This document shows, piece by piece, positions 1-64,000 of a stretch of 64,000 bases of DNA. The notes beneath the pieces are model-generated. The model did not search any database. It was given only the letters and a program-made list of their open reading frames with translations, and had not been told where the DNA came from. Origin of the DNA: Fluviispira vulneris (lineage in GTDB: Bacteria > Bdellovibrionota_B > Oligoflexia > Silvanigrellales > Silvanigrellaceae); NCBI RefSeq assembly GCF_014281055.1, contig NZ_JACRSE010000006.1, positions 124,001 to 188,000 of the forward strand, written 5' to 3'. A program made the position numbers and the translations under genes. Positions within the stretch are counted from its first letter, which is position 1; each line of letters starts with the position of its first letter.

Positions 1-283
1 CTGTCTCAGTGTTACTTTTTAAAAAATTTAACAATATAATATAAATCATATAGTTACAAAATATTTGCTTTCCATCCAAAAAAAATTATCTGGGCATTGC
101 TATTTCCAAAATAAGCTACCAAAATAAAACAATTAATAAAAATTTTTAGAGAAAACCTCAATCTTGCTTCCAGTCAGCTAACACTGGAAAATATGCATTC
201 GTATTTCAAAACAATCACAATTGATAAATTAGGACAAAAATTTTTTATGCAATTATAGTAGACTGATAGATTGGAGGCTTAAA

Positions 284-1858
284 ATGACTTCTATGATTAA
301 CGATCATTTCAGTTTGAAATCTAAAATCATAATTCCTGTTGTAATATCAACTTTTCTCATTTTTTGCATAAGTCTTTTTGGTTTCTTTAAAACTTATAGT
401 GTATACGAATCATTAGCTGAAAGTAGTAAAATTTCTCTAAATAAATATAGAAAAATTGCAGAAATTGAAAGAAATTTCGGCCTTATGGTTCAAGAATGGA
501 AGAATATACTCATACGAGGAAAAGACTTAGAAAGTTTAAATAAACACAGCAAAGGAATGGATGATGCAATTAATAAGCAAAAAGAAATTGCAAATAGCTT
601 AAAGCCATTTCTCGGAGAGATTGAGTTACCAAATATTGAAAAATTTATCAGTGATTTAAATGAACTAGAAAAAAAATATATAACCACTAGATATAACTAT
701 CTCACGCAAAATCAGTTTTTAATGTCTGAGGCTGATCGTGCTGTAAAAGGTATAGATCGGAATGCTTTGGACAGTCTAAAAAATCTTATCAATATGGCAA
801 ACAACGATTTTGAACTTAATTCGAACGAAAATTCCCGTACTATAAAGAACACAATTACTTATGCATCACTGCTCATGTTTGTAATTTCTATATTTACACT
901 TTTTTTTATAATTATTTTCATAAATAAATCTACAAATTTATTACATCTACTAGTAAATAAAATATTAACAGTCTCAACTAAATTAAAGACATCTTCAAAA
1001 AGAATGCAAACGATTGCTACAAAAATAGCAAGTACGAATTCTGAACAGGTTTCATCTTTACATGAAACCGTGAGTTCCTTAACACAGATAAGCTCAATGA
1101 CAGAACAATTAGCTAATGGTGCCTCCAATGCTGAACAAAAATCTAGAGAGTCAAAGAAAAAAGTAGATAATGGAAAAGATCTGATCAACGAAATGCTTAA
1201 TGCGATGAAAGAAATTAGTCAAAGTAATAGCTCGATTATAAATCAAGCAGACAGAAGCAATAAAGAAATGGGTGAAATAGTAAAACTCATTCTCGAAATC
1301 CAAAATAAAACAAAAGTCATCAATGAAATTGTATTTCAAACAAAGCTTCTTTCTTTTAATGCCTCTATAGAAGCAGCGCGCGCAGGCCAACAAGGCAAAG
1401 GGTTTGCTGTTGTTGCGGAGGAAGTTGGAAATCTTGCTGGCATGAGTGGAGATGCAGCTAAAGATATCGCAAAAATACTAAATGATAGTATAAAAAAAGT
1501 AGAGCTAATAACCTCTGAATTGAAGTTAAAAATCAAATCAATTACCGAAATTGGTAAAGAAAAAATTGATTTCGGAGTTGAGGTATCTGAAAATTGTGCA
1601 AAAATATTTAATGATATAGTAGAAAATGTTACAGCAGTTACAAAGTTAGCCAACGAAATATCACTCGGCACTAAAGAACAATCAAGGGGTGCAAGCGAAA
1701 TACATAAGGCCATCAATCAACTTCATTCTGTCACTCAAATAAATTCTAAAACAAGTGAAGAAGCTGCAAATATTTCTGAAGAACTTTTTGAACAGGCAGA
1801 TGCCTTAAATAAAGTAGTAGAAAATCTTATAACCAACGTTTATGGAAAACGCATTTAG
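284..1858 (+). CDS. Methyl-accepting chemotaxis protein (chemoreceptor)
   Basis: This is a membrane chemoreceptor that would signal to a CheA/CheW array. Seen: 524 aa with a membrane segment at about residues 15-36, a mostly helical ligand-facing region of about 150 residues, a second membrane segment at about 189-213, and a long cytoplasmic coiled-coil. The MCP hairpin tip lies at about residues 347-390 and contains EIVFQTKLLSFNASIEAARA followed by GKGFAVVAEEVGNLA, close to the canonical signature. No convincing HAMP domain follows the second membrane segment. The sensor region resembles four-helix-bundle types, but the ligand cannot be read from sequence. The start is supported by a GGAGG box 7 nt upstream. 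No chemotaxis genes are adjacent, so it is an orphan receptor. Confidence 0.93.
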   Translation: MTSMINDHFSLKSKIIIPVVISTFLIFCISLFGFFKTYSVYESLAESSKISLNKYRKIAEIERNFGLMVQEWKNILIRGKDLESLNKHSKGMDDAINKQKEIANSLKPFLGEIELPNIEKFISDLNELEKKYITTRYNYLTQNQFLMSEADRAVKGIDRNALDSLKNLINMANNDFELNSNENSRTIKNTITYASLLMFVISIFTLFFIIIFINKSTNLLHLLVNKILTVSTKLKTSSKRMQTIATKIASTNSEQVSSLHETVSSLTQISSMTEQLANGASNAEQKSRESKKKVDNGKDLINEMLNAMKEISQSNSSIINQADRSNKEMGEIVKLILEIQNKTKVINEIVFQTKLLSFNASIEAARAGQQGKGFAVVAEEVGNLAGMSGDAAKDIAKILNDSIKKVELITSELKLKIKSITEIGKEKIDFGVEVSENCAKIFNDIVENVTAVTKLANEISLGTKEQSRGASEIHKAINQLHSVTQINSKTSEEAANISEELFEQADALNKVVENLITNVYGKRI

Positions 1859-1986
1859 AAATTTTTTGGCAATGAAGTTTGATTTCTACCTTTCTTTTAA
1901 TTGCTTTTTTATTTGCTTTCAAGTAAAGAGTAAGAAGTTATCATGCCCTAAGTTTTTAATTCATTTTAAAATATATAAAAAGGAAA

Positions 1987-2376
1987 ATGCAATTGCTAAG
2001 ATTTTTATTCATTCTTTCATTTTTAACCGGTTGTAGTTCCCTGGATTTAAAAAATAAGACTACTCCAAAAGCAGAACAAGTCCTCCATACTCTTCTTGAA
2101 GTTGAAAAAGAAGACAATTATAAAAAAATTTCAATCAAAAAAATGCATCCAGATACAAGCTATCTCCTTCCCCCATCTGGAGAATTTTTTGTAGGATATA
2201 TTGATAAACATATTATAAATACCTCAATGTGCCCGAGCCCATACTATTTAGAAAAAACTAAAGTATATTTTAGCCCACACAATCTGAAACACTGCAATGA
2301 AATTTTACTCCGAATTTATTATCCGTCGCTCGATCAAAAAACATCATCCTATTACCCAATCTCATTGTTGATATGA
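1987..2376 (+). CDS. N-terminal part of a frameshifted PAF-acetylhydrolase-like lipoprotein
   Basis: The 129-aa reading frame begins with a lipoprotein signal peptide whose lipobox is LTGC (residues 13-16). It then carries a segment, GEFFVGYIDK to LLRIYYPSLDQ, that matches the N-terminal strand region of PAF-acetylhydrolase/dienelactone-hydrolase-like enzymes (RLYYPS in the human enzyme). The frame ends at a TGA that overlaps the ATG of the next frame (ATGA at 2373-2376). Immediately upstream is an A6 run (2336-2341). Shifting -1 at the AAA codon there joins this frame to the downstream hydrolase through KNIILLPN. I infer that the two frames are one gene broken, or decoded, at this run. Confidence 0.75.
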   Translation: MQLLRFLFILSFLTGCSSLDLKNKTTPKAEQVLHTLLEVEKEDNYKKISIKKMHPDTSYLLPPSGEFFVGYIDKHIINTSMCPSPYYLEKTKVYFSPHNLKHCNEILLRIYYPSLDQKTSSYYPISLLI

Positions 2377-3236
2377 AAGAAATGTCTGGCAATAAAAAAA
2401 ATGAAGAATTTGCACAAATAAAAAATTTAAAAAGTCATAGTACTCATCACGCTGAAAAAGCACCTGGAAAATTTCCCGTGATTTTTTTCGTACCTGGATA
2501 TGGTATTCCTGCTCAAGAGTATGAAAATATTATTATCCATCTAGTAAGTAATGGTTATATAGTTATTGGACTCAATAGTGTTTTTATAAGTGGTGATTTG
2601 CAAATGCCAAGTGGTCTCATCGCAAATATAATAACACCAGATTCAGACGAACAAAAAAATGATCTATTTAACAATTCTATAAGTGATCTTGCCTTTAGCG
2701 TCTCACATTTAAAAATTAAAAATACAAAAGAAGAAATTTTAAATTCAATAGATTGGAATAAAATTGCGCTAGTTGGACATTCATTAGGTTCTTCCACGAT
2801 CGCGCATTTCGCTCAGAAAACAAAATTAAAGGTGAAAGCTATTGTCACTCTCGATCTAACAATCGATTTACTATGTCAAAACAATTGTCCGAACCTAGTA
2901 AATATTCCTTTTATGCACATATTTTCATCTCAATTTTATAAACAAAGCAATGACAAATGCTTTCCATTTTATTGCCCCCCAAAAAATAAACGACCTTCGC
3001 CTGATGAGTTTTTATTTGTCGTGAACAATATATATAATGATGACTCATATAGTATGCATTTGAGTTTTACAGATTATTCAACATTACAATACCATCCAGA
3101 AATTGAACTAGCTATTCAATCCATGCTCAGTAAAAATCCATCTGATCAATTTTTAGGAACAGGCGATGGATTTACTATAAGTCAAGCTGTTAATAAAAAG
3201 ATTTTGGACTTCTTTCAAATGTTTTTGATCAACTAA
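2373..3236 (+). CDS. Alpha/beta hydrolase, PAF-acetylhydrolase-like (C-terminal part of split gene)
   Basis: The 287-aa frame contains the hydrolase core: KFPVIFFVPGYG (oxyanion strand) and the nucleophile elbow GHSLG at about residues 135-139 with Ser137. Then follow AIVTLDLTI and a late NIPFMHIFSSQFY strand. The order matches the PAF-acetylhydrolase/phospholipase A2 group VII fold. The N-terminal strands and export signal normally fused to this domain are in the preceding frame, so translation from this ATG alone would give a truncated, unexported protein. There is no good ribosome-binding site. The likely role of the intact product is ester or phospholipid hydrolysis at the cell surface. 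Substrate is unknown. Confidence 0.8.
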   Translation: MKEMSGNKKNEEFAQIKNLKSHSTHHAEKAPGKFPVIFFVPGYGIPAQEYENIIIHLVSNGYIVIGLNSVFISGDLQMPSGLIANIITPDSDEQKNDLFNNSISDLAFSVSHLKIKNTKEEILNSIDWNKIALVGHSLGSSTIAHFAQKTKLKVKAIVTLDLTIDLLCQNNCPNLVNIPFMHIFSSQFYKQSNDKCFPFYCPPKNKRPSPDEFLFVVNNIYNDDSYSMHLSFTDYSTLQYHPEIELAIQSMLSKNPSDQFLGTGDGFTISQAVNKKILDFFQMFLIN

Positions 3237-3384
3237 ACAGAGCAAAGTTAACTTATAAAAATTTTATAAATTTACTGAATATAACCATCAATTATTTGAC
3301 GGAGAAAATCGATCAAACTTGTCAAATTTTGATGCGTAATATATTTTTTTATTTTCGTAAACAATACCTTTTTAAGGAGTATAT

Positions 3385-3828
3385 ATGTTATTAAAAAAAG
3401 CTTTATTTATAGCATCCATCATAAGTGCCTTATGCCCATTTTTAGCAAATGCTATGGTAATTTTACAAAATTTTGAAACGGGTCGACTGCTCGATAGCAA
3501 TTATAATGGCAATATTTATACCCTCCCCCAAAATGGTGGAAACTATCAAAAATGGAACTTAAATTGCGTTCAAAATCTTTGCGTCATTAAAAATGTACAA
3601 ACAGGCTTAGTTGTTGATAGCAATGCTAATGGGAATGCCTATACTCTTCAAGAAAATGGAGGCGATTTTCAAAAGTGGTATATTTATTTTAGCGGAATTC
3701 AAGATAGATATTACTTACAAAATAAAGCTACTGGTCGTTACCTTGATAGCAATTATAATGGCTCTGTTTACTCACTTCCGTATAATGGTGGACACTACCA
3801 AAAGTGGTCTATCTATCCAACCAATTAA
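3385..3828 (+). CDS. Secreted ricin B-type beta-trefoil lectin
   Basis: A 147-aa exported protein. A signal peptide (residues 1-23, cleavage near ANA/MV) is followed by three internal repeats of about 41 residues. Each has the pattern TGR.LDSN.NG..Y.LP.NGG.YQKW, ending in the QxW motif of ricin-B trefoils (QKW three times). Together they make a single complete beta-trefoil. Family knowledge: such domains bind sugars, often galactose-type. There is no attached enzyme or toxin domain, so the protein is a free-standing lectin. An AAGGAG box lies upstream of the ATG. It is flanked by other exported proteins, but spacing suggests its own transcript. Confidence 0.9.
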   Translation: MLLKKALFIASIISALCPFLANAMVILQNFETGRLLDSNYNGNIYTLPQNGGNYQKWNLNCVQNLCVIKNVQTGLVVDSNANGNAYTLQENGGDFQKWYIYFSGIQDRYYLQNKATGRYLDSNYNGSVYSLPYNGGHYQKWSIYPTN

Positions 3829-4397
3829 TTTAAAGTAGATTATTTAACCATCTCGCATCCCCATAAAAACACCTATAACTATAAGTCATTATTATTGTCA
3901 TCGGTGTTTTAATTAATATTACGGAATAACCAATATTTTGAACAGAGCAAAGAAATTGCAGCTCAACCTAAACAACGAATTTATACATTAGAAAAATTAC
4001 ATTTCTCAATGACAAAGCTATGGTTCTAAACACCTCTTCTTGTCTTGAGATATATGCGTCATTTTTGTGCATATTTAAAAGAGATTCTGTTTACTCATAA
4101 TTGCCAGCTGAGAGGGTAAGAGAGAATTTAGAACACGCACCACTTTCAAGACATGTCATGATGAGTTTGGGCAGAAATAAAATTTTCATTTATTCACTTT
4201 ATCCATTAGAAAATCATTTAAAAATCAAAATTTAGTTCTTTTATTTATCCAACATTCTTTTGTCAACGTAATAAGTTAATTTATTATCTTGACAAGGAAG
4301 ATTTTTTTTTTTATTTTGACTCTGTAATAGTAAATTAATTTAAAATTATATAGCTCAATTTAAATAAATTAAAAAATTTATAAATAAGGAAAAAGTA
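3829..4397. other. Intergenic region with a possible gene remnant
   Basis: This is 569 bases of AT-rich sequence. On the + strand, about 3914-4027 reads as an open stretch of more than 30 codons (containing EQSKEIAAQPKQRIYTLE) ending in TAA. It has no start codon with a ribosome-binding site. It may be the tail of a decayed gene, but I cannot assign a family. The phrase AACAGAGCAAAG before this stretch also occurs just after the hydrolase gene (near 3236), so a short duplication is possible. No tRNA or clear terminator was seen. Confidence 0.3.
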
Positions 4398-5066
4398 ATG
4401 AAGAAATTATTTTGTTCTATAATCTTATCTTGCTTTCCATTTACAGTCTCCTTTGCTGACGAAGGAATTAATAATGCTGACGAAGGAATTAATAATATTG
4501 CGCAACTTGAGCCGATAGTCTTAGATCACTTCGGCACACCCCTACAATATTGTAACACCTACTCAATGGGTACGGCTGATATATATAATGCTTCAACAAG
4601 TGATGGGATTATAATTCCTAAAAACTCTTTATTTGGTTTTACAAAATATCTTGCAAGAACTATTTATGAGTCAAAAAGAGCGACAGGGTTTGTTCAATTC
4701 CTTTCAGCTCAAAACATTCCTTGTGATCGTGAAATTCGAGAAAAAGATTTTATTTTTATTAATCTTAAAAATTCTGAACAGACTGATTCGTATTTTGTTA
4801 AAATGGATGACAACGGAATATATTTTCCAATTGTTCACAAAGAAAGTATTTCAAATAAAGATCATATTTTTCAGTTTATTAAATTTAAAAATACATCTGT
4901 TGGATCTGCCTATGCTCTGCAATATATTTCAAGTCATTCTTCGACATTTTTAACCTGCCAAGGATTAAATTTCTGCGAATCTACAGACATTCCTTCACAA
5001 GCATTATTGATTAGATTTTTGCCAGTGAAATCAGGCGTTCATGAAAAGGCTCACACTAAAAAGTAA
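4398..5066 (+). CDS. Exported protein of unknown function with N-terminal tandem repeat
   Basis: A 222-aa protein with a clear signal peptide (residues 1-20, cut after SFA). The mature end is a perfect tandem duplication of seven residues, ADEGINN-ADEGINN, encoded by a direct 21-bp DNA repeat. The rest has five cysteines after the repeat and no recognisable domain. An AAGGAAAAAG box precedes the ATG. It lies between a secreted lectin and a probable lipoprotein, all rightward. Function unknown; secretion to the periplasm or outside is inferred from the signal peptide only. Confidence 0.75.
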   Translation: MKKLFCSIILSCFPFTVSFADEGINNADEGINNIAQLEPIVLDHFGTPLQYCNTYSMGTADIYNASTSDGIIIPKNSLFGFTKYLARTIYESKRATGFVQFLSAQNIPCDREIREKDFIFINLKNSEQTDSYFVKMDDNGIYFPIVHKESISNKDHIFQFIKFKNTSVGSAYALQYISSHSSTFLTCQGLNFCESTDIPSQALLIRFLPVKSGVHEKAHTKK

Positions 5067-5148
5067 CAAGAAAAACTATACTTAATTTTTCCATTTTTTG
5101 ACCGATAAAAAAAATACTAAAAGGTTTCGGTAAATATTATAAGGAATT

Positions 5149-6069
5149 ATGAGTATTTATTATAAGCTAACATTATATATCCCAATGATTTTAATTGCTG
5201 CCAATGGCTGTGATAATTCTAAATCTTCCAAATCGAAGAACAATTCGAGTGCCCTATTTGAGCTTGCGCTAACCCCTCAAGAGTTAGCTGAAAGAAAAAG
5301 AAGATTTTTAGAAACAAACTCATTGATTCATCCACGAGGATTGCAAAGTAGATTTAACAATTTTAATGACACGGAACTTAATCAAGGGAGTACTTGCCCG
5401 TCACCAAGAATAGCCACTTATGATTATCCAAATGCTGGACAAGAAGTCTATTGTTTAAAACTTCCAAAGGAATTTCGAAATAATATACCAATCGAAATTA
5501 AACAGGAAATAATTTCGCATGATTTAAATTCATTGGATTTGTATTTTATTGCTCAACATAAACATCAAACGTATGATGCGCCTCGAGTAGACGTTTTAAG
5601 AGTTCATAATTGGGTCTATCCATATATTCCATCAACGTATAGTGGATCGATATTTAATAGGGATATTTTGATGACTGTTTATAGTAATTCAAATATATCT
5701 TTAAGTAATCAAATATTAGAAAAAAAACTGATACCATTTAATGTCAATATTCATGACAATCTTATTTCACCTGATAATGCACACACTGCAATAGCAGCCG
5801 CACCCCATATTAATTTTTCATTTTATTCTTTAGTCATTGACGCTCAAACAAAAAGAGCAGTAGTAACATTGCATTGGATGATAGAACCAAGCGATTTTAT
5901 AATGGATAATACTCGAAATCCAACTAATTTTATGCACTCTTTACAACATATTAATGGCAGTACTCATTCACCAACTTCTTTGCGGACACTTATCGAAACT
6001 TTAAAAAGACACCCCCACTTTAATTCGACCACTGAACCAATGCAATCGCTCGAAACGCTTCTTCAATAG
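5149..6069 (+). CDS. Probable lipoprotein of unknown function
   Basis: A 306-aa protein. A hydrophobic N-terminus ends in AANGC (Cys21), a loose lipobox, followed by a Ser/Lys/Asn-rich linker typical of surface lipoproteins. The mature part has two conserved-looking cysteines (TCPSPR and YCLKLP) and no domain I recognise. AAGGAATT precedes the ATG. It lies 82 bases after the previous exported-protein gene in the same direction and could share its transcript. The stop is followed by an inverted repeat (TTAGAAAT/ATTTCTAA, about 6070-6092) that may end transcription, though there is no strong T-run. Confidence 0.7.
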   Translation: MSIYYKLTLYIPMILIAANGCDNSKSSKSKNNSSALFELALTPQELAERKRRFLETNSLIHPRGLQSRFNNFNDTELNQGSTCPSPRIATYDYPNAGQEVYCLKLPKEFRNNIPIEIKQEIISHDLNSLDLYFIAQHKHQTYDAPRVDVLRVHNWVYPYIPSTYSGSIFNRDILMTVYSNSNISLSNQILEKKLIPFNVNIHDNLISPDNAHTAIAAAPHINFSFYSLVIDAQTKRAVVTLHWMIEPSDFIMDNTRNPTNFMHSLQHINGSTHSPTSLRTLIETLKRHPHFNSTTEPMQSLETLLQ

Positions 6070-6469
6070 TTAGAAATCTAGATTATTTCTAAATATCATA
6101 ACCTAAAATAGCATCAAACTGAGTATTACTAAAATTACTATTGTTTAAATGATGCCAAGAGGCAATTACTGATGCCCCAATATTAAGATTATTAGTGAAC
6201 TTCTAATACTTTAATAATAAATTTAGCATATAGCATAAATCATTCAATTTTTGATTTATTAATCCTTGTTTTCTCCTTTTTCTGAAAGCTTTTGATTAAT
6301 TAATTTAAAAGAACTTTTAGGCATCTTAGCAGGTTGATAAAAATTTTCAATGAGATTGATAAAAATTATTTATTTGAAGGCTAATAGAAATAAGTTTCTT
6401 TGTAATATTTTTAATAGCAATAAAATTCTTGAATATAACAGTCTTAAAATTAACTTTATTCTTATATTT
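6070..6469. other. Intergenic region between convergent genes
   Basis: About 400 bases. The left end holds the TTAGAAAT/ATTTCTAA hairpin. Around 6265-6376 the minus strand has a short open stretch (containing FYQPAKMPKSSFKLINQ) ending in TAA. It looks like the C-terminal tail of a lost gene but has no start or family match I can name. Nothing else is recognisable. Confidence 0.3.
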
Positions 6470-6991
6470 TCAAATTTTTTTATAAAACAAAATTCTAGGC
6501 TTTGAATTATGAAAAACACCTTGATAAACCTCAATAAATCCTTGTGACTTTAGAAGAGATTGATTTGAAATATTTTCCGGATGGACAGTCGCATAGATAT
6601 GCTCTATATCATTATTTTTTAAATTAAATATTACATTATTTGTCATTTTAGAAGCCAACTTAAGGCCTCGATATTTTTTAAATACATAAGATCCTGGAAA
6701 GTAAGCGCCTATTGGAGACTTTTCCAAAATTGGTAAAAGATTTAAATACTTATCCCCAATAACTCCAACATGTACCAGTCTCATTGAAATTATTTTGTTT
6801 TCCTCTGTAAAAATTCCACAACTATATTTTTGTGCAAGTGATTCTTTTGTAAGTTTTATATCAACATAATATTTATTTTCACCCAACTCTTGACAAGCAC
6901 AGTCGTGTAAATGCATTACATCAGTTAAATCCTTCAATGTTAATGTTCTAAGTGTGAATATTTTGTTTAATTCTTTAATATTTAATTGCAT
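6470..6991 (-). CDS. GNAT-family N-acetyltransferase
   Basis: A 173-aa protein with GNAT layout: N-terminal LRTLTLKDLTDVMHLHD, a central strand RLVHVGVIGDKYLNL, an acetyl-CoA-binding loop of R/Q-x-x-G type (KKYRGLKLASKM), and a terminal YATVHPENISNQSLLKSQGFIEV segment typical of this fold. Family knowledge: these enzymes move an acetyl group from acetyl-CoA to an amine. The substrate (small molecule, protein or antibiotic) cannot be deduced. It is a monocistronic leftward gene with long AT-rich flanks. Confidence 0.8.
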   Translation of the reverse strand: MQLNIKELNKIFTLRTLTLKDLTDVMHLHDCACQELGENKYYVDIKLTKESLAQKYSCGIFTEENKIISMRLVHVGVIGDKYLNLLPILEKSPIGAYFPGSYVFKKYRGLKLASKMTNNVIFNLKNNDIEHIYATVHPENISNQSLLKSQGFIEVYQGVFHNSKPRILFYKKI

Positions 6992-7387
6992 GCACAGACT
7001 CCCGTCTTTGGTATAAAAGAAAAATCATAGTGACAAAAAAATTAATTTAAAACAAGTTTTATTAAATTTTTATAATATTATTATATATATAAATAGATAT
7101 TATTCATGATATATTTTTAAAATTATGATATAATTTTATTCTCATTTAATCAATGCTATTATAAATTTGAATTGTTATTATTTTTTGATGAAACTTATAA
7201 TTGATCAAAAAAAATATGTTCACATAAAATAAATTTTTTTAGTTTATAGAAAAATACGCTCTTTTCAAGGTGCAATTCGGATTGAGATCTTTTGCGATGA
7301 GTCTTCTAAATAAATTAAATAATATTTTAGAACAAATTCACCAAAAAATAAAGAATCCGTGAAAACAAGCAACTCAGGATAATTATT
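6992..7387. other. AT-rich intergenic region
   Basis: This is 396 bases of extreme AT content between two leftward genes, with runs such as TTATTATATATATAAATAG. It probably contains the promoter of the acetyltransferase gene and the end of the Abi gene. I see no ORF, tRNA or clear terminator. Confidence 0.4.
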
Positions 7388-8278
7388 TTATAATTTATTA
7401 AGTTCTGAAAGAGATTTTATACCCATCATTTTTAGATCAGTTACATATATTATTTTATTATCTATAGATTTTATTAAAAACTTGTTTAATTCATAAATCC
7501 ATTTAGATTTATAATCTATAATATTTGAAAAATAATTTAGAATTAAAATGGTATTATATATTTTAGAATCTTCGTTCTTAGATTTTTCCCATAAATCATA
7601 TAATTTTTCTGGTTTCTTAGGAATTTTCATTCGACATGATGTTAGCTTTTTATTCCAAAGACGTCCATGATGAGCGCATATATTTCTAACAACATTTATA
7701 TTTCTTAAACATGATTCAAAAACTTCATCGTCTAAGTGAAATTCTCTGCTTATATCTTTTTTTAAATTTATTTTTAGATTTGAATATAAATTCACCAATG
7801 TACCAAAAGAAAAACTTTCACAAATTGACCATATTGGTGGAAAAATAGGACTGCTATAGTTTGTCCTATAATGAACTAGAAAATCTTCTTTGCTGATAGA
7901 ATAATTCTTCATAATATCAGACAGATGACTTATATGTTTATCCGTTTTTTCAAAATTCTTTGTATCGATATAAGCGTGTGAGTCATTATTTTTTATCGCT
8001 AAAGTATAAGCCCATATTGTCCTAAATGAAATTTCGAATGATTCTATTGCTTCTAATATTAATAATCTAAATTTTTTATCAAATAAATATAAATTTACAA
8101 TCCGTTCTATACTCGTATTATTATGATATTTATGATTTTCACTATCAATTTTTTCTTCAAAGATTTTCCAATACCCACTTAATCTATAGTAATTTATGTG
8201 TTTAAGTGTATTTTGTGCAAAGTCTTCATTTGTAATTATCATACCTCTAGATTTGAGCAGATCTACCTTTTCACTCAA
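7388..8278 (-). CDS. Abi_2 (AbiD/AbiF-type) abortive-infection HEPN protein
   Basis: A 296-aa protein with the Abi_2 family pattern: LLKSRGMII near the N-terminus, INYYRLSGYW, FDKKFRLLILEAIESFEISFRT, and the HEPN-like RNase motif RNICAHH (R-x4-H, about residues 196-202). Family knowledge: these proteins stop phage growth, probably by RNA cleavage. The listed start is a TTG without a ribosome-binding site. Upstream, ATG at 8296-8298 is followed by a run of eight A. With one more A that frame would give MKKKPLNLSEKVDLL, a typical Abi_2 N-terminus, so the gene may be frameshifted or switched at that tract. It lies directly outside the prophage attL. Confidence 0.85.
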   Translation of the reverse strand: MSEKVDLLKSRGMIITNEDFAQNTLKHINYYRLSGYWKIFEEKIDSENHKYHNNTSIERIVNLYLFDKKFRLLILEAIESFEISFRTIWAYTLAIKNNDSHAYIDTKNFEKTDKHISHLSDIMKNYSISKEDFLVHYRTNYSSPIFPPIWSICESFSFGTLVNLYSNLKINLKKDISREFHLDDEVFESCLRNINVVRNICAHHGRLWNKKLTSCRMKIPKKPEKLYDLWEKSKNEDSKIYNTILILNYFSNIIDYKSKWIYELNKFLIKSIDNKIIYVTDLKMMGIKSLSELNKL

Positions 8279-8345
8279 ATTAAGAGGTTTTTTTTCATAA
8301 TTTTTTAAGTTTTTTATTCAATTTTTATAAGATTTTAGATATATA

Positions 8346-8400
8346 CAAAAAAAGACTCCCCGCTTTGAGCTTCTTCGAGAGGCTTGGGAAGTATTGTTAA
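8346..8400 (-). ncRNA. Putative small RNA / leader upstream of the Abi gene
   Basis: On the minus strand a promoter (see 8407-8433) would start transcription near 8400. The transcript reaches a terminator-like hairpin: ACTTCCC pairs with GGGGAGT (8386-8392 with 8355-8361, one G-U) and is followed by seven T (8347-8353). That makes an RNA of about 55 nt just before the Abi gene. Type III toxin-antitoxin loci have this promoter-RNA-terminator-toxin order, and AbiF proteins have been linked to adjacent noncoding RNAs. The antitoxin role is inference. It could also be a simple transcription attenuator. Confidence 0.45.
8347..8392 (-). terminator. Terminator-like hairpin between small RNA and Abi gene
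   Basis: A 7-bp stem (8355-8361 with 8386-8392, one G-U pair) encloses a 24-base loop and is followed on the minus strand by T7. The long loop makes it weaker than a textbook terminator, so some read-through into the Abi gene is expected. Confidence 0.45.
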
Positions 8401-8406
8401 CTTCAT

Positions 8407-8433
8407 ATTATAAATCGTCATTATAACTGTCAA
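8407..8433 (-). promoter_or_regulatory. Sigma70-like promoter for the Abi small RNA/leader
   Basis: Minus-strand TTGACA (8428-8433) and TATAAT (8407-8412) are both perfect consensus hexamers, separated by 15 bases, which is shorter than the usual 17. Transcription would run left towards the hairpin and the Abi gene. Confidence 0.5.
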
Positions 8434-8486
8434 ATTAATTAAAAAAATTAATATATCTGACAACACCCTGATTTATTTCACAGCCA

Positions 8487-8521
8487 TTTAAAATGGCGGA
8501 GAGCGGGGGATTCGAACCCCC
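8487..8521. repeat. attL (35-bp core)
   Basis: A perfect 35-bp copy of 44378-44412, covering the CCA end, acceptor arm and T arm of tRNA-Ser on the minus strand (CCA at 8494-8496). It is the leftover 3' end of the host tRNA gene after integration. Sequence diverges immediately after 8521. Confidence 0.95.
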
Positions 8522-8551
8522 TCCGGAGCACACGACGGTACTCGACGGCTC

Positions 8552-8582
8552 GCGGCGGTTCCTGCGGCGGTTTTTGCGGCGG
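8552..8582. repeat. Three GCGGCGG heptamers at exact 12-bp spacing beside attL
   Basis: GCGGCGG occurs at 8552-8558, 8564-8570 and 8576-8582. Two CGACGG words lie just before (8533-8538, 8543-8548). Regular short repeats this close to a core site suggest integrase or excisionase arm-type binding sites. This is inference from position. Confidence 0.4.
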
Positions 8583-8646
8583 CACTCGCTGCCTTACTTT
8601 AGAAAGCGGTCATCTACTCGGAGGCCGCACGACAACCCACCATAAA

Positions 8647-8699
8647 ACAAAGGCACAGATACACTAACAGAAGTGATGGCAGACGGCGGTGCCTTTTGT
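8647..8699. repeat. Inverted repeat near attL
   Basis: ACAAAGGCAC (8647-8656) faces GTGCCTTTTGT (8689-8699), leaving a 32-base loop. It could be a hairpin RNA, a terminator for leftward reading, or a protein site. No gene covers it. Confidence 0.3.
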
Positions 8700-8726
8700 T
8701 GCCTCCGCTACGGCCTTCTTTACTGT

Positions 8727-8950
8727 GTCTGGCAGTTGCGAAAAGAACCCAACCCTAAAATCACAGTTGCTATAATTTAAGACAGTTATTTGAGGCTGGT
8801 ACGTTTATTATAGTATACTTTAGTATATATAAAATATTATTATTAATTAATAATAAAATATAGAGAGAGGATAGGAGTTTGAGAAACTCTGTTTTTATCG
8901 TTTTCTCAATTTTATAGAGAAGGGTTGGGCTTTTTACTCAACCGCCAGAC
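8727..8950. repeat. Left copy of a ~225-bp element with imperfect inverted ends
   Basis: The element opens with GTCTGGCAGTTG and closes with CAACCGCCAGAC. Its 30-bp ends match as inverted repeats at 25 of 30 positions. The AT-rich core carries a rightward promoter-like pair, TTGAGG and TATACT 18 bases apart (about 8789-8818). A second copy in opposite orientation lies at 42436-42664 near the other prophage end. No protein is encoded. It could be a duplicated early regulatory region, an invertible promoter cassette, or a MITE-like element. Confidence 0.7.
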
Positions 8951-9213
8951 TATAGCACACAGCCGCACACCGCAGCAGCTCCCGCACCTCGCCTGAAAAG
9001 CCTGCCACTCTCCCGCCGTTAACTACAGCCCTTGGAAATGTATAACAGCATGCTAAAATCGGCGATTTTTACAATACGCTGTAGTGTCTGCAGCTTACCA
9101 ATCGTTGAGCGGCCGATTTCTTTGGTTATATTTTAGTTTTTGCAAAAATTTTGGCCATATAAAAATTATTATAGCAGGTTATGGTTTTTGGAGAAAAAAT
9201 CTATCGCAACAGA

Positions 9214-9242
9214 TTGACATGCCTAGGGAAAAGTTATAAAAC
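9214..9242 (+). promoter_or_regulatory. Probable early rightward promoter
   Basis: A perfect TTGACA (9214-9219) is followed by TATAAA (15-base spacer, 9235-9240) or TAAAAC (17-base spacer, 9237-9242). Transcription would start near 9249, at the 21-bp repeat described next, and run into the leader and early genes. Confidence 0.5.
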
Positions 9243-9246
9243 TTGG

Positions 9247-9267
9247 TTACGAGAAAAACACAAGAGA
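9247..9267 (+). repeat. 21-bp direct repeat, copy 1 (leader element)
   Basis: A 21-bp word starting TTACGAGAAAAAC lies at the predicted start of the early transcript and is repeated exactly at 9707-9727. It is followed by a hairpin TTTGTTG/CGACAAA (one G-U pair). Two exact copies of a noncoding word in the early leader suggest an RNA or protein recognition site such as an antitermination site. This role is inferred. Confidence 0.5.
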
Positions 9268-9436
9268 CTTTGTTGCCCAAGTGCGACAAACCTCAGGCAG
9301 GTAAGCACTCCGTCGCACTACCAATGCTAGGATATAGCCTAACTGACCTACTCGGCGGCTGCTATAAAAACCCCCGAGGAAGCCCAATTGCACCAACAAT
9401 TGAGGAAAAAGTATACTCCCGCAAGGAGATGTGAAA

Positions 9437-9520
9437 ATGAGAGAGCTTAGTCCTCTCATTAATGTGTTTATAAACAAATTTTATGGGCACAGTAATGAGC
9501 GATACTTACCCTACTACTAA
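9437..9520 (+). CDS. Small ORF (27 aa) with start codon inside a hairpin
   Basis: AAGGAG (9423-9428) is 8 nt before an ATG that opens a 27-codon frame (MRELSPLINVFINKFYG...). The start codon is embedded in a perfect 8-bp inverted repeat, AATGAGAG (9436-9443) with CTCTCATT (9453-9460), so translation could be blocked by RNA folding. The peptide has no recognised family. It may be a leader peptide of the early operon. Confidence is limited by its size. Confidence 0.35.
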   Translation: MRELSPLINVFINKFYGHSNERYLPYY

Positions 9521-9706
9521 ATTTAAATAAAAAAACCACAACACGTTAGTTGCGGACAGATATTGCTATATTTTCAATTATTGCATTTTTAATAAAATTA
9601 TATATATATATAAAAAGGCTATGCGCCAATATTGCTATAAAATACCAGCGCACTTAATAATTACATCGAAATTACGAGAGCCTTCGCCACCACATTTTTT
9701 GTTAGT

Positions 9707-9727
9707 TTACGAGAAAAACACAAGAGA
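9707..9727 (+). repeat. 21-bp direct repeat, copy 2
   Basis: An exact second copy of 9247-9267. It is enclosed by TCGCCACCA upstream and TGGTGGCGA downstream, which would display the repeat in a loop of roughly 35 nt in RNA. Confidence 0.5.
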
Positions 9728-10057
9728 TGGTGGCGATATTCTATTTTGCGAATGTGTTTTTAACGTTTCGATTACCAGTCGAAACACACACTCCAGCGCG
9801 CGTACATGACGGGCACTAAAACTACTATAGCTATACATAAATTTAAGTCAAGGGTTTACCAGCACGTATCGGTAAAATATTTTTACCGCAGGGTACTACC
9901 ATACATTTGTATATCACTAAAATCACTACCTAAAAATTTTTAAAATTACAAAAATAGGGTAGGAGGGTATACTACAATTAAAGTATCAATAGCTCTCTAA
10001 AATCTATAAATGCTCCCACTAGGCCAGCAAAAACCTGAAGAACAAAGGAGAAATCAA

Positions 10058-10066
10058 ATGCTCTAA
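10058..10066 (+). other. Two-codon minigene (ATG CTC TAA) behind a strong ribosome-binding site
   Basis: AAAGGAG (10044-10050) is 7 nt before an ATG that is followed by one Leu codon and TAA. Phage lambda bar minigenes, AUG plus one codon and stop, are known to be translated and to trap tRNA. This one may be such a minigene, a translational regulator, or a relic of a mutated gene. Confidence 0.35.
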
Positions 10067-10168
10067 TTTACCGTTATACATCCCCACAGAATCCGCGCTA
10101 AACGGAGAGCCTAATCTTGAGCTCTCCTCTACCGTCCAGCCAACACAACAACAAAATAGGAGGAACAC

Positions 10169-10399
10169 ATGCGCGGCGACGACCCGCACTCGTTTGTCGA
10201 TATTTCCGATTTGCTAGAAAAATACCCACATAAAAAGCAGGAGCTACTTATGCGATACGGTTATAAATTTGCAGTTATCGTCGGCGATAAAACGCTCGGT
10301 TATTTTAAAACATTAGAAAGAGCAGAGCAGTTTGCGCGAATTTTCGAGAGCGACGGTGCGCAAATTCTCGAGAAAGGAGGCGAACTTGAGCACAAATGA
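10169..10399 (+). CDS. Phage early protein, unknown (76 aa)
   Basis: The ATG has an excellent AGGAGG box about 7 nt upstream. The 76-aa product has no recognised domain; SDLLEKYPHKKQELLMRYG looks helical. It overlaps the start of the endolysin gene by 14 bases (10386-10399), so the two are likely translationally coupled. Confidence 0.65.
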   Translation: MRGDDPHSFVDISDLLEKYPHKKQELLMRYGYKFAVIVGDKTLGYFKTLERAEQFARIFESDGAQILEKGGELEHK

Positions 10400-10847
10400 T
10401 AGATTCGACGAATTTTTTAAATTGCTGATGTTTTTGGAAGGCGGCGAAAGCAACCACAGCAACGACCGCGGCGGGCACACAAAATTTGGAATTACGCAGA
10501 AATTATATGACAAACACCGAGATAAATACAAAAAGCCTCATGCGTCTGTGGCTGGACTTACTACAGGAGGCGCGCGGCTAGTATATCGTGAAGAGTTTTA
10601 CAAGCCTGTCGAGTATTGTGACAACATCGAACGCCACTATAATTATTTTGATATGTGCGTAAATAGCGGTTACAGAAATTACAAAAAAATGCAGATTGAA
10701 AACCCCGCAGATATTTACAAGTACCGCAAGGATTTTTTCAGTAAAATTGCAGAGAATGATAGTTCACAAAAAGTTTTTTTACGCGGCTGGCTCAACAGAC
10801 TGGACGTTATTAAAACATATTTTGAGACAGGGTTAAAAATAGTATAA
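10386..10847 (+). CDS. GH108-type phage endolysin (muramidase)
   Basis: The product has the glycosyl hydrolase 108 signature LEGGESNHSNDRGGHTKFGI, with the catalytic Glu in EGG, then a C-terminal region like the family's peptidoglycan-binding part. Family knowledge: these enzymes cleave the glycan strand of peptidoglycan. I place the start at TTG 10386 because AAAGGAGG (10373-10380) is 5 nt upstream. The longer ATG-initiated frame from 10332 lacks a ribosome-binding site and overlaps the previous gene heavily. Length from TTG is 153 aa. There is no signal peptide, so export needs a holin. Its place in the early arm, far from the 3-TM holin at 34338, is unusual. Confidence 0.85.
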   Translation: MSTNDRFDEFFKLLMFLEGGESNHSNDRGGHTKFGITQKLYDKHRDKYKKPHASVAGLTTGGARLVYREEFYKPVEYCDNIERHYNYFDMCVNSGYRNYKKMQIENPADIYKYRKDFFSKIAENDSSQKVFLRGWLNRLDVIKTYFETGLKIV

Positions 10848-10882
10848 AAATCACATTAAAATTAAATAACGGAGGCTCTACT

Positions 10883-10996
10883 TTGGAAACCTCGGCACTC
10901 ACGGCGGTTGTATTTTTAGTATTTACAGCCGTCACGGCATTATGTGTGTATTTTTTGTTTAACAGCAATAATAAGCCGCCGTTTTGCGGCGGTTAA
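10883..10996 (+). CDS. Small single-pass membrane protein (37 aa), TTG start
   Basis: ACGGAGGC precedes a TTG start. The peptide METSALTAVVFLVFTAVTAL continues to CVYFLFN, a single membrane segment, and ends in NNKPPFCGG. The final codons form a strong CCGCCG/CGGCGG hairpin with loop TTTTG. Because it follows the endolysin directly, it may be a holin-like or regulatory lysis peptide. That role is inferred from position. Confidence 0.5.
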   Translation: METSALTAVVFLVFTAVTALCVYFLFNSNNKPPFCGG

Positions 10997-11016
10997 ATTA
11001 AATAGGAGGCGATTGA

Positions 11017-11154
11017 ATGAACGCAGCGGAAACGGTCGGAATTGTGCTCTGTGTAGGAAGTTTTTTAAGTAACCTTCTGCCTCTATTTTTGTACGTAATT
11101 TTTATTATTTTTGTGTGGATTATGTGCATGTTTGCAAAGAAAAAATACGGTTAA
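11017..11154 (+). CDS. Small membrane protein (45 aa)
   Basis: AGGAGG (11004-11009) is 7 nt before the ATG. The 45-aa product is mostly hydrophobic (two short stretches at about residues 7-16 and 20-37) and ends FAKKKYG, so its C-terminus should be cytoplasmic. It lies in a run of three small membrane proteins after the endolysin. A holin or holin-regulator role is possible. Confidence 0.55.
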   Translation: MNAAETVGIVLCVGSFLSNLLPLFLYVIFIIFVWIMCMFAKKKYG

Positions 11155-11170
11155 AGGAGGCTTCGTAGAT

Positions 11171-11338
11171 ATTATTTCAGCAATCGCAACTCTATTTTTA
11201 ATTGGGGCGGGGTTTGTAATTTGCATATGCGTTTGTGCAATATGTCACGAAAATACACGAAGAAAAAAATGTAGTAAATATACAGTCGAAAATTTAAAAA
11301 CGAGGCGGTTAAATGAGCAAAATAAAACCCATCGTTAA
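11171..11338 (+). CDS. Small membrane protein, start uncertain
   Basis: AAAGGAGG (11153-11160) overlaps the previous stop, but no ATG, GTG or TTG follows at normal distance. An ATT at 11171 is the only plausible rare start; the in-frame TTG at 11111 would overlap the previous gene by 44 bases. The product has one membrane segment (IISAIATLFLIGAGFVICICVC) and a basic tail. It overlaps the next gene by 26 bases. It is real if the strong ribosome-binding site is used. Confidence 0.4.
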   Translation: MISAIATLFLIGAGFVICICVCAICHENTRRKKCSKYTVENLKTRRLNEQNKTHR

Positions 11339-11585
11339 AGCTATAGTTTATCGCGGTTATGTAGGAACGCGTACTGCAAGCAAAGAAAAAGATTTAAACA
11401 GATATAATTACTACATCGAGCAAGCGGAAATTAAAATAAAAAACATAAATAATTTAATTGAAAGACACAAAAAATCTGTAGCGGATTTAAACGAATTTGT
11501 GGAAGAAATAAAATCACTAATAGCTAACATAGACGCGCATTATTCATCTGGTACACACCGCCAGAACATATACTCACGACAATAA
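11313..11585 (+). CDS. Phage protein with coiled coil, unknown (90 aa)
   Basis: A charged, helical 90-aa protein; residues 28-75 look like a coiled coil (NYYIEQAEIKIKNINNLIE). No domain recognised. It is the last of the small-gene cluster before DNA polymerase. Confidence 0.6.
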   Translation: MSKIKPIVKAIVYRGYVGTRTASKEKDLNRYNYYIEQAEIKIKNINNLIERHKKSVADLNEFVEEIKSLIANIDAHYSSGTHRQNIYSRQ

Positions 11586-11604
11586 TAATAATTAAGGAGT
11601 AACA

Positions 11605-13593
11605 ATGCTACTAACTCCAATAGATTTTGAATTTTTTAACGCAAACGAGCGCAACCCTACTCTCGTTTGTGCAGTAGTTGGCACTACAAAATATTGGCTA
11701 TTAGATGGCAGCGATACGCACGCACTCATTGATAAACTCCGCAGCATTAAAAGACTTACAGCGTATTACGCGATTGCTGAAGCCCGTTGCCTGCAAGCGC
11801 TCGGATTAGAGCCTTTTCATGATTATGAGTGGGTTGATTTATACGCAGAGTTTCGCATGCTGCAGAATTCTAACAATAAATTTAGTTACGGTAGTTACAT
11901 TAACAAAAAGGGCGTACGCACATTTTCAACTCCGCCGCCTGCGTCCGAGTACGGAGATGTAGCGGACGAAGACGAAGGCGAGGATGACGAAAGTCATGCA
12001 AAAATTCCGTCAAATTATGTTAATGCGGCTTTTAAATTACTCGGGGTTGTCGAAGATACAGAGCGCAAAAATAAAATGCGCGATATAATTTTATCGAAAG
12101 ATATTGAACTTATAAGTGAATATAAGGAGGAAATTTTAGAGTATTGTTACAGTGACGTGCACAATTTAATCCCCATGTACGAACAAATAACGCACGAGTA
12201 TTACAGCCTAGGGCTGCGAAATTTTGAAAGTGATATGTTAAAGCGGGGGCGGTATGCGGCAGCAACCGCAATGTGCGAAAGCGAAGGCATTAGCATTAAT
12301 TATGATTTATTGAAGCGTATCATAGAAAAAACGCCAGAATTACTGCAGTCCGGTAAATTGGAGGTCAACAATGAATCTCAAAAATTAATCAGCAGCGACG
12401 TATTTTTAAAAGAGTATCAAAAGCCTGATAAAATACACAAAAATGGCCGTGTGCACACGTACAAACCTGAGCCTCCCAGAAAGGACACAAAAGCGATTCA
12501 AGAGTGTATTAAATCATTTAACTTAAGCTCTTGGCCTTTAACAGATAGTAAAAATAAGAAAGATAAATCCAAAACAACTAAACCCAAAAAGGAGATTTTG
12601 AGCACAGCTAAAAAAACTTTAGAATCGTACCGTCATTTACCTTTTGTAGAATCTCTTTATAAATACAATAAACTAGACGCGTCACTGAAATGGTTTTCCG
12701 GTAAAAATAGCAACGGTTTTTTCGATGCGTACAGTTTTCGCGACAGTAGAGTGCGGCCATTCTACGGAATTTTTGGCACACAAACAGGAAGAAATGCTGC
12801 AAAGGCAAAAACATTTCCGCTTGCAATGTCAAACTGGTTGCGTGCGATAATTCAACCGCCCGAAGGGTACGTAATAATCGGCGCGGATTTTTCACAGCAA
12901 GAAGTCGCAGTCGCCGCATGGCTTTCTCAAGATAATAATTTAATAGACGCGTACAACTCCGGAGATGTCTATCTAGCATTCGCGAAAATGGCAGGAATGG
13001 TCCCGCAAGACGCAACTAAAGCGTCTCACGAAGCTGAGCGCGATTTGTGCAAATCCACCGTACTGGGTCTGCAGTTTGGAATGGGTGCAGGTTTGCTGCA
13101 GCAAAAATTAACGTATGATTGTAAGCGCTCTGTTACGTTAGAAGAAACGCTTGAGCTAATTAACCACCATAAAACAGTATTTAAGTTGTACTGGAAATGG
13201 GTGCATGAGTTGCGTGAAAAATACAAAGCGGGAGTTCCCGTGGTCATGCCCCAGTGGGTTTTGTGGTGTGATAATCCTCGGATAACAAGCGTAAGTAATG
13301 CGCCCGTTCAAGGCACTGGCGCAGCAATCACAAGAGAATCTATAGTTTTGGGTACTGCTGAAAACGTACGTTTTATGTGTTCGCTGCATGATGCATGTTA
13401 TGTGTATGCGAAAGCTGAACAAAAAGAAGAGGAGGAAGCGAAACTCAGAAAAATAATGAGACAAGCAACTGAGAACATTCTAGGTCAAAATTGTATTGAC
13501 ATACGTGTCGATGTGAAAACTATATCTCACGGGGATGTTTGGATAGATAAAAAAGGCCAAAAGGACTGGCAAAAGATTAGCGCCCTACTTTAA
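11605..13593 (+). CDS. Family-A DNA polymerase with 3'-5' exonuclease domain
   Basis: A 662-aa replicative polymerase of PolI type. The N-terminal 3'-5' exonuclease shows Exo I (PIDFEF, Asp/Glu), a weak Exo II and Exo III (CYSDVHNLI). The acidic insert at about residues 112-130 is unusual. Polymerase motif A is GADFSQQEVAVAA (Asp428), motif B RDLCKSTVLGLQFGMGA (Arg479, Lys483), and motif C SLHDACYVYA (Asp596). In motif C the usual Glu after the Asp is Ala597. There is no 5'-3' exonuclease domain. AAGGAG precedes the ATG. It works with the nucleases and helicase downstream to replicate phage DNA. Confidence 0.93.
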   Translation: MLLTPIDFEFFNANERNPTLVCAVVGTTKYWLLDGSDTHALIDKLRSIKRLTAYYAIAEARCLQALGLEPFHDYEWVDLYAEFRMLQNSNNKFSYGSYINKKGVRTFSTPPPASEYGDVADEDEGEDDESHAKIPSNYVNAAFKLLGVVEDTERKNKMRDIILSKDIELISEYKEEILEYCYSDVHNLIPMYEQITHEYYSLGLRNFESDMLKRGRYAAATAMCESEGISINYDLLKRIIEKTPELLQSGKLEVNNESQKLISSDVFLKEYQKPDKIHKNGRVHTYKPEPPRKDTKAIQECIKSFNLSSWPLTDSKNKKDKSKTTKPKKEILSTAKKTLESYRHLPFVESLYKYNKLDASLKWFSGKNSNGFFDAYSFRDSRVRPFYGIFGTQTGRNAAKAKTFPLAMSNWLRAIIQPPEGYVIIGADFSQQEVAVAAWLSQDNNLIDAYNSGDVYLAFAKMAGMVPQDATKASHEAERDLCKSTVLGLQFGMGAGLLQQKLTYDCKRSVTLEETLELINHHKTVFKLYWKWVHELREKYKAGVPVVMPQWVLWCDNPRITSVSNAPVQGTGAAITRESIVLGTAENVRFMCSLHDACYVYAKAEQKEEEEAKLRKIMRQATENILGQNCIDIRVDVKTISHGDVWIDKKGQKDWQKISALL

Positions 13594-13644
13594 TAAATCA
13601 CAGCAAAATAAAAAAAACGTAATAATAATAATGGAGAAAATAAA

Positions 13645-14049
13645 ATGACAAACACATCATCTACGACTTTCGTTGCTAAAAAACCTGAGAAAAAACACTG
13701 CAAAATTGTAAAATTCGAACAAGAGGACGGTAATTTTGAAATAAAGAAACGCTTCTTAAATAAAGAAGAAATCGAGAAAAAATTTCCCGAACAATTTCAT
13801 TTAATATATGAAAACGAAAGTATAACTGGCACAATTGCAAATTTTCACGAAAATTCTTACGGTACACTGATGTTTTTAACTCTAGAAAGTGGCGACGATG
13901 TAATGATTCCGCTGCATACAGATTTAGAATATAAATTAAGGGGTTTTGAGAAAAAAACGAAGGTTGAAATTAAATACCTCGGCCGAAAACCGAGCCCTAA
14001 AGACTCTAAAAAAACATTATTTAAATTTGAAGCAACCCGAGTACCGTAA
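13645..14049 (+). CDS. Phage protein between polymerase and exonuclease, unknown (134 aa)
   Basis: A 134-aa beta-rich, Lys-rich protein (ITGTIANFHENSYGTLMFLTL suggests a beta-barrel). Its position between polymerase and recombination nuclease would suit a DNA-binding accessory protein, but I see no defining motif. ATGGAG lies upstream of the ATG. Confidence 0.6.
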   Translation: MTNTSSTTFVAKKPEKKHCKIVKFEQEDGNFEIKKRFLNKEEIEKKFPEQFHLIYENESITGTIANFHENSYGTLMFLTLESGDDVMIPLHTDLEYKLRGFEKKTKVEIKYLGRKPSPKDSKKTLFKFEATRVP

Positions 14050-14089
14050 AAAAACTCTCAAAAATTAACTCTAATAAACAAGGACGTTT

Positions 14090-14887
14090 ATGACAGCTAT
14101 CATCATGGGCGAGAACGAATATCGCAGCCTCGACCGATTAAATTTTTCAACATTCAAATACATTTTACATTCGACAAAAAAATATTTACTGCAAAAAGAG
14201 AATCCGTGGGCAGGCAACGACGCAACCCGACTTGGAAGTGCTGCGCACGCATGGCTGCAAAATGACAAAGATAAAGTGCATTTTGAGCCCGATTTATCAG
14301 GCATAAAAACAAAGGCGGGCAGTGACGCAAAAAACCCCCGAAACACGACGGAAGGGAAAGGAATTCTCGCAGAATTTAAAAAGTCGCTACCCGCGGGGGC
14401 TATTATCGTACCACCAGACGCGTTAGAAGTGCTCACAGGCATTGAAAAAAGTTGGCAGGAAAACGACGACGTGCAGCGGTTGCGCGAAAAAATAACGCAC
14501 ATAGAGCGAACACACATTTTCACGTATGACGATTTAAAATTTAAGGCGAGACTCGACGAAGAAGGCGACGATTTTGTAACCGATTTAAAGTCGACTAGCA
14601 CAGACGCGAGTAGGGAAAATGTTTATAGTATTATTAAAAGTAAACACTATGACATGCAGGCAGCGACGTATCTTGTCGGCAAATCTGAGGAGACGGGAAT
14701 TCCTATTTTAGAAATTCCGTATTATATGGTTTTTTTAGAAACGTTTGCGCCGTACGATACCTATGTTTACCAGCTTTCAAAAGCGGTAATTACTGAGGGA
14801 TTGCGAAAATTAAATACCGCAATTGATTTGTACCGCAGCCAGATTTTAGCAGGCGAAAAAATTTATAACAGATTAGCTGTAGTTTAA
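14090..14887 (+). CDS. PD-(D/E)XK exonuclease, RecE/DUF3799-like
   Basis: A 265-aa protein resembling phage RecE C-terminal/DUF3799 nucleases. It has RLGSAAHAWL (helix with conserved His), KARLDEEGDDFVTDLKST with the metal-binding core (Asp165-x-Lys167), and YDMQAATYL downstream, as in lambda-exonuclease-like folds. Family knowledge: these degrade dsDNA 5'-3' to leave ssDNA for recombination or repair. No RecT-like annealing protein is recognisable nearby; the preceding 134-aa gene is the only candidate partner. Confidence 0.82.
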   Translation: MTAIIMGENEYRSLDRLNFSTFKYILHSTKKYLLQKENPWAGNDATRLGSAAHAWLQNDKDKVHFEPDLSGIKTKAGSDAKNPRNTTEGKGILAEFKKSLPAGAIIVPPDALEVLTGIEKSWQENDDVQRLREKITHIERTHIFTYDDLKFKARLDEEGDDFVTDLKSTSTDASRENVYSIIKSKHYDMQAATYLVGKSEETGIPILEIPYYMVFLETFAPYDTYVYQLSKAVITEGLRKLNTAIDLYRSQILAGEKIYNRLAVV

Positions 14888-14995
14888 ATACTCACATTAT
14901 CTGCGGGTTTATCCTTAATTTTACTACAGTTTAACTACATTAAATCTATCGTTTAGTAATAATTATATTTAAAATTTAATACACGGAGTTAAAAA

Positions 14996-15352
14996 ATGAA
15001 TACAAATTATTCGGAAAAATATTGTGAATTATCGGATTTATATGCAAAATTAAATCAACAACTACAAAAGATAAAAGAAGCAAATGAACGCAATGTTAAA
15101 AAACTCGAATCTTTAACAGAAGAGCACGAATGGCTAAAAAAATCTAATAAAGAAAATCTAGAGTATATTCATTTTCTGGATAACAGCCCAGAGATGGACG
15201 ACATGTATGCAGCGCATGGGAAACTCACAGATTTAAAAGTTAATTTGCACACACTTTGGTGTAATTTTCATAATAAAAGTATTTCTGAAATAAAAGACAC
15301 TATCGCTAAACTTGCTGAAATAAAAACATATGACAGCAAAAAAACTCAGTAA
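14996..15352 (+). CDS. Coiled-coil phage protein, unknown (118 aa)
   Basis: A 118-aa protein with a predicted coiled coil over residues 12-60. No domain recognised. ACGGAG precedes the ATG. Its end overlaps the next gene by 23 bases. Confidence 0.6.
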   Translation: MNTNYSEKYCELSDLYAKLNQQLQKIKEANERNVKKLESLTEEHEWLKKSNKENLEYIHFLDNSPEMDDMYAAHGKLTDLKVNLHTLWCNFHNKSISEIKDTIAKLAEIKTYDSKKTQ

Positions 15353-15809
15353 GTACGAGCAAATTTTAGCAACTGCAGTCTCGCAAAAAGAATGGCTGGC
15401 ACAGGAAACTCGCGACAAAAACAAACACATTCGCCCGCAAAAAAAGGCGGGCATTAAACTTTCAAAGCCGCAGAGCGGCGGACAACTTGAGCGAGATGTG
15501 CGCGCCTCCTGTAACGGATATATGCGGGATTTTCTAAAATTTACCGCCGTTACGTTATTTACAGGGGGGATACCTACACGAAGCGGCTACCTTGCCCCTA
15601 ATCCCGCCGTCGGAATTCCCGACACCTTGGTTTTTAATAAATTTAAACGCATCGTGTTTTGGGTTGAATATAAACGCAATTTTGGCGGAGTTTTGTCGCC
15701 AGAACAGCAGAAAATGCACGCGGATTTACAGGCGTGCGGTGCGATAGTTTTGGTAGTTACGTCACTTGACGATTTAAAATCACAGTTAAAAAATCACAAT
15801 TTAATTTAA
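15330..15809 (+). CDS. VRR-NUC domain nuclease
   Basis: A 159-aa protein. A basic N-terminus is followed by a VRR-NUC fold: GIPD at residues 95-98, FWVEYKRNFGGVLSPEQQ with Glu113-x-Lys115, and KMHADLQACGAIVLVVTS at the end. Family knowledge: stand-alone VRR-NUC proteins in phages act as structure-specific nucleases, for example Holliday-junction resolvase-like. It is the second of three probable nucleases in this arm. Confidence 0.88.
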   Translation: MTAKKLSKYEQILATAVSQKEWLAQETRDKNKHIRPQKKAGIKLSKPQSGGQLERDVRASCNGYMRDFLKFTAVTLFTGGIPTRSGYLAPNPAVGIPDTLVFNKFKRIVFWVEYKRNFGGVLSPEQQKMHADLQACGAIVLVVTSLDDLKSQLKNHNLI

Positions 15810-15848
15810 ATATTATTTAGCTGCATTGCCGCAGTAGAAGGGTAAAAT

Positions 15849-16196
15849 ATGACTGGCGTTAGAGAAGTTGAAGCGTTTAAAATGATGCTAGACGGAAAAA
15901 AAATGGTTGACGAGACGGGGTGCGTGTATTGGCTACACAAAATTGACAGTTTAGTTTTATACAAGCCCTGCGATAGCCCTATAACTTATAAAATGGAATA
16001 TTTCACGTTTTTAAAGCCCCAGCCTTCCGAATTTAAAGAATATAATTGCTACGAATTTACCGTTTTATTAAACCCTGCAGAAATTGAAAATTGTACTAAA
16101 GAAAAAAAAGACTCGTCTATTAATTACTACACTAGTTATACAAACGCTCCGGATACAGTAAAACGATATAAAGTAACAATTGAAGAATTATGGTAA
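15849..16196 (+). CDS. Small phage protein of a locally repeated family (115 aa)
   Basis: A 115-aa protein that opens REVEAFKMMLDGKKMVDETGCVYWL. The same layout (EAF..ML.GK.V with a tryptophan or tyrosine strand and a K/E pair) recurs in the genes at 16935 (twice) and 18053. It is a small domain used several times in this operon. Function unknown. AGAAGGG lies upstream. Confidence 0.6.
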   Translation: MTGVREVEAFKMMLDGKKMVDETGCVYWLHKIDSLVLYKPCDSPITYKMEYFTFLKPQPSEFKEYNCYEFTVLLNPAEIENCTKEKKDSSINYYTSYTNAPDTVKRYKVTIEELW

Positions 16197-16263
16197 AAAA
16201 AAAAACGCCCTCGTCGAAAATATAAATCACAATTTAATTTAAAAATGCCGGAGCCCCAAAGCA

Positions 16264-16488
16264 ATGATAGTCAAGCAAATATGTGAAAGAAGAGACGGCA
16301 GAATATTCTTAGAAATTGAGGTGGACGGTGAAACAATGTTTTACGTCCGAGACGGCGAAGCGGAGGACAATAATTTATATAGAAATTTTAATGACTGTTT
16401 TTCAGTGACCGAACTGATGGAATTAGCATATGATGCCGGCAAAAATGGCGAAGAATTTGTATTAATTAAAGAAGAAATCGAGGAATAA
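16264..16488 (+). CDS. Small acidic phage protein (74 aa)
   Basis: A 74-aa acidic protein (pI clearly low; EVDGETMFYVRDGEAEDNN). No domain recognised. GGAG lies about 9 nt before the ATG. Confidence 0.55.
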   Translation: MIVKQICERRDGRIFLEIEVDGETMFYVRDGEAEDNNLYRNFNDCFSVTELMELAYDAGKNGEEFVLIKEEIEE

Positions 16489-16493
16489 AAAAA

Positions 16494-16637
16494 ATGAACG
16501 TCTATGAATTAATAGATATTTTAAGCGACCTCTGCCTCGATGATGCACAGGTTTACGGGGATAATTTTAGTATCACGGAAGTTAGACTTGCTGAGGATGA
16601 AGAAGGTAGAAAAATTGTTATTATCTCGGAGGAATAA
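16494..16637 (+). CDS. Small acidic phage protein (47 aa)
   Basis: An ATG 5 bases after the preceding stop opens a 47-codon frame (MNVYELIDILSDLCLDD...VIISEE), very acidic. GAGG (16480-16483) in the end of the previous gene could serve as ribosome-binding site. Unknown function. Confidence 0.5.
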   Translation: MNVYELIDILSDLCLDDAQVYGDNFSITEVRLAEDEEGRKIVIISEE

Positions 16638-16644
16638 AAAAAAA

Positions 16645-16932
16645 ATGAATTTACTACACGAAGCGCTGCTAGACGACTTTCGCAAATACGACAAACGAGC
16701 AACTAACGAAGCAGATAAAATTACTGCACGCGACGCAACACTATTTGCACTATGCGAAAATATAGAAAAACGTTGGAAAAACCCGCAAAAAATAATTTTA
16801 AAAGCACTAATAAATACAAAATACAACCCCCGCAAATACAACAGACTGGATGCCCGCAACGCTGCAATAAAATCTCTATGTACGGTAATAGAAACGCTCG
16901 TAAATTCGAAAGCTCAAAAAATCGAGGGTTAA
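16645..16932 (+). CDS. Small phage protein, unknown (95 aa)
   Basis: Frame in use: MNLLHEALLDDFRKYDKRAT..., 95 aa. I chose ATG 16645 over an upstream in-frame ATG because the latter overlaps the 47-aa gene almost entirely. The GGAGG at 16628-16632 sits within the previous gene's end. Basic, helical, no recognised domain. Confidence 0.55.
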   Translation: MNLLHEALLDDFRKYDKRATNEADKITARDATLFALCENIEKRWKNPQKIILKALINTKYNPRKYNRLDARNAAIKSLCTVIETLVNSKAQKIEG

Positions 16933-16934
16933 AT

Positions 16935-17423
16935 ATGTTTAATTTAAGTAGCAAAGAGGCGTTCAATATAATGCTTGCAAGCAAATATGTTGCAGACGAA
17001 ATTGGAAATCATTTTGTAATAAATAACTCAAGCGTACGTTCGGATAATGAATATATCGATAATATGGCATTTGAGTGCTTTATAAATGCGTACGTGTCTT
17101 TAAAATTCCGTGAAGCAGAAAACGCAGGCGGCTGGAGTAAAAAACCGAAAGTACCGCAGCCGGAAACTGTTAAAATGGACGTACGCACGAGCGCAGAACA
17201 TACGTTAACGCCGCGCGAGGCGTTTGATTTAATGTATATAAAACGCAAAGTAGAAAGCGTTTACGGCGACAAATTTTGGTGGGACGGGCGAAAAATACAA
17301 ACAAGTAAACAGTGGCGCTCGCCCGTTGCGCTTAAATTATTTCTAAGGTTTCCATTTAAATTCAAAGAAGTGAGCAAAACTAAACGGGCAAAAAATACGC
17401 AAATAATTGTTGATAATTTTTAG
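16935..17423 (+). CDS. Two-repeat phage protein of the EAF..ML family (162 aa)
   Basis: It starts at ATG 16935, right after the previous stop; a longer frame upstream is a shadow of that gene. It has two related halves: LSSKEAFNIMLASKYVADE at residues 4-22 and LTPREAFDLMYIKRKVESV from about residue 91. Each is followed by a short beta region with an aromatic residue (F or W). The same unit is found singly at 15849 and 18053. The function is unknown; small repeated domains of this kind often occur in phage early regions. Confidence 0.6.
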   Translation: MFNLSSKEAFNIMLASKYVADEIGNHFVINNSSVRSDNEYIDNMAFECFINAYVSLKFREAENAGGWSKKPKVPQPETVKMDVRTSAEHTLTPREAFDLMYIKRKVESVYGDKFWWDGRKIQTSKQWRSPVALKLFLRFPFKFKEVSKTKRAKNTQIIVDNF

Positions 17424-17458
17424 GCGCAATTAATCAAAAATATACCGGAGAATTAAAA

Positions 17459-17824
17459 ATGAAAAAAAATATTATTATTATACTAAGCTCTTTTTTAATA
17501 AGTAGTTGCACCTTTTTTCCTCCTTACAAAGTTTGGCAGCAAGAAAAGGAGGGAGAAGCTGAACTGGCACGAGCAACAGCAAATAGGAAAATTCGAGTAC
17601 TTGAAGCAGAAGCAAAAAAAGATGCTGCGGTTTCCGAAGCTCAATCAGAAATTGAGAGAGCTAAAGGCGTTGCAAAAGCCAACGAAATTATAGGGAACTC
17701 TCTAAAAAATAATGAGAGTTACTTACGTTATCTTTGGATATCTAACTTAAATGGCAACAATAAAGAAGTTATTTATATACCGACTGAGGCAAATCTACCC
17801 ATACTCGAAGCGGGCAAACGGTAA
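17459..17824 (+). CDS. Phage lipoprotein with prohibitin/SPFH-like coiled coil
   Basis: A 121-aa protein with signal peptide and lipobox ISSC (Cys17). A long Ala/Glu-rich helix follows (EGEAELARATANRKIRVLEA, AEAKKDAAVSEAQSEIERAKG), then VAKANEIIGNSLKNNESYLRYLW and VIYIPTEANLPILEAG. This pattern is shared by many phage-encoded proteins related to the C-terminal part of HflC/HflK-type SPFH proteins. A role at the inner membrane during infection (for example modulating FtsH or membrane integrity) is suggested by homology only. Confidence 0.78.
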   Translation: MKKNIIIILSSFLISSCTFFPPYKVWQQEKEGEAELARATANRKIRVLEAEAKKDAAVSEAQSEIERAKGVAKANEIIGNSLKNNESYLRYLWISNLNGNNKEVIYIPTEANLPILEAGKR

Positions 17825-17845
17825 TATTATTATGGAGAAATCCCT

Positions 17846-18040
17846 ATGGAATTCGCAGATAAAAACAGCACAATTCTAGCACAACTAAAATACGCAATTG
17901 CAGAGGCAGAAAAAAATCAACACGCTCCAGATGTTGAAATTATTGTGCGAGAGAGCGTAGATGTTGAAATTAGAAAAATTAACTACAGCCATGAGACGGG
18001 AACGATTAGAATATTTTTAAATGTTATTGATATTTATTAA
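17846..18040 (+). CDS. Small phage protein, unknown (64 aa)
   Basis: ATGGAG precedes the ATG. 64 aa, no recognised domain, in tight tandem with its neighbours. Confidence 0.5.
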   Translation: MEFADKNSTILAQLKYAIAEAEKNQHAPDVEIIVRESVDVEIRKINYSHETGTIRIFLNVIDIY

Positions 18041-18052
18041 CGGAGGCTTAAA

Positions 18053-18271
18053 TTGAAAGAATATAAAAAATTTACCTGCATAACTCCGCGCGAAGCCGTT
18101 GAGTACGTTTTAAATAATGGGATGGTTTTTATTTCAGATAGCCAAGTTTACATTGGACGAAATAAGCACGGCCAGACGTTTAAATATTCAGACGACAGAG
18201 CAATCGAAGTTCAGGATGAGCTGGAAATCGCGTTAGAAATATTACAAGCACACTACATATACCCCACGTAA
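18053..18271 (+). CDS. Small phage protein of the EAF..ML-like family, TTG start (72 aa)
   Basis: CGGAGG (18041-18046) is 6 nt before the TTG start. The product begins FTCITPREAVEYVLNNGMVF, matching the ITPREAF unit of the 16935 gene, with a shorter C-terminal part. Function unknown. Confidence 0.58.
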   Translation: MKEYKKFTCITPREAVEYVLNNGMVFISDSQVYIGRNKHGQTFKYSDDRAIEVQDELEIALEILQAHYIYPT

Positions 18272-18327
18272 ATAAAAACAAACAAAGCTCTAAAATAAAA
18301 TAATAAACATTAAAAAGGAGGTGCTAG

Positions 18328-18798
18328 CTGAACACATACGAAAATTTAACTAACGCAATTGTCGCTCGGCTCTACTCAAATGTAGAGCCTTTTTTACGGC
18401 AGAGGCGCGGAAGTTGCGCCGATTATCTCATAAGTGAAAGTTACTGTTTAGAAGTAAAAATTGATTTTGCAGCCGCAAAAACTGGAAATATTTTTGTAGA
18501 AACCGCGACAAAACGTGGCGATAAAATCACAGACTCGGGCGTTACTTTAGCAGCTAAGCACAACTACAGAATGCTGTACATACTCCCGAATTCTGACAAC
18601 GAGACGTACGAATGCTTTGAAATTCCAGCCGAGAAACTACTACAAATTGCTGAAAAACATGGACGTAAATCACAGACACGGCCGTACGTAAATGGCAATT
18701 TCGGTGGATTTTTTGGCGTCGGCTACATTTTAAAATTGCAACATTTGCGCGAAAATACAACTATCCTAACAACTGTAAAAACTGGAGAAATAAAATGA
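18328..18798 (+). CDS. PD-(D/E)XK-like nuclease with probable CTG start and internal terminator
   Basis: The frame is open from 18328 to the TGA at 18796-18798, but its first ATG is at 18571, far inside. AAGGAGG (18315-18321) is 6 nt before a CTG that would begin NTYENLTNAIVARLY. Translating from there gives 156 aa with a classic nuclease core: Asp32 in CADYL, Glu42-Val-Lys44 in LEVKID, then TGNIFVE. This argues that the CTG is the real start. An intrinsic terminator lies at codons 14-23 (18368-18395). The stop overlaps the next ATG (ATGA). Restriction-endonuclease-like fold; substrate unknown. Confidence 0.72.
   Translation: MNTYENLTNAIVARLYSNVEPFLRQRRGSCADYLISESYCLEVKIDFAAAKTGNIFVETATKRGDKITDSGVTLAAKHNYRMLYILPNSDNETYECFEIPAEKLLQIAEKHGRKSQTRPYVNGNFGGFFGVGYILKLQHLRENTTILTTVKTGEIK
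18368..18395 (+). terminator. Intrinsic terminator inside the CTG-start nuclease gene
   Basis: A perfect 8-bp stem, GGCTCTAC (18368-18375) with GTAGAGCC (18382-18389), has a 6-base loop and is followed by six T. It lies within coding sequence near the 5' end of the gene. Unless translation or an antiterminator prevents folding, transcription should stop here before the kinase and helicase genes. Confidence 0.7.
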
Positions 18799-19319
18799 GA
18801 GTTGCTTTAGCTGGAAAGTTAGGTGCAGGAAAAAATACAGTTTTTGAAATTTTGAAAGAAATCCACGGTGAGCTGCGGGAAGAAAAATTCGCAGCGCCGC
18901 TTTACGTCGCAGTTTCTGAAGTGCAGCAACTCTTTGGAGAGACGCCGCATAAAGACGGCCGATTGTTGCAATTGCTTGGCGAGCACTACAGAGCAAAATG
19001 CGGCAGTGATTTTTTCGCCAAATGGCTGGTTGCGAGAGTGAAAAATAGCGATAATTTCTGCATCACAGATTTACGCTTTCCGGATGAGTTTGAGCATGCG
19101 AAACGGAAAAATATTAAAATTATAAAAATTGTTCGCGATGAAAATTTGCGAGCACATTATAGCGCTGGCCGCGATTTAAATCACAGTACGGAGGTCGCGC
19201 TTGACAATTATGATGATTTAAGTTTCGATGCTGTTATTAATAATAACGGAGGCTTGGATGAACTTAAAAAAATTGTCGGCGATGTTTATATACAGTTGTT
19301 TGATAGCGGCGGTAATTAG
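18795..19319 (+). CDS. P-loop deoxynucleoside monophosphate kinase-like protein
   Basis: A 174-aa protein with Walker A GKLGAGKNT (residues 7-15), CITDLRFPDEFEHAK as the acidic/Arg substrate region, and IIKIVRDE further on. This matches phage T4 gp1-like/adenylate-kinase-like dNMP kinases. It would supply dNTP precursors for phage replication. The start overlaps the previous stop (ATGA). The last 62 bases of the gene overlap the next gene in another frame. Confidence 0.8.
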   Translation: MRVALAGKLGAGKNTVFEILKEIHGELREEKFAAPLYVAVSEVQQLFGETPHKDGRLLQLLGEHYRAKCGSDFFAKWLVARVKNSDNFCITDLRFPDEFEHAKRKNIKIIKIVRDENLRAHYSAGRDLNHSTEVALDNYDDLSFDAVINNNGGLDELKKIVGDVYIQLFDSGGN

Positions 19320-19758
19320 TTGCGGTAAAAAAAGCGATAGTAAAAATGCTGCTGCAGTTGACGAGGAAGGATACATTGAAGCTGCTAAGGATATCGTGAA
19401 AGTTGAAGTTCCTTTTTCTAGAGCTCAGTGGGTTTTTAAAACTGTACCCTTTGCTAAACCTAATTCCAACGATTTTTATAAGCTACCTCCCTTTTTAGAA
19501 CTATATTTTGGGGACTTGGAAGACGAAAAAATAACTGTGCAGTTTAACGATATAGACCAAACTACATGCGTATACTCAGGTATAAAATTAGTTGACGACG
19601 TTCAGACAATACCTCTAGAACAATGTAATAACGGTAAATATGCTTTGAGTGTATTACGATGGGACAAGGAAACGTTTATACATATTTCTACGGGTAACCC
19701 TATTTCATATGCCCGAGTAAATTTTTACGCAGGCGCATACCTCCCCTCAAGACTATAA
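19258..19758 (+). CDS. Phage-encoded lipoprotein, unknown (166 aa)
   Basis: GGAGGC (19249-19254) is just before the ATG. The first 21 codons lie inside the kinase gene in the -1/+2 frame and encode a signal peptide (MNLKKLSAMFIYSCLIAAV) with lipobox ISC. The mature part is acidic with two Cys (TTCVYS and EQCNNG) and no recognised domain. A lipoprotein encoded by the prophage may alter the host surface, for example to block other phages, but there is no direct evidence. A terminator follows the gene. Confidence 0.65.
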   Translation: MNLKKLSAMFIYSCLIAAVISCGKKSDSKNAAAVDEEGYIEAAKDIVKVEVPFSRAQWVFKTVPFAKPNSNDFYKLPPFLELYFGDLEDEKITVQFNDIDQTTCVYSGIKLVDDVQTIPLEQCNNGKYALSVLRWDKETFIHISTGNPISYARVNFYAGAYLPSRL

Positions 19759-19793
19759 AAAAATATAGTAGTAATTTTAATTAACTTTCAACT

Positions 19794-19828
19794 TGCAGGC
19801 GCTGCTTTTAGTGCCTGCATTTTTTTTT
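19794..19828 (+). terminator. Strong intrinsic terminator before the helicase gene
   Basis: Stem TGCAGGC (19794-19800) with GCCTGCA (19813-19819), 12-base loop, then nine T (19820-19828). It lies in the 87-base gap between the lipoprotein and helicase genes, in the direction of transcription. It would cut off the helicase from the upstream operon unless transcription is antiterminated. Confidence 0.8.
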
Positions 19829-19845
19829 GTTGGAGAACTAAAAAC

Positions 19846-21366
19846 ATGGATATCTCGCGCTTATCCCGAAAATACCGCTACGAAAACGGCAATTTTATTC
19901 AAAATAGCGGCCGTTACGTCGGTGACACAGTAGACCAAAAAAGAATACAAAAAGAATTAATAGACGCGGGTGTAACTATCGAAGAAATTCCTGAAGCACT
20001 TAATGCCCTCGCGAGTGCATGCTCTAAAAAATTTACAGACAACAGCGACGATATTGAGAATGAAATTTTAGAAATAATAAACAATAATAAATCAATAATG
20101 TCAGACTATCGTTTGGTTAAAATACGCGGCCAACTAGAGACATTTACGTATTTTTATAACGGCCGTATTGCCCGATTAATTCAAGCAGGAGTCCCTAAAA
20201 CGCAAGAGTGGGTTGAGATTTTGCGCAACAGCAAGCCTCGAGAATTGGCTGCAGTACACAAACAACTTGCACATAAAATCAACCCCAAACGGCCAAACGC
20301 TGTCACAATAGAGTGTACGGCGGAGAGGATTATCAACCAATTATCTATAGACATGTATATGGACGAAGACGCGTTTTTAGAACTTGAACAAGCCCCGCGA
20401 CCAGTTTCGTTAAGTACAGACGATATACTGAGTTCGCAAAAAATAGACTACAGCCCCAACGACAACCCGCAATTAAATCCAACATTGCAAGAGTTGCTGT
20501 CGCGTTGCACAGACTCCGAATATTTATGTGCGATTTTATGGTTAATGTTTTGCGGTAAAAAGACGCCTTACGTAGTGTATTTGTACGGCGAAGGTGGGGA
20601 GGGTAAATCTTCATTCACGGGATTTTTAACTCGCATGCTCGGTGAAGCTATTACCGCTACATTTGATAGTAATAATAATTTTAGCAACATAGGGATGTTC
20701 AATAAAGCGTTGATATTGTTAAGCGAAAATGTGAACTGTCGCCTACTGCAAAAATCTGAGGTTAAAGCGCTGACGGGCGATAGCTACGTTAGCATAGAAC
20801 CAAAAGGAAAAGACAGATTTAGCGCAAAACTGTCAGGCTTGCTTATGGTTGATAGTAATACGCTACCTTTACTTGAAGGCGAAAATTACGAATTCCGCAG
20901 ATTGAGGCTGTTTCGCTTTAGTCAATTTAAATGCAATACAGAAATTGACAAAGAAACATACGAAAATATGTTGTCAGAAAATTTTAATGACTTTTTAAAT
21001 CACTGCCGCATATGCTACGAAAAACTGGGCGGCGCAAATACAGTGCCCGCGTCTCCCGCGCAAATTGCAGAGTTCGGCAGTCTTAAAGACCTTGCCGCAA
21101 TTACTGCGAGTAAAAACTTATGGCGACAGGTTAAAAAAGCAGGACATTACGAGTTAGACAGCCATGGGACAGTTGACGAAGCTGGATTTTATCAAGCACT
21201 ATCGACGTGCGGCAATTTGCGTGAGTTGCGAAAATCGTACGCAGACCGTGATTTATTCTCATATCTACGTACGCAGCACGGCGTTGTACGAGAAAAAGGC
21301 CGCATTAAAGGCATTTCTGTGGTTGCGCCCGAAGGTACGTATTTTGACGCAACATCTGCAGGCTAG
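19846..21366 (+). CDS. SF3/D5-like phage DNA helicase
   Basis: A 506-aa protein. The C-terminal half is an SF3-type AAA+ helicase: Walker A YGEGGEGKSS (Lys254), Walker B-like ALILLSEN, and sensor/motif C LSGLLMVDSNTLP, then RRLRLFRF as arginine finger region. This is the P4 gp-alpha/D5 NTPase group. The N-terminal 200 residues show no primase motif that I recognise. TTGGAGAAC precedes the ATG. Its TAG stop lies within CTAG, shared with the stop of the converging 85-aa gene. It should unwind phage DNA for the family-A polymerase. Confidence 0.88.
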   Translation: MDISRLSRKYRYENGNFIQNSGRYVGDTVDQKRIQKELIDAGVTIEEIPEALNALASACSKKFTDNSDDIENEILEIINNNKSIMSDYRLVKIRGQLETFTYFYNGRIARLIQAGVPKTQEWVEILRNSKPRELAAVHKQLAHKINPKRPNAVTIECTAERIINQLSIDMYMDEDAFLELEQAPRPVSLSTDDILSSQKIDYSPNDNPQLNPTLQELLSRCTDSEYLCAILWLMFCGKKTPYVVYLYGEGGEGKSSFTGFLTRMLGEAITATFDSNNNFSNIGMFNKALILLSENVNCRLLQKSEVKALTGDSYVSIEPKGKDRFSAKLSGLLMVDSNTLPLLEGENYEFRRLRLFRFSQFKCNTEIDKETYENMLSENFNDFLNHCRICYEKLGGANTVPASPAQIAEFGSLKDLAAITASKNLWRQVKKAGHYELDSHGTVDEAGFYQALSTCGNLRELRKSYADRDLFSYLRTQHGVVREKGRIKGISVVAPEGTYFDATSAG

Positions 21367-21620
21367 GAAAGAACTTTCCGCACTTCCCACGCCACGACAC
21401 CACTCACAATTGCCCCAACAACTAGCATTAATGCCCATGTTTTCCAGCGTTTCCCAGCATTTTCAAGTGCGGTTATTCGCGCTTCGAAAGATGACAGTTT
21501 GTTTTTATATGATTCAACGGTAGCGTCGAGGCTCGCGAAACTTGCGCGCAATTCTGAAACATTCATGTCAATTCTATCAAGTTTGTCAAATATTTTTAAA
21601 ATTAAATCGCGGTCTGTCAT
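21363..21620 (-). CDS. XhlA-like membrane/coiled-coil protein
   Basis: 85 aa: an N-terminal coiled coil (ILKIFDKLDRIDMNVSELRA...ITALENAG) followed by a single C-terminal membrane segment (WALMLVVGAIVSGVVAW). This is the layout of hemolysin XhlA-type phage lysis proteins. It is the last gene of the leftward late operon. Start overlaps the stop of the previous gene (ATGA). Its stop shares the CTAG with the helicase stop. Confidence 0.65.
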   Translation of the reverse strand: MTDRDLILKIFDKLDRIDMNVSELRASFASLDATVESYKNKLSSFEARITALENAGKRWKTWALMLVVGAIVSGVVAWEVRKVLS

Positions 21621-23032
21621 CTATTAATCCCTCGCGACAAAAGATACGCAGCAATTCGCGGGTCGATTCCAGACGTCGAAAGCGCTTTTAATATTTTAGA
21701 TTTTTGCGCGGCATTTATAGTTAGCGCTGCGGTTTCTCCTGCCTTGGTTCGCATTGCCGGAATTAGTGATAGTGCTCCTATCGCGCCGCCAGTTTTTCCT
21801 TCCGCGGCAGCCCCCGCCGCCGCTCCCGCCGCACCTAAAAATCCAATTGCGGAATTGCCGCCCATGCTGGCCTTCCTCGACAATAATTCGTCAACCATCG
21901 TTGTGTTGCTATAATCTGACAGCATTTTTGCATATTGCGGCTCTGCCGTCGCTGCTGTTTTTATTTCAACATCTCGCAGCGCTGAGCGACCTAAATCCAA
22001 CCCAATTTTAGATTTTTCGGCATTTCCAAACACGTCTCGCGTCTCCCGTCCGATTTTCGATTTTAGGTCAACTAACGTTTTAAAATCCATGTTATTGTTA
22101 GCGTTAGATAATAATTTAATATCGTCGCGCAAATTGTTTACTTGATTTACATGTTTCGCGTCCAAATTTAGACCTGGTGTTAAATGGCTCGCTCGTTTAT
22201 CAACTGCCGCAAGCACATCGTCGGTTGAAACTACAGGCAATCTGCCGCGCGCATCCGATAATTGCATACCTATATTTTTTAAATTTTTAGTCGCTAACTC
22301 TTCTTTATGCGTTAATGTTTTTAACGGATTTATGTAGCCATTATCTAACGCAAACTGTGCAATTCCGTCAGCATTCTCGCCCATTTTTGTAAAATCCGAC
22401 CGCGTTGCGCCCAGCGCTTTTAACGTTTGATTTTTTTTAAATCTATCCAGAGCTCTCGGAATATTCCCGACTCCCCTGGCGGCAACTCCAAGCGCACCCC
22501 CAACTCCCGCCCCTAACGCAGTGTCTTGCGCCCGCCTTTCCCACGTGTCGCCTTCGGAACCTCCGAACCCTCCGACAGCCCCTTCTGCGGCCATTCGTGC
22601 AAGTGAAATACTGCCGCGGCCGACGCCACTTGGAATAGCTGCGGCAATACCTCCAGTGAAATTTGCAACTGGATGCTCAGCTTCGGCATTTTTCTGCAGC
22701 CACCGCGTAACATCACGGTCTTTTATGTAGCCGTTCTGTATTGCGTCGAGTAAGCTTTTATCTTTTTTTCCGTTGCCCCACAAATACCCAATTCCTCTTC
22801 CTAGCCCGCCCACCGCTCCATTTATTTCATCAGTAAACCCAAACGTCGCACCGTCAGCCGCACCCAGAAGCAGGGCTTCCAACGTGTTTGTTTTATTTTC
22901 AGGTTTTACGCCAGCAATTCTGTATAAATCATCATCAGACATATTTTCTATATTATTATTTGCAGGTTTTTTATTTGAGTTATTTACAATCTCTAGTAAC
23001 TCTTCATTACTATATTCGCGTATATTTTTCAT
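21617..23032 (-). CDS. Large Gly/Ala-rich internal virion (ejection) protein
   Basis: A 471-aa protein. Two Gly/Ala-rich hydrophobic regions (near residues 48-75 and at 395-420, GFLGAAGAAAGAAAEGKTGG) could insert into membranes. Middle part is helical. It lies in the block after the portal, where podoviruses encode DNA-ejection proteins. Start overlaps the previous stop (ATGA). Inferred function: part of the trans-envelope channel during DNA delivery. Confidence 0.6.
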   Translation of the reverse strand: MKNIREYSNEELLEIVNNSNKKPANNNIENMSDDDLYRIAGVKPENKTNTLEALLLGAADGATFGFTDEINGAVGGLGRGIGYLWGNGKKDKSLLDAIQNGYIKDRDVTRWLQKNAEAEHPVANFTGGIAAAIPSGVGRGSISLARMAAEGAVGGFGGSEGDTWERRAQDTALGAGVGGALGVAARGVGNIPRALDRFKKNQTLKALGATRSDFTKMGENADGIAQFALDNGYINPLKTLTHKEELATKNLKNIGMQLSDARGRLPVVSTDDVLAAVDKRASHLTPGLNLDAKHVNQVNNLRDDIKLLSNANNNMDFKTLVDLKSKIGRETRDVFGNAEKSKIGLDLGRSALRDVEIKTAATAEPQYAKMLSDYSNTTMVDELLSRKASMGGNSAIGFLGAAGAAAGAAAEGKTGGAIGALSLIPAMRTKAGETAALTINAAQKSKILKALSTSGIDPRIAAYLLSRGINR

Positions 23033-24309
23033 TGAATTTTCGCACCTCTGCGTTTTAGCTCCTCTAACGCCGCGTTGGCTGTAATGTTGCCACCGTTTGT
23101 ATTAAAATTATTTAATTCAGTTTTTTTCATACTCTTTGCAGAATTAAAAGCGTCCAGTCGAGTATCGAGGTCATGCAGATAATTATCTATCATTTTGTCT
23201 GCTGTTTTATTTGCGTATAAAACCCCGCCAAACTTGCGAAACGGCAACATATATTTTTGAGCAGACGCAACTTCTCCTTCTCTCGCAACAGATTCAGGGT
23301 CAACTAATTTTGCAAAATCTACCGCCATTTGGTAAATTTTTGCGTCCATTTTTGTGCCCGCATCTCCGAATGGCGTTACAGTTCCATTTTGTTTTATTAA
23401 TTCCTTTAATTCGTTAGCATTAGTTTTTAAAATATTATATCTGTACGCCGCTTCCCTCCGCTGAGAGTCCTCTTTTGTTTCTTTTTCTTTCGCTACTCCC
23501 GCTCCGATATTTTGTAAATTGTGAGAATCTAAACCATTATATTTACTAACGTCACGAGCATTAAAAGCTGTAGCATTCAATTTACGTTCGAGTTCCCGAG
23601 CTTTCTGTAGCTCGCCGCGACTTCTGTACGTCTGCGCGGCTTTATATATTACGTCCGCGTCTGCGATTTGTTTTAGCTGCTCGCCAATAGCTGCGGATAA
23701 ATCATAATTGCCGAGAATTTCCGCTTGCCGCTGTTGATTTTTTAACGCAGAAAATCTAGCAAGCGCGGCAGATTGATTGTATGTTCTGTCGCTTTGTGCG
23801 TCAGATAGCTGTAATTTTTTTAGCTGCGAGTCTATCTGGCCGTTGTATAAGTCTTGCTCACCCTGCCTTAGTTGCTGCTCGCCTCTTTTAATTTGTTGGT
23901 CACTCAACAACAACCCTTTTTTATTTTGCTGCAGTTGTACATCCGAAAGCGCAGAATCTTGGCCGAATTTTTTAAATTTCATATCGTCGTAAATATTTTC
24001 ACGGCCGAGCGCTAAATTTTGAGCTGCCTGCGATTTTTTACGTTGCTGCAGTTGCATATCGTCGTTCAAATTTCGCAGAGCAGAATCTCCGAATTCTTTT
24101 AAATTTGTATTTACTGGCGCTGTGTGGCCGCCAACGCTTCCGACCAACGATTGCGCACGTAGAAGATTATCTGCAAAAATTGCAAGATTATTTGCAGAAC
24201 GTGCGCCATGTATATCGCTAGCGTTCGCAAATTTGTCCGCCTCGCTATTTTCGCTCTCGTATTTTTGCATTAGTTTCTCTAGCGCGGAAATGTATTTATC
24301 AGTAGCCAT
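23029..24309 (-). CDS. Gln-rich helical internal virion protein
   Basis: A 426-aa protein dominated by helical, Gln-rich sequence with imperfect repeats (ALSDVQLQQNKKGLLLSDQ, QIKRGEQQLRQGEQDLY, DSQLKKLQLSDAQSD). No enzyme motif seen. The repeats and location suggest a structural ejection protein. It overlaps the upstream gene by 11 bases and the downstream one by 4. Confidence 0.6.
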   Translation of the reverse strand: MATDKYISALEKLMQKYESENSEADKFANASDIHGARSANNLAIFADNLLRAQSLVGSVGGHTAPVNTNLKEFGDSALRNLNDDMQLQQRKKSQAAQNLALGRENIYDDMKFKKFGQDSALSDVQLQQNKKGLLLSDQQIKRGEQQLRQGEQDLYNGQIDSQLKKLQLSDAQSDRTYNQSAALARFSALKNQQRQAEILGNYDLSAAIGEQLKQIADADVIYKAAQTYRSRGELQKARELERKLNATAFNARDVSKYNGLDSHNLQNIGAGVAKEKETKEDSQRREAAYRYNILKTNANELKELIKQNGTVTPFGDAGTKMDAKIYQMAVDFAKLVDPESVAREGEVASAQKYMLPFRKFGGVLYANKTADKMIDNYLHDLDTRLDAFNSAKSMKKTELNNFNTNGGNITANAALEELKRRGAKIQ

Positions 24310-25306
24310 AGCGTTTTAACCTTTCGTCTTCTCTCCGTTGCGAATCTAAATACATTAAACCGGTTGTTACTCCGTTTGTTATTCCTTGAATTGCGCTGTT
24401 TTGGTCGCGTGCGTTCGAGTTTATACTGTTTATTTTATTGTTAGAATTTCCAGTTTGTGCAGTAATTTTAGCCATTGCATTGTCGTATTTTTGCTGCTCA
24501 ATATTGTTTCTAAAATTGCGGCGCTCATACATTGAATTATTCCGCAATTCTGTATTTCTGTCTGAGTTATTCTGTCGTGCTGCTAAATTCATGCGTTGTG
24601 CGTCATTTAAAACATCTGCATTGCGTTGATTGTAATTATTGCGATTTGCTGCACTGCGGGCGTTATAGCTGTTAATAATATCAGCATTCTTAAACGACAT
24701 ATTCTGTTCTGACTGTTCTATCTGCCCGCCTAAATTTGCAGAATCCCGCAAAGCCTGCAGTCTGTTTGCATACGCTGTAAGTGCGGCGGTCGTGCCGGAA
24801 TTACTCGCATTTTGGCTGTTGTTCTGTTGTGTTGACAAAGCTTTCGCAAACCCTAGCCCACTACCGACGCCCGCGCCTCTGCGTGCATATTCGTCTAAAA
24901 TCGACGCTTGTTGCGATTCATTTTGAGCTGCTGACTCGCGCATCGACTGTTCAATTAATGCTTGGGAAACACTGTCAGTGCCTGTATTTCCCAGTTGCCG
25001 CAATCGCTGAAGCGCTGACAGCATTGCTTCTTGCCCCTGTTCTCCAACCGCAGAACGGCGAGCTAAATGCGGTGCCTGCTCTTCTATATATTGTGCAAGT
25101 TGTGGTTCGTATTTGCCAACAAGCGCAAACTCTTCGGGAGTTATTTGCGTCATATCGAACGTAGGGTCTGAAATTTGGTCGATTAATCGCTGTATACGTG
25201 CGTGTTCTGCGGCGGTTGCTTTGTTAGCGTCGCGCGATGTTTTGTATTGTAGTGCGCCTCCGAGGAGGCTGCCGCCGAGAATTGCGGCGGCTATAGGTAA
25301 AACCAT
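24299..25306 (-). CDS. Glycine-zipper internal virion protein (335 aa)
   Basis: N-terminal hydrophobic stretch AAAILGGSLLGGALQYK is followed by Gln/Asn-rich helical sequence with many NxxR repeats. Comparable to podovirus DNA-injection proteins by position and composition; no catalytic motif such as a transglycosylase Glu was seen. Confidence 0.6.
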   Translation of the reverse strand: MVLPIAAAILGGSLLGGALQYKTSRDANKATAAEHARIQRLIDQISDPTFDMTQITPEEFALVGKYEPQLAQYIEEQAPHLARRSAVGEQGQEAMLSALQRLRQLGNTGTDSVSQALIEQSMRESAAQNESQQASILDEYARRGAGVGSGLGFAKALSTQQNNSQNASNSGTTAALTAYANRLQALRDSANLGGQIEQSEQNMSFKNADIINSYNARSAANRNNYNQRNADVLNDAQRMNLAARQNNSDRNTELRNNSMYERRNFRNNIEQQKYDNAMAKITAQTGNSNNKINSINSNARDQNSAIQGITNGVTTGLMYLDSQRREDERLKRYGY

Positions 25307-25319
25307 TTATAAATATCTC

Positions 25320-26678
25320 CTACCAAAATTTTAATTTTTTAATTCCACGCTCAATTTCCCTTCCAACTTTATTCGCGCCATTATATAGGGACTTATTCAT
25401 GGAATACATACCACCGGTTATGCCGTCTAGCAGTAAATTATTTCCTCCGCCGCCTCCGGTTTCGGCAGTATATTCTGGAGTATAGGCTTTAGCCGCTGCG
25501 GCTTTTGCTTGCTCTGCTCGTGCATTAATTAACGAATTTATTGCGTTACGGTAGTCACTCTCGCGAGCTGATACGTTAATTTCTGGCGCACTTTCTCTAG
25601 CGCGCTGTTGCATTCCAAGCAATGCGCCAATTTTATTAAATCGGCCGTCGAGAAACATATTTTCGTTATATGTTTGCATTGGCGAAACAAAATCGTTTTC
25701 GCGAACGTCATCTAACGTGAAATTTTTTAATGTATTTTCCAGCAATTTATTTTTTACATTTAGCGCCGCTTCTTGATTTGCTTTAATGTAATTATCGCCC
25801 GCGCCTTCCATGATTTTTTCAGCAAACATGTTTTTGTAATCTTGGCTTTTTTTCCACTCTGCGAGTTTTTGTAATTCTGCACTACGGCGTGCATTAAATT
25901 GCGCTTGTCTTTCGCTTGCGGCAGATTGCGCACTACGCATTAATTCATTTCGGAACATATCGCCGTCACTATATAATCGTTTTGAATTTTCGTCGACCGT
26001 GCGTTTACTGTTGTCTAACAACGATTTCTCGTTATTTAAAAGTTGCTCTTTTCCTGCTCTAAATCCGTCAATTTGTGTCAAATCGTTTCGAATTGCGCGA
26101 CCGGCTTGCCCCGAATTTCTGTACAATAGTGCGTCTAATCTACTACCGCCGCGTGTACTTCCGTTTTGATTTTGTAACTGATTTGTAAGGCCATCAATCG
26201 TCGATAAATTCGCTGTCGCTGACGTATCTGCATTGTAATATTTTGATTTAGATTCAATTGCCCCTAATGTATTTTTAGCAACATCTGGAGTTGCGAGAGT
26301 GCTTAAACGGTCGTAAACATCTTTTCTTTCGATGTTTTCAACATCCGAGCGACCGTTATAATTATAATTTTTTGCAATATCGCCAACGTTTCTGCTGTAT
26401 TCTTTGGTCGAATTTTGCAGCTGTGTGTTGGCGTCGTCGAGGCTCTGTTTTATTCCAGAGCTTAGCTGTCCCATGTTGGCGCCATAATTTGCATCGTAAA
26501 TCGCATTAGGATTTTTAAATGTACTTTCATGTGCGGCCGAAGCATTTTCTGGCGCATTTTTAACTCCAGTTTCGCCCGACGGCGTAGGTGTTTGGCCGAT
26601 TATTTGCCCTTGTGGCCTACGTAATGCTGGTTTTTGTTCGTCAATTAGATTAGAAATTTTTCTGAAAATGTAAGCCAT
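25320..26678 (-). CDS. Internal virion/structural protein (452 aa)
   Basis: A 452-aa helical protein, low in cysteine, with Asn/Gln-rich segments and a Gly-rich stretch (ETGGGGGNNLLLDG, about residue 410) before a basic tail (REIERGIKKLKFW). Directly after the portal gene with a one-base gap. Likely the first of four ejection or portal-associated proteins. Family not recognised. Confidence 0.55.
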   Translation of the reverse strand: MAYIFRKISNLIDEQKPALRRPQGQIIGQTPTPSGETGVKNAPENASAAHESTFKNPNAIYDANYGANMGQLSSGIKQSLDDANTQLQNSTKEYSRNVGDIAKNYNYNGRSDVENIERKDVYDRLSTLATPDVAKNTLGAIESKSKYYNADTSATANLSTIDGLTNQLQNQNGSTRGGSRLDALLYRNSGQAGRAIRNDLTQIDGFRAGKEQLLNNEKSLLDNSKRTVDENSKRLYSDGDMFRNELMRSAQSAASERQAQFNARRSAELQKLAEWKKSQDYKNMFAEKIMEGAGDNYIKANQEAALNVKNKLLENTLKNFTLDDVRENDFVSPMQTYNENMFLDGRFNKIGALLGMQQRARESAPEINVSARESDYRNAINSLINARAEQAKAAAAKAYTPEYTAETGGGGGNNLLLDGITGGMYSMNKSLYNGANKVGREIERGIKKLKFW

Positions 26679-26679
26679 A

Positions 26680-28584
26680 TTATAAACTCACTATAGGTTG
26701 GGCGGGAGAAGCGGGTTGCGCTGCTGAAGTGCTCCCGTCCGGCGGTTGAGAGGGAAGAGGTGGCGCTACGCTACCGCCGCCAGACTCGACAGCTCCGCCA
26801 AGTGATGGCGGCTGCTCAGGCAGAGGCGGCGGTTGCTGCTGTTGCTGCAGATGATTCTCATGTTCTGCAATGTGCTGTAATATTATCGCAACATGTTCGC
26901 TGCTGCGGCGGATTTCTGGGTTCCGTAGCAAATCTTTATGTTTCTCAATGTGCGCCTGATGGTCGTCAAATGTAAGCACTGGACAGTCAATACCCGCCAA
27001 TAAATCATCATTTTCTTTCTGTGCAAGTGCACTTTCGTTTAATTGACTGCTATAAAGTTGCTCTGGCGCTTGGCCTTCGAGTACTAAAAAATACTCGCCG
27101 AGATTTTTAACTAGGCCATGCTGCAGGGCTAATTCGGCGGTATCTCTTCTGCCGGAAATAGTATTCATAATAGGATTAACTATATCTAATTTTACCCTTT
27201 CAAAATCCGCCAATTCGCTAGATTTAAATTCTTTAACGTACGAAGTATTGCCGTCTGCTATAGAAACTATTTGTCTTTCAGCTCCAAACATGCGGTAAAA
27301 TTTTACTGATAGCGTAACAACTTCTTCAATTCCTACGTATAGGCACCTAGACAAACTTGACATAAATTCGACAGAATTTGCGCATAGTGTTGCGATTGCG
27401 TTTCCTGCAGTTACTCCCGTAGGCGGCTGTCCCCTTAGAGCGCTGTTAACGTTAGCAATAACGCTCATATGTTCGGTGTAAATACGAATGCTTTCGATAA
27501 CCTCGGGCGGTGTTTTAGTTAATTGTAGCGCTTCAGGTTTCCCGCCACCGTCTATATTTTGCGGCGTGTAATCTATGAACTGCATGCCTTCTACTTGCGC
27601 AATATCGATGTTACTTCCGCGGGGGTTTAAAATTGATTGCACGCCGAACGCTGCTTGATTTGTCGCCATTGTCGAAAAAGACACGTCGAGCATCTCTTGA
27701 GTCGCGGATAAGTTACAAAATAATGGATAGCCTCGAAGCTGGTCATTCATTTGCTCGGGTAGATTTTGAATAATCGGAATGCACTCGTACGGATTTTCAC
27801 CGTCATATAAAACACAACTTTCGCTGCAGAGAATTGCCATTCTTCCGCGGGGGACGGCCGGCGACGGTTTGTGATAATAATGATAAACTAAAATTGTGTC
27901 GTCATTTTCTGCAGAAACTTCTGTTACTTTAGTCCCGCTAAACCTATTAATTTTTAGCAATTCATCTCTGAGTTCTGGATGTAGTGCAATAAGGTCGTGG
28001 CGGTTATATTTTTCAGCGACCGCAGCCCATGGCAGGTCTTGCCAGTCATCATATTGTAAATCGTAAAAAACATAACTTGGATTTACTACGGATACCTTAA
28101 CATCTCCTGTCATTTTAGGTTCGCCGTCTTCGGAATGCACGAGCGTTCCGCCGTCCGAATACCATGTGCAGTGCCAAAAACTCTGGCCATAAATAAAAAT
28201 TTGTTCGGCCGCTCTATCCATTTTTACGTCAATTTTTTTATCGCGTACGAGTTTATTTGCGATAGCCTGCGCGATTTTACCGTTTGCGAAACTCGCGTAG
28301 TCAGTCGAGCGCATTATTGATTTGAAAAATAATTTCTGTTTGCAAATTATTGAAATAGTTTGCCTCACGAGGGAACGAGCTTGAGGCACGCTCATTTTAA
28401 TTAGCTCGCCTTGGCGACCCGCAAATCCTAAATTTTCTGACAAAGCATTTTTATAGTACAGTTCAATATTCCGCTTCCAAACCGAAGAAAAGCAGTCGTT
28501 AAATTGTCCGCTTGATTTTATTAATTGCATTATTTTAGCTGTAGCAGTTTTTGTATCTGCTGCGGCATAATATTGGTTATTCAT
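26680..28584 (-). CDS. Portal protein
   Basis: A 634-aa protein. Features of podovirus portals: an N-terminal region with VPQARSLVRQTISIICKQKLFFK, a middle AAEQIFIYGQSFWHCTWYSDGG, PSYVFYDLQYDDW (typical portal wing), and PPTGVTAGNAIATLCANSVEF. The C-terminus is a long Gln/Pro-rich low-complexity tail (QQQQPPPLPEQPP...). A copy of the conserved late promoter lies just upstream (28602-28644). It is unusual that the portal lies after the tail genes instead of next to terminase. Confidence 0.8.
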   Translation of the reverse strand: MNNQYYAAADTKTATAKIMQLIKSSGQFNDCFSSVWKRNIELYYKNALSENLGFAGRQGELIKMSVPQARSLVRQTISIICKQKLFFKSIMRSTDYASFANGKIAQAIANKLVRDKKIDVKMDRAAEQIFIYGQSFWHCTWYSDGGTLVHSEDGEPKMTGDVKVSVVNPSYVFYDLQYDDWQDLPWAAVAEKYNRHDLIALHPELRDELLKINRFSGTKVTEVSAENDDTILVYHYYHKPSPAVPRGRMAILCSESCVLYDGENPYECIPIIQNLPEQMNDQLRGYPLFCNLSATQEMLDVSFSTMATNQAAFGVQSILNPRGSNIDIAQVEGMQFIDYTPQNIDGGGKPEALQLTKTPPEVIESIRIYTEHMSVIANVNSALRGQPPTGVTAGNAIATLCANSVEFMSSLSRCLYVGIEEVVTLSVKFYRMFGAERQIVSIADGNTSYVKEFKSSELADFERVKLDIVNPIMNTISGRRDTAELALQHGLVKNLGEYFLVLEGQAPEQLYSSQLNESALAQKENDDLLAGIDCPVLTFDDHQAHIEKHKDLLRNPEIRRSSEHVAIILQHIAEHENHLQQQQQPPPLPEQPPSLGGAVESGGGSVAPPLPSQPPDGSTSAAQPASPAQPIVSL

Positions 28585-28601
28585 TGCACCTCTTATGTTC
28601 T

Positions 28602-28644
28602 TAATTATAAGTGTTACAGATTCCGCTATTATTTTTTTGTTACT
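28602..28644 (-). promoter_or_regulatory. Conserved late promoter, portal operon copy
   Basis: On the minus strand: GTAAC, a run of seven A, TAAT, then TGTAACACTTATAATTA. It contains a perfect TATAAT. It matches the copy upstream of the scaffold gene (37550-37593) over about 43 bases, sharing GTAAC twice, the A-run and the TTATARTTA end. There is no good -35 hexamer, which suggests an activator binding the GTAAC repeats. Confidence 0.7.
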
Positions 28645-28652
28645 GTAGATTT

Positions 28653-31418
28653 TTATTTTGAAGTTCGGTTGGAAATGTTGCGAACAGCGAAGGCAAGCGA
28701 CTGTATGTTAATTTGTTCAGCCGCTTGGCTGTGCCTGAGTTTTACTTTCAACCATGTTGTCATCTGATTCTGCAAAGGTACGAAAACCCGCGTAGGTTCC
28801 GCCAAATACGTCTGATACTGTATATCGATGGTTTCGCCGAGACCCCACGTAAAAAAACCCCAAGGGCTGTTACCCCAGCCGCTTTGATTACCGCGGGCTT
28901 GCCATTCGCGATAGCTTGAGTCACTTGCATCCGAAATGAAAGCAAGCTCGAGCTTGCTGCAAGAGTTATTGCGGTAGCTAGCCTGAAACTCCGAAAATTG
29001 TTTTAGCACATTTTCGTCTAGCCCAATCGGGCTTGAAATAATCTCACTCGTGATACTTTTAAAATGCTCTGATTTATTGTCAATGTTTGCTTTGCGAGAG
29101 AAATGACACTCTGTCAATTTTTTTTGCGGTTTAACAGCAATGACACGGTTAATAACATCACCTGTAGCAATAATATCGCCCACCTCTATTTTTAGCTGGC
29201 TATTTATTAGCCAGCATTTGCATGTTGCATCGACGGGAGTTGCTGAAATTACGGGCGTGCTTTCGTCGCAAAAATCTGTTTTGTTATTATTGCGCCTCAT
29301 TTTAATTAATTTATTTTTATTATTTATTGCGTAATGCAGATTGTCTGTGGGGTTTACCACACCGCTGCGGTACAAAATCGAAGACGTTGTCCACACATTC
29401 GTTAAAACATTGTAAACATACGTAACAAAGCTACGGGCATTTGGCGTATATGTTGTTAGCATATACAGCCGTTCTGTTGGAACTGTAGTTGCAAAAGTCA
29501 CGGCCGAAAAATCAGGCTGCGAAAAAATTGCAGTGAGCAGCGGTTCAATATTGCGACTAACGATTGAAACTTCCGTTTCTGTTATCCGCACAATTCCTGC
29601 AAAAGTGCACGCATAAATGCTGCCGTCGAGTTCTACAACAGATTCGGGAGCGTTGCAAATTATTGTCAAATCAAGCGGAAATACGCTAAAATCCGCACGG
29701 CTTGAGCCGGATAATCTGAAAACGCCATCCTCTTTTAAAATAATTAAACTATTTTTTAAGGGAACGATACGCAATATTTTAGCTTGTTTTGCGCCAACAT
29801 TAATATACGACGTTAAAGGGAACGCTTCGATTTCTCCAAATTTGCTTATGTATACTCCATTTGGAATTGTGTCAGAAATACTATCAACGCTCTTATCTGT
29901 TGCCGCCACAGGCAAACTTGGATTAAAACATGCGGCAATTTTTTTCGTACTCGCTCGCAACGAAAATTTTACAGACGCAATGCGTGAATAAAAATACATT
30001 TTACCGGGCAATGACTGCGAAGAACTTACATAGCTTGCATAAATAGTGCCGTTTTTATCCCTATTAATTACGCGGCATATTGAGCGCGCAGTATTGTCAA
30101 TATTTACAGCAACAGAATTGCTAGATGTAAATATTTTAAATTTGCCGCCATCAGTCGTAGAATATTCGTCCGAATTTGCCGCAGTATACGTGCGTTTTAT
30201 ATTCCCAGTTTCTACAATAAAACTATCGCCCGAGAGCAAATCGCCGTTTGCTTTTATCAAATCAATTTCTGTCGAGTTTATAGTTGTAGGGCAAGTTAAA
30301 AACATGTGCTCCTTAAAAAATGCCACATCTTCGCAGACAGGCGGCGGCATGTTTGACTCTAGAATTCCTTGGCCAGTATTAGGGTTTGTATATAAAAAAC
30401 CAACACGGAAAAGGTCATTAATTTTATCAGTATACGTTATAAATCCACTTTCAATCTCTGGTTTTGTGATATTTTTCTCTATAACTAATTGTAGCGTTGA
30501 TTCGTCAGGCTCAACTTCGTTATTTATTGACGCATTTGTTCTGTAAATTCTGTAAAAATAATCAGTATAAAGACAATTTTTTGGGATTGTCGCTTGTAGT
30601 TTTGGCTCTGCTCTAAATCCAAATTTAACGGTAGTTACGCCAGTTGACGGCGTAGTTAACACGGCCGTCGTTGAGAAAGTAAATTCATTATTTGTGGCAT
30701 TAACGGCCGTGATTACATATTCGCCGTCAGGAATTGGCGTTACCCCATTCGAGTATTTCACAGTAACAAAATCGTCAATTTTTAACGCTTTTGGCAGTGG
30801 TTCTGTAGCTGTGATAGTTATTTCATGATTTTTTATTTTAATGCTTTTTGGCGACTGTAGCATATTGCCGCGTGTGACAATTTCTGAGGGTGCCCCCAAA
30901 ACTACCAATTGATTTGCGTCTTTTCTTCCAAAAACAATGCGATATCCTATTTGCGTGTCAGGGTTATGTATGCCTGAATTAGGCTCCGGCTCACTTCCGA
31001 TGTAATCAAGGTCTGGCGCTTTCTCAACACCCGCGAAAATTATATTCTCATTTATACTTTCAATTTTTAAAAGGCCTTTTTTTGAAGGTATATACAAATT
31101 CCCTGCCGCTTGACAATACCGTGATGTTTGAATATCAAGAGCAACTCTCGTTTTAATTTCAGAATTTTTTAAAAAACTGCCGTCGCTCGCTTGCTCAACT
31201 ACCGTTACGGACGTAGGTGAGAGCAATATTAAATTTTTTAAATAGCTTAAAACAGTATGGCTTCCATACATTAACCCGTCAATAAACGTTTGATAGCCAT
31301 TTCGCTTTTGAATAATATTGTCGCGTGAAATTAAAATATTTTCGGCTTTCTCGAGAAACCCCTCAGTCTCAAAACTATTATCTTGCAAATTTAACCCAAA
31401 AAATTTTGTTATCTGCAT
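28653..31418 (-). CDS. Tail nozzle / stabilization protein (P22 gp10 / T7 gp12 class)
   Basis: A 921-aa, beta-rich protein. The N-terminus FFGLNLQDNSFETEGFLEKAENILISRDNIIQKRNGYQTF has the GLN..D....L.EAxN...xx..i.kR.GYxxF pattern seen in podovirus tail tube nozzle/stabilization proteins. Length fits. Follows the head-tail connector with a one-base gap. It would form the tip of the short tail. Confidence 0.72.
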   Translation of the reverse strand: MQITKFFGLNLQDNSFETEGFLEKAENILISRDNIIQKRNGYQTFIDGLMYGSHTVLSYLKNLILLSPTSVTVVEQASDGSFLKNSEIKTRVALDIQTSRYCQAAGNLYIPSKKGLLKIESINENIIFAGVEKAPDLDYIGSEPEPNSGIHNPDTQIGYRIVFGRKDANQLVVLGAPSEIVTRGNMLQSPKSIKIKNHEITITATEPLPKALKIDDFVTVKYSNGVTPIPDGEYVITAVNATNNEFTFSTTAVLTTPSTGVTTVKFGFRAEPKLQATIPKNCLYTDYFYRIYRTNASINNEVEPDESTLQLVIEKNITKPEIESGFITYTDKINDLFRVGFLYTNPNTGQGILESNMPPPVCEDVAFFKEHMFLTCPTTINSTEIDLIKANGDLLSGDSFIVETGNIKRTYTAANSDEYSTTDGGKFKIFTSSNSVAVNIDNTARSICRVINRDKNGTIYASYVSSSQSLPGKMYFYSRIASVKFSLRASTKKIAACFNPSLPVAATDKSVDSISDTIPNGVYISKFGEIEAFPLTSYINVGAKQAKILRIVPLKNSLIILKEDGVFRLSGSSRADFSVFPLDLTIICNAPESVVELDGSIYACTFAGIVRITETEVSIVSRNIEPLLTAIFSQPDFSAVTFATTVPTERLYMLTTYTPNARSFVTYVYNVLTNVWTTSSILYRSGVVNPTDNLHYAINNKNKLIKMRRNNNKTDFCDESTPVISATPVDATCKCWLINSQLKIEVGDIIATGDVINRVIAVKPQKKLTECHFSRKANIDNKSEHFKSITSEIISSPIGLDENVLKQFSEFQASYRNNSCSKLELAFISDASDSSYREWQARGNQSGWGNSPWGFFTWGLGETIDIQYQTYLAEPTRVFVPLQNQMTTWLKVKLRHSQAAEQINIQSLAFAVRNISNRTSK

Positions 31419-31419
31419 A

Positions 31420-32337
31420 CTATATTCTCAATGATTTATGTATTCTAGGTTTATTCAAAAGTCGGTTACCGTTCACATACGGCCGAGGTTTTCCCGAAAC
31501 TCGCGGCGATAAAACACCTTCCATGATGTTGCGAGCTCGGTCTAAATCGGGCTTAAATGCCGCGAGAGCTTGCAAATCTTTTTGCGCTTCTAAAATTTTA
31601 ACGCCCGCCGCTTTGATTAAATACTTGTAACACTCATCGGGCAAAAGTAAAACATCTGTTTGCCCCGCTAGCGAAACTCTGTCGCCTGCTTGCAAATTTT
31701 TTGGCAATAACTCTGGCTTAAATTGCATTTTATTGCCGTCAATTCTCGCGACTGCAATATCTATTGCCAGTATGTGCGGTTTGCATCTCGCATTTGCTGC
31801 AATAAAATCGTACATACTGCGGCCGGAAAAACTTTTGTTTGCGTTTGTTGCTAGCGTAATTTCGCCGGTGCTGTAGTCTACATTAGAAACTACGGCAACA
31901 TTAATGTTTGATACGAGCCGCGAATGTTTAATAAAATAACTAAATGTTAATTCGCCGCAATTCGCTGTAGGCGTAGGAACGAGCGCAATATCGTCGCCCA
32001 CAAAATAATATTGCGACGGTCTGCCTTTGTTATGCTCGCTATCTGCGTTAGAAAATTCTATATTTTCGAGTTCTCTATTTTCGTGCCACACTGTTTTAAT
32101 ATTAGAGCCAATTGCTCTATACGGAACAGGGTATAGTTTTCTATTATTTTCAAGAAATACATTACTATTAAATAGCAGCCTGTCGCTGTGCAGGCGCAGA
32201 ATCATCGGCACGATGGTGGATTCTATTTCTTCGTCAACCATCGCTAAAATATCATCGTCGCTAAAGCGGAAGTCTGTTGAAAATATTGTATTATTGCGTT
32301 TGATAGATGTTAAAATATCACTCGATGTATATGCCAT
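31420..32337 (-). CDS. Head-tail connector / tail adaptor (P22 gp4-like)
   Basis: 305 aa. FSDDDILAMVDEEIESTIVPMILRLHSDRLL and PVPYRAIGSNIKTVWHENRELENI with a VPTPTANCGELTFSYFIKHSRL strand resemble gp4/gp11-type adaptors that bind below the portal. Directly precedes the nozzle gene. Assignment is by pattern and context. Confidence 0.65.
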   Translation of the reverse strand: MAYTSSDILTSIKRNNTIFSTDFRFSDDDILAMVDEEIESTIVPMILRLHSDRLLFNSNVFLENNRKLYPVPYRAIGSNIKTVWHENRELENIEFSNADSEHNKGRPSQYYFVGDDIALVPTPTANCGELTFSYFIKHSRLVSNINVAVVSNVDYSTGEITLATNANKSFSGRSMYDFIAANARCKPHILAIDIAVARIDGNKMQFKPELLPKNLQAGDRVSLAGQTDVLLLPDECYKYLIKAAGVKILEAQKDLQALAAFKPDLDRARNIMEGVLSPRVSGKPRPYVNGNRLLNKPRIHKSLRI

Positions 32338-32618
32338 TATATTTTGATTTTCTTATTTTTTGGTTCGGCTGCAATGGAAATCACCGACAATTTTGCTGCT
32401 TTCGGCTTTGCTTTGCGTTCGTTTTCAGACTGTAGCCACTCGTTAAATTTGCTTTTAAGATTTTCTTTCGGCGCTTCAGTTTCTTCTGCGGATTCGGCCG
32501 TATTTTCGGCCGCTTCTTTCAATTCCTCCGAAACTTTTGCAGTTTTTTCGCCGTGTCCTTCGGCCATTTTTTTATGTAATTGCTCAATTAACGTTTCCAA
32601 AATTTTTGCGATAGTCAT
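32337..32618 (-). CDS. Charged helical phage protein (93 aa)
   Basis: 93 aa, highly charged (Lys/Glu/Ala-rich), no recognised domain. It shares its stop base region with the start of the connector gene. Possibly an assembly or chaperone protein. Confidence 0.5.
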   Translation of the reverse strand: MTIAKILETLIEQLHKKMAEGHGEKTAKVSEELKEAAENTAESAEETEAPKENLKSKFNEWLQSENERKAKPKAAKLSVISIAAEPKNKKIKI

Positions 32619-32633
32619 TTTAGTTTTTCCCTG

Positions 32634-34112
32634 TTATTTATTTTTTTTGATGCTTAAATTGTAAGATAAGTTTATATAAAATTTATTTATAAATCCTTTT
32701 TTTTGCGAGAGTTCGCTAATAATTGTAGACTGCATGGGTATAGAGCTGCTTGTAATCAGTAACCCTACGTCACTTAAATACATTGACGTTAATTGCGGAG
32801 GGGTTTTTGTTACGAACATCAACCGTTGGCTTATTTCGCCAAAGCTATGTACGCTATACTCAAGTGTTGCATTAGGAAGCCAAGTTTTTGTAAAATCCCA
32901 ACTAGTTACTAGATTCATACCCGCTGCGGGATTTGCATACAATTCCATATCCTGCAGCCATGGGACATTTAATCGCAATGTTGCGGGAGCTGTTGTAGCT
33001 ATATCGTGCGTTAGAATGCTGTAAACACACCCTGACACAGTAATAGCATTACAACACTGAGATACAGCAAGCATTGAAATATGGAAAACATATTTGCCTG
33101 CAGTCAATATTGATTCGATAGCAACGTTCGGCCGATACTCATAAATTCCATTGCACGAAACAATATAATTTCCATTAACGTTCGTAAGTACAATCGAACC
33201 TTTTCCGAACAAAATAGCATCGGGAAACTCGCGCGCTTCGCCAAAAAATACCCTCGTAATTGCTGTTGTGTTTATCGGCCGTAATATTATGGATTCGCCG
33301 TTTCGCAAGCTCGCGGCCGCGGGAACTATAACGCCGCCGGCTGCAGTCATGTTAAGTGTATCAACAATAATCTCACGTGCATCTTTATTTATAGTATTTA
33401 TGTGCACGGGAGTTACAGTATCTCGTATAGTTAATACAGGACAAATAATTGAAATACCACTCGCGAACGATTTAACACCGCCAAATATTTGGGAGCTTGC
33501 CGTAATTATTCCCGCATTATTTTCGCCCGCGTCTATTAATTTCTCACTTACCGTTTTTGAAATTTTTTCATTTATTGTTTTAAATTCTTTTGTTACAAAC
33601 TCGCCAAAATCACTGCCGTTAATTTTAATATTATTTTTTGTCGCATCTATCGTTTTATTTGTAAGTTCGTCTTTGCTGTTCTTGCTAAACGCTACAGCAT
33701 AAAAATTGGAAATAACTCGCCAATCTCCACGATTATACAGCAATCCGATTTTTTGATTATCGCCACTTAAAATGTACTCTGTCGCGCTTTCAATTGTTGC
33801 ACCCGTTGCTGTTATTTTTATCGGCAGATTGCTAGCATTCCCGCTCTCATCCGCGATAATAAATGTTGAGCCTTCGTCGACTGCCGGTAAAACTACCGAC
33901 GACGGTTTGCTGCAATTAATTCCGATGTAATAATCATTTTGCGAAAGTGTTGTTGTCTCGTCCGTAGAAGTTCTCGCTGCGTATTTTTGGCCGTTAGTTG
34001 TTTGCGCGTTGTCAGCTAAATCCGCTAAAAAATCTGTTAATGACGGCCAGCCGTCGTCGCCAGCTTCTGGGATTGAATATTGATTGTTATTCCAATTTTT
34101 AATTAATGCCAC
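32634..34112 (-). CDS. Tail fibre protein
   Basis: 492 aa. The N-terminus NWNNNQYSIPEAGDDGWPSLTDFL matches the start of many podovirus/cyanophage tail fibres (W.G..Y.IP..GD..W..LT.FL). Then DYYIGINCSKPSSVVLPA and GSTFIIADESGNAS, a repetitive beta region, and a variable C-terminus likely to bind the host. It lies between capsid/holin and connector genes, an unusual place. Confidence 0.72.
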   Translation of the reverse strand: MALIKNWNNNQYSIPEAGDDGWPSLTDFLADLADNAQTTNGQKYAARTSTDETTTLSQNDYYIGINCSKPSSVVLPAVDEGSTFIIADESGNASNLPIKITATGATIESATEYILSGDNQKIGLLYNRGDWRVISNFYAVAFSKNSKDELTNKTIDATKNNIKINGSDFGEFVTKEFKTINEKISKTVSEKLIDAGENNAGIITASSQIFGGVKSFASGISIICPVLTIRDTVTPVHINTINKDAREIIVDTLNMTAAGGVIVPAAASLRNGESIILRPINTTAITRVFFGEAREFPDAILFGKGSIVLTNVNGNYIVSCNGIYEYRPNVAIESILTAGKYVFHISMLAVSQCCNAITVSGCVYSILTHDIATTAPATLRLNVPWLQDMELYANPAAGMNLVTSWDFTKTWLPNATLEYSVHSFGEISQRLMFVTKTPPQLTSMYLSDVGLLITSSSIPMQSTIISELSQKKGFINKFYINLSYNLSIKKNK

Positions 34113-34341
34113 GATTGTTCCTTAGATTTAATTTTCGTATGATACTTTCGTTTTTTACTTTCGCGGGCACTTTAGCTTTTTCGCCGACTTCTATCGCTAC
34201 TACTGCATCGGCGGCAACTAAAAATACCGAGGATTTTCCGAGGCGAAAATCTAAAAATTTATTTTTGAAAATATACTTGTCTGCCTCGATTTCCTTAATT
34301 TCTGAATTGCAGCCATTAAAATATTCAACATAGTATTTCAT
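34099..34341 (-). CDS. Small phage protein, unknown (80 aa)
   Basis: 80 aa; a Lys/Glu/Val-rich protein with a beta-rich middle (SSVFLVAADAVVAIEVGEKAK). It overlaps both neighbours (4 and 14 bases) and so is likely translated in sequence with the holin and tail fibre. Confidence 0.5.
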   Translation of the reverse strand: MKYYVEYFNGCNSEIKEIEADKYIFKNKFLDFRLGKSSVFLVAADAVVAIEVGEKAKVPAKVKNESIIRKLNLRNNRGIN

Positions 34342-34721
34342 TTTTGCACGCCTTTAATTTTCTCGTACGTTCTTAACCCACTTATTCCGAGTAATCCACA
34401 TAATACCGTCATAACTTCTTCAAAATCGAGCGACGGCAGCACTGTCAGAGGCTTCCCAAGCGCTTCTAAAATTATTAACAAGAGCGGCTGAATTAAAAAA
34501 TTGTACGCGAATATTATTGCACACACCCAGCCAACAGCCGGACGCCAGCCGGCCACGAAAATTGATTGATGTTTTGCTTCTACCGCATTGACATCTAGCT
34601 GTCGAAATGCGCCCTCTTGCTCTAGCCGCATGAGTTCGATTTTCGCTTTATTTGCGTCGTCGGGGTTTGGGAATATTTTGTCAAAAATTCCAGTCAACAG
34701 CGGTATTAATGCCGGCCACAT
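34338..34721 (-). CDS. 3-TM phage holin
   Basis: 127 aa with the pattern of the GTA/phage 3TM holin family: amphipathic start (ALIPLLTGIFDKIFPNPDDANKAKIE), then SIFVAGWRPAVGWVCAIIFA, a second segment FLIQPLLLIILEAL and a third at VMTVLCGLLGISGL. It should form the lysis pores that release the GH108 endolysin, which is encoded more than 20 kb away in the early arm. Confidence 0.8.
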   Translation of the reverse strand: MWPALIPLLTGIFDKIFPNPDDANKAKIELMRLEQEGAFRQLDVNAVEAKHQSIFVAGWRPAVGWVCAIIFAYNFLIQPLLLIILEALGKPLTVLPSLDFEEVMTVLCGLLGISGLRTYEKIKGVQK

Positions 34722-34750
34722 ATTTTTGCCTTTATTTTATTGTTGTATTT

Positions 34751-34778
34751 CGGCCGAATATTGTAATAATATCGGCCG
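34751..34778 (-). other. Strong hairpin after the capsid gene
   Basis: CGGCCGAATATT (34751-34762) pairs with AATATCGGCCG (34768-34778) with one bulged A and a 5-base loop. No T-run follows on the leftward strand, so it is more likely a partial terminator or an mRNA-stabilising structure that raises capsid expression above downstream genes. Confidence 0.55.
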
Positions 34779-34787
34779 TTACTTTAG

Positions 34788-36143
34788 TTAAGCTGCAGGG
34801 GCTTCGTCGTTAATGTTTTTAATTAATACCTGCTTTGCGGGAGCTCTGCACATAATATACATATCTGCGTATGTGTGAAATGCGTATGCACCTTGTCCGT
34901 CTAGCTGATAAAATAGTTTTTCGTCCGACATGCCTTCTATGGAAGTTGCAACATCTTGCGTACCGCTGCAAATCCAATCATCGAGTCTCAAAATAATTGC
35001 ATCGCCTTCCATCACATATCTATGTCCGACAATTTCAATTTCACCTTCGCTATACGCGAATTTAATCGATTTCGCTCCATTCTTTAATTCAGAACTATTG
35101 TAGGAAGAATCGAAACTTCTGTTAGCTAGCCCATCTGCCATGAGCGCATGAAACGAGCGCGGGTTAGCGTAACAGCGTAGGGTTCCGTACGTCCCACCTG
35201 CATTTACTGCATCCGCTGTGCCCATTTCTATTGTTTTAAATGACAGCGATTTTCCGCCGCAATCAAACACATTCGCAGACCAGAGTGGGAATAGCTGAGC
35301 ATCAATATTAAACTGCTTGCCTTTATTTTGAAGTATTGCTTTAACGCCAATCATTTCTTGGGATAATTCCATGCCCTCAAAAGCTAAAACATGCGAGCCA
35401 ATTTTAGTTGCGGCTGTCGGTTTAAAATCGACTTTTAAAATTCCGAGCGATGTATCGCACGAAATATATCGGCCTTCAGCTACAACTTCTCTATTTGGCT
35501 GTTGCAATTGTTTAACCTTAATTCCTTGCATTCCAACCCATATTCCAGAGGCCATGTCGCCTGCTTGTAATAAAATATAATTACCGCTTGCGTTACTGCA
35601 AACTCCGTTTGTAAACGACAGTTCGCCATAGAGGGAGCTTGTGAGTTTACCCGTACCGTTAGCAAATTTTTGTTTGCGATACTCGCCTGTAGTATATGCA
35701 ACTCTTCCTAATAATACGTCGGAGTTTTGTCCGTGTATTTTTACAATCTCGAGAAAACGACGGTGTGAAATTAAATTATTTTTAACAACGTGTTTAGTTG
35801 CTTCTACAAACGCCGTTTCGCTGCTAGCACTTCTGCCGATAGTTGCCCATGGCACGATTGAACGTAATACGGAAATAGACGGCGTAACCTCGGATTGTTT
35901 AATAGCGCCCGCGACCGCAGGGTTAATATTAAATACGTCGTCGCCCGTGCCGGCAAATGTGATTCCCACCTCGCTGCCTAGAGTGATAGATTCAACGTAT
36001 TTATTACCTGCTTTCTCCTTCGTAGAGAAAGGAATATCTTTTGTGATATGCAAATCATCTGTTGGGATTAAGCTTGTATTTAGTTTACCGTAGTGTGTTT
36101 TAAAAAGCTCAAGATTTGAGCTATTCGAAATTTGTCCTGCCAT
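34788..36143 (-). CDS. Major capsid protein
   Basis: 451 aa, following scaffold and a small head protein. Sequence features fit the P22 coat/N4 gp56-like major capsid group: N-terminal NLELFKTHYGK, DIPFSTKEKAGNKYVESITLGSEVGITFAG, and a central WVGMQGIKVKQL domain. C-terminus GEIEIVGHRYVMEGDAIILRL. Position, length and composition support capsid. No other candidate exists in the late arm. Confidence 0.75.
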   Translation of the reverse strand: MAGQISNSSNLELFKTHYGKLNTSLIPTDDLHITKDIPFSTKEKAGNKYVESITLGSEVGITFAGTGDDVFNINPAVAGAIKQSEVTPSISVLRSIVPWATIGRSASSETAFVEATKHVVKNNLISHRRFLEIVKIHGQNSDVLLGRVAYTTGEYRKQKFANGTGKLTSSLYGELSFTNGVCSNASGNYILLQAGDMASGIWVGMQGIKVKQLQQPNREVVAEGRYISCDTSLGILKVDFKPTAATKIGSHVLAFEGMELSQEMIGVKAILQNKGKQFNIDAQLFPLWSANVFDCGGKSLSFKTIEMGTADAVNAGGTYGTLRCYANPRSFHALMADGLANRSFDSSYNSSELKNGAKSIKFAYSEGEIEIVGHRYVMEGDAIILRLDDWICSGTQDVATSIEGMSDEKLFYQLDGQGAYAFHTYADMYIMCRAPAKQVLIKNINDEAPAA

Positions 36144-36165
36144 TTATTTATTATCCTTTATTTAA

Positions 36166-36663
36166 TTATAATTGCTCATATTCAATATCTACGTGTATAA
36201 AACCACTCTCAAGTGTCGAGAGTTTTCCAGTACTGTCAACATACCTTCCTACGATATGATTTTTACCTGTAATTACTGCCCCATTTGTTGCTGTATTTGG
36301 AAGCGGGGCTTTTTTATTTAACCCTTCAACATAATCTACGTTTCCGCTCGCTCCGATTTGCGTAAATTTAACGCCCAGAACTCTGCGGGCAGAGCCGTGA
36401 AGGAGACAAAATGCGAACGCATTTGCTGCGAGTGCTACAGTTCCGAATGTATTATTGCACTGTACATCGCCCGCTTCGCCGCAAAATTTATCAACCTCGG
36501 ATTGCGATAAATCTGCACTTGTAAACCCAAAAATCACGGGCGCACCAAATCCATCGCATTGGACGGCTTTATTTTTCCCTGTGATTTTAAATCGTAATGC
36601 TAATGTGTCCACCTGCGAGCGCTGCAAACGTTCGTCTGGTAAAATTTTATTATGTGTTGCCAA
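36166..36663 (-). CDS. Probable head decoration/accessory protein (165 aa), TTG start
   Basis: GGAGAAG lies just before a TTG start on the minus strand (product MATHNKILPDERLQRSQV...). Beta-rich, with GFGAPVIFGFTSADLSQSEVDKF. Located between scaffold and capsid genes, where many podoviruses place a decoration or capsid accessory protein. Family not recognised. Confidence 0.6.
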   Translation of the reverse strand: MATHNKILPDERLQRSQVDTLALRFKITGKNKAVQCDGFGAPVIFGFTSADLSQSEVDKFCGEAGDVQCNNTFGTVALAANAFAFCLLHGSARRVLGVKFTQIGASGNVDYVEGLNKKAPLPNTATNGAVITGKNHIVGRYVDSTGKLSTLESGFIHVDIEYEQL

Positions 36664-36682
36664 TTTTCTTCTCCTATTTGTA

Positions 36683-37504
36683 TTACTTTGATAAAAATTC
36701 TTGTAGGCTTTGTGTTAGTTTGCTTTGAGGTGCTGCCGCAGTTGCCGGATTTGCACGAACGCTTGGAACTCGTGCGCCGCTTTTCTTGCTTAAATATGCC
36801 TCAGCTATTTTGTCGAGATACTGTTGTGGCAGTAAATCAAGAATTGCGTCAGGGCTCGCGTTTGTGTATGATTCTAATCTGCGCCCGAATGATTTTTTAG
36901 CCCGCTTTAAAGCTTCGGGAGCCTTAATGCTCGTTTGTGAATGTTTGTATTCCGCAAGCATCTGCTCTGCTAAATCTGCTACCATTTCAATTGTAGGTTT
37001 TGTAATTCCAGCACTTCTGAAACATTCCTCAATTTGGGTATCTATTTCTTCAACGATACGTTGCTCTTCTAGCTCTGCTCTTTTTTGCTCCTCCACTTTT
37101 TTACTGTTTGTTATTTCAGACTCGATAGAGTCCTTCCATTTTTTTAACTCTCGTAACTCTCGCTGTTCTGGGGTGAGTTCTGCCTCTGCCGCTTCACTTT
37201 CGAGGTGTTCTAAAAGCTTAGATTGATAAAAATCACGCGGGTTGTGCCCGAGTTCTCTTAAAAGTAATTCTGGATTTTCTGAAATTGCTGACAGAAATTC
37301 GTGCGCTTTTGCTTTGTAGCTGCCGTACTCGTTTGCTACATTTTTATGGCTTTTGTACGCGGCAATTAAATCATCTTCAGAAATTTCGGCATCGTCGATT
37401 TTAAACGTGCGCCTTTCTGCTGCCGCGGCGGGCGCAGACTCCGAAGTTTCTGGGCTGGCCGTAGTTGTGGAAATTCCTGCGGCAGTTGTGTCAATCTCTG
37501 ACAT
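36683..37504 (-). CDS. Capsid scaffolding protein
   Basis: 273 aa, highly charged and helical. An Ala/Ser/Pro-rich start is followed by RTFKIDDAEISEDDLIAAYKSH, a central coiled coil (EAELTPEQRELRELKKWKDS...), and a C-terminal KLTQSLQEFLSK helix. This composition and its place directly before the capsid genes are typical of podovirus scaffolds. First gene of the structural operon, downstream of the conserved late promoter. Confidence 0.75.
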   Translation of the reverse strand: MSEIDTTAAGISTTTASPETSESAPAAAAERRTFKIDDAEISEDDLIAAYKSHKNVANEYGSYKAKAHEFLSAISENPELLLRELGHNPRDFYQSKLLEHLESEAAEAELTPEQRELRELKKWKDSIESEITNSKKVEEQKRAELEEQRIVEEIDTQIEECFRSAGITKPTIEMVADLAEQMLAEYKHSQTSIKAPEALKRAKKSFGRRLESYTNASPDAILDLLPQQYLDKIAEAYLSKKSGARVPSVRANPATAAAPQSKLTQSLQEFLSK

Positions 37505-37549
37505 TAAATAAATGCCCTCCTTAGTTTTTTCGTGTGTGTTAGTTTCTCT

Positions 37550-37593
37550 AACTATAAGTGTTACAATTTCTGAAATTATTTTTTTTGTTACTT
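37550..37593 (-). promoter_or_regulatory. Conserved late promoter, scaffold operon copy
   Basis: Minus strand: GTAAC, eight A, TAATTTCAGAAATT, then GTAACACTTATAGTTA, with TATAGT as -10. Matches the portal-operon copy (28602-28644). It lies back to back with the rightward promoter at 37612-37640, so a regulator here could control both directions. Confidence 0.7.
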
Positions 37594-37611
37594 AAATATT
37601 TTTTCTGCAGC

Positions 37612-37640
37612 TTGAAATGTTCTTATTTTTGTGGTATATT
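37612..37640 (+). promoter_or_regulatory. Rightward promoter giving a probably leaderless transcript
   Basis: TTGAAA (37612-37617), exactly 17 bases, then TATATT (37635-37640). Transcription would begin about 7 bases later, at or next to the ATG at 37647, leaving no leader. Lambda cI from PRM is the classic leaderless repressor transcript. Confidence 0.6.
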
Positions 37641-37646
37641 ATCCGG

Positions 37647-38099
37647 ATGGAAATTGAAAAATCTAAAATAAATTTACAATATGTTGGGGTGGTGTGGAGT
37701 GGCGGATTGCTGCGGCGAGATGGTACAAAAATTAAAGCCGCAGCTGTTCGCAAATTATTGCTAAAATTAAATCCAACGCTCACAGAGCGAGAACTCTCAA
37801 AAATTATTTACAATTGCCCGTCGCTAAATCCAAATTTTGTGCCCGACGCGAAAATGATGGCGACGGCGATTAAACTAAAAAAAATGGAGGCGCGCGAAAA
37901 AAAACTTGAAAATGAACGGCGAAAACGTTTAAAAATTAAAAAAATAATGAAAGAAGCGAAACCAGACGATTTTAATTTACTAAATTATTTACGCATGCCG
38001 ATGTCTCACTGCATTGCAGCAATACGCTCGAGACACGATTGCTTGAGCGAAACTTCTGCAAAAATGTTAGTCGGGCGTTGGGTGCGAGAAGGGCTTTAA
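37647..38099 (+). CDS. Candidate lysogeny regulator (150 aa), leaderless
   Basis: I place the start at ATG 37647, at the predicted transcript start; an upstream in-frame ATG (37617) lies inside the promoter. The 150-aa product is very basic (KLKKMEAREKKLENERRKRL) and ends in a possible helix-turn-helix (MSHCIAAIRSRHDCLSETSA). It is read opposite to the surrounding late genes and faces the late promoter. Those facts suggest a repressor or late-gene regulator. No known repressor family is recognised. Stop overlaps the next ATG (TAATG). Confidence 0.55.
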   Translation: MEIEKSKINLQYVGVVWSGGLLRRDGTKIKAAAVRKLLLKLNPTLTERELSKIIYNCPSLNPNFVPDAKMMATAIKLKKMEAREKKLENERRKRLKIKKIMKEAKPDDFNLLNYLRMPMSHCIAAIRSRHDCLSETSAKMLVGRWVREGL

Positions 38100-38464
38100 T
38101 GAAAATACATGCAAATAGTGTTGTCGTGCTGCAGAGTACCAGAATAGAAAATCAACTCGTGAATTTCACGGTCGAACTACCACCAAACACTTACAATATT
38201 GAAACTTTAGCGGACGGCGATAAGCTCACAATATGTGCAGCACACTTCAAAACATACCAGTGTGTCTTTACTACGTACGTTAAAAAGCTTGGCGAACGTG
38301 TATTGCTGTCAAACTGGTCGGCCTCAGTTACTTTAAAAAAGCAGAACGCACGTATGCGGAAGCAATTGCAGTGTGAAAAAACTTTAGTTCAGCTCGTGAC
38401 TGACACTTTGAACGGTCTCGGCGGGGTTCTTCTGAATTTCTCTACAAAGTACTCGCCGAGCTGA
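38099..38464 (+). CDS. Rightward phage protein, unknown (121 aa)
   Basis: Starts at the ATG sharing one base with the preceding stop. The frame listed from 38039 upstream would overlap the first gene. 121 aa, beta-rich first half, basic second half (LKKQNARMRKQLQCEK). Co-transcribed with the candidate regulator. It ends 7 bases before the terL stop on the other strand. Confidence 0.5.
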   Translation: MKIHANSVVVLQSTRIENQLVNFTVELPPNTYNIETLADGDKLTICAAHFKTYQCVFTTYVKKLGERVLLSNWSASVTLKKQNARMRKQLQCEKTLVQLVTDTLNGLGGVLLNFSTKYSPS

Positions 38465-38471
38465 GCTGACG

Positions 38472-39872
38472 TTAACTTGCTTTCCTTGCCGCAAACGGAT
38501 TTAGTTTTGCGGCTATTTTTTTTAGTTGGCTGTCGTTACGTTGGCTATTGCCGCTAATTTGAAAGCCGCTTCCGTACTCATTAAAATATTTTGATTTTGG
38601 CACCATTTGTTCCACTCGCCAGCCATAAACTGCGCACATAATTGCGTCAGCGTGTCCATATGCCGCAGTTCTTAAAAAATCCGTGCGTGACACATTAAAC
38701 GTGCAGTTTAGCAGTGATTTTATAGTAAACTCACAGTTAGAGAGTACGAAAATATCTTTACGGAAAAATGCGGCATTTAATGCTGAAATTGCGCTGTCCC
38801 TGTCCTGCTTTGGCGGGCACGGGGCGGAAATATTACAGAGTGAAAGTAAATCCACTCGTGTCTGGCCGTGTGCATCCACCCAAATATGGTTCTTATTTAC
38901 TTCGTGCTCTTTAGATAACTCTAATATATTTTTTCCGATAATCATCACATCAGTATTTTCGTCAAGCACGCGTTCGTCAATTATAACACATTTATTATCG
39001 TTAACAGTGCGGCCGAACACATGCAACACACACTTATCTCGTATTCCGCCCGTATCTGCGACTATCCATTTCACAAAATCGAAACTTGGCCGCGTGCTGT
39101 AGTTTATTACATTCTCTAAATCAAATTTTGGAATAATTAAGCCGCCTTTATCTCTGACATTCCTGCACATGTATTCACGTAGAAAATCGGGCGAGTCTTC
39201 ACCGCCGCACTCGCTAATAATCGCGGTAATATCCTCGGGCGTAAGTGCAGGGTTATCGTAAACCGTATAGCGCTTTAGTTTCCCTTGTAGCTCGTGTTCT
39301 TCGCATTTTATATTAAACGGATGGTCTGGTAATTTCGCGGGCGTAGATATAAAAATTAAAACGCCCTTTGGTTTTCCGCCAAACGTTGGCAACAACATCG
39401 GACTTAATACGGATTTTATAATATAGTTGTATTCGTCTGCCCTAGTAAATCCTGCTTCGTCAACTAAAATTGCTATAGCTCCACGGCCGCGCAGAGCTTC
39501 CGAGATAGTGTCAAACCCCGCAAATACTAGTTCGGAACTTCCGACAACCCATTTATTTACGCTTTTAGTTTCACGCATGAAACCTCTTGGAGCGTCTGCA
39601 CTAATTGATTTTAATATCGGCGTATAGATTTCTTTAGCTTGGTCTTTTGAAGGTGCTAGCAAAATTACTTTTGAATTTTTAAATTTTATTGCCAGCTCAC
39701 ATGCGTATACTGCGCTTAAAAAAGATTTTCCAAATCGTCTGGCTGCGAGTATGACAATTTCCTCGCCCGCTTTAGCGCTACGCATTTGGTTGTAAATTTC
39801 TTTTTGGTTGCCGTGCAATTTGTATGACAATTCACCAGAAAGCCAGAGCGATTCCGTCAGTTTGTCTGACAT
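38472..39872 (-). CDS. terL: Terminase large subunit
   Basis: 466 aa. ATPase domain: Walker A AARRFGKS (residues 43-50), Walker B AILVDEAG (Asp138, Glu139), coupling motif FISTPA (174-179). RNase-H-fold nuclease: Asp273 in VADTGG, Asp333 in WVDAHGQ, Asp409 in GHADAIM. Packages phage DNA into proheads through the portal. Overlaps the upstream small gene by 16 bases. Confidence 0.92.
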   Translation of the reverse strand: MSDKLTESLWLSGELSYKLHGNQKEIYNQMRSAKAGEEIVILAARRFGKSFLSAVYACELAIKFKNSKVILLAPSKDQAKEIYTPILKSISADAPRGFMRETKSVNKWVVGSSELVFAGFDTISEALRGRGAIAILVDEAGFTRADEYNYIIKSVLSPMLLPTFGGKPKGVLIFISTPAKLPDHPFNIKCEEHELQGKLKRYTVYDNPALTPEDITAIISECGGEDSPDFLREYMCRNVRDKGGLIIPKFDLENVINYSTRPSFDFVKWIVADTGGIRDKCVLHVFGRTVNDNKCVIIDERVLDENTDVMIIGKNILELSKEHEVNKNHIWVDAHGQTRVDLLSLCNISAPCPPKQDRDSAISALNAAFFRKDIFVLSNCEFTIKSLLNCTFNVSRTDFLRTAAYGHADAIMCAVYGWRVEQMVPKSKYFNEYGSGFQISGNSQRNDSQLKKIAAKLNPFAARKAS

Positions 39873-40114
39873 TTTTTGAGCCTGTGTTCTTTAATTATCA
39901 GCAATTCTTCAGGTGAAAGCTCATCGATTTTATTTAACTGTTTATTTGTATTTAATGTGTCGCCATATTCATTTAAGATTTTTACAAGTACTGCAAGCAT
40001 ATCTGCGTCTGCTTTAGCCATTGGCATCTGGCTGCGGCTTGAAAGCGAATGTACTTTTTTGACCTGCTCGTCTATTATTTCTTTTACCAATTCTAAGTTT
40101 GTTTTATCGTTCAA
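39857..40114 (-). CDS. Possible terminase small subunit (85 aa)
   Basis: 85 aa helical protein overlapping the 5' end of terL by 16 bases. Its position directly before terL is that of a small terminase. The sequence shows helical repeats but no HTH that I can confirm. Confidence 0.5.
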   Translation of the reverse strand: MNDKTNLELVKEIIDEQVKKVHSLSSRSQMPMAKADADMLAVLVKILNEYGDTLNTNKQLNKIDELSPEELLIIKEHRLKKCQTN

Positions 40115-40710
40115 TTTAAAATTCCTAATGTAATTTTTTGCGGCTGCGGCGGTTTACTCAGATACTCTGTTCGCTGCTCATCCTGTTTCGCATCTGTGCG
40201 GAACGGATTAACAACGTATAAAATATTGGCGTTTTGATTAACTGCAGCAACAACAAAAGTACCGTTATTTGCGCTGTTTGAAAATCCTTCGAACGTAACC
40301 CCATCGCCCGCCGTGTACAAATTTGCATTTAGTACTTCATATTTAACAGTATTTCCGGAGCTCCAAATCGCACTTTTAGCAGCTACAGCGTGCGGCGATT
40401 TAAAATAAACTGTAAGCACTGTATCGGCTTTGTTATTTTGCTCAATTTTATGCGAGAGTATTGTTTGCCGTGAGCGTATAAAAACTGTTGTGTACGGTGT
40501 GTTGCCAAGGTTCATGGGCGTTGCATGGGTAACTGACAATTCGCGCTCGCTGTAATTAAAATTGTCGCCAAGCGTCAGTTTTTTACTGAATCCCTCCACA
40601 ACTTCAGAAACAAATTTGTTCATAAAATCAAAAAATGTTTTTGCTTCCTGATACGTTCTTGTATTTGCAACTGTTGCAACGTCAAACGTACTTGAGGTCG
40701 ATAATTTCAT
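40111..40710 (-). CDS. Probable virion protein (199 aa)
   Basis: 199 aa, beta-rich, no signal peptide. Sequence such as TVKYEVLNANLYTAGDGVTFEGFSNSANNGTFVV resembles small Ig-like/beta-sandwich virion proteins. Unknown family. Overlaps the next gene by 4 bases. Confidence 0.5.
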   Translation of the reverse strand: MKLSTSSTFDVATVANTRTYQEAKTFFDFMNKFVSEVVEGFSKKLTLGDNFNYSERELSVTHATPMNLGNTPYTTVFIRSRQTILSHKIEQNNKADTVLTVYFKSPHAVAAKSAIWSSGNTVKYEVLNANLYTAGDGVTFEGFSNSANNGTFVVAAVNQNANILYVVNPFRTDAKQDEQRTEYLSKPPQPQKITLGILN

Positions 40711-40711
40711 T

Positions 40712-40963
40712 TTATTGTCTCGCGAGCATTTTAGCGGATTTTAAAACGACAACATCCGTGTTAATTTTTTCCAATTGCTTTAAAATGTCCGCATTTGCTT
40801 GCATAGCATTGTTATGTAAACTTTTTAGTTTCTCGACAATTTCTGTCGTTTCTGCTTTTAGCTTCTGGCACATGTTTATATGTGCTGTAAATTCTCTACG
40901 CATATACCAAACGATAAGCGGAACGGCAGACGTAATTCCGCCTAGTAAATACAATTCTATCAT
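40712..40963 (-). CDS. Inner-membrane coiled-coil protein, possible i-spanin (83 aa)
   Basis: An N-terminal membrane segment (LYLLGGITSAVPLIVWYM) followed by a basic RRE and a long coiled coil (CQKLKAETTEIVEKLKSLH...). This is the layout of Rz-like inner-membrane spanins. No embedded o-spanin lipoprotein gene was seen in the overlapping frames, so the call is tentative. Confidence 0.4.
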   Translation of the reverse strand: MIELYLLGGITSAVPLIVWYMRREFTAHINMCQKLKAETTEIVEKLKSLHNNAMQANADILKQLEKINTDVVVLKSAKMLARQ

Positions 40964-40971
40964 TTATTCCC

Positions 40972-41292
40972 TCAAATATTTTTATTTTCTGATATGGATA
41001 CTCTTGTGCGGCGATGATAAATATCGTTAACTACGGCACGATGGTTATTGTAAAGTGTACGGCGGAGTGCGACAGAAAAATTTAATTTATTTAGCGATTT
41101 TGTCGTTCTTTTGTAGTATGCATTCCAAAAATCGCCGAGCCATTTTTTATCGACGTTAGAAAGTGACGACAGATACTTACCTTCATCTACATAATCGCCG
41201 TGCAAATACTGCGAGTACACGCCCGCGTCTTTCGCTACATGCCACAGCGGGTTATCATTGCCCGCCATCAACATTTTTTTATTAATTCGCAT
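40972..41292 (-). CDS. Phage protein, unknown (106 aa)
   Basis: 106 aa, basic (C-terminal half rich in Arg/Asn/Lys), with KKWLGDFWNAYYKRTTKS. Overlaps the preceding gene by 11 bases. No recognised family. Confidence 0.5.
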   Translation of the reverse strand: MRINKKMLMAGNDNPLWHVAKDAGVYSQYLHGDYVDEGKYLSSLSNVDKKWLGDFWNAYYKRTTKSLNKLNFSVALRRTLYNNHRAVVNDIYHRRTRVSISENKNI

Positions 41293-41491
41293 TTGCGGGC
41301 GCTTTATTTTCGTCTAACGACAGTTTCTCGAGCAACGACGTTAGAAAAACGTGGGCAAAATGGCGAGCGTTTATATAGTCATCGTCTGCGTCAATTGCCA
41401 AAGGGCTAAAGCCTAGCGCTTCGATATCTACGTACAAATCTAAAATCCGATTCATTGTTCCCATTGCTTCTATGTATTTTTGCGCGTGCAA
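41282..41491 (-). CDS. First gene of the packaging operon, unknown (about 69 aa), TTG start
   Basis: GGGAGGG is followed after 4-5 bases by TTG at 41491, giving (M)HAQKYIEAMGTMNRILDLYV. A longer frame from another TTG at 41512 has no ribosome-binding site. Helical, acidic C-terminal part (SLDENKAP). First gene after the strong leftward promoter at 41548-41576. Confidence 0.55.
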   Translation of the reverse strand: MHAQKYIEAMGTMNRILDLYVDIEALGFSPLAIDADDDYINARHFAHVFLTSLLEKLSLDENKAPANAN

Positions 41492-41547
41492 TTGCCCTCC
41501 CGCATTATTCAAATTTTATAAAGTTTTTTTGTTAGCATTGATATTAT

Positions 41548-41576
41548 AGTATATCAAAATAATTTTAAAAAGTCAA
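41548..41576 (-). promoter_or_regulatory. Strong leftward promoter of the packaging operon
   Basis: Minus strand TTGACT (41571-41576), 17-base spacer, TATACT (41548-41553). Near-consensus sigma70-type promoter. It differs clearly from the A-run late promoters, so terminase genes may be expressed independently of the structural operons. Confidence 0.7.
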
Positions 41577-41718
41577 CTTTTGTATAAAAATTTTTGATAT
41601 ATAGTTTTTACCGCCGAAACGTAATATCAAAATAATAAAAGAAAAGTTTTAATAACTTATAAATGAATCAATTTTTTTCCCTTACCTCCGAAGAAGATTC
41701 AAAGTAAGGAGTGAAGAG

Positions 41719-42417
41719 ATGGCAGCAGATAGTGAGAAAAATAACGAGGAAAATAAAAATGATTTGAGTTTATACTTTCAGGCAATAAAGCGAGCTGAGC
41801 ACATATACGACACTATTACAAATATTCGTGAACTTTCGTTCGGTGCTGCTATTGCTCTAGTGGTTATTGGGTCAATAAAGGATTTTCTAGTTAACTCAAA
41901 TGACAACAGTGCACTGCTTTCTTCTATTCTGATTGTTAAAGATTTTAACCATATTCTAATACACGATTTAAAAATTTCTTTTATACTTGTTTTCTGCGGA
42001 ATGTCTGCCTTACTTGTTTTGTTTACAAAAGAGATAGAATTTAAAGTTTACCGCCCTCGGCTGCACGGAGTTCTTAATTATTTAATTGAGTTTGAAAAGA
42101 AGGCTAGCGAAAAAGAAGTTAGCTTAGGGTTTAAGGAAAATTCTGGGCTAATAAAATTAGAAAAGGATTATGCCAAAGTAGATACAGATAAAAATATTGC
42201 GAAATTATATTATTGGTTTATTGGAGTAAGCTTAGGGCTAGGTATTATTGGGGGGTATTTAATAAATATAGACGCCTGCAGAGTAAAGAGTAATTTTAAT
42301 AAATACTCAGACACACACATTCAATGTTCTCTAATCAAAGAGGAATTTAAAAACTCTGAGTCAAACCCTGTCTCAAAATTTGTAGAAACGACAAAATGTG
42401 AATGTGTTCCAGATTAA
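41719..42417 (+). CDS. Multi-pass membrane protein, probable moron (232 aa)
   Basis: AAGGAGTG precedes the ATG. Three membrane segments at about residues 40-58, 88-106 and 165-187. A cytoplasmic helical part lies between the last two, and the C-terminal domain has four Cys (ACRV, IQCSL, TKCECV). It is rightward next to a leftward operon, with AT-rich composition unlike the neighbours. That is typical of a cargo gene (moron) such as a superinfection-exclusion protein. Family not recognised. Confidence 0.6.
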   Translation: MAADSEKNNEENKNDLSLYFQAIKRAEHIYDTITNIRELSFGAAIALVVIGSIKDFLVNSNDNSALLSSILIVKDFNHILIHDLKISFILVFCGMSALLVLFTKEIEFKVYRPRLHGVLNYLIEFEKKASEKEVSLGFKENSGLIKLEKDYAKVDTDKNIAKLYYWFIGVSLGLGIIGGYLINIDACRVKSNFNKYSDTHIQCSLIKEEFKNSESNPVSKFVETTKCECVPD

Positions 42418-42435
42418 AAATAATGGAAAGTTTCA

Positions 42436-42664
42436 GTCCGGCGGATGAGTAAAAAAACTCAACCCTTCTTTTGTTCTAAAATTGAGAAAACGATAAAAAC
42501 AGTGTTTTGCAAACTCTTATCTCTCTCCTATATTTTATTATTATTAATTAATAATATTTTATACTCTAAAGTATACTATAGTAACTGCAGAGCGCTTCAA
42601 ATAGCTGTTATAAATTATAGCAACTTTAATTTTAGGGTTGGGTATTCCCACTCAACCGCCAGAC
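42436..42664. repeat. Right copy of the ~225-bp element (inverted relative to the left copy)
   Basis: Opens GTCCGGCGGATGAGT, closes CTCAACCGCCAGAC. The 31-bp ends match as inverted repeats at 24 of 31 positions. The core is the reverse complement of the left copy (8727-8950) with some changes. Its promoter-like pair (TTGAAG, 19 bases, TATACT) points leftwards into the end of the moron gene. Its position just inside the integrase region, mirrored at the other end, argues for a function. Confidence 0.7.
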
Positions 42665-43348
42665 GGAAGCACGCGCCCGCCACACTGCCGTCTTTCTTCC
42701 GTACCGCTTGCCGTACCTTGGCAGAGAAACCCGCCGCATAAGGGCGTTATATTGCCATTCTCGGCCATTTTCTAACGTACTCTAGCAGAACTTTAGCGAA
42801 ATTGTAGTGCGAGAATAAACCGCCGCAATCTCATGCACTTGACGTTCACCACCGCACTGGCTGCAAAATTTTCGGCTCCTGTAATTACAGCTACTTGCGC
42901 TGTTATAGTTTCGCCCGCACACGAACATGTGGGCTTAAATGCTGATTGTAGCGTGCGCCGGAGTCCCGCGAAACCGTTTTGGGGTTACCGCCACCCGCCA
43001 AGGTAACACTACAGCCCGCCTCCGCATGCGACAGAATGCAGTAGTTACGAGGGTTTCTGAAACTCACTTATGATAACTGTGATTATGATGTGTGAGATTC
43101 GGCGATTTTGGGGTGTGGGAGCGTGCGGGAATTGCTGCGGTTTGTGGCGGAATCGGGCATGGTATTGCGGCCAGATGCCTCCCTTTCGCACATGTTTGCG
43201 CGCTCTCAACCACCATAACACGCCCGCAGAAACGACGGAATAACGGAAGTTTGCCACCGAGGGCGGCATGTGACTTGCGTACGCTTGCGGTAATTGCTAC
43301 GATTTGTTGCCGTCTGTCGCCACTTTAAAAAAAATGGAGACAGATATT
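42665..43348. other. Noncoding region between the right element and integrase
   Basis: 684 bases, GC-richer than the host, with short inverted repeats and scattered CCGCC/GCGG words. Open frames here have no ribosome-binding site and no family pattern. Likely holds the integrase promoter, arm-type recombination sites and possibly a small regulatory RNA. The last bases before the ATG include AATGGAGA, which serves as the integrase ribosome-binding site. Confidence 0.45.
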
Positions 43349-44305
43349 ATGGATTTATTTTGTGATTATGTAACGGAGTGGATTGGAAGTTTAAACGAGA
43401 GGTATTCGGCTCAGACGATACGAAGTTATTCGAGAATAGCACGGAAGCACTTTAAACATTTTGCAGAAATGCAACTAGAAAATGTGAGTCCCGCACTACT
43501 CCTCAAATATCTGGTTATCAAAGCAACGCAGGATAAGCGTAAGTTTAAAACGACAAAAAACATTCTGTCAACGTTTTCGGCTTACTGTGATTTTTTACTT
43601 TGTCGAGGGCTGATAGAGAAGAATCCGTGTGTAGACGAAACTCTACTTTCGAGACTGCGGGCGCATTACAGAACCGCAAGGGACAAAGTACAAAAGCGAA
43701 TGTACGCGCTGAGTGTCCCACACGCTGTCCTATTACTGCAGCGAGCATACTGTAAAGGTTACCAGTTCGGCCTTGCTACTGAAACGTTGCTGTGTACTGG
43801 GCTTCGACTTGGTGAGCTTGCGGGGCTTGAGATAAACGATGTGTCACTTACGCACATTGTAGTCTGTAGAGCTTTTGACCCTGAAGGCAAGCAAATGCAG
43901 ATGTCGGCGAAATGGGGCAGCAATGGCAGCGTACCCATTCCCGCACACCTCGGCGAAAAGCTGGAGCTTTTTTTTAAAAGCAGAAAGCGCGCCGGAGACG
44001 AAAGTACTTGTGCATTCCCATATGTGCGAGCCCGTGCTGATGTATTTTCTAAACGTATTGGTAAAATATCAGACGACTTAGGATTGCCGCACACTACCGC
44101 ACACGTACTCAGGAGAACCGCGTTAACTTGGCTTGTCGCTGAAGGCATTCCTCTCGCTGTGGTTCAGGCTGTCGCAAGACACAGTACTTCGGCGATGACG
44201 GAAAAGTACATAGATAAAAGGCAAGTGGATTCGACGGGAGCAACCGAAGCGATTGCGCGACGGCTAGGTAGTGACCGACGGCTCACGGCGGTGGGTGGCG
44301 ACTGA
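43349..44305 (+). CDS. int: Tyrosine recombinase (phage integrase)
   Basis: I choose ATG 43349 because GGAG is 9 nt upstream; a longer frame from 43304 lacks one. About 318 aa. N-terminal SAM-like domain (ERYSAQTIRSYSRIARKHFKHF). Catalytic domain: Arg in CTGLRLGELAGL, HVLRRT (His/Arg), ARHSTSAMTEKYID (His and nucleophile Tyr). It reads towards attR, 73 bases away. Recombines attP with the tRNA-Ser 3' end. No excisionase gene was identified. Confidence 0.93.
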   Translation: MDLFCDYVTEWIGSLNERYSAQTIRSYSRIARKHFKHFAEMQLENVSPALLLKYLVIKATQDKRKFKTTKNILSTFSAYCDFLLCRGLIEKNPCVDETLLSRLRAHYRTARDKVQKRMYALSVPHAVLLLQRAYCKGYQFGLATETLLCTGLRLGELAGLEINDVSLTHIVVCRAFDPEGKQMQMSAKWGSNGSVPIPAHLGEKLELFFKSRKRAGDESTCAFPYVRARADVFSKRIGKISDDLGLPHTTAHVLRRTALTWLVAEGIPLAVVQAVARHSTSAMTEKYIDKRQVDSTGATEAIARRLGSDRRLTAVGGD

Positions 44306-44377
44306 ACTAAAGTGCGAACGGGGGCTAGTTAAAAATCGGCATTTTGTGACAGCGAGATGTTAGCGCCACAGTAGGGT

Positions 44378-44412
44378 TTTAAAATGGCGGAGAGCGGGGG
44401 ATTCGAACCCCC
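44378..44412. repeat. attR (35-bp core) within tRNA-Ser
   Basis: Perfect match to attL (8487-8521). It covers the CCA end, acceptor stem and T arm of the intact tRNA gene, so integration keeps the tRNA functional: the prophage supplies the 3' end. Confidence 0.95.
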
Positions 44413-44474
44413 GGTACCCTTGCGAGCACGCCTGATTTCGAATCAGGTACATTCAACCACTCTGCCAGCTCTCC
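44385..44474 (-). tRNA. tRNA-Ser(CGA)
   Basis: 90-nt class II tRNA on the minus strand. Acceptor GGAGAGC / GCTCTCC, anticodon arm CCTGA-TTCGAAA-TCAGG with anticodon CGA, long variable arm, T arm GGGGGTTCGAATCCCCC, encoded CCA end. Host gene used as the integration site. Confidence 0.95.
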
Positions 44475-44514
44475 AAACCGGTTTTGACTCTCTAGCATAC
44501 TTTGTAAATAAAAA

Positions 44515-46488
44515 TCAACGGACGCTGTTCTGTTGTTTTCTTTTTTGTCCTGAAGTTGCCATTTTTTTAGTTTTGCTTTGTTTCTTTTTCAGAGCAATTG
44601 AATGGCTATTTTTCTTAGATTTTAGTACAATTTTCTTCTTATTTAAGTTGGAATTTGTGACTGACTTTTTTCCTATTTTATTTTTAACTAGCAATTGCCT
44701 TTTGTGTTTACGACTTTGACTCTGAATACCTTTTGAATATTTGCTTGAAGCAAGCCGTGCATACTGGCCTGTGCCCAATGCAACAGGAATATAGACCACT
44801 TGACCTTTGTGCAAATTGGAGTTGGCTTTTAGGTGAGAATTTGCGCTCAGCACCAGAGCTGTCTTTATTCTATAACGCGCAGCAAAAGAAGCCACCGACT
44901 CGCGCCGCTTTATTTTAGCAGCAAGCATGTATTGAGTGGGCGCATTAGGAAGCATATCGATAGAAGCCAATGCCATATCATATTTACTTGCTGGAACTTC
45001 GAGTTGAAATTTTCCACCCGAGGTGGCATGTGGCGGCGGAGTTATACCTAAGCGCAACTCTGGATTAAGTGATTCGAGGATATTTTTATCGACATTTAAA
45101 GAGCGCGCAAGATCGCTTAGCGAAATAGAACGTTCTAACTCGATAGATTTCGTTTGCGCAGGAATGGGTGCAGAGGTGATATCAAAACCGAATTTATCTG
45201 GGTTCTTAGAAATAATCATCGCAGCTATTAATTTCGGTACGTAATCCGCAGTTTCTCGATTGACAACCCCCATCGAGGTGAGCTCAAAGAAAGATGAGTC
45301 TTCACCATAATTTCTTAATGTCTTCTGCACACGCCCAGGACCAACATTGTAACTTGCGGTCGCCAAATGCCAGCCACCAAACATGTTATAAAGTTTGGTT
45401 AAATATCTTGCGGCTGCTTTGGTTGATTTTTTAATATTACGCCGTTCATCGACATAGTCATTTATTTTAAGGCCATATTCACGTCCCGTTGCGGGCATAA
45501 ATTGCCAGAGCCCCACTGCTCCTGCCGAACTCAAAGCTTTTGGGCTGTAACCTGATTCAATCATAGAAAGATAGACAAGATCCTTCGGCAACCCATGCAA
45601 TTCCAAAGTGCTTTCCATCTCTGGGATCACGGAGCGACTGCGTTTCAACCAAACGACAAAACTCTTACGTCCTGGCCCGCGAAAATAGTTTATCCACTGC
45701 AGCACTTGTGCATTGATTACAATTGGAAAGTCGAACTCGAGCCGATCAATGGTTGGATAGGCAATTTGGATAAAGCGATTCGTCCGTGCTTGGGTCAAGG
45801 CTTTATTGCGACTGGCGTTGGTCTTATAGTTTTTTCCATTTTCTTCGAGCCAGATTCTATCGAATTGATCTTGCCATGAAGCATAGTAAACGCTGTCCTG
45901 GCACAACAATGCACTGTCTTCATTCGCATTGGCAGAGCTTGAGTCATTTGGATTTTGGCTGCCAATAGGGATATTGGTGGACAATGCTTCATCGGTAGAA
46001 TTCAGAATTAGATTTTCTTGATCATCAATTTCTTCTGGATTCAGTGCGGATGATTCTATCAATAAGCTTTCATCATCATGACTTGTCTTGATATTTGGAA
46101 TATTTGCAGTGATTTTTGCTTTTTGATTTGCCTGTTTATTTGCAACAGCAGGTGATTTTCCTGCATCTGTTTGCTTTCTTTGTCCAGCTGATTCACTTGA
46201 GGAACGCTTCTTGTCAGAATCACTTGCATCTTTTTCAAAGGATACATTATCAGTTTGCTGCGGAGAAGTGTTCACTATCCGTGTTTTTTCATGTTTTAAG
46301 TTTAATGCTATTGAATTTTCATAGGTACCACTTTGGCAACCAACAATGAGAGGCATAAGAAACAGCGGAAGAAAAAACGGACGCACACGCTTAACGCTTG
46401 CGAATCTTAAGTAAGGAGTTTGGCTCAAATTGTCTTTTCTCATTAAATTCTTATCGTTCACCTTCAATGCTCCGTTTGATGACAGCAT
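44515..46488 (-). CDS. mltD: Membrane-bound lytic murein transglycosylase, MltD-like
   Basis: 657 aa. N-terminal lipoprotein signal with VGCQ lipobox after a long n-region; the start may be the internal Met at MRKDNL. A 150-residue low-complexity Ser/Lys/Asn region follows. SLT domain: DLVYLSMIESGYSP with catalytic Glu311, SSAGAVGLWQFMPATG, ATASYNVGPGRV. LysM-like repeats follow, with a Lys/Ser-rich C-terminal tail. Cleaves glycan strands in the periplasm. The unusually long linker and basic tail distinguish it from E. coli MltD. Confidence 0.85.
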   Translation of the reverse strand: MLSSNGALKVNDKNLMRKDNLSQTPYLRFASVKRVRPFFLPLFLMPLIVGCQSGTYENSIALNLKHEKTRIVNTSPQQTDNVSFEKDASDSDKKRSSSESAGQRKQTDAGKSPAVANKQANQKAKITANIPNIKTSHDDESLLIESSALNPEEIDDQENLILNSTDEALSTNIPIGSQNPNDSSSANANEDSALLCQDSVYYASWQDQFDRIWLEENGKNYKTNASRNKALTQARTNRFIQIAYPTIDRLEFDFPIVINAQVLQWINYFRGPGRKSFVVWLKRSRSVIPEMESTLELHGLPKDLVYLSMIESGYSPKALSSAGAVGLWQFMPATGREYGLKINDYVDERRNIKKSTKAAARYLTKLYNMFGGWHLATASYNVGPGRVQKTLRNYGEDSSFFELTSMGVVNRETADYVPKLIAAMIISKNPDKFGFDITSAPIPAQTKSIELERSISLSDLARSLNVDKNILESLNPELRLGITPPPHATSGGKFQLEVPASKYDMALASIDMLPNAPTQYMLAAKIKRRESVASFAARYRIKTALVLSANSHLKANSNLHKGQVVYIPVALGTGQYARLASSKYSKGIQSQSRKHKRQLLVKNKIGKKSVTNSNLNKKKIVLKSKKNSHSIALKKKQSKTKKMATSGQKRKQQNSVR

Positions 46489-46605
46489 TATCTGTCCTTA
46501 TCGGCATGATCGCTCGCGTGTTAATATGCTACAAAATTTGCAATGGTGTTGTAATCAACACAATCAATCCATCCTGTTTAGTCTTTGACGAAAAGAGTGT
46601 CAATC

Positions 46606-47538
46606 ATGAATATCCTCTACAAAAGTCCGCAGCACCAAATATTAAAAATGCAAAACAGTTATGAATTGCAAAACGAAGCTACCAATCTAACCTTTTTTGA
46701 AAATAAAGTAACTCAACAAAAAAATAAAATTATAATAGATTTTAATTATATGCTAAAGCCAAATTTGACAATTAACAAGGGAATGACAATTAAAATCAAA
46801 CACAATGGAATTTTCCAATGTGTTGCTTGCCAAAAAACAGTAAAAAAATTATTTTCAGGTTTTTGCTTTCCGTGTTTAAAGAAAAAAGCCTCTGCAGATA
46901 CATGTATTATGAGCCCACATCTTTGCCATTATATGAATGGAACGTGCCGAGAGCCTAAATGGGGTGAGAATTATTGTTATAAGCCCCATTATGTTTATTT
47001 ATCATATACTGATAAATTTAAAATTGGCATCACACGCGAATCGCAAATTCCAACGCGGTGGATCGATCAAGGAGCAACGAGTGCAAAGATTTTAGCTAAA
47101 GTGACATCAAGACATCAAGCTGGAGTTGTAGAAAATACAATGAAAGAAATTTTAGCTGATAAAAGTCATTGGATGAAAATGTTAAAAAGTGCGAATACGA
47201 GACCATCAGACGAAGAGTTTAATATAATGTTTAACAAAGCAAAAAACTGGTTAATCAATTTAGTGGAGTTCAAAAACGGCTCTCTGATAGTCTCTACCCC
47301 AGAGCATTTAACGCTTAGAAAAGAAATTGAGTTTTTTGCAGAATCTCCAATTGTAGAAATCAACTATGATTCCCCTGTAGATATTGCCACAATAAAATCA
47401 CTCTCACTCGATAAAACTCCCGAAATAGAAGGCAAAATAACAGGAATTAAAGGCCAGTATTTATTTTTTAGTAATCACGTTTTTAACATGAGAAAACACG
47501 AAGGTTATATTTCAGAAATAGAAGTATCTAATAATTAA
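46606..47538 (+). CDS. DUF2797 family zinc-finger protein
   Basis: 310 aa from ATG 46606; an upstream in-frame TTG (46585) is weaker. A zinc ribbon of CVACQ...CFPC type is followed by CIMSPHLCHYMNGTCREPKWGENYC, and then HYVYLSYTDKFKIGITRESQIPTRWIDQGA, the DUF2797 hallmark. The rest is partly GIY-YIG-like in appearance. Function unknown for the family. Confidence 0.8.
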   Translation: MNILYKSPQHQILKMQNSYELQNEATNLTFFENKVTQQKNKIIIDFNYMLKPNLTINKGMTIKIKHNGIFQCVACQKTVKKLFSGFCFPCLKKKASADTCIMSPHLCHYMNGTCREPKWGENYCYKPHYVYLSYTDKFKIGITRESQIPTRWIDQGATSAKILAKVTSRHQAGVVENTMKEILADKSHWMKMLKSANTRPSDEEFNIMFNKAKNWLINLVEFKNGSLIVSTPEHLTLRKEIEFFAESPIVEINYDSPVDIATIKSLSLDKTPEIEGKITGIKGQYLFFSNHVFNMRKHEGYISEIEVSNN

Positions 47539-47541
47539 TTT

Positions 47542-50454
47542 TTATTTATATTTTCTTTTATATTCTGAAAAATTACGACTCAAACCGAATAATATAAGAT
47601 TTTCTAGATCTTGTGTCGACATTGGCAACAGATGCATAGAAAATTTTAAATGACTCATTTTTTTTCTTAAATACCAAAGAATTGCTTCAAGTATCAATAT
47701 TTTTATTCTAAAAAAGCTACTATAAGCTAAATTTGCCAAAAGCACATCACCAAATTTTTTCTTTTGTGAGACCAAATAATTTTGTTTTGAGCTTTCTTTC
47801 CAAAACTCAACTCGCATAAGAAAACGCCAAAATATTTTTGCGCTATAAGGTAACCCAGAAAAAATTGATTCCCAGATATTAGCAAAACGCAAAGAATATA
47901 AATTACGAGCAGCAATACGCACTTCACCAATAAGTTGTGTTTCTTCGACTGTTTTTAGAAACGGATCCTTACTCCAAGCTTCAACAATACGCCAATAATC
48001 GTCCAATGAATTTCTGCGCAATTGCTCAAGACATTCAATTGTGCAAAAGCTTCGTGCTATACTCGCTAACTTAACAAACTCCTGACGATCTTTAAGCCAT
48101 TTGCGCGAAGGCACTTCTATCACATAGCGAACGGTCGCAGGTCGTACCTTTTCAATGATTTCTATATAAAGATCACTAGTCGTTAAAAGCATTTGTCCGT
48201 CTTGACTCATTTTAAGATTTGGGTGATCCTCTGGTGAAACTCTTTTAAATAATATATGACAGACATTTGCCTGAGCGAGTTCATATGTTCTGCTCGAAAG
48301 CATTGAGATATCTCGTTCATCTAAAACAGGACCGATATCGTATTCTGGCATTTGTCGGGTAAATTCAAAAAGAGTGGATAAAATAACTTTCGAAACACGA
48401 ATTATTCCAACATTCCAAACAGTGCCAACTAACTCTTTTAATGTAAATTGTTTCCTTAAAATTCTACCGAAATTATTGCGCGCAGAAATAGAAGCAGTCG
48501 TCAAAGCAATTTGACTGAGACCTCTTAAAGCAGCTTGTACTTCGACTTTTAAATCAATCTGATTCTCACTTAAAGTTTTTATAAATTCACCCACGAAACG
48601 GGTTAAACTGGCGCTACCCATAGAAAGATTTAGAAAATGCCCAAGGTCGTCTAAAATAGTATTTGAATGCAAAGTTTCAGGATTGTCTACCAAATGATAA
48701 AGTGTCCGATAAACCCCTGCAGCATCGCGGAGCAACAAACGATAAATAAGATGTTTAAATTCTTCTCGAGTTTTTATATCCCACACAAAACATGGATTTA
48801 AATCAATCATAGAGACTTGATGGCTCAAATCATCATATAAAATATTACCAGGATGAGGATCTGCCCAAACCACACCTTTATTGAAAACGAGATCAATATA
48901 TACTTTTGCAATTGTATCTGCAATTTCACGCCTTGCTAAATATTTTGTTTGAATAATTTTTGTAACTTTAATACCATTCATTTTTTCCATAAAAACAATG
49001 GTAGGATGAGATTGAAAAAAGCGTGGTACTTGAATGGAGTTATTTTCACCTAAAGCAAAGCGTACTTTATCAGCATTTTTTTCTTCAAGAATAAAATTTA
49101 GTTCTTCTTGACTTTGCTTGTGATAATTCAATACTGCTCTTCTTAATGTCGAAACTAGCCCCAATAATTCTGAGCGAATAGACTTTGTCAAACTGAGATC
49201 TTCTATCAGGGCTTTATGTGCGTCATCTGTTAACTTTAAAATATGTTCACTTTGGATTGAAAAAAGTTCTCTTAATTTCGGTCTCTGGATTTTTATTAAA
49301 ACGTTATCAACTCCAAAACGCTCTTTACCATCAGCATTGAGTTGAATATTATATAAAGATCCAACACTGGCACTTGCAAAATGCCGCATGGGATTTTTGG
49401 GAATTATCAAATAAGGCTGCCAAAATGCATATTCTTCTTGATTAAGTGTTTCTTTAAAATAATCCCATGATTTTTCGATACTCGGAAATATTCCACCTGC
49501 ATCATCCTGAGTTGTTCTCAGTTCTCTTGCTAAACTTGGAGGACAAAGTTCAGAAATAACTTGAGATATTTTTACATATAAGCCACCAATTTCCTGTATA
49601 GCAATTGCAATAACACGCCCATTGGAAATTTCATTGTGTGGTGTACAAGCGATCGAAAGCAGTGCATTTATACAGCTTTCTCCAGGAATAGCTTCAATAG
49701 CACCACTTAAAATAGGTGCAAGGACTTTGCCACGTGGATCGGAGGACAAAGTTCTTTTTAAAAGTGGAAAAACTTTTTCTTTATACACTTCTCCTAAAAT
49801 ATTTTCTGCTAATAGATAAATTTGATTTCTTTCCTCTTTATTTAAAGAAAAAAGTGCATGAAAAAAAGTCTCTTTTAGATCAGGAAACCTTTCGGCTGCT
49901 TGTGAAGATAAAGCAGGAATAAGAGAAACAAATCCGCCTATTCGTTCGCCCAATGGACCGAAGGCATCTTCAAGAATTTGCGGTTGACCAAAAAGTGCTA
50001 TCAACTGTGGATTTGCTTCAACCGCTGTGCAGACCATTTCAATAAATGGTGCAAGTAATTCTTGGGTAACTTCAGTATCTGTTAGAATTTCCGAAGAAAT
50101 TTCTCCGACACTTTCTTGTAATGTTTGAATGGATCTTTCAATTTTTGTTAAAATCGTATCACTTTGCGGAAATAAAATACGTGTTAAACCACGCATGAGT
50201 GCGAAGCGATTGACTGAGGTTTTTTTATTTAACAGAGGAGTCGTTGCAATATCCGAAAAAACATATGAAATAAATTTTGCTAGAATTTGTGACTTTATTC
50301 TAATATTTTTTGCCAATGGTACCACCCAGCGGTAGTCCATTGCAGCAACTTTTTCCAAACTTTCTTTATAATTTCTTTTCTTTTTTTCGAGCGCTTGTCT
50401 TTTTTTTCGACTGCGTTCACTCTGCATACGTATTTGCCCCCAAATGAAGATCAA
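47542..50454 (-). CDS. Large atypical ABC1/UbiB-like protein kinase-fold protein
   Basis: 970 aa (or from Met near 50427, MQSERSRKK). The centre contains the ABC1/UbiB pattern: GLYVKISQVISE (for KxGQ), ASVGSLYNIQL (for AASIGQVH), VLIKIQRP (VAIK-type Lys), ELNFILEEKNADK, VVWADPHPGNILYDD, and MIDLNP in place of DFG. N- and C-terminal helical extensions of about 250 and 350 residues have no domain I recognise. UbiB proteins act in ubiquinone synthesis and lipid handling. Key motifs are altered, so catalytic activity is uncertain. Confidence 0.75.
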   Translation of the reverse strand: MIFIWGQIRMQSERSRKKRQALEKKKRNYKESLEKVAAMDYRWVVPLAKNIRIKSQILAKFISYVFSDIATTPLLNKKTSVNRFALMRGLTRILFPQSDTILTKIERSIQTLQESVGEISSEILTDTEVTQELLAPFIEMVCTAVEANPQLIALFGQPQILEDAFGPLGERIGGFVSLIPALSSQAAERFPDLKETFFHALFSLNKEERNQIYLLAENILGEVYKEKVFPLLKRTLSSDPRGKVLAPILSGAIEAIPGESCINALLSIACTPHNEISNGRVIAIAIQEIGGLYVKISQVISELCPPSLARELRTTQDDAGGIFPSIEKSWDYFKETLNQEEYAFWQPYLIIPKNPMRHFASASVGSLYNIQLNADGKERFGVDNVLIKIQRPKLRELFSIQSEHILKLTDDAHKALIEDLSLTKSIRSELLGLVSTLRRAVLNYHKQSQEELNFILEEKNADKVRFALGENNSIQVPRFFQSHPTIVFMEKMNGIKVTKIIQTKYLARREIADTIAKVYIDLVFNKGVVWADPHPGNILYDDLSHQVSMIDLNPCFVWDIKTREEFKHLIYRLLLRDAAGVYRTLYHLVDNPETLHSNTILDDLGHFLNLSMGSASLTRFVGEFIKTLSENQIDLKVEVQAALRGLSQIALTTASISARNNFGRILRKQFTLKELVGTVWNVGIIRVSKVILSTLFEFTRQMPEYDIGPVLDERDISMLSSRTYELAQANVCHILFKRVSPEDHPNLKMSQDGQMLLTTSDLYIEIIEKVRPATVRYVIEVPSRKWLKDRQEFVKLASIARSFCTIECLEQLRRNSLDDYWRIVEAWSKDPFLKTVEETQLIGEVRIAARNLYSLRFANIWESIFSGLPYSAKIFWRFLMRVEFWKESSKQNYLVSQKKKFGDVLLANLAYSSFFRIKILILEAILWYLRKKMSHLKFSMHLLPMSTQDLENLILFGLSRNFSEYKRKYK

Positions 50455-50581
50455 TACCTTTATTTACGGGTATCATCTCCTTTATAGAATTGTTGACATG
50501 CTCTTAGCATTTTGCGAGCCCTATGTCAGATAAATACTGATGGCGGATTTTTCACCCGACCCTCAGAGGAAGGCTATAAAT

Positions 50582-51835
50582 ATGAAAGCAACGAAACTTG
50601 GTTCCCACATTCGTAATGAATTCCCTCTCTTCGAAAATAATAAAAAAATTGAAGATGGACAAATCAAACCTTTTTCGTATTTAGATTCAGCCGTTTCAGC
50701 GCAAAAACACATCAGTGTGATAAAAGCTATGTCGCATCATTTAGAATACGACTATGGCTCTGTTCACCGTGGAGCGTATGGCGTATCGGTTCGATCCTCT
50801 CAGATGTATGAAAACACACGATCTATTGTGGCAAAATTCATTGGAAATTCTGTGCAGCCTGAACAAATAGTTTATACCCGTGGAACAACGGAAAGCTTGA
50901 ATATTTTAGCCAATGGAATTGGCGAAGAGTATTTGAATGAAAATAGTCGAATTGTGATTCCTGCAGCTGAACATCATGCAAATTTAATCCCGTGGCAACA
51001 AGTTGCACTCAAAAAGAATTGTGAATTAGCTTACATTCCTCTTGAAGGAAAAAAAGGAAAAGAATTAAGACTCAATTTATCTGAAGCAAAAAAACTTATC
51101 ACAAAAAATACCAAAGTGGTTTCTCTTGCCCATGTCGGCAATGTCATTGGGCAAATCAATCCAATCGAAGAAGTGATTGCTCTTGCTAAAAGCGTAGGAG
51201 CCCTCGTAGTGCTCGACTGTGCACAAAGCATGACTTGCATAGAAGAAGATGTTTTTGCTCTTGGAGCCGATGCCATCGCCTTTAGCCCGCACAAAATCTA
51301 TGGTCCCTCAGGAATAGGTGTTTTAGCGATGAGTAATGAACTCATGGAACGTTTACCTCCATACACTTTTGGAGGTGGCATGATTTCTGATGTGTCTCTT
51401 GAAGGAAGTTCTTGGGCCCAGGGACCAGCAAAATTTGAAGCAGGCACACCTCCTATAACTGAAGTAGCAGGCTTAGATGCAGCAATTAAATGGATAACAC
51501 AAGTAGGGAAAATCAATATTCACGACCATGCTGCTTCTTTAGCAGCAATATTTCTTAGTAAAGTTCAAGAAATACCTGATATTGAAGTTTTTGCTCCTGG
51601 GACTGGTCAAGAAACCATCGTTTCCTTTCGTCATAAGAAAATACATGCACATGACTTAGCTACAATTTTAGATGCGGAAAACGTTGCAATGCGCGCTGGT
51701 CACCACTGTGCTTGGCCTCTCATTCGCTTTTTAGGGGTTGATGCCCTCGTCAGATGTAGTTTTGCAGCTTATTCAGACAAAGATGATATCGAATTGGCTA
51801 TAGCAGCTATAAAAAAAGCTTCAAAAATAACTTAA
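50582..51835 (+). CDS. sufS: SufS cysteine desulfurase
   Basis: 417 aa from ATG 50582, chosen because AGAGGAAGG lies upstream; an alternative ATG at 50540 has none. Class V PLP aminotransferase fold: TRGTTESLN, AEHHANLIPW, LDCAQS, PLP Lys238 in SPHK, and active-site Cys376 in RAGHHCAWP. Frees sulfur from cysteine for Fe-S cluster assembly. First gene of the suf operon. Confidence 0.95.
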   Translation: MKATKLGSHIRNEFPLFENNKKIEDGQIKPFSYLDSAVSAQKHISVIKAMSHHLEYDYGSVHRGAYGVSVRSSQMYENTRSIVAKFIGNSVQPEQIVYTRGTTESLNILANGIGEEYLNENSRIVIPAAEHHANLIPWQQVALKKNCELAYIPLEGKKGKELRLNLSEAKKLITKNTKVVSLAHVGNVIGQINPIEEVIALAKSVGALVVLDCAQSMTCIEEDVFALGADAIAFSPHKIYGPSGIGVLAMSNELMERLPPYTFGGGMISDVSLEGSSWAQGPAKFEAGTPPITEVAGLDAAIKWITQVGKINIHDHAASLAAIFLSKVQEIPDIEVFAPGTGQETIVSFRHKKIHAHDLATILDAENVAMRAGHHCAWPLIRFLGVDALVRCSFAAYSDKDDIELAIAAIKKASKIT

Positions 51836-51961
51836 GTTCATCGTTCTTTTTTATAGTTTGTTGTTTTACCGTCGCATTTGTCGATCTTACGCTCATCTAG
51901 TGGTATTCCTTTAGAGAACGCGGTTGATCGCGTTATTATTAAGCATTTTGGAGTTTAGAGG
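51836..51961 (+). promoter_or_regulatory. sufS-sufU gap with small hairpin
   Basis: A 126-base gap. AACGCG-GTTGAT-CGCGTT forms a 6-bp hairpin followed by ATTATT about 20 bases before sufU. It may attenuate or process the operon transcript. GGAG lies before the sufU ATG. Confidence 0.35.
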
Positions 51962-52528
51962 ATGACGACCGGTCTAAAATCTTCACAATCAGTAGAGCTC
52001 AATGCCCTTTACCAAGAGGTCATTGTCGATCACTCAAAAAATCCTAGATTTAAATCTAAGAACATGCCTTGCCGCTTTTGCCAAGAAGGTAAAAATCCTC
52101 TTTGTGGTGACAACATCACAATTTATTGCCAAGTCGAAATGAAAGATGACAAACCAACCCTTTACGTTGGCTTTGATGGAACAGGGTGTTCTATTAGCCA
52201 AGCCAGCGCAAGTATTATGTGCAATTCCATGCAGTCAGTTACTTTAGCTGAGGCTCGAGATTTAATAATAGAAGCTGAAAAAATATATACTGGAATTATT
52301 CAAGTTAATTCAGATGATCTTGAACAAGATATAGAAGCGTTGCACGGAGTGAGCAAATTCCCAGTTCGTGTCAAGTGCGCTGCTCTTGCTTGGAAAACTT
52401 TAAGTCTGCTCTTAAATGAAAATTTTGATGAAGCAGGGATGCCTAAACAAGGTTGTGATAAACTCACAAATTGTGCACAGTCGCCTTTAAATAAACGGAA
52501 ATTAAAAATTGTTTCTACAGAAAATTAA
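51962..52528 (+). CDS. sufU: SufU Fe-S scaffold / sulfur-transfer protein
   Basis: 188 aa. IscU/SufU fold with Cys48 (NPLCGDN), Cys76 (GTGCSIS) and Cys139 (VRVKCAAL). Insert between the second and third Cys as in SufU. Additional CRFC pair near the start and two C-terminal Cys (QGCDK, NCAQ) are extra. Accepts sulfur from SufS and passes it to SufBCD. Confidence 0.9.
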   Translation: MTTGLKSSQSVELNALYQEVIVDHSKNPRFKSKNMPCRFCQEGKNPLCGDNITIYCQVEMKDDKPTLYVGFDGTGCSISQASASIMCNSMQSVTLAEARDLIIEAEKIYTGIIQVNSDDLEQDIEALHGVSKFPVRVKCAALAWKTLSLLLNENFDEAGMPKQGCDKLTNCAQSPLNKRKLKIVSTEN

Positions 52529-52561
52529 AATTTTGTTTTGTCCTTTAGGAGAAGAGTTCGT

Positions 52562-53311
52562 ATGTTAACCATCAATCAAGTAAAAGCATCCGTAGGTGAC
52601 AAGGAAATATTAAAAGGCATTGACCTTGAAATTCCTGCAGGAGAAATCCACGTTATTATGGGTCCAAATGGCGTAGGTAAATCCACTCTGGGTCATGTTC
52701 TAATGGGCTCTAAAAATTACAAATTAAATTCAGGTAAAATAATACTCGATGGTGAAGATATTTCTGAACTCGACACCGCAGAAAGAGCAAAAAAGGGAAT
52801 TTTTCTAGCATTTCAGTATCCTGTTTCTATACCAGGTCTCAAGATCTCCGAATATTTACGAAACCTTTACAACTTACGTCACTCTAAACAAGTGAGTGTG
52901 TCAGAGTTTAGAAAAATCTTAAAAAATAAACTTGAACTGTTAAATATTGAACGTGCTTCTTTGCAGAGATATTTAAATGATGGTTTCTCAGGCGGAGAAA
53001 TGAAGCGTTTAGAAATGCTACAGCTCATGTTAATTGAACCAAAAGTCGCAATTTTAGATGAAATTGACTCAGGTGTTGACGTTGATGCACAAAAGATTGT
53101 TGCTGAAAGCATTAAACATATCGCAAAAGAAATTGGTACAAGTTTTATCATAGTCACTCACTATCAACGTCTTTTAAACTTTATAAATCCTCACAAAATT
53201 CATGTTATTTTAGACGGAAAAATCAATCAATCTGGCGATATGTCTTTGGTTGAAGTGCTCGAGCGTGAGGGTTATGAACACATTCGTCAAAATAATTCTT
53301 CAAGTCAATAA
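52562..53311 (+). CDS. sufC: SufC ATPase
   Basis: Start ATG 52562 with AGGAG 9 nt upstream. 249 aa. ABC ATPase: Walker [10 protein letters not shown], signature FSGGEMKR (SufC type), Walker [13 protein letters not shown]. Soluble ATPase of the SufBCD complex. Confidence 0.95.
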
Positions 53312-53334
53312 ATAAACTTGAAGAGGAGTTGCAT

Positions 53335-54786
53335 ATGAAAAACGATAAAGATCCAACATTAATCGAAGATTTTGATGCCTCGCAGGTTGATATCCTTGAC
53401 GACTATAAATATGGCTTTCATGTAAAAGAAAACTATGTCTTTAAAGGGGCAAAATCCGCACAAGGTTTGACAAAAGAAATTGTTGAAGAAATTTCTGCTT
53501 TTAAGCATGAGCCAGAGTGGATGCTCGATATTCGCCTAAAAGCCCTTGAAATTTTTAATTCTAAGCCCATGCCAACTTGGGGCGACACGAAAGCCCTGAA
53601 CGAAATCGATTTTACGAATATTCACTATTTTGTACGTCCGACTGAGAGGGTGGGAACGAATTGGGATGATGTTCCTTCAGAAATAAAAGACACTTTTGAT
53701 AGATTGGGTATTCCAGAAGCTGAAAGAAAATTCTTAGCAGGCGTTTCTGCGCAGTTTGAGTCCGAAGTTGTGTACCACAGCATGCAAAAAAGCCTTGAAG
53801 AAAAAGGAGTACTTTTCTTCGACATGGACACTGGCCTACGAGAACACCCTGAAATTATTAAAAAATACTTTGCAACCGTCATCCCCGCAGAAGATAACAA
53901 GTTTGCCGCATTAAACACTGCGGTTTGGAGTGGTGGCAGTTTTATCTATGTGCCCAAAGGTGTGCACGTCGATATCCCATTGCAGGCTTATTTCAGAATC
54001 AATACGGAAAACATGGGCCAATTCGAACGCACCTTGATCATTGCCGACGAAGGCTCTTCGGTGCACTATATTGAAGGCTGCACTGCACCTGTTTATCGTA
54101 GTGATTCACTCCACTCTGCTGTGGTTGAATTGATAGCCATGAAAGGCGCTAAAATCCGTTATACAACCATCCAAAACTGGTCAAAAAATATTTACAATTT
54201 AGTGACCAAACGTGCCTATGCATACGAAGATGCTTCAGTTGAATGGGTGGATGGAAACATTGGTTCTAAATTAACGATGAAATACCCAGCAGTTTACTTA
54301 CTTGGCCCACGCGCCCGCGGAGAAATCCTTTCCGTAGCTTTTGCTGGAAATGGCATGCATCAAGACGCTGGTGCCAAAATTATCCACGCAGCTCCTCATA
54401 CAACGAGTGTTATCACTTCAAAATCGATTTCGAAGGACGGAGGTTGCACGACCTATAGGGGTCTGGTTAAAATCCCTAAAGGCATGAAGGGTTGTAAAAG
54501 CAAAGTTCAATGCGATGCGCTCTTGATGGATGACATTTCAAACTCAATAACTTACCCTACGATGCAAATTGAAGAACAAGAGGGGACTGAAGTTGGGCAT
54601 GAAGCCAGTGTGAGCCGTGTGAGCGATGAGCAAATTTACTATCTCACTAGCCGTGGATTTTCAGAAAGACAAGCAACCCTCATGATAGTCAATGGATTTA
54701 TCGAAGAGTTTGTAAAAGAATTGCCTATGGAATACGCGGTAGAACTCAATCGCTTGATTGAAATAGAATTTGAAGGAGTGGGTTAA
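53335..54786 (+). CDS. sufB: SufB Fe-S cluster assembly protein
   Basis: 483 aa from ATG 53335 (GAGGAG upstream). Beta-helix scaffold with [30 protein letters not shown], and the conserved C-terminal [20 protein letters not shown]. Partner of SufC and SufD. Confidence 0.95.
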
Positions 54787-54791
54787 TTTTT

Positions 54792-56078
54792 ATGTCAGTT
54801 ATTCACTTAGAAAGTAAAAAACTTGCTCTTTGTCCAAAATACCCAGAGGAAAGTTGGCGCAAAACAAATCCTGAAATTTTCTTTTTACCACAAGATGAAG
54901 TGCTTAATTTTCAAGGCCACAGCGTACAAGAAAAATTATCCACTTTTTTACCTTGGAAGGTTTCATACAGAAATCCACAAGAAACCCTTGCCCATTTGGC
55001 ATCCTTAAAGAAACAATTTGGCGAAGCTTGTGAATCTATATTTCAAAATGATTTAAATAGAATAATTTTAGTTGAAATAGGTCATGGGATTGTTGATATT
55101 TATTCTTCCGACACATTAAAATCAACAGTGGAATTTTTATCTGCACCTTTTGAAGTCAAATCAATCGCTCCAAAAAGTGATATTGGTTTTGCTTTGGCAA
55201 ATAGACTAAAAGCAAGTGCACCACACGAAATTATTATGAAGCTTGCAACTCTGGGTAATGAAAAGCCACTTATTATTGTGACAAATCATTTAAACTGTAA
55301 TTTCTCCCAGATATATAGCACATTTAAGCTTATACTTGCTAAAGGGAGCCAAGCAGAACTCATAATAGCAGAAGGTAATTCTCAATTTGGCATCTTACGA
55401 CATACACTTGTACTCGAAGAAAATGCTCAGCTTTCCCAATTGTGGATCAATATTACGACTGACGATGAAAAAAATACAAATTCTTTATTTGAAAGAGAAG
55501 TGAATTTAGGAGAAAATTCTAAGTTTATTGACGCACAAATTATGGCTCCCCATGGGAACACACGTGTGACTTCAAATGTAGTTTTTACTGGTAAAAAAGC
55601 AAGCGCAAACTCATCTGCTGCAGTTGTTGCAACCCATGGCAATTTTGATTATGAGCCTATTCAAGAACACAAAGTACCGCAATGTAACTCACATTTAAAT
55701 ATTAAAATGATAGTTGCCAATCGTGCGAAAAGTGTTTTCCAAGGTCTCGTGATAATCGACAAAGAAGCACCACAATCTCTAGCTATGCAAGTGAATAAAA
55801 ATTTATTGCTCAGCAAAAATGCTCGAGTTGACGCCTCCCCACGCCTCGAAATTCTCCCCAATGATGTTATGTGTAAACATGGCAGTGCCACTGGCGAGAT
55901 CGATGCAAAGCAGCTTTATTATTTGTCAACCCGCGGATTTTCAACTGCCGAAGCACGTAAGATGATTATTAAAAGTTTTGTGCAAGAAACTCTTTCTCAA
56001 CTTGAGAGTGAAAGCTTGTTACTCAATGCTGCAGAACATGCTCTAGAAACAGCTCTCAACTTGCTTCCACAAGCTTAA
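54792..56078 (+). CDS. sufD: SufD Fe-S cluster assembly protein
   Basis: 428 aa, SufB/SufD family: HGNFDYEPIQEHKVPQC, VFQGLVIIDKEAPQSLAMQVNKN and a conserved MCKHGSATGEIDAKQLYYLSTRG. 5 bases after sufB. Confidence 0.92.
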   Translation: MSVIHLESKKLALCPKYPEESWRKTNPEIFFLPQDEVLNFQGHSVQEKLSTFLPWKVSYRNPQETLAHLASLKKQFGEACESIFQNDLNRIILVEIGHGIVDIYSSDTLKSTVEFLSAPFEVKSIAPKSDIGFALANRLKASAPHEIIMKLATLGNEKPLIIVTNHLNCNFSQIYSTFKLILAKGSQAELIIAEGNSQFGILRHTLVLEENAQLSQLWINITTDDEKNTNSLFEREVNLGENSKFIDAQIMAPHGNTRVTSNVVFTGKKASANSSAAVVATHGNFDYEPIQEHKVPQCNSHLNIKMIVANRAKSVFQGLVIIDKEAPQSLAMQVNKNLLLSKNARVDASPRLEILPNDVMCKHGSATGEIDAKQLYYLSTRGFSTAEARKMIIKSFVQETLSQLESESLLLNAAEHALETALNLLPQA

Positions 56079-56101
56079 AATTTAGAAAGAGAATCATTAA
56101 A

Positions 56102-56437
56102 ATGTCCTATTTTAAAGTCTGTTCTCTTTCTTTATTATCAATCGATAAACCTAAGAAATTTACAGTCGATGGATTAGAAATTCTTTTGGTAAAAGCATTA
56201 ACTGATAATAAAGTTTGGGCATTCGATAATAACTGCAATCATTCTGATAAACCACTCGAAAAAGGACGCTGGGATCCAGAAAAAGCGGAAATCACCTGCC
56301 CTTTTCACAAAGCTGTATTTAATATTGCTGAAAATGGAGCTGTAAAACAAGCACCTGCATGCATTCCTTTGCCAGTTTATCAAACTGAAATTCGTCTGGA
56401 AAATAATGAAAGTATTGTTTATGTCTTTCTCGATTGA
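56102..56437 (+). CDS. Rieske-type [2Fe-2S] ferredoxin
   Basis: 111 aa. Rieske motifs CNH (Cys45, His47) and CPFH (Cys66, His69), 18 residues between. Follows sufD by 23 bases, so is likely part of the suf operon: an electron carrier or helper for cluster reduction. Its 3' end overlaps the convergent DUF4286 gene by 19 bases. Confidence 0.88.
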   Translation: MSYFKVCSLSLLSIDKPKKFTVDGLEILLVKALTDNKVWAFDNNCNHSDKPLEKGRWDPEKAEITCPFHKAVFNIAENGAVKQAPACIPLPVYQTEIRLENNESIVYVFLD

Positions 56438-56754
56438 GTAAATTGCTCTGACTTAAAATAAAGACAATAACTAAACACACGCACAAATTCTATTCCTGCT
56501 TTTGGAAATTTCTCAATCACACCTTTTCTTAAATTAACAGAGTATTTGTTTATATATTTATCCATCATTTTTTTATCTTTTAAATAAAAAGTTGCTTTAT
56601 AAGCGCCAGAGGTTTGAGTTTTTGCAAAAGCAATAGATAAAAAACACTCCGTTTGATAAAGATCGTTTAAATGAACATCTATCATAAAATCAGAAAATCT
56701 TTTTTCAAATTCGAGATCCTTTAAAATATAAGTGACTTCGTATATGATCATCAA
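56419..56754 (-). CDS. DUF4286 family protein
   Basis: 111 aa, ferredoxin-like alpha/beta fold (IIYEVTYILKDLEFEKRFSDFM, AYKATFYLKDKKMMDKYI). Matches the DUF4286 family as I recall it. Convergent overlap with the Rieske gene. Confidence 0.65.
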   Translation of the reverse strand: MMIIYEVTYILKDLEFEKRFSDFMIDVHLNDLYQTECFLSIAFAKTQTSGAYKATFYLKDKKMMDKYINKYSVNLRKGVIEKFPKAGIEFVRVFSYCLYFKSEQFTQSRKT

Positions 56755-56983
56755 TTTTCTCCAAAACGAGATTCTTTACAAATGAGAAAACATGTATTCT
56801 TTCAAATTTTACCTGAGTTATAAATTTAATCCAATTATTGAACTTGATCTTTATCTGACTTTTCAATTCAATCAAATTGCCTGTAAAGTATATGTTGACA
56901 AAGTTATTTAAGTCATAGAATGATCATTTATTAAGTTAATGAGTGAGTGAGAGAAAAACTCACTTCATGCAGGAGAATTTATT

Positions 56984-57481
56984 ATGCCAAGTTTTGATAT
57001 TGTTTCTGAAGTGAATATCCAGGAAGTTGACAATGCTATCAACCAAGCACAAAAGGAAATATCTTCCCGATATGACTTCAAGGGGAAAAAATATGACCTC
57101 AGTTTAGATAAGCAAAAAGCTGAAATGAAATTTTCGGCTGACAGTGAGTCTCACGTAAATGCGATTGCAGATATTATTAATTCTAAACTTTTAAAGCGAG
57201 GAATTGATTTAGGATCACTTGATATCGATAAGATTAAGCCTGTAGGTGGAATGATGCTCAGCCAAAGCATTCGTATCAAACAGGGACTTGAAACAGATGT
57301 GGCAAAGAAAATCACCCGAACCATAAAAGACTCTAAAATAAAAGTCGATACCCAAATTCAGGATAAGCAAATCCGAGTTACGGGAAAAAAAATAGATGAC
57401 TTACAGAGTGTTATTGCTCTCCTAAAAGAAAAACAGCAAGAGTTAAAAATACCTTTGCAGTTTGTCAATATGAAGAGCTAA
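56984..57481 (+). CDS. yajQ: YajQ family nucleotide-binding protein
   Basis: 165 aa. Canonical YajQ: MPSFDIVSEVNIQEVDNAINQ, SSRYDFKGK, KLLKRGIDLGSLD, GMMLSQSIRIKQGLE, IKVDTQIQDKQIRVTGKKIDDLQSVI. Some homologues bind cyclic di-GMP. Monocistronic with AGGAG upstream. Confidence 0.95.
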   Translation: MPSFDIVSEVNIQEVDNAINQAQKEISSRYDFKGKKYDLSLDKQKAEMKFSADSESHVNAIADIINSKLLKRGIDLGSLDIDKIKPVGGMMLSQSIRIKQGLETDVAKKITRTIKDSKIKVDTQIQDKQIRVTGKKIDDLQSVIALLKEKQQELKIPLQFVNMKS

Positions 57482-57524
57482 TCCAGTTTTTTTTATAAAA
57501 TAATTTCTTTTTGGATCCACAAGA

Positions 57525-57935
57525 TTACTTGCCTATTCTTGGAATTTGTTTTGAAAAATCATTTATACCTTCTATGATTTTACCATTTTCTACACTAAAT
57601 AAAAACCAGCCAGAAAGAATATTATCTGCAGGTTGAGCATATTTGTATTCATAACCAAATTCTTGTTTACATTGTTGTTGTAATGCTTGTACAACTTTAC
57701 ATCCTCCATCAATTTTAAAAAACCTAATGTAGGTGGTAAAACCGATTTTTTTAATGCGCCATTCGCCTGTCACTTTAACCGTTTTATTGTTTAACCAATA
57801 CCAATTGTCTTTATCTGCTGCGCAATAAACATAAGCTTCTTCTGCATATGCATTTTGCTTAGGGATAAAAATTGACATAGAAAGTACAACTAGCAGATAA
57901 GAAGCCTTTTGTATAAATTTTTTAGTAAATATCAT
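57525..57935 (-). CDS. Secreted paralogue 1 of a small tandem family
   Basis: About 136 aa from ATG 57935 (AAGGAA upstream). Signal peptide ending near NAYA. Mature part starts AYVYCAADKDNWYWLNNKTVKVTGEW, then FFKIDGG, LQQQCKQEFGYEYKYAQPADN, GWFLFSVENG. The two Cys (in YC and QCK) are conserved in all copies and could form a disulfide. No known family recognised. One of six leftward copies between here and 62037. Confidence 0.75.
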   Translation of the reverse strand: MIFTKKFIQKASYLLVVLSMSIFIPKQNAYAEEAYVYCAADKDNWYWLNNKTVKVTGEWRIKKIGFTTYIRFFKIDGGCKVVQALQQQCKQEFGYEYKYAQPADNILSGWFLFSVENGKIIEGINDFSKQIPRIGK

Positions 57936-58081
57936 GGTAAATTTCCTTAAAAAAATCTTATAAATAAATATTTTCACGAATAATAAATTATTAAAAACTT
58001 ATTATTTAATAATGATTTCTGTTTATCTTTTTTTGCTATTAAATAATTTTCTTACTTAGAAAAATTTTCTATCAAAGGCAA

Positions 58082-58490
58082 TTAGCGAAATCTTGGGTAG
58101 AAGTTAATATACGTATTAATTCCTGGTTCTAAAGAGCCATCTTCATAACCAAACACATACCAATCTTCCAATGCACTTTTAGCTGGTTGAGCATACAAAT
58201 AATGCTGACCAAATTCATTTTTACACAGATTTTGCAGTTCTTTAACAAAATTTACTCCTCCATCAATCTTAAAATAGCGAATAAACCTTATATTTTTTAA
58301 TTCTTTTACTTTCCATTCACCAGAAACTTTAACTGATTTATTATTAAGCCAATTCCATTGTTTTTTTATTGTGGAACAATAGACATACGTTTCATCAGCA
58401 AAAATCTTTTGTGATGGCGTTAATATTATCACAAATAAAAAAAAATATAAGAGCAATATAGTTTTTCATAACTTTTATTGCAAAACGCAT
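58082..58490 (-). CDS. Secreted paralogue 2, frameshifted at a homopolymer tract
   Basis: The mature region is intact (ETYVYCSTIKKQWNWLNNKSVK...EFGQHYLYAQPA). The only frame reaching it starts from a TTG at 58456 with a truncated signal. ATGs at 58490 and 58469 open the proper signal peptide (MKNYIALI...) but run out of frame at a T9 tract (58437-58445, A9 on +). Removing one T joins MKNYIALIFFLFVIILTPSQ to the mature part. So it is either phase-variable, decayed, or misassembled. Confidence 0.6.
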
Positions 58491-59201
58491 AAGATTTATC
58501 CTTCCATATTATAAAAATTTATATAAAATATAAATTAGTGACCAATACTAATTAAAACATTAATATCATATTTTTACAATATTACAAATTTTATTTTTAA
58601 AAATTATTTAATTTAATTAAATGGTAATAAAAATTAATCGATTAAATATTTTTTTTAATGACTATCTTATACCACAAAAACAAATATTTATAATAATATA
58701 ATTCTAATAAAAAATATCTATTTTTCAGTAAAACATTCTACAATATTTTGTAAATACATTAAATAATCATAATTTCTAGCTTTGTGTAAGCTATCTTTAT
58801 TACAATATATCAACCAAGTGTCTCAAATATTTTCAGATATTTATTCTTATTATATGTTTTTTTAAAATAAATTGTGATTGAATTTTTAGCCATTGTTTAA
58901 TGATCAACGACAATTAAATTTAATTTGACAAATTATAATAATAATTTTTTTGAAAAAAATTATTAATTTCGAACAGCTGCGAGAAATTTACATGATAATG
59001 ATTTTTGCACTGAATTTTTATTGTAAAAAATACATTGATCACATAAACTCATTCTCTTAAAAAGAAAGATATGATATTTTAAATAAAATTAAAAGTATTT
59101 TATAAATTTCTATAATAAAATGTAATAATATTTTTCTATTAAAAGTTTTTTCTGATTGATATAATCAAAATACAATTCAAATGCATCCTTTAAAATTCAA
59201 T
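58491..59201. other. AT-rich spacer in the paralogue array
   Basis: 711 bases of very AT-rich sequence. Contains a perfect 12-bp-arm palindrome with single-base centre (58940-58964, AATAATTTTTTT/AAAAAAATTATT), possibly a bidirectional terminator. No open gene or remnant of the family seen. Confidence 0.4.
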
Positions 59202-59609
59202 TCACCGAAATCTAGGAAAATCTCCTAAGTAATCATAAATTCCAGGTTCTAATGAATTATCCGCATATCCAAACACATGCCAATAGTCAGTTGCGTATTC
59301 TGCTGGTTGTGCATATATAAAATCCTGACCAAATTCTTTTTTACACCGATTTTTTAGATCAATTACTAAATCTTTCCCTGCATTTACCTTAAAAAATTGA
59401 TAATATTTTGTAGGTTCTAAATAAATATAAACCCATTCACCAGAAACATTGACAGATTTATTCTCAAGCCAATGCCAATGTCTGTCTTTTGTTGAGCAAT
59501 AAACATAAGCTTCTTTAGCATATATTTTTTGCACAGGAATCAAAATTGTTAATAGTATTATATAAATAATGGAACTATAGATCATCTTATTTTTATATGC
59601 AAAATGCAT
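59202..59609 (-). CDS. Secreted paralogue 3
   Basis: 135 aa. Signal peptide ending IYAKEA. AYVYCSTKDRHWHWLENKSVNVSGEWVY, FFKVNAG, CKKEFGQDFIYAQPAEY, WHVFGYADNSLEPG. Closest to paralogue 2 and the pseudogene at 59967. Confidence 0.72.
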   Translation of the reverse strand: MHFAYKNKMIYSSIIYIILLTILIPVQKIYAKEAYVYCSTKDRHWHWLENKSVNVSGEWVYIYLEPTKYYQFFKVNAGKDLVIDLKNRCKKEFGQDFIYAQPAEYATDYWHVFGYADNSLEPGIYDYLGDFPRFR

Positions 59610-59966
59610 AAAATTTTTCTTTCTCTGTTATAAATTTTAGGAAAATAAAATTTAGATACTTCAACAAATATTATACGATTATATCTTAAATTTATAATAT
59701 CATATTTTCATTCTATTACAAATTTTATTTGAAAATTATTTATTTCTATGTTAATGCAAAAATAATAAGCAATAAATTTTGTCTATTTATAAAACTACGC
59801 AATAGAAATAGGACTCAACCTTTTGGAATGATCCAGGCATTAGTATTTAAATTATCTTAAATAGTATTTGGGGAGATCATAAGACACTTTTTCACTTTTT
59901 TTAATATCTATTAACTTAATGAATTATACTTAAAACGCTTGCAGCATTTGGTTGTATTAGAAATAA
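59610..59966. other. Spacer within paralogue array
   Basis: 357 bases, AT-rich; I see no gene or conserved element. Confidence 0.4.
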
Positions 59967-60290
59967 TCAACGAAATCTCGGGAACTCACTTCTATACTGA
60001 TAATTTCCTGGCTCAAATGTACCATCCGCATACGCAAACAAATACCAATTTTCCATCGAACTTTCTGCAGGCTGCACATATATAAAATCTTGACCAAATT
60101 CATTTTTACACTGGTTTTTAAGTTCGTGTAAAATACTTTTTTTATCTGTATATATTTTGAAATAGCGAAAATAATTTGATTGATCTAAAAATAATATTTT
60201 CCATTCTCAAGAAATTTTGACGGATTTATTGTGCAACCAGAATGTTTTTTATTGTTTGGGTGACTTCTACAGAAAATTCATGGTTGGTAT
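59967..60290 (-). pseudogene. Secreted paralogue 4, decayed
   Basis: Homology to the family is clear: HNKSVKIS*EWKI, YFRYFKIYTDKKSILHELK, NQCKNEFGQDFIYVQPAES, WYLFAYADGTFEPG, EFPRFR. It has an in-frame TGA where GGA (Gly of GEW) is expected, and a frameshift further upstream so that the YC...W start cannot be read in frame. No signal peptide remains. Confidence 0.75.
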
Positions 60291-60341
60291 TTGCTAAAAC
60301 ATAAAGAAAAGAATTGCTTTAAAATTTTGTGGAAATTGCAA

Positions 60342-60755
60342 TCAAATTCTTATGAATAATCCATAATTCACACCTATTCCCTCAGCAATGAAACCGTTTT
60401 CATCACCAAAAAGATACCACCCTGAAAAACTATTACTTGCAGGTTGAGCATATTTATAATCTGCTCCAAACTCTCTTATGCATTGTTCCTGTAAATCAAG
60501 AATGGCATTAATTCCTCCATCAATTACAAAATAACCTTGATATACAAGATAAGATATTTTTCTCTTTTTCCAATGGCCACTGACTATAACATTTTTACGG
60601 TTCAACCATTTCCAATGCCCAGTGTTCGTAGCACAATACACGAAAGCATTTCTAGCGTATGCCTTTTCATTAAATAAAACACATATAAGAGTTGAAATAG
60701 ATAATATTGTTATAAAATATTTTATTTGTTTTATCTTAGAGTGCATAAAAACCAC
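60342..60755 (-). CDS. Secreted paralogue 5
   Basis: 137 aa. Signal peptide ending YARNA. AFVYCATNTGHWKWLNRKNVIVSGHWKKR, GYFVIDGG, LQEQCIREFGADYKYAQPAS, GWYLFGDENGFIAEG. More divergent (GHW for GEW). Confidence 0.72.
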   Translation of the reverse strand: MVFMHSKIKQIKYFITILSISTLICVLFNEKAYARNAFVYCATNTGHWKWLNRKNVIVSGHWKKRKISYLVYQGYFVIDGGINAILDLQEQCIREFGADYKYAQPASNSFSGWYLFGDENGFIAEGIGVNYGLFIRI

Positions 60756-61047
60756 ACTTTCTTAATTTTGATATTTGTAAAAATGACAAATAAGTCATAT
60801 CTATAATTATTAAATTTATTATCACATTATTTTATAATTTCAAAATTGTTATTAAATTATTTTAAAAAAAGCACTTTGCAAAACCAAAAAGCAAAACTTT
60901 AGATTCTTAAAATACCATAGGAGAAATTTGATGATAGAATTTCTTTTTATTGTATATAAAGCATTTGATCGCAAGCCATTTCAAGTTGCCACTTTTGACC
61001 CAGAAAGGACACAGCCATGAGTTTTTTTAAAAATTTTTTCGAAAATT
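60756..61047. other. Spacer within paralogue array
   Basis: About 290 bases, AT-rich; includes AGAAAGGACACAGCCATGAG just before the remnant gene. No intact gene. Confidence 0.4.
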
Positions 61048-61454
61048 ATGATTTTATTGATAACGATTTTCTCATTTTCATATACGCATGCTGTGAATAA
61101 ATTATCTTTGGTTACTGAAAACGCCTCAATTTAATATGGAAATAAATGGAAAAAAGTAGGTATATCAACTGATGTTATCAAAGTGATGCTTATTCTAATA
61201 AAAAAAGGACAAGTATAAAATTGATTTATGGAAGAAATAGAAGTTATTACTTTATCCAACCCTTTGCAGGAAAATTTTAGGAGATCCGCAATAAAGAGCG
61301 GCACGATAAGTGCAAAGAAGAAATTCGTGAATCGTACGAGCGACTTGAATTAAATATGAATAAACCAAATGAGTCTGGTCTTCTATATGGTGAGAGAAAA
61401 ACCGAAGCTTTTTATATACGTGAAATAGGACTGTATTATCCAATGAAAAAATAA
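61048..61454 (+). pseudogene. Decayed periplasmic solute-binding-like protein
   Basis: Fragments of a rightward gene in changing frames. A signal peptide (MILLITIFSFSYTHAVNK) and LSLVTEN, then KVGISTDVIK, YKIDLW, and at the end LLYGERKTEAFYIREIGLYYPMKK. The N-terminal LSLVTEN...GISTDVI pattern is that of periplasmic solute-binding proteins. At least two frameshifts and stops break it. Confidence 0.55.
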
Positions 61455-61462
61455 TCTCAACC

Positions 61463-61580
61463 CTACTTCAATTCCGCACTCCATGCATCGGTTTCTCTAT
61501 AATACTTAACAGCATCATCATAACCAACATTCTTTTTCCAATCGACTAAGAAATTATTGAATTCTATCCACCCTAGTCAA
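61463..61580 (-). pseudogene. 3' fragment duplicated from the downstream solute-binding gene
   Basis: About 38 codons reading FNNFLVDWKKNVGYDDAVKY...TDAWSAELK then stop. They match the C-terminus of the intact gene at 62667 (FNQFLSEWKKNGGYAEAVQYY...TDAWRAELKQK). The rest of that copy is missing, so this is a truncated duplicate. Confidence 0.7.
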
Positions 61581-61611
61581 TTTAATAAAGAAATATAAAA
61601 TGTTTTAATAT

Positions 61612-62037
61612 CTATTTACCAATACGAGGATTAAATCTATAAATTTCATATAATCCAGCTATAACATCATCATCATCAATTCCAAATAAATACCAACCTG
61701 AAAAATAACTATCAGCTGGTTGTGCATATTTATAACTCTGACCAAACTCTTTTTTACATTTATTTTGGAGAACTTGAATAGCATTATAGCCACCATCAAT
61801 TTTAAAATATCTGAGATATGATTTACTTTCGAATTTTATATGTCGCCACTCCCCTGTTACTTTGACAGATTTATTACTTAACCAATTCCAATTGTTTTTA
61901 TTATGGGCACAATAGACAAAAGCTTCATCTGCATAAGTCTTATGCTGATATAAAAAAAATGAGAAAGTCAGCATAAATAGCTTGCATACAAATTTTTGCT
62001 TAAAATTTTTCTTATAAAACATATTAAAATTCCTCAA
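61612..62037 (-). CDS. Secreted paralogue 6
   Basis: 141 aa (or from Met 62022, MFYKKNF). Signal peptide ending TYADEA. AFVYCAHNKNNWNWLSNKSVKVTGEWRH, YFKIDGG, LQNKCKKEFGQSYKYAQPADS, GWYLFGIDDD, FNPRIGK. Closest to paralogue 1 (both end PRIGK). Marks the right end of the array. Confidence 0.74.
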   Translation of the reverse strand: MRNFNMFYKKNFKQKFVCKLFMLTFSFFLYQHKTYADEAFVYCAHNKNNWNWLSNKSVKVTGEWRHIKFESKSYLRYFKIDGGYNAIQVLQNKCKKEFGQSYKYAQPADSYFSGWYLFGIDDDDVIAGLYEIYRFNPRIGK

Positions 62038-62666
62038 AATATTTTATTCTGATAAAATCTTTCCCAATTAACTTGGCAAAAGGTTTTAAAGCTTATAAAG
62101 ACAACACTGTGATAGAAATTTCTTCGGTCGGTTATTCTTCAACCAAAATTCTATAATTTTTGGATTGAAATAACTCTAAATTGCACACTCCTATTAAATT
62201 ATTGAGAAGAAAAAAACTCTTTTATACAATGAAAAAGTATATTCTAAATATGAATTCAAATAGACAACCAATAAAATCCTATTCAACTGGTTAATTGAAT
62301 AGAGTGATTTTCAAACAGCATCCAAAGTTCGATTTACAAAGGACTACTTTTAATAATTCAAAATATATATATCATATTTTCAAAAAATTTCAATTTTAAC
62401 ATATTAAATATATTATAATATATTTAATATGTTTTTTTATATTGGAAATATAAAATGCAAAAATAAAATTAAATACTCTAAATTAAAACAAAATTATTTT
62501 AAATTGAGTCACATATTTCTTCTTAATCTCGTATTATGATAATACTAATGATCTAAGTGAATATATAAAAGATTTTCATCTCAAAAAAAGGAATCAAATT
62601 CTAATAAAGGGATTATTCATAGTATTTATTTCTATGCTGAATTTAAAAAAGATTAAAAAGATAATC
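62038..62666. other. AT-rich spacer right of the array
   Basis: 629 bases, very AT-rich (TATTAAATATATTATAATATATTTAATATG near 62400 is palindromic). Probably the promoter of paralogue 6 and the terminator of the solute-binding gene. No gene seen. Confidence 0.4.
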
Positions 62667-63461
62667 TTATTTTTGCTTCAATTCAGCACGCCATGCATCG
62701 GTTTCTAAATAATATTGAACGGCTTCAGCATAACCCCCATTTTTTTTCCATTCACTTAAAAATTGATTAAATTCTTTAAGCAGAGCCGTGTCTTTTTTTC
62801 TTAGACCAACAGCAAGATCTTCATAGTTTAATTTGTCTGTTAAAATATGTAATTTTTCTTTGTGCTCCTGTTCAGCCATAAGAGAAAAAATGGAATCTTG
62901 CGCAAAAGCGTCCGTGCGGTTTTCGAGAACCGCAGTAATGAGATCGGCATTGGTATCAAAGCGGTAGATTTTCGCATGTATTAATTCTTTTTTGAGAAAG
63001 AAATCGGCAGTATTGCCTGTCTTAACCGCAATTTTTACTCCCGCTTTGTCAAGGTCAGCTAAAGTTTTATACTTATCTTTATTTTTTTCTGCGATAACGA
63101 GAGAGTTACCACTTTTGTAAATAGGAGTGCTAAAACGAATGACTTTTTCTCTCTCTTTGGTAATAGACATACCACCGGTGATAAAATCACATTTCCCAGA
63201 TAATAAAGCAGGAAAAACACCTTCCCAGCGAATATCTATCATATTTAATTTGACATTTAATTTCTTTGCAAAAAGTTCAAACATACGGATGTCAAAACCA
63301 ATCCACTCACCACTTGAAGATTTTACTTCAAAGGGTGCATAGCCTGCCGAAGTACACACCTTCAACTCTTTTTCTTTTTTAATCCGTGCAAGCGTTTGAG
63401 AATATAAGTTAAAATGAGAAAAAGTGCATAGCAATGAGAGCAATAAAGTGATTCGTTTCAA
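62667..63461 (-). CDS. Amino-acid-type ABC transporter substrate-binding protein
   Basis: 264 aa. Signal peptide (residues 1-21). SBP family 3 pattern: LKVCTSAGYAPFEVKSSSGEWIGFDIRMFELFAKKL, CDFITGGMSITKEREKVIRFSTPIYKSG, VKIAVKTGNTADFFL, RTDAFAQDSIF. Periplasmic binding protein for polar amino acids or similar. No permease or ATPase next to it. Confidence 0.9.
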   Translation of the reverse strand: MKRITLLLSLLCTFSHFNLYSQTLARIKKEKELKVCTSAGYAPFEVKSSSGEWIGFDIRMFELFAKKLNVKLNMIDIRWEGVFPALLSGKCDFITGGMSITKEREKVIRFSTPIYKSGNSLVIAEKNKDKYKTLADLDKAGVKIAVKTGNTADFFLKKELIHAKIYRFDTNADLITAVLENRTDAFAQDSIFSLMAEQEHKEKLHILTDKLNYEDLAVGLRKKDTALLKEFNQFLSEWKKNGGYAEAVQYYLETDAWRAELKQK

Positions 63462-63481
63462 TTTCTTTTCTCCTGTCTTAT

Positions 63482-64000
63482 TTAAGGGAACGAGAGATCG
63501 AGCGAAATAGGGCAGTGGTCAGAACCGTAAACATCTGAATGAATCCCTGCTTTCGATATGTTGTTTATAAGATCTTCTGAGACAAAATGCGAATCAATTC
63601 TCCAACCAATATTTTTTTCACGCACACCTTTCCGGTTGCTCCACCAAGTATAATGCCCTCCATTTTTTTCAAATAATCTAAAGGCATCCAAATATCCATC
63701 TGCAAGAAACTCACTATACCATTGCCTTTCTTCAGGTAAAAATCCTGGGTTTTTTTGATTTTGCTTTGGATTTGCGAGGTCGATTTCTTTATGCGCAATA
63801 TTGATATCCCCACCTAATACTATAGATATATTACTTTTTCTAAGCTCGGTTAATTTTATTTGCAATTTTCTACAAAAAGCAAGTTTATACGCAAGTCTTT
63901 TTCCTTCAGGCTGACTATTTGGAAAATAAGCACTTGCATAGAATATATTATTATGAAAAAAACCTAAAAATCTGCCTTCATTGTCAAATTCAGGATCGCC
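63482..64000 (-). CDS. xth: Exodeoxyribonuclease III (5' end outside window)
   Basis: 173 codons visible, open to the window edge. Contains GFFHNNIFYASAYFPNSQPEGKRL, LGGDINIAHKEIDLANPKQNQKNPGFLPEERQW, YTWWSNRKGVREKNIGWRIDSHFVS and GSDHCPISLDL, the ExoIII/AP-endonuclease core (catalytic Asp/Asn pair and final Asp-His). DNA repair nuclease for abasic sites. N-terminus missing. Ends 20 bases before the solute-binding gene start. Confidence 0.92.
   Translation of the reverse strand, partial: GDPEFDNEGRFLGFFHNNIFYASAYFPNSQPEGKRLAYKLAFCRKLQIKLTELRKSNISIVLGGDINIAHKEIDLANPKQNQKNPGFLPEERQWYSEFLADGYLDAFRLFEKNGGHYTWWSNRKGVREKNIGWRIDSHFVSEDLINNISKAGIHSDVYGSDHCPISLDLSFP

Follow-up and report, generated by a model that had tools for sequence, protein, structure and literature searches.

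Temperate phages carry duplicated operator and promoter regions in which dyads recur at separate control sites. The sib retroregulator of phage lambda is a hairpin that lies past attP and is split from int upon integration, and the yeast 2-micron plasmid is a circle that isomerises through its inverted repeats. The pair of elements analysed here resembles each of these systems in part, and literature searches returned no usable described precedent for it.

Like the duplicated control regions of temperate phages, the elements present repeated dyads at separate regions, with half-sites that vary between relatives; unlike them, whole putative elements of 225 bp are inverted around int and attP, and no repressor gene was recognised. 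Like sib, the left element is a hairpin-forming sequence beyond attP and downstream of int, from which integration separates it; here, however, int has a further copy on its opposite side, a conserved RNA fold is missing from the core, and both processing and read-through are hypothetical. As in the 2-micron plasmid, inverted repeats lie in a circle in which recombination would invert one segment relative to the other, but the repeats are short and 82% identical, and both the isomers and a recombinase site are hypothetical. The elements share with bacterial MITEs (miniature elements in this sense being small and non-coding, with imperfect terminal inverted repeats) a general appearance, and differ from them in showing neither dispersal nor target duplication and in occupying orthologous positions in two phages.

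Paired elements around an integration module

The window (the whole 64-kb stretch of DNA that was analysed, from a 3.6-Mb genome) contains a prophage integrated at the 3′ end of a tRNA-Ser(CGA) gene (Table 1). The host, a Silvanigrella-like freshwater bacterium, probably belongs in or near Silvanigrellaceae, because the nearest relative of the phage infects Silvanigrella aquatica. Its genes encode DNA polymerase I-like and exonuclease VIII-like proteins (the latter at 14090-14887), a primase, a portal protein, a terminase and a tyrosine integrase. In relatives, host-side homology to the tRNA-Ser locus begins at 44376-44381, and one relative (L058) carries an identical 35-bp att core at its own tRNA-Ser locus. 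The original prediction had placed the two copies at both ends of the prophage; the att cores instead put the left copy 205 bp and the right copy 1.7 kb inside. In the circular phage, the two elements bracket about 2 kb (~1.95 kb) comprising non-coding DNA, int and attP.

Table 1. Positions in the window of the paired elements, their dyads and the integration site.
Feature	Position	Strand	Description
Left element	8727..8950	plus, taken as forward	Faces outward, in the direction of the DNA-replication operon; complementary arms, AT-rich core
Right element	42436..42664	minus	Faces outward, in the direction of the late operon side; matches the left element in inverted orientation at 82% identity
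Dyad TATACT-TT-AGTATA	8814..8827	none	Left core; same aligned position in four copies
Dyad TATACT-TTAG-AGTATA	42560..42575	minus-strand reading	Right core
attL core	8487-8521	none	35-bp sequence identical to the tRNA-Ser 3′ end
attR core	44378-44412	none	Overlaps the tRNA-Ser 3′ end
tRNA-Ser(CGA)	44385-44474	minus	Integration target
Tyrosine integrase (int)	43304..44305	plus	Between the right element and attP; Phage_integrase E 1.4e-16; phrog_1 E 3e-36
Integrase leader region	43190..43349	plus	Homologous to the 150 bp separating the left element from int in CP017838.1

The two copies had been described as mutually inverted, with inverted arms of ~30 nt, and this was confirmed. Using blastn, 8727-8951 matched 42664-42435 across 236-237 columns with 82% identity (E = 4e-49). 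The arm alignment scored 40 in the left copy, where the best of 2000 shuffles reached 26, and 34 in the right copy, where the best reached 23. The arms of the left element (8727-8756 and 8921-8950) are 30 nt long, with an 83% complementary match. RNA folding of the elements gave z-scores of -6.5 (left) and -7.4 (right), the left-element hairpin being stable on the plus strand, where it would lie beyond attP on an int transcript. The element has no Rfam match, and no conserved RNA fold of the core was found (consensus energy -1.1 kcal/mol).

A promoter-like core had also been proposed for each copy, and this held for the left one, which carries a promoter-like pair of hexamers (TTGAGG-18-TATACT, 9/12). 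In the right copy the hexamers are separated by a 19-nt spacer, and no promoter was called on that strand. Promoter-like matches numbered 12 against 5.9 ± 2.6 and 8 against 6.3 ± 2.8 in shuffles, a modest excess in AT-rich DNA; the hexamers do not clearly exceed chance.

Among the roles put forward in the original prediction, a duplicated operator region fits best. A dyad sits at one common alignment position in the four copies, namely the left and right elements here (L and R) and their counterparts in the related phage CP017838.1 (L′ and R′, where it reads TATAGTAAC-TACC-GTTACTATA), with changed half-sites. It is the best shared symmetry of the four aligned cores (columns 77-80), with arms of 6 bp in L, 6 bp in R and 9 bp in L′ and R′. 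Between the phages the half-sites change on both sides and the symmetry is retained; the joint dyad statistic for R and R′ was equalled in 2 of 400 shuffles. The exact right-element dyad has one match in the window, in the right element itself, and looser matches (2-3 mismatches) occur in the left element and at 25469 and 62472. In CP017838.1 the exact dyad is confined to the elements, including an assembly duplicate of R′. Downstream of the dyad, the AT-rich block AATAATAATAAAATATAG is nearly invariant and is found in all four copies or nearly so. The promoter-like hexamer pair of the left copy falls in this region. No repressor or regulator gene was recognised among the proteins scanned.

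Other features lie close to the att sites and in the host flank. Just outside attL, an Abi_2 family protein (7388-8278, minus strand, E 2e-55) and, upstream of its gene, an abiF RNA (8355-8391, minus strand, 39.7 bits) form a candidate abortive-infection system. Two GC-rich stretches, by attL (8546-8709, with tandem GCGGCGGTT repeats at 8552-8575) and upstream of int (43133-43285), are alike in direct orientation (z 5) and are possible integrase arm sites, although the repeat word is common in the prophage. A role in integrase arm binding was rejected for the element arm motif GGCGGTT, because this word and CGGCGG are simply common in the prophage (47 CGGCGG against 4.9 expected). Rightward of the prophage, the host flank contains several diverged repeats, roughly 66-79% identical, at 57580-62780, and a 36-bp perfect palindrome at 62398-62433.

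The orthologous pair in a related phage

Protein searches with the terminase and the DNA polymerase led to CP017838.1, a 43-kb Silvanigrella aquatica phage record that is collinear with the prophage at 65-77% DNA identity across most of its length. A profile search located an orthologous inverted pair at 34339-34615 (minus, E 2e-52) and 37698-37973 (plus, E 7e-48), with a profile that included these CP017838.1 copies; a plain blastn search, too, aligns both halves of the pair, with 79-80% identity across the core. The pair occupies the same backbone places, after the moron genes and before a non-coding leader region, and flanks that phage's integrase. A third copy, a duplicate of R′, lies in an exact 3,258-bp duplication (22520-25777 and 31582-34839) flanked by N runs in the deposited record, and both duplication and third copy are probably an assembly or scaffolding artefact. 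The CP017838.1 assembly thus has gaps and a suspect duplication near its right copy, and the lineage sample is two phages: protein-query searches of viral and genome contigs gave no further relatives. Other genomes of the genus encode related integrases (~30-35% identity), none of them with an element nearby. An inverted repeat beside the integrase of locus L068 was discarded; it overlaps a coding stretch and is unrelated to the element. Near the right element of CP017838.1, 33609-33854 encodes an 81-aa protein that looks Sm/Hfq fold-like by eye and has no Pfam match.

Identity between the paired elements is 81.5% for L and R and 90% overall for L′ and R′ (96% over 268 bp), against 60-67% between the two phages. 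The copies have probably been homogenised within each phage lineage, that is, by concerted evolution, because an inverted duplication is unlikely to have arisen twice, independently, at the same pair of places. Gene conversion would be the homogenising process.

Two kinds of inversion had been suggested for the locus, and they fared differently. An invertible promoter finds no support in the cores: at both sites, the orientation of the core with respect to the backbone is identical in the two phages. The similarity reported just outside the right arm, as if the core could flip within fixed flanks, is not significant (p about 0.10), and as for a dedicated invertase by the elements, only the tyrosine integrase lies nearby. 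Inversion of the 33-kb phage interior, which in the circle amounts to inversion of the bracketed segment, is indirectly supported by the integrases, which lie on opposite strands relative to the backbone. Here int lies on the plus strand and begins on the side of the right element, and in CP017838.1 it lies on the minus strand and begins next to the left element; the replication and structural genes have the same orientation in both phages. The integrases share 44% identity, against 73% for the capsid protein, 79% for TerL and 76% for the portal protein. Taken together, the opposite strand and the greater divergence of the integrase indicate, from sequence comparison, that the bracketed module has been rearranged or swapped. 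The int leader is homologous between the phages (z 5.9-8.0 against shuffles, under three scoring schemes), and leader and int therefore moved together. The flank inside R compared with that inside R′ gave z 4.2, 2.3 or 0.8, depending on scoring; if this collinearity is real, the inversion breakpoint would lie inside the bracketed segment and not at the elements.

Two non-coding stretches near the left element are also conserved between the phages. The stretch 9615-9880 (CP017838.1 38636-38860) holds a predicted RNA hairpin with compensatory changes, in which both partners differ for 10 of the 42 predicted pairs, 5 of them in a single stem of 9 pairs. RNA folding gave z -4.2 for 9600-9840, with no Rfam match, and the stretch is probably an undescribed phage RNA. 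Upstream of it, 9242-9506 (CP017838.1 38206-38489; about 73-76% identity) is preceded by TTGACA-15-TATAAA here, with TATACA as the second hexamer in CP017838.1. Double changes affect two of its pairs only, and searches of other phage records gave no match beyond CP017838.1. Both stretches contain a direct repeat of 20-21 nt (9247-9267 and 9707-9727 here; 38210-38229 and 38716-38735 in CP017838.1) that is exact inside each phage and different between them (TTACGAGAAAAACACAAGAGA; TTTATTCAGAACTCACGAGA), a within-genome likeness of the kind seen for the paired elements.

Possible roles of the paired elements

The reading that we prefer, plausible if somewhat short of probable, is that of a duplicated, inverted, outward-facing regulatory region that borders the integration module and is homogenised by recombination. 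An ancestral inverted duplication would have placed a cis-acting control region on both sides of int and attP. In each outward-facing copy, complementary arms would enclose an AT-rich core with a promoter-like region and an operator-like dyad, and a single regulator recognising the dyad would act at both sites. Recombination between the copies (gene conversion), probably by the phage's own functions, such as the exonuclease VIII-like protein, would keep them alike. Because the copies are inverted, they could also recombine with each other or with the pair of another phage, and the int cassette would then be flipped or replaced. The promoter and operator functions, the shared regulator and the use of the elements as breakpoints are all putative.

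Against this reading, an antisense gene (41719-42417, plus strand) lies in the path of the right copy. A role of this copy in late expression is doubtful, because of the antisense arrangement and because a better promoter-like site, at 41576-41548, belongs to the late operon itself. We also consider it rather unlikely that int and attP form a reversible, exchangeable cassette through recombination at the elements, such that int would meet the same element upstream and downstream either way.

A live alternative, though an unlikely one, is that the elements mark a recombination boundary only: long inverted repeats without a regulatory role, at which the int-attP cassette inverts or is exchanged by homologous recombination, giving two circular isomers. 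This would account for the likeness of the copies within each phage, for an integrase whose strand relative to the backbone differs between the phages and whose divergence exceeds that of the backbone, and for a leader that moved with int, and the phage has an exonuclease VIII-like gene. Yet conservation is concentrated in the dyad and the AT-rich core, which homologous recombination alone would not need; the two phages may be collinear in the flank inside R; and copies that are only 82% identical here are a poor substrate.

Control at the RNA level, of the retroregulator type, is also live but quite unlikely. The int transcript would cross attP into the far element, the arm hairpin would be processed and int lowered, and integration would separate the two. 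Here int would read through attP into the left element, and in CP017838.1 it reads away from L′, such that a transcript crossing the gap would enter R′; in both phages the transcript would carry the sense strand of the element. Arm duplexes on that strand are better than those of shuffled sequences in all four copies (0, 0, 1 and 15 of 1000 shuffles did as well), and the folding z-scores of both elements in this phage point the same way, but the opposite strand folds equally well in this phage and the core lacks a conserved RNA fold. Moreover, the attP of CP017838.1 is hidden in a sequence gap at 34840-36637, and a second copy upstream of int is left unexplained.

Paired replication sites, with origin or initiator-binding elements and an AT-rich unwinding region, would suit both the near-invariant AT-rich block of all four copies and a phage that encodes its own DNA polymerase and primase. 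We regard them as improbable, since no iterons were seen, no initiator gene was recognised, and two inverted copies have no evident reason.

Searches for further copies bear on whether the element is mobile. The host genome and related phages were checked as the original prediction had proposed, which gave two copies here, with no third elsewhere in this genome, and the orthologous inverted pair in CP017838.1. A DNA search of 13 other genomes of the family found no copy, and a profile search of 55 other genomes of the class found no convincing one, only weak AT-rich matches (e.g., E 0.0055 in one genome, G057). Three weak matches at family level (G004, G005 and G007) were rejected as AT-rich stretches without arms, and none of 34 matches to a 15-mer arm pattern in viral contigs extended to an element. 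Queried with its flanks, the left copy had no match among phage DNA records (CP017838.1 was missed by DNA and found via proteins), nor did the right copy among plasmid DNA records. The terminal inverted repeats are significant in both copies here and at shuffle level in those of CP017838.1, and no target-site duplication is present (flanks ACTGT/TATAG and TTTCA/GGAAG). A MITE-like element or insertion-sequence remnant duplicated within the phage, as the short, non-coding sequence with imperfect terminal inverted repeats of 30-31 nt had suggested, is thus highly improbable, given two copies only, orthologous sites in the related phage, no flanking target duplication and terminal repeats not kept as a DNA inverted repeat in CP017838.1.

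On the sequences compared, the inverted pair is a built-in feature of the phage and not a mobile repeat, because the one related phage recorded carries it too; we infer that it is a phage control feature. If the duplicated, inverted regulatory region is the correct reading, it would be a simple architecture that keeps two control regions alike and makes the integration cassette easy to flip or replace. It would also help explain changes of integrase and target site among related phages, in a phage lineage of Silvanigrella-type bacteria of which two genomes were found.

Follow-up and report, generated by a model that had tools for sequence, protein, structure and literature searches.

A leaderless-type two-gene operon among the late genes of a Fluviispira prophage and a candidate antisense RNA at its early leader

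Gene content of the prophage and the ORF1–ORF2 cassette

The window, by which we mean the whole 64,000-nt stretch of Fluviispira vulneris DNA that was analysed, contains a podovirus-like prophage (8487–44412). It is bounded by identical 35-bp direct repeats (8487–8521 and 44378–44412) corresponding to the 3′ end of tRNA-Ser. Early genes are read rightward from ~10.2 kb and late genes leftward. The prophage carries genes for a family-A DNA polymerase (11605–13593), a DUF5906 helicase-like protein (19846–21366), a portal protein (PHROG 156; 26680–28584), a holin (34338–34721) and an integrase (43304–44305). The terL gene (38472–39872) and a scaffold-like gene (36683–37504) lie on the minus strand, and the capsid gene occupies 34788–36143. 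The scaffold and capsid names were assigned by gene order, the capsid family match being weak (E 0.12).

Several further elements were observed near the prophage ends. Long imperfect inverted repeats (8747–8914 and 42477–42643; 87 nt at 85% and 50 nt at 88%) lie close to both ends and are possibly integrase arm sites; related sequence occurs at 37789–37866 of CP017838.1, the Silvanigrella aquatica phage described below, together with inverted copies. Near the integrase, a 232-aa ORF (41719–42417) of low GC content (0.326) shows hydrophobic stretches by eye. It has no family, is missing from CP017838.1 and is a possible second moron. Just outside the left attachment site, an abiF RNA (Rfam RF03085; 8355–8391, minus strand) adjoins a 296-aa ORF (7388–8278, minus strand), which may be an AbiF-type defence gene.

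Two genes on the plus strand occupy the gap between the scaffold-like gene and terL. ORF1 (37647–38099) encodes 150 amino acids with a pI of 10.1, and ORF2 (38099–38464) encodes 121 amino acids with a pI of 9.4, its start overlapping the ORF1 stop codon (TAATG). Downstream, inside the 3′ end of terL, alignment and folding revealed a plus-strand terminator-like hairpin with a T tract (38488–38523) in both phages. Its stem carries a compensated C/G-to-G/C swap between the window and CP017838.1; the hairpin was not among the sites returned by the consensus terminator scanner. The first-pass annotation had described ORF1 as a basic 150-aa protein read against the neighbouring late genes, which holds on both counts; ORF2 and the hairpin are additions to it. 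The GC contents of ORF1 (0.395) and ORF2 (0.429) lie within the range of the late-gene neighbours (0.39–0.44), and that of ORF2 in CP017838.1 is 0.296.

Neither protein belongs to a family in Pfam, PHROGs, NCBIfam or PADLOC, and neither matches PDB sequences. Single-sequence AlphaFold2 prediction gave a mean pLDDT of 67 for ORF1, with block means of 67–92 from residue 71 onward. The model has a long basic helix (68–103) and two predicted C-terminal helices (119–129 and 135–147), in a part of the protein that is strongly conserved between the window and CP017838.1. The C-terminus may resemble helix-turn-helix (HTH) or L7/L12 helices. Structure prediction had been proposed as a check for a DNA-binding domain, and its outcome is divided: the C-terminal helix pair is there, but the model (pLDDT 67) returned no fold match with an E value below 1.9 in two structure libraries. 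A DNA-binding role for ORF1 is plausible on this model. The ORF2 model was unusable (pLDDT 44).

A tblastn search with TerL against 50,697 phage records matched 10 of them. The only close relative was CP017838.1, at 77%, the nine others lying below 29%. CP017838.1 is described as partial, with runs of N; the record is without annotation, and a repeated stretch (~22520–25505 and 31582–34567) and the N gaps are possibly assembly artefacts. It contains homologues of ORF1 (29456–29920; 69.5–71% identity) and ORF2 (29925–30347; 33–36% identity) in the same position and on the same strand as in the window. For ORF1, pN was 0.21 and pS 0.68 between the two phages, which shows it to be a protein-coding gene under purifying selection. 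ORF2 has diverged faster (pN 0.48) than ORF1, TerL, scaffold and capsid (0.14–0.28).

The search with the capsid gave five loci from six stretches, and five IMG/VR contigs are distant relatives of the prophage (39–52% identity for the capsid, about 31% for terL). ORF1 and ORF2 were missing from all five (tblastn, E below 0.5), and their terL–scaffold gaps hold same-strand genes, with no leaderless ORF on the opposite strand. Since the two close phages carry the cassette and all five distant ones lack it, it is specific to the closer pair; its presence in 2/2 close phages also means that it may belong to the core genome instead of being dispensable cargo. No close relative of ORF1 was found among 22 candidate stretches in viral contigs and 98 in genome contigs, nor by an alignment-based search (0/600 and 0/343, respectively), and plasmids yielded none. 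Among 96 genomes, ORF1 matched its own and, weakly, one other (G025, E 6.6e-5). The latter was rejected, as the stretch concerned (L004) has no matching ORF and the match was lost with a two-sequence profile. The ORF2 profile matched only its own genome among 58. For terL, relatives were found in none of four stretches in viral contigs and in one of 58 genomes, again its own.

The predicted ORF1 promoter and the adjoining putative late promoter

A sigma-70-type promoter with an extended −10 element precedes ORF1 on the plus strand (37612–37640). It consists of a −35 box TTGAAA (37612–37617), a 17-nt spacer and a −10 box TATATT (37635–37640) preceded by TG, and after a further 6 nt comes the ORF1 ATG at 37647, where the transcript is predicted to start. 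Promoter-like sites are common in this AT-rich DNA (6 observed against a shuffle mean of 4.9), which makes the promoter by itself weak evidence. Since such sites are no rarer than expected by chance, we tested its placement instead, scoring every ATG-initiated ORF of at least 60 aa for a sigma-70 promoter ending 4–8 nt before the ATG. With a score of 11, ORF1 ranked first among 207 ATG-ORFs of the prophage; a single ORF came next with 10. The ORF1 homologue in CP017838.1 also scores 11 and is the sole ORF to reach at least 10 among 185. None of 207 host ORFs of at least 150 aa, taken from 15 sampled 20-kb stretches, reached 10 (maximum 8), a comparison that is approximate given the longer length cut-off and the use of the first ATG only in the host set. 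A Shine-Dalgarno-like motif precedes 100 of these 207 host ORFs.

The promoter in CP017838.1 reads TTGATT-17-TATAAT-6-ATG, so that both the 17-nt spacing and the 6-nt gap are those of the window, and in both phages the sequence geometry fits a leaderless transcript. The earlier proposal that TTGAAA-17-TATATT places the transcription start at the ATG is a prediction compatible with this geometry, with the top rank among 207 ORFs and with the spacing kept in the second phage.

ORF1 also stands back to back with a putative late promoter, as the first-pass annotation had noted. The motif, GTAACACTTATAGTTA, lies on the minus strand at 37551–37566 with a −10 box TATAGT, and the scaffold/capsid transcript is predicted to start near 37544. 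Its 12-mer core GTAACACTTATA (37553–37564) has one further exact copy in the window, which precedes the portal gene (28607–28618), and occurs exactly twice in CP017838.1 as well, at the equivalent places upstream of the scaffold and portal genes. The core is exact at all four sites and overlaps the −10 box (TATAGT/TATAAT). The predicted starts of ORF1 and the late transcript are ~103 bp apart in the window and ~80 bp apart in CP017838.1, and the best-conserved element beside ORF1 is a late, not an early, promoter motif. Both late promoters of the window lie within a 62-nt imperfect repeat (28602–28663 and 37549–37610; motif GTAACACTTATARTTA). As no clear −35 box is visible by eye in these 62-nt repeats, transcription of the late genes may depend on a phage-encoded activator.

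The early control region and a candidate antisense RNA

A CI-like repressor gene is expected to adjoin and diverge from the early operon, and its promoter to have operators in common with the early ones. Here the early operon begins at about 9.2–10.2 kb, and ORF1 lies at 37.6 kb beside the late promoter. No operator-like sequence common to the ORF1 promoter region and the early control region was found, the best shared words being no better than those of shuffled sequences in either phage. ORF1 thus has neither property, and we therefore examined the early control region itself.

This region (9214–9851) corresponds to 38190–38853 of CP017838.1. Read by eye, an early-leader promoter TTGACA-15-TATAAA (9214–9240, plus strand; TTGACA-15-TATACA in CP017838.1) would give rise to an early leader RNA (9247–9510, plus strand). 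The predicted leader begins with one copy of a 21-nt direct repeat (9247–9267, predicted +1 to +21), after which the sequence is non-coding and conserved. This stretch (9262–9500, ~240 nt) is 73–76% identical to 38242–38484 of CP017838.1, includes the block GTATACTCCCGCAAGGAGATGTGA and has no Rfam match. The second, exact copy of the repeat (9707–9727) lies inside a predicted RNA gene on the opposite strand. This candidate antisense RNA (9616–9817, minus strand) has its own predicted promoter TTGACT-16-TATAGT (9851–9824, minus strand), kept in CP017838.1 with TATGGT as its −10 box, and folds into hairpins, the last of which is a terminator stem (9653–9621). One of the hairpins carries the complement of the repeat (9727–9707). 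The same set of hairpins, ending in the terminator, is predicted in both phages, and the consensus of these two sequences has 31 pairs, 8 of them changed on both sides and none broken. The strand was assigned by the promoter and the T tracts, with the qualification that the CP017838.1 terminator stem also has a plus-strand T run by eye. The antisense RNA has no Rfam match either.

CP017838.1 carries a counterpart repeat of 20 nt at the matching places (38210–38229 and 38716–38735). Between the phages the repeat has changed at ~8 of 22 positions (by eye), while the two copies are identical within each phage. Such concerted change of leader and antisense sequence is what base-pairing immunity predicts. 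Calculated duplex energies were −30.8 and −30.3 kcal/mol for the cognate pairs and −10.3 and −9.5 kcal/mol for the non-cognate pairs, a gap that follows directly from the repeats being exact. The leader/antisense pair, known from two sequences and their predicted promoters, makes the antisense RNA the more probable main regulator of the early genes, acting by pairing with the 5′ end of the leader. Instead of RNA pairing, a protein binding to the two repeat copies may account for the repeats, and the pair may also be a type I toxin-antitoxin or a copy-control RNA.

A same-strand partner for the repeat in the manner of phage P4 (9753–9766, 12/14 complementary) was rejected: no counterpart of it was seen in CP017838.1, and it was not among the best duplexes listed. 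The opposite-strand partner takes its place. Searches for the leader/antisense RNA returned one phage record (CP017838.1), no plasmids and, among 58 genomes, only its own; a 24-nt exact pattern gave no hits in viral contigs. Two RNA-model matches in host DNA (stretch L018, E 0.006 and 0.6) were discarded, the better one lying mostly within a 369-aa ORF (2216–3325) situated in AT-rich DNA.

The nearest known design is that of the P4 CI RNA. According to PMC4825925, this RNA pairs with seqA and seqC, two complementary sites in the leader of the replication operon. The P4 RNA arises by processing of an untranslated primary transcript in which the target sites lie as well. The locus at 9.2–9.85 kb is alike in that an antisense RNA would pair with the early leader: judged on sequence, it is complementary to two early-leader sites, here two direct repeats. 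It differs in that the RNA is not predicted to be processed from the leader transcript but to form a separate gene, with a predicted promoter and terminator on the opposite strand in both phages.

A proposed role for ORF1–ORF2 in the prophage

Overall, the antisense RNA at 9616–9817 is the better-supported switch candidate. The primary switch of this phage is probably based on RNA, and ORF1–ORF2 appears to be an accessory or regulatory operon expressed in lysogeny. The account we favour, to which we give about an even chance, is that ORF1–ORF2 is a self-contained leaderless operon with an accessory or maintenance function in lysogeny and is not the primary repressor, early control probably falling to the antisense RNA. 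It builds on directly observed features of the cassette, namely its two conserved genes, their orientation against the neighbouring genes, the spacing of the promoter and the terminator-like hairpin behind them. The cassette would have been inserted between terL and the scaffold gene, and host sigma-70 polymerase would transcribe it constitutively in the lysogen, with no need for an activator from the phage. It would be switched off during late growth, since leftward terL transcription runs antisense to it and the late promoter diverging from it reaches into its upstream region. With transcription in the lysogen and shut-off in late growth, its products would act mainly in the dormant state, for example in superinfection exclusion or, in the case of the basic ORF1 protein, by keeping leaky late genes silent. 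The antisense RNA, for its part, would base-pair with the first nucleotides of the early leader.

The cassette has parallels among prophage accessory loci, of which HK97 gp15 is one example; immI and sieA of P22 are likewise located among late genes. In PMC7067206, a Salmonella prophage locus that runs antisense to the lytic genes from a promoter of its own is described as typical of morons. ORF1–ORF2 resembles such morons (e.g. Salmonella STMMW_20121; PMC7067206) in its own promoter, its antisense orientation to lytic genes and its self-contained position in the late region. It differs in that it comprises two ORFan genes, has a leaderless-type start and occurs in each of the two close phages. 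Read in this way, it is a lineage-specific, self-contained operon of moron-like anatomy, with a sigma-70 promoter whose spacing is kept in CP017838.1 and a predicted intrinsic terminator whose stem is compensated there. Its base composition is not atypical, a moron feature that is not obligatory. The sieA and immI genes of P22 are described in part of PMC10883804 as prophage-expressed functions besides the c2 repressor; ORF1–ORF2 differs from that region in having no sequence or family match.

The first-pass annotation had read the locus as a lysogeny switch, with ORF1 as a repressor of a new family and, in the form considered here, ORF2 as its partner or anti-repressor. We consider this unlikely. 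The leaderless start speaks for it, since leaderless mRNAs are documented, in passages of PMC4488713, for lambda cI and for cI and cro of PY54, whose promoters let transcription start at the AUG itself, as is predicted for ORF1. ORF1 is basic with a predicted C-terminal HTH-like helix pair, and apart from the integrase no other unit beyond the early block is both conserved in the two phages and directed away from the late genes. The related claim that no CI-like or Cro-like gene exists elsewhere stands in a narrower form: an HMM scan of most ORFs found no recognised repressor. What survives of the switch proposal is a unit of leaderless type that has a promoter of its own, runs against the late genes and is kept in a second phage. 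ORF1 matches no HTH family and, unlike lambda cI and the PY54 genes, has no early promoter beside it, its divergent partner being a late promoter. Neither a shared operator nor adjacency links it to the early genes, and it is conserved like a structural gene, yet the early-leader repeat differs as described above. The RNA locus is a competing switch candidate.

A different regulatory role, which we regard as rather improbable, would have ORF1, expressed in lysogeny, silence the two late promoters by binding TAACACTTATAGTTA across their −10 boxes. The invariant core at these boxes, the divergence of ORF1 from one of the two promoters and the inverted arms TAAC/GTTA at three of the four sites (by eye) are consistent with it, but the motif may be no more than the core of a late promoter that depends on an activator, and the dyad is weak and the binding putative. 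We give little credence to the view that ORF1–ORF2 is an early pair driven by host polymerase, for counter-defence or host takeover during entry rather than for lysogeny. A host-type promoter requires no phage factor, and the fast evolution of ORF2 is as for arms-race genes, but no known family is represented and none of the elements that would limit expression to entry was seen. Similarly small is the probability we assign to a combined scheme without a classical repressor, in which an antisense loop coevolving with the first 20–21 nt of the leader would operate alongside a leaderless ORF1 of an unrecognised DNA-binding family that silences the two late promoters via a 15-bp element. Translation from an upstream start under an unseen promoter, the leaderless look being a T-rich accident, is highly improbable: in both phages the reading frame does extend further upstream (an in-frame ATG at 37617, giving 160 aa, in the window; 29390/29402 in CP017838.1, where the ORF is extendable to a GTG at 29390), but these starts are not at equivalent places, lack a Shine-Dalgarno sequence by eye and, in the window, overlap the −35 box, and the promoter spacing and 6-nt gap are identical in both phages.

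The prophage belongs to a lineage with almost unstudied phages, its known relative coming from Silvanigrella, on which a literature search returned no title concerning Silvanigrella phages. If expressed in the lysogen, ORF1–ORF2 would offer a clean and testable example of a prophage cassette driven by leaderless translation. The coevolving antisense RNA and leader would add a new layout to RNA-based phage immunity and, if the pairing is true, their coevolution would amount to heteroimmunity by base pairing.
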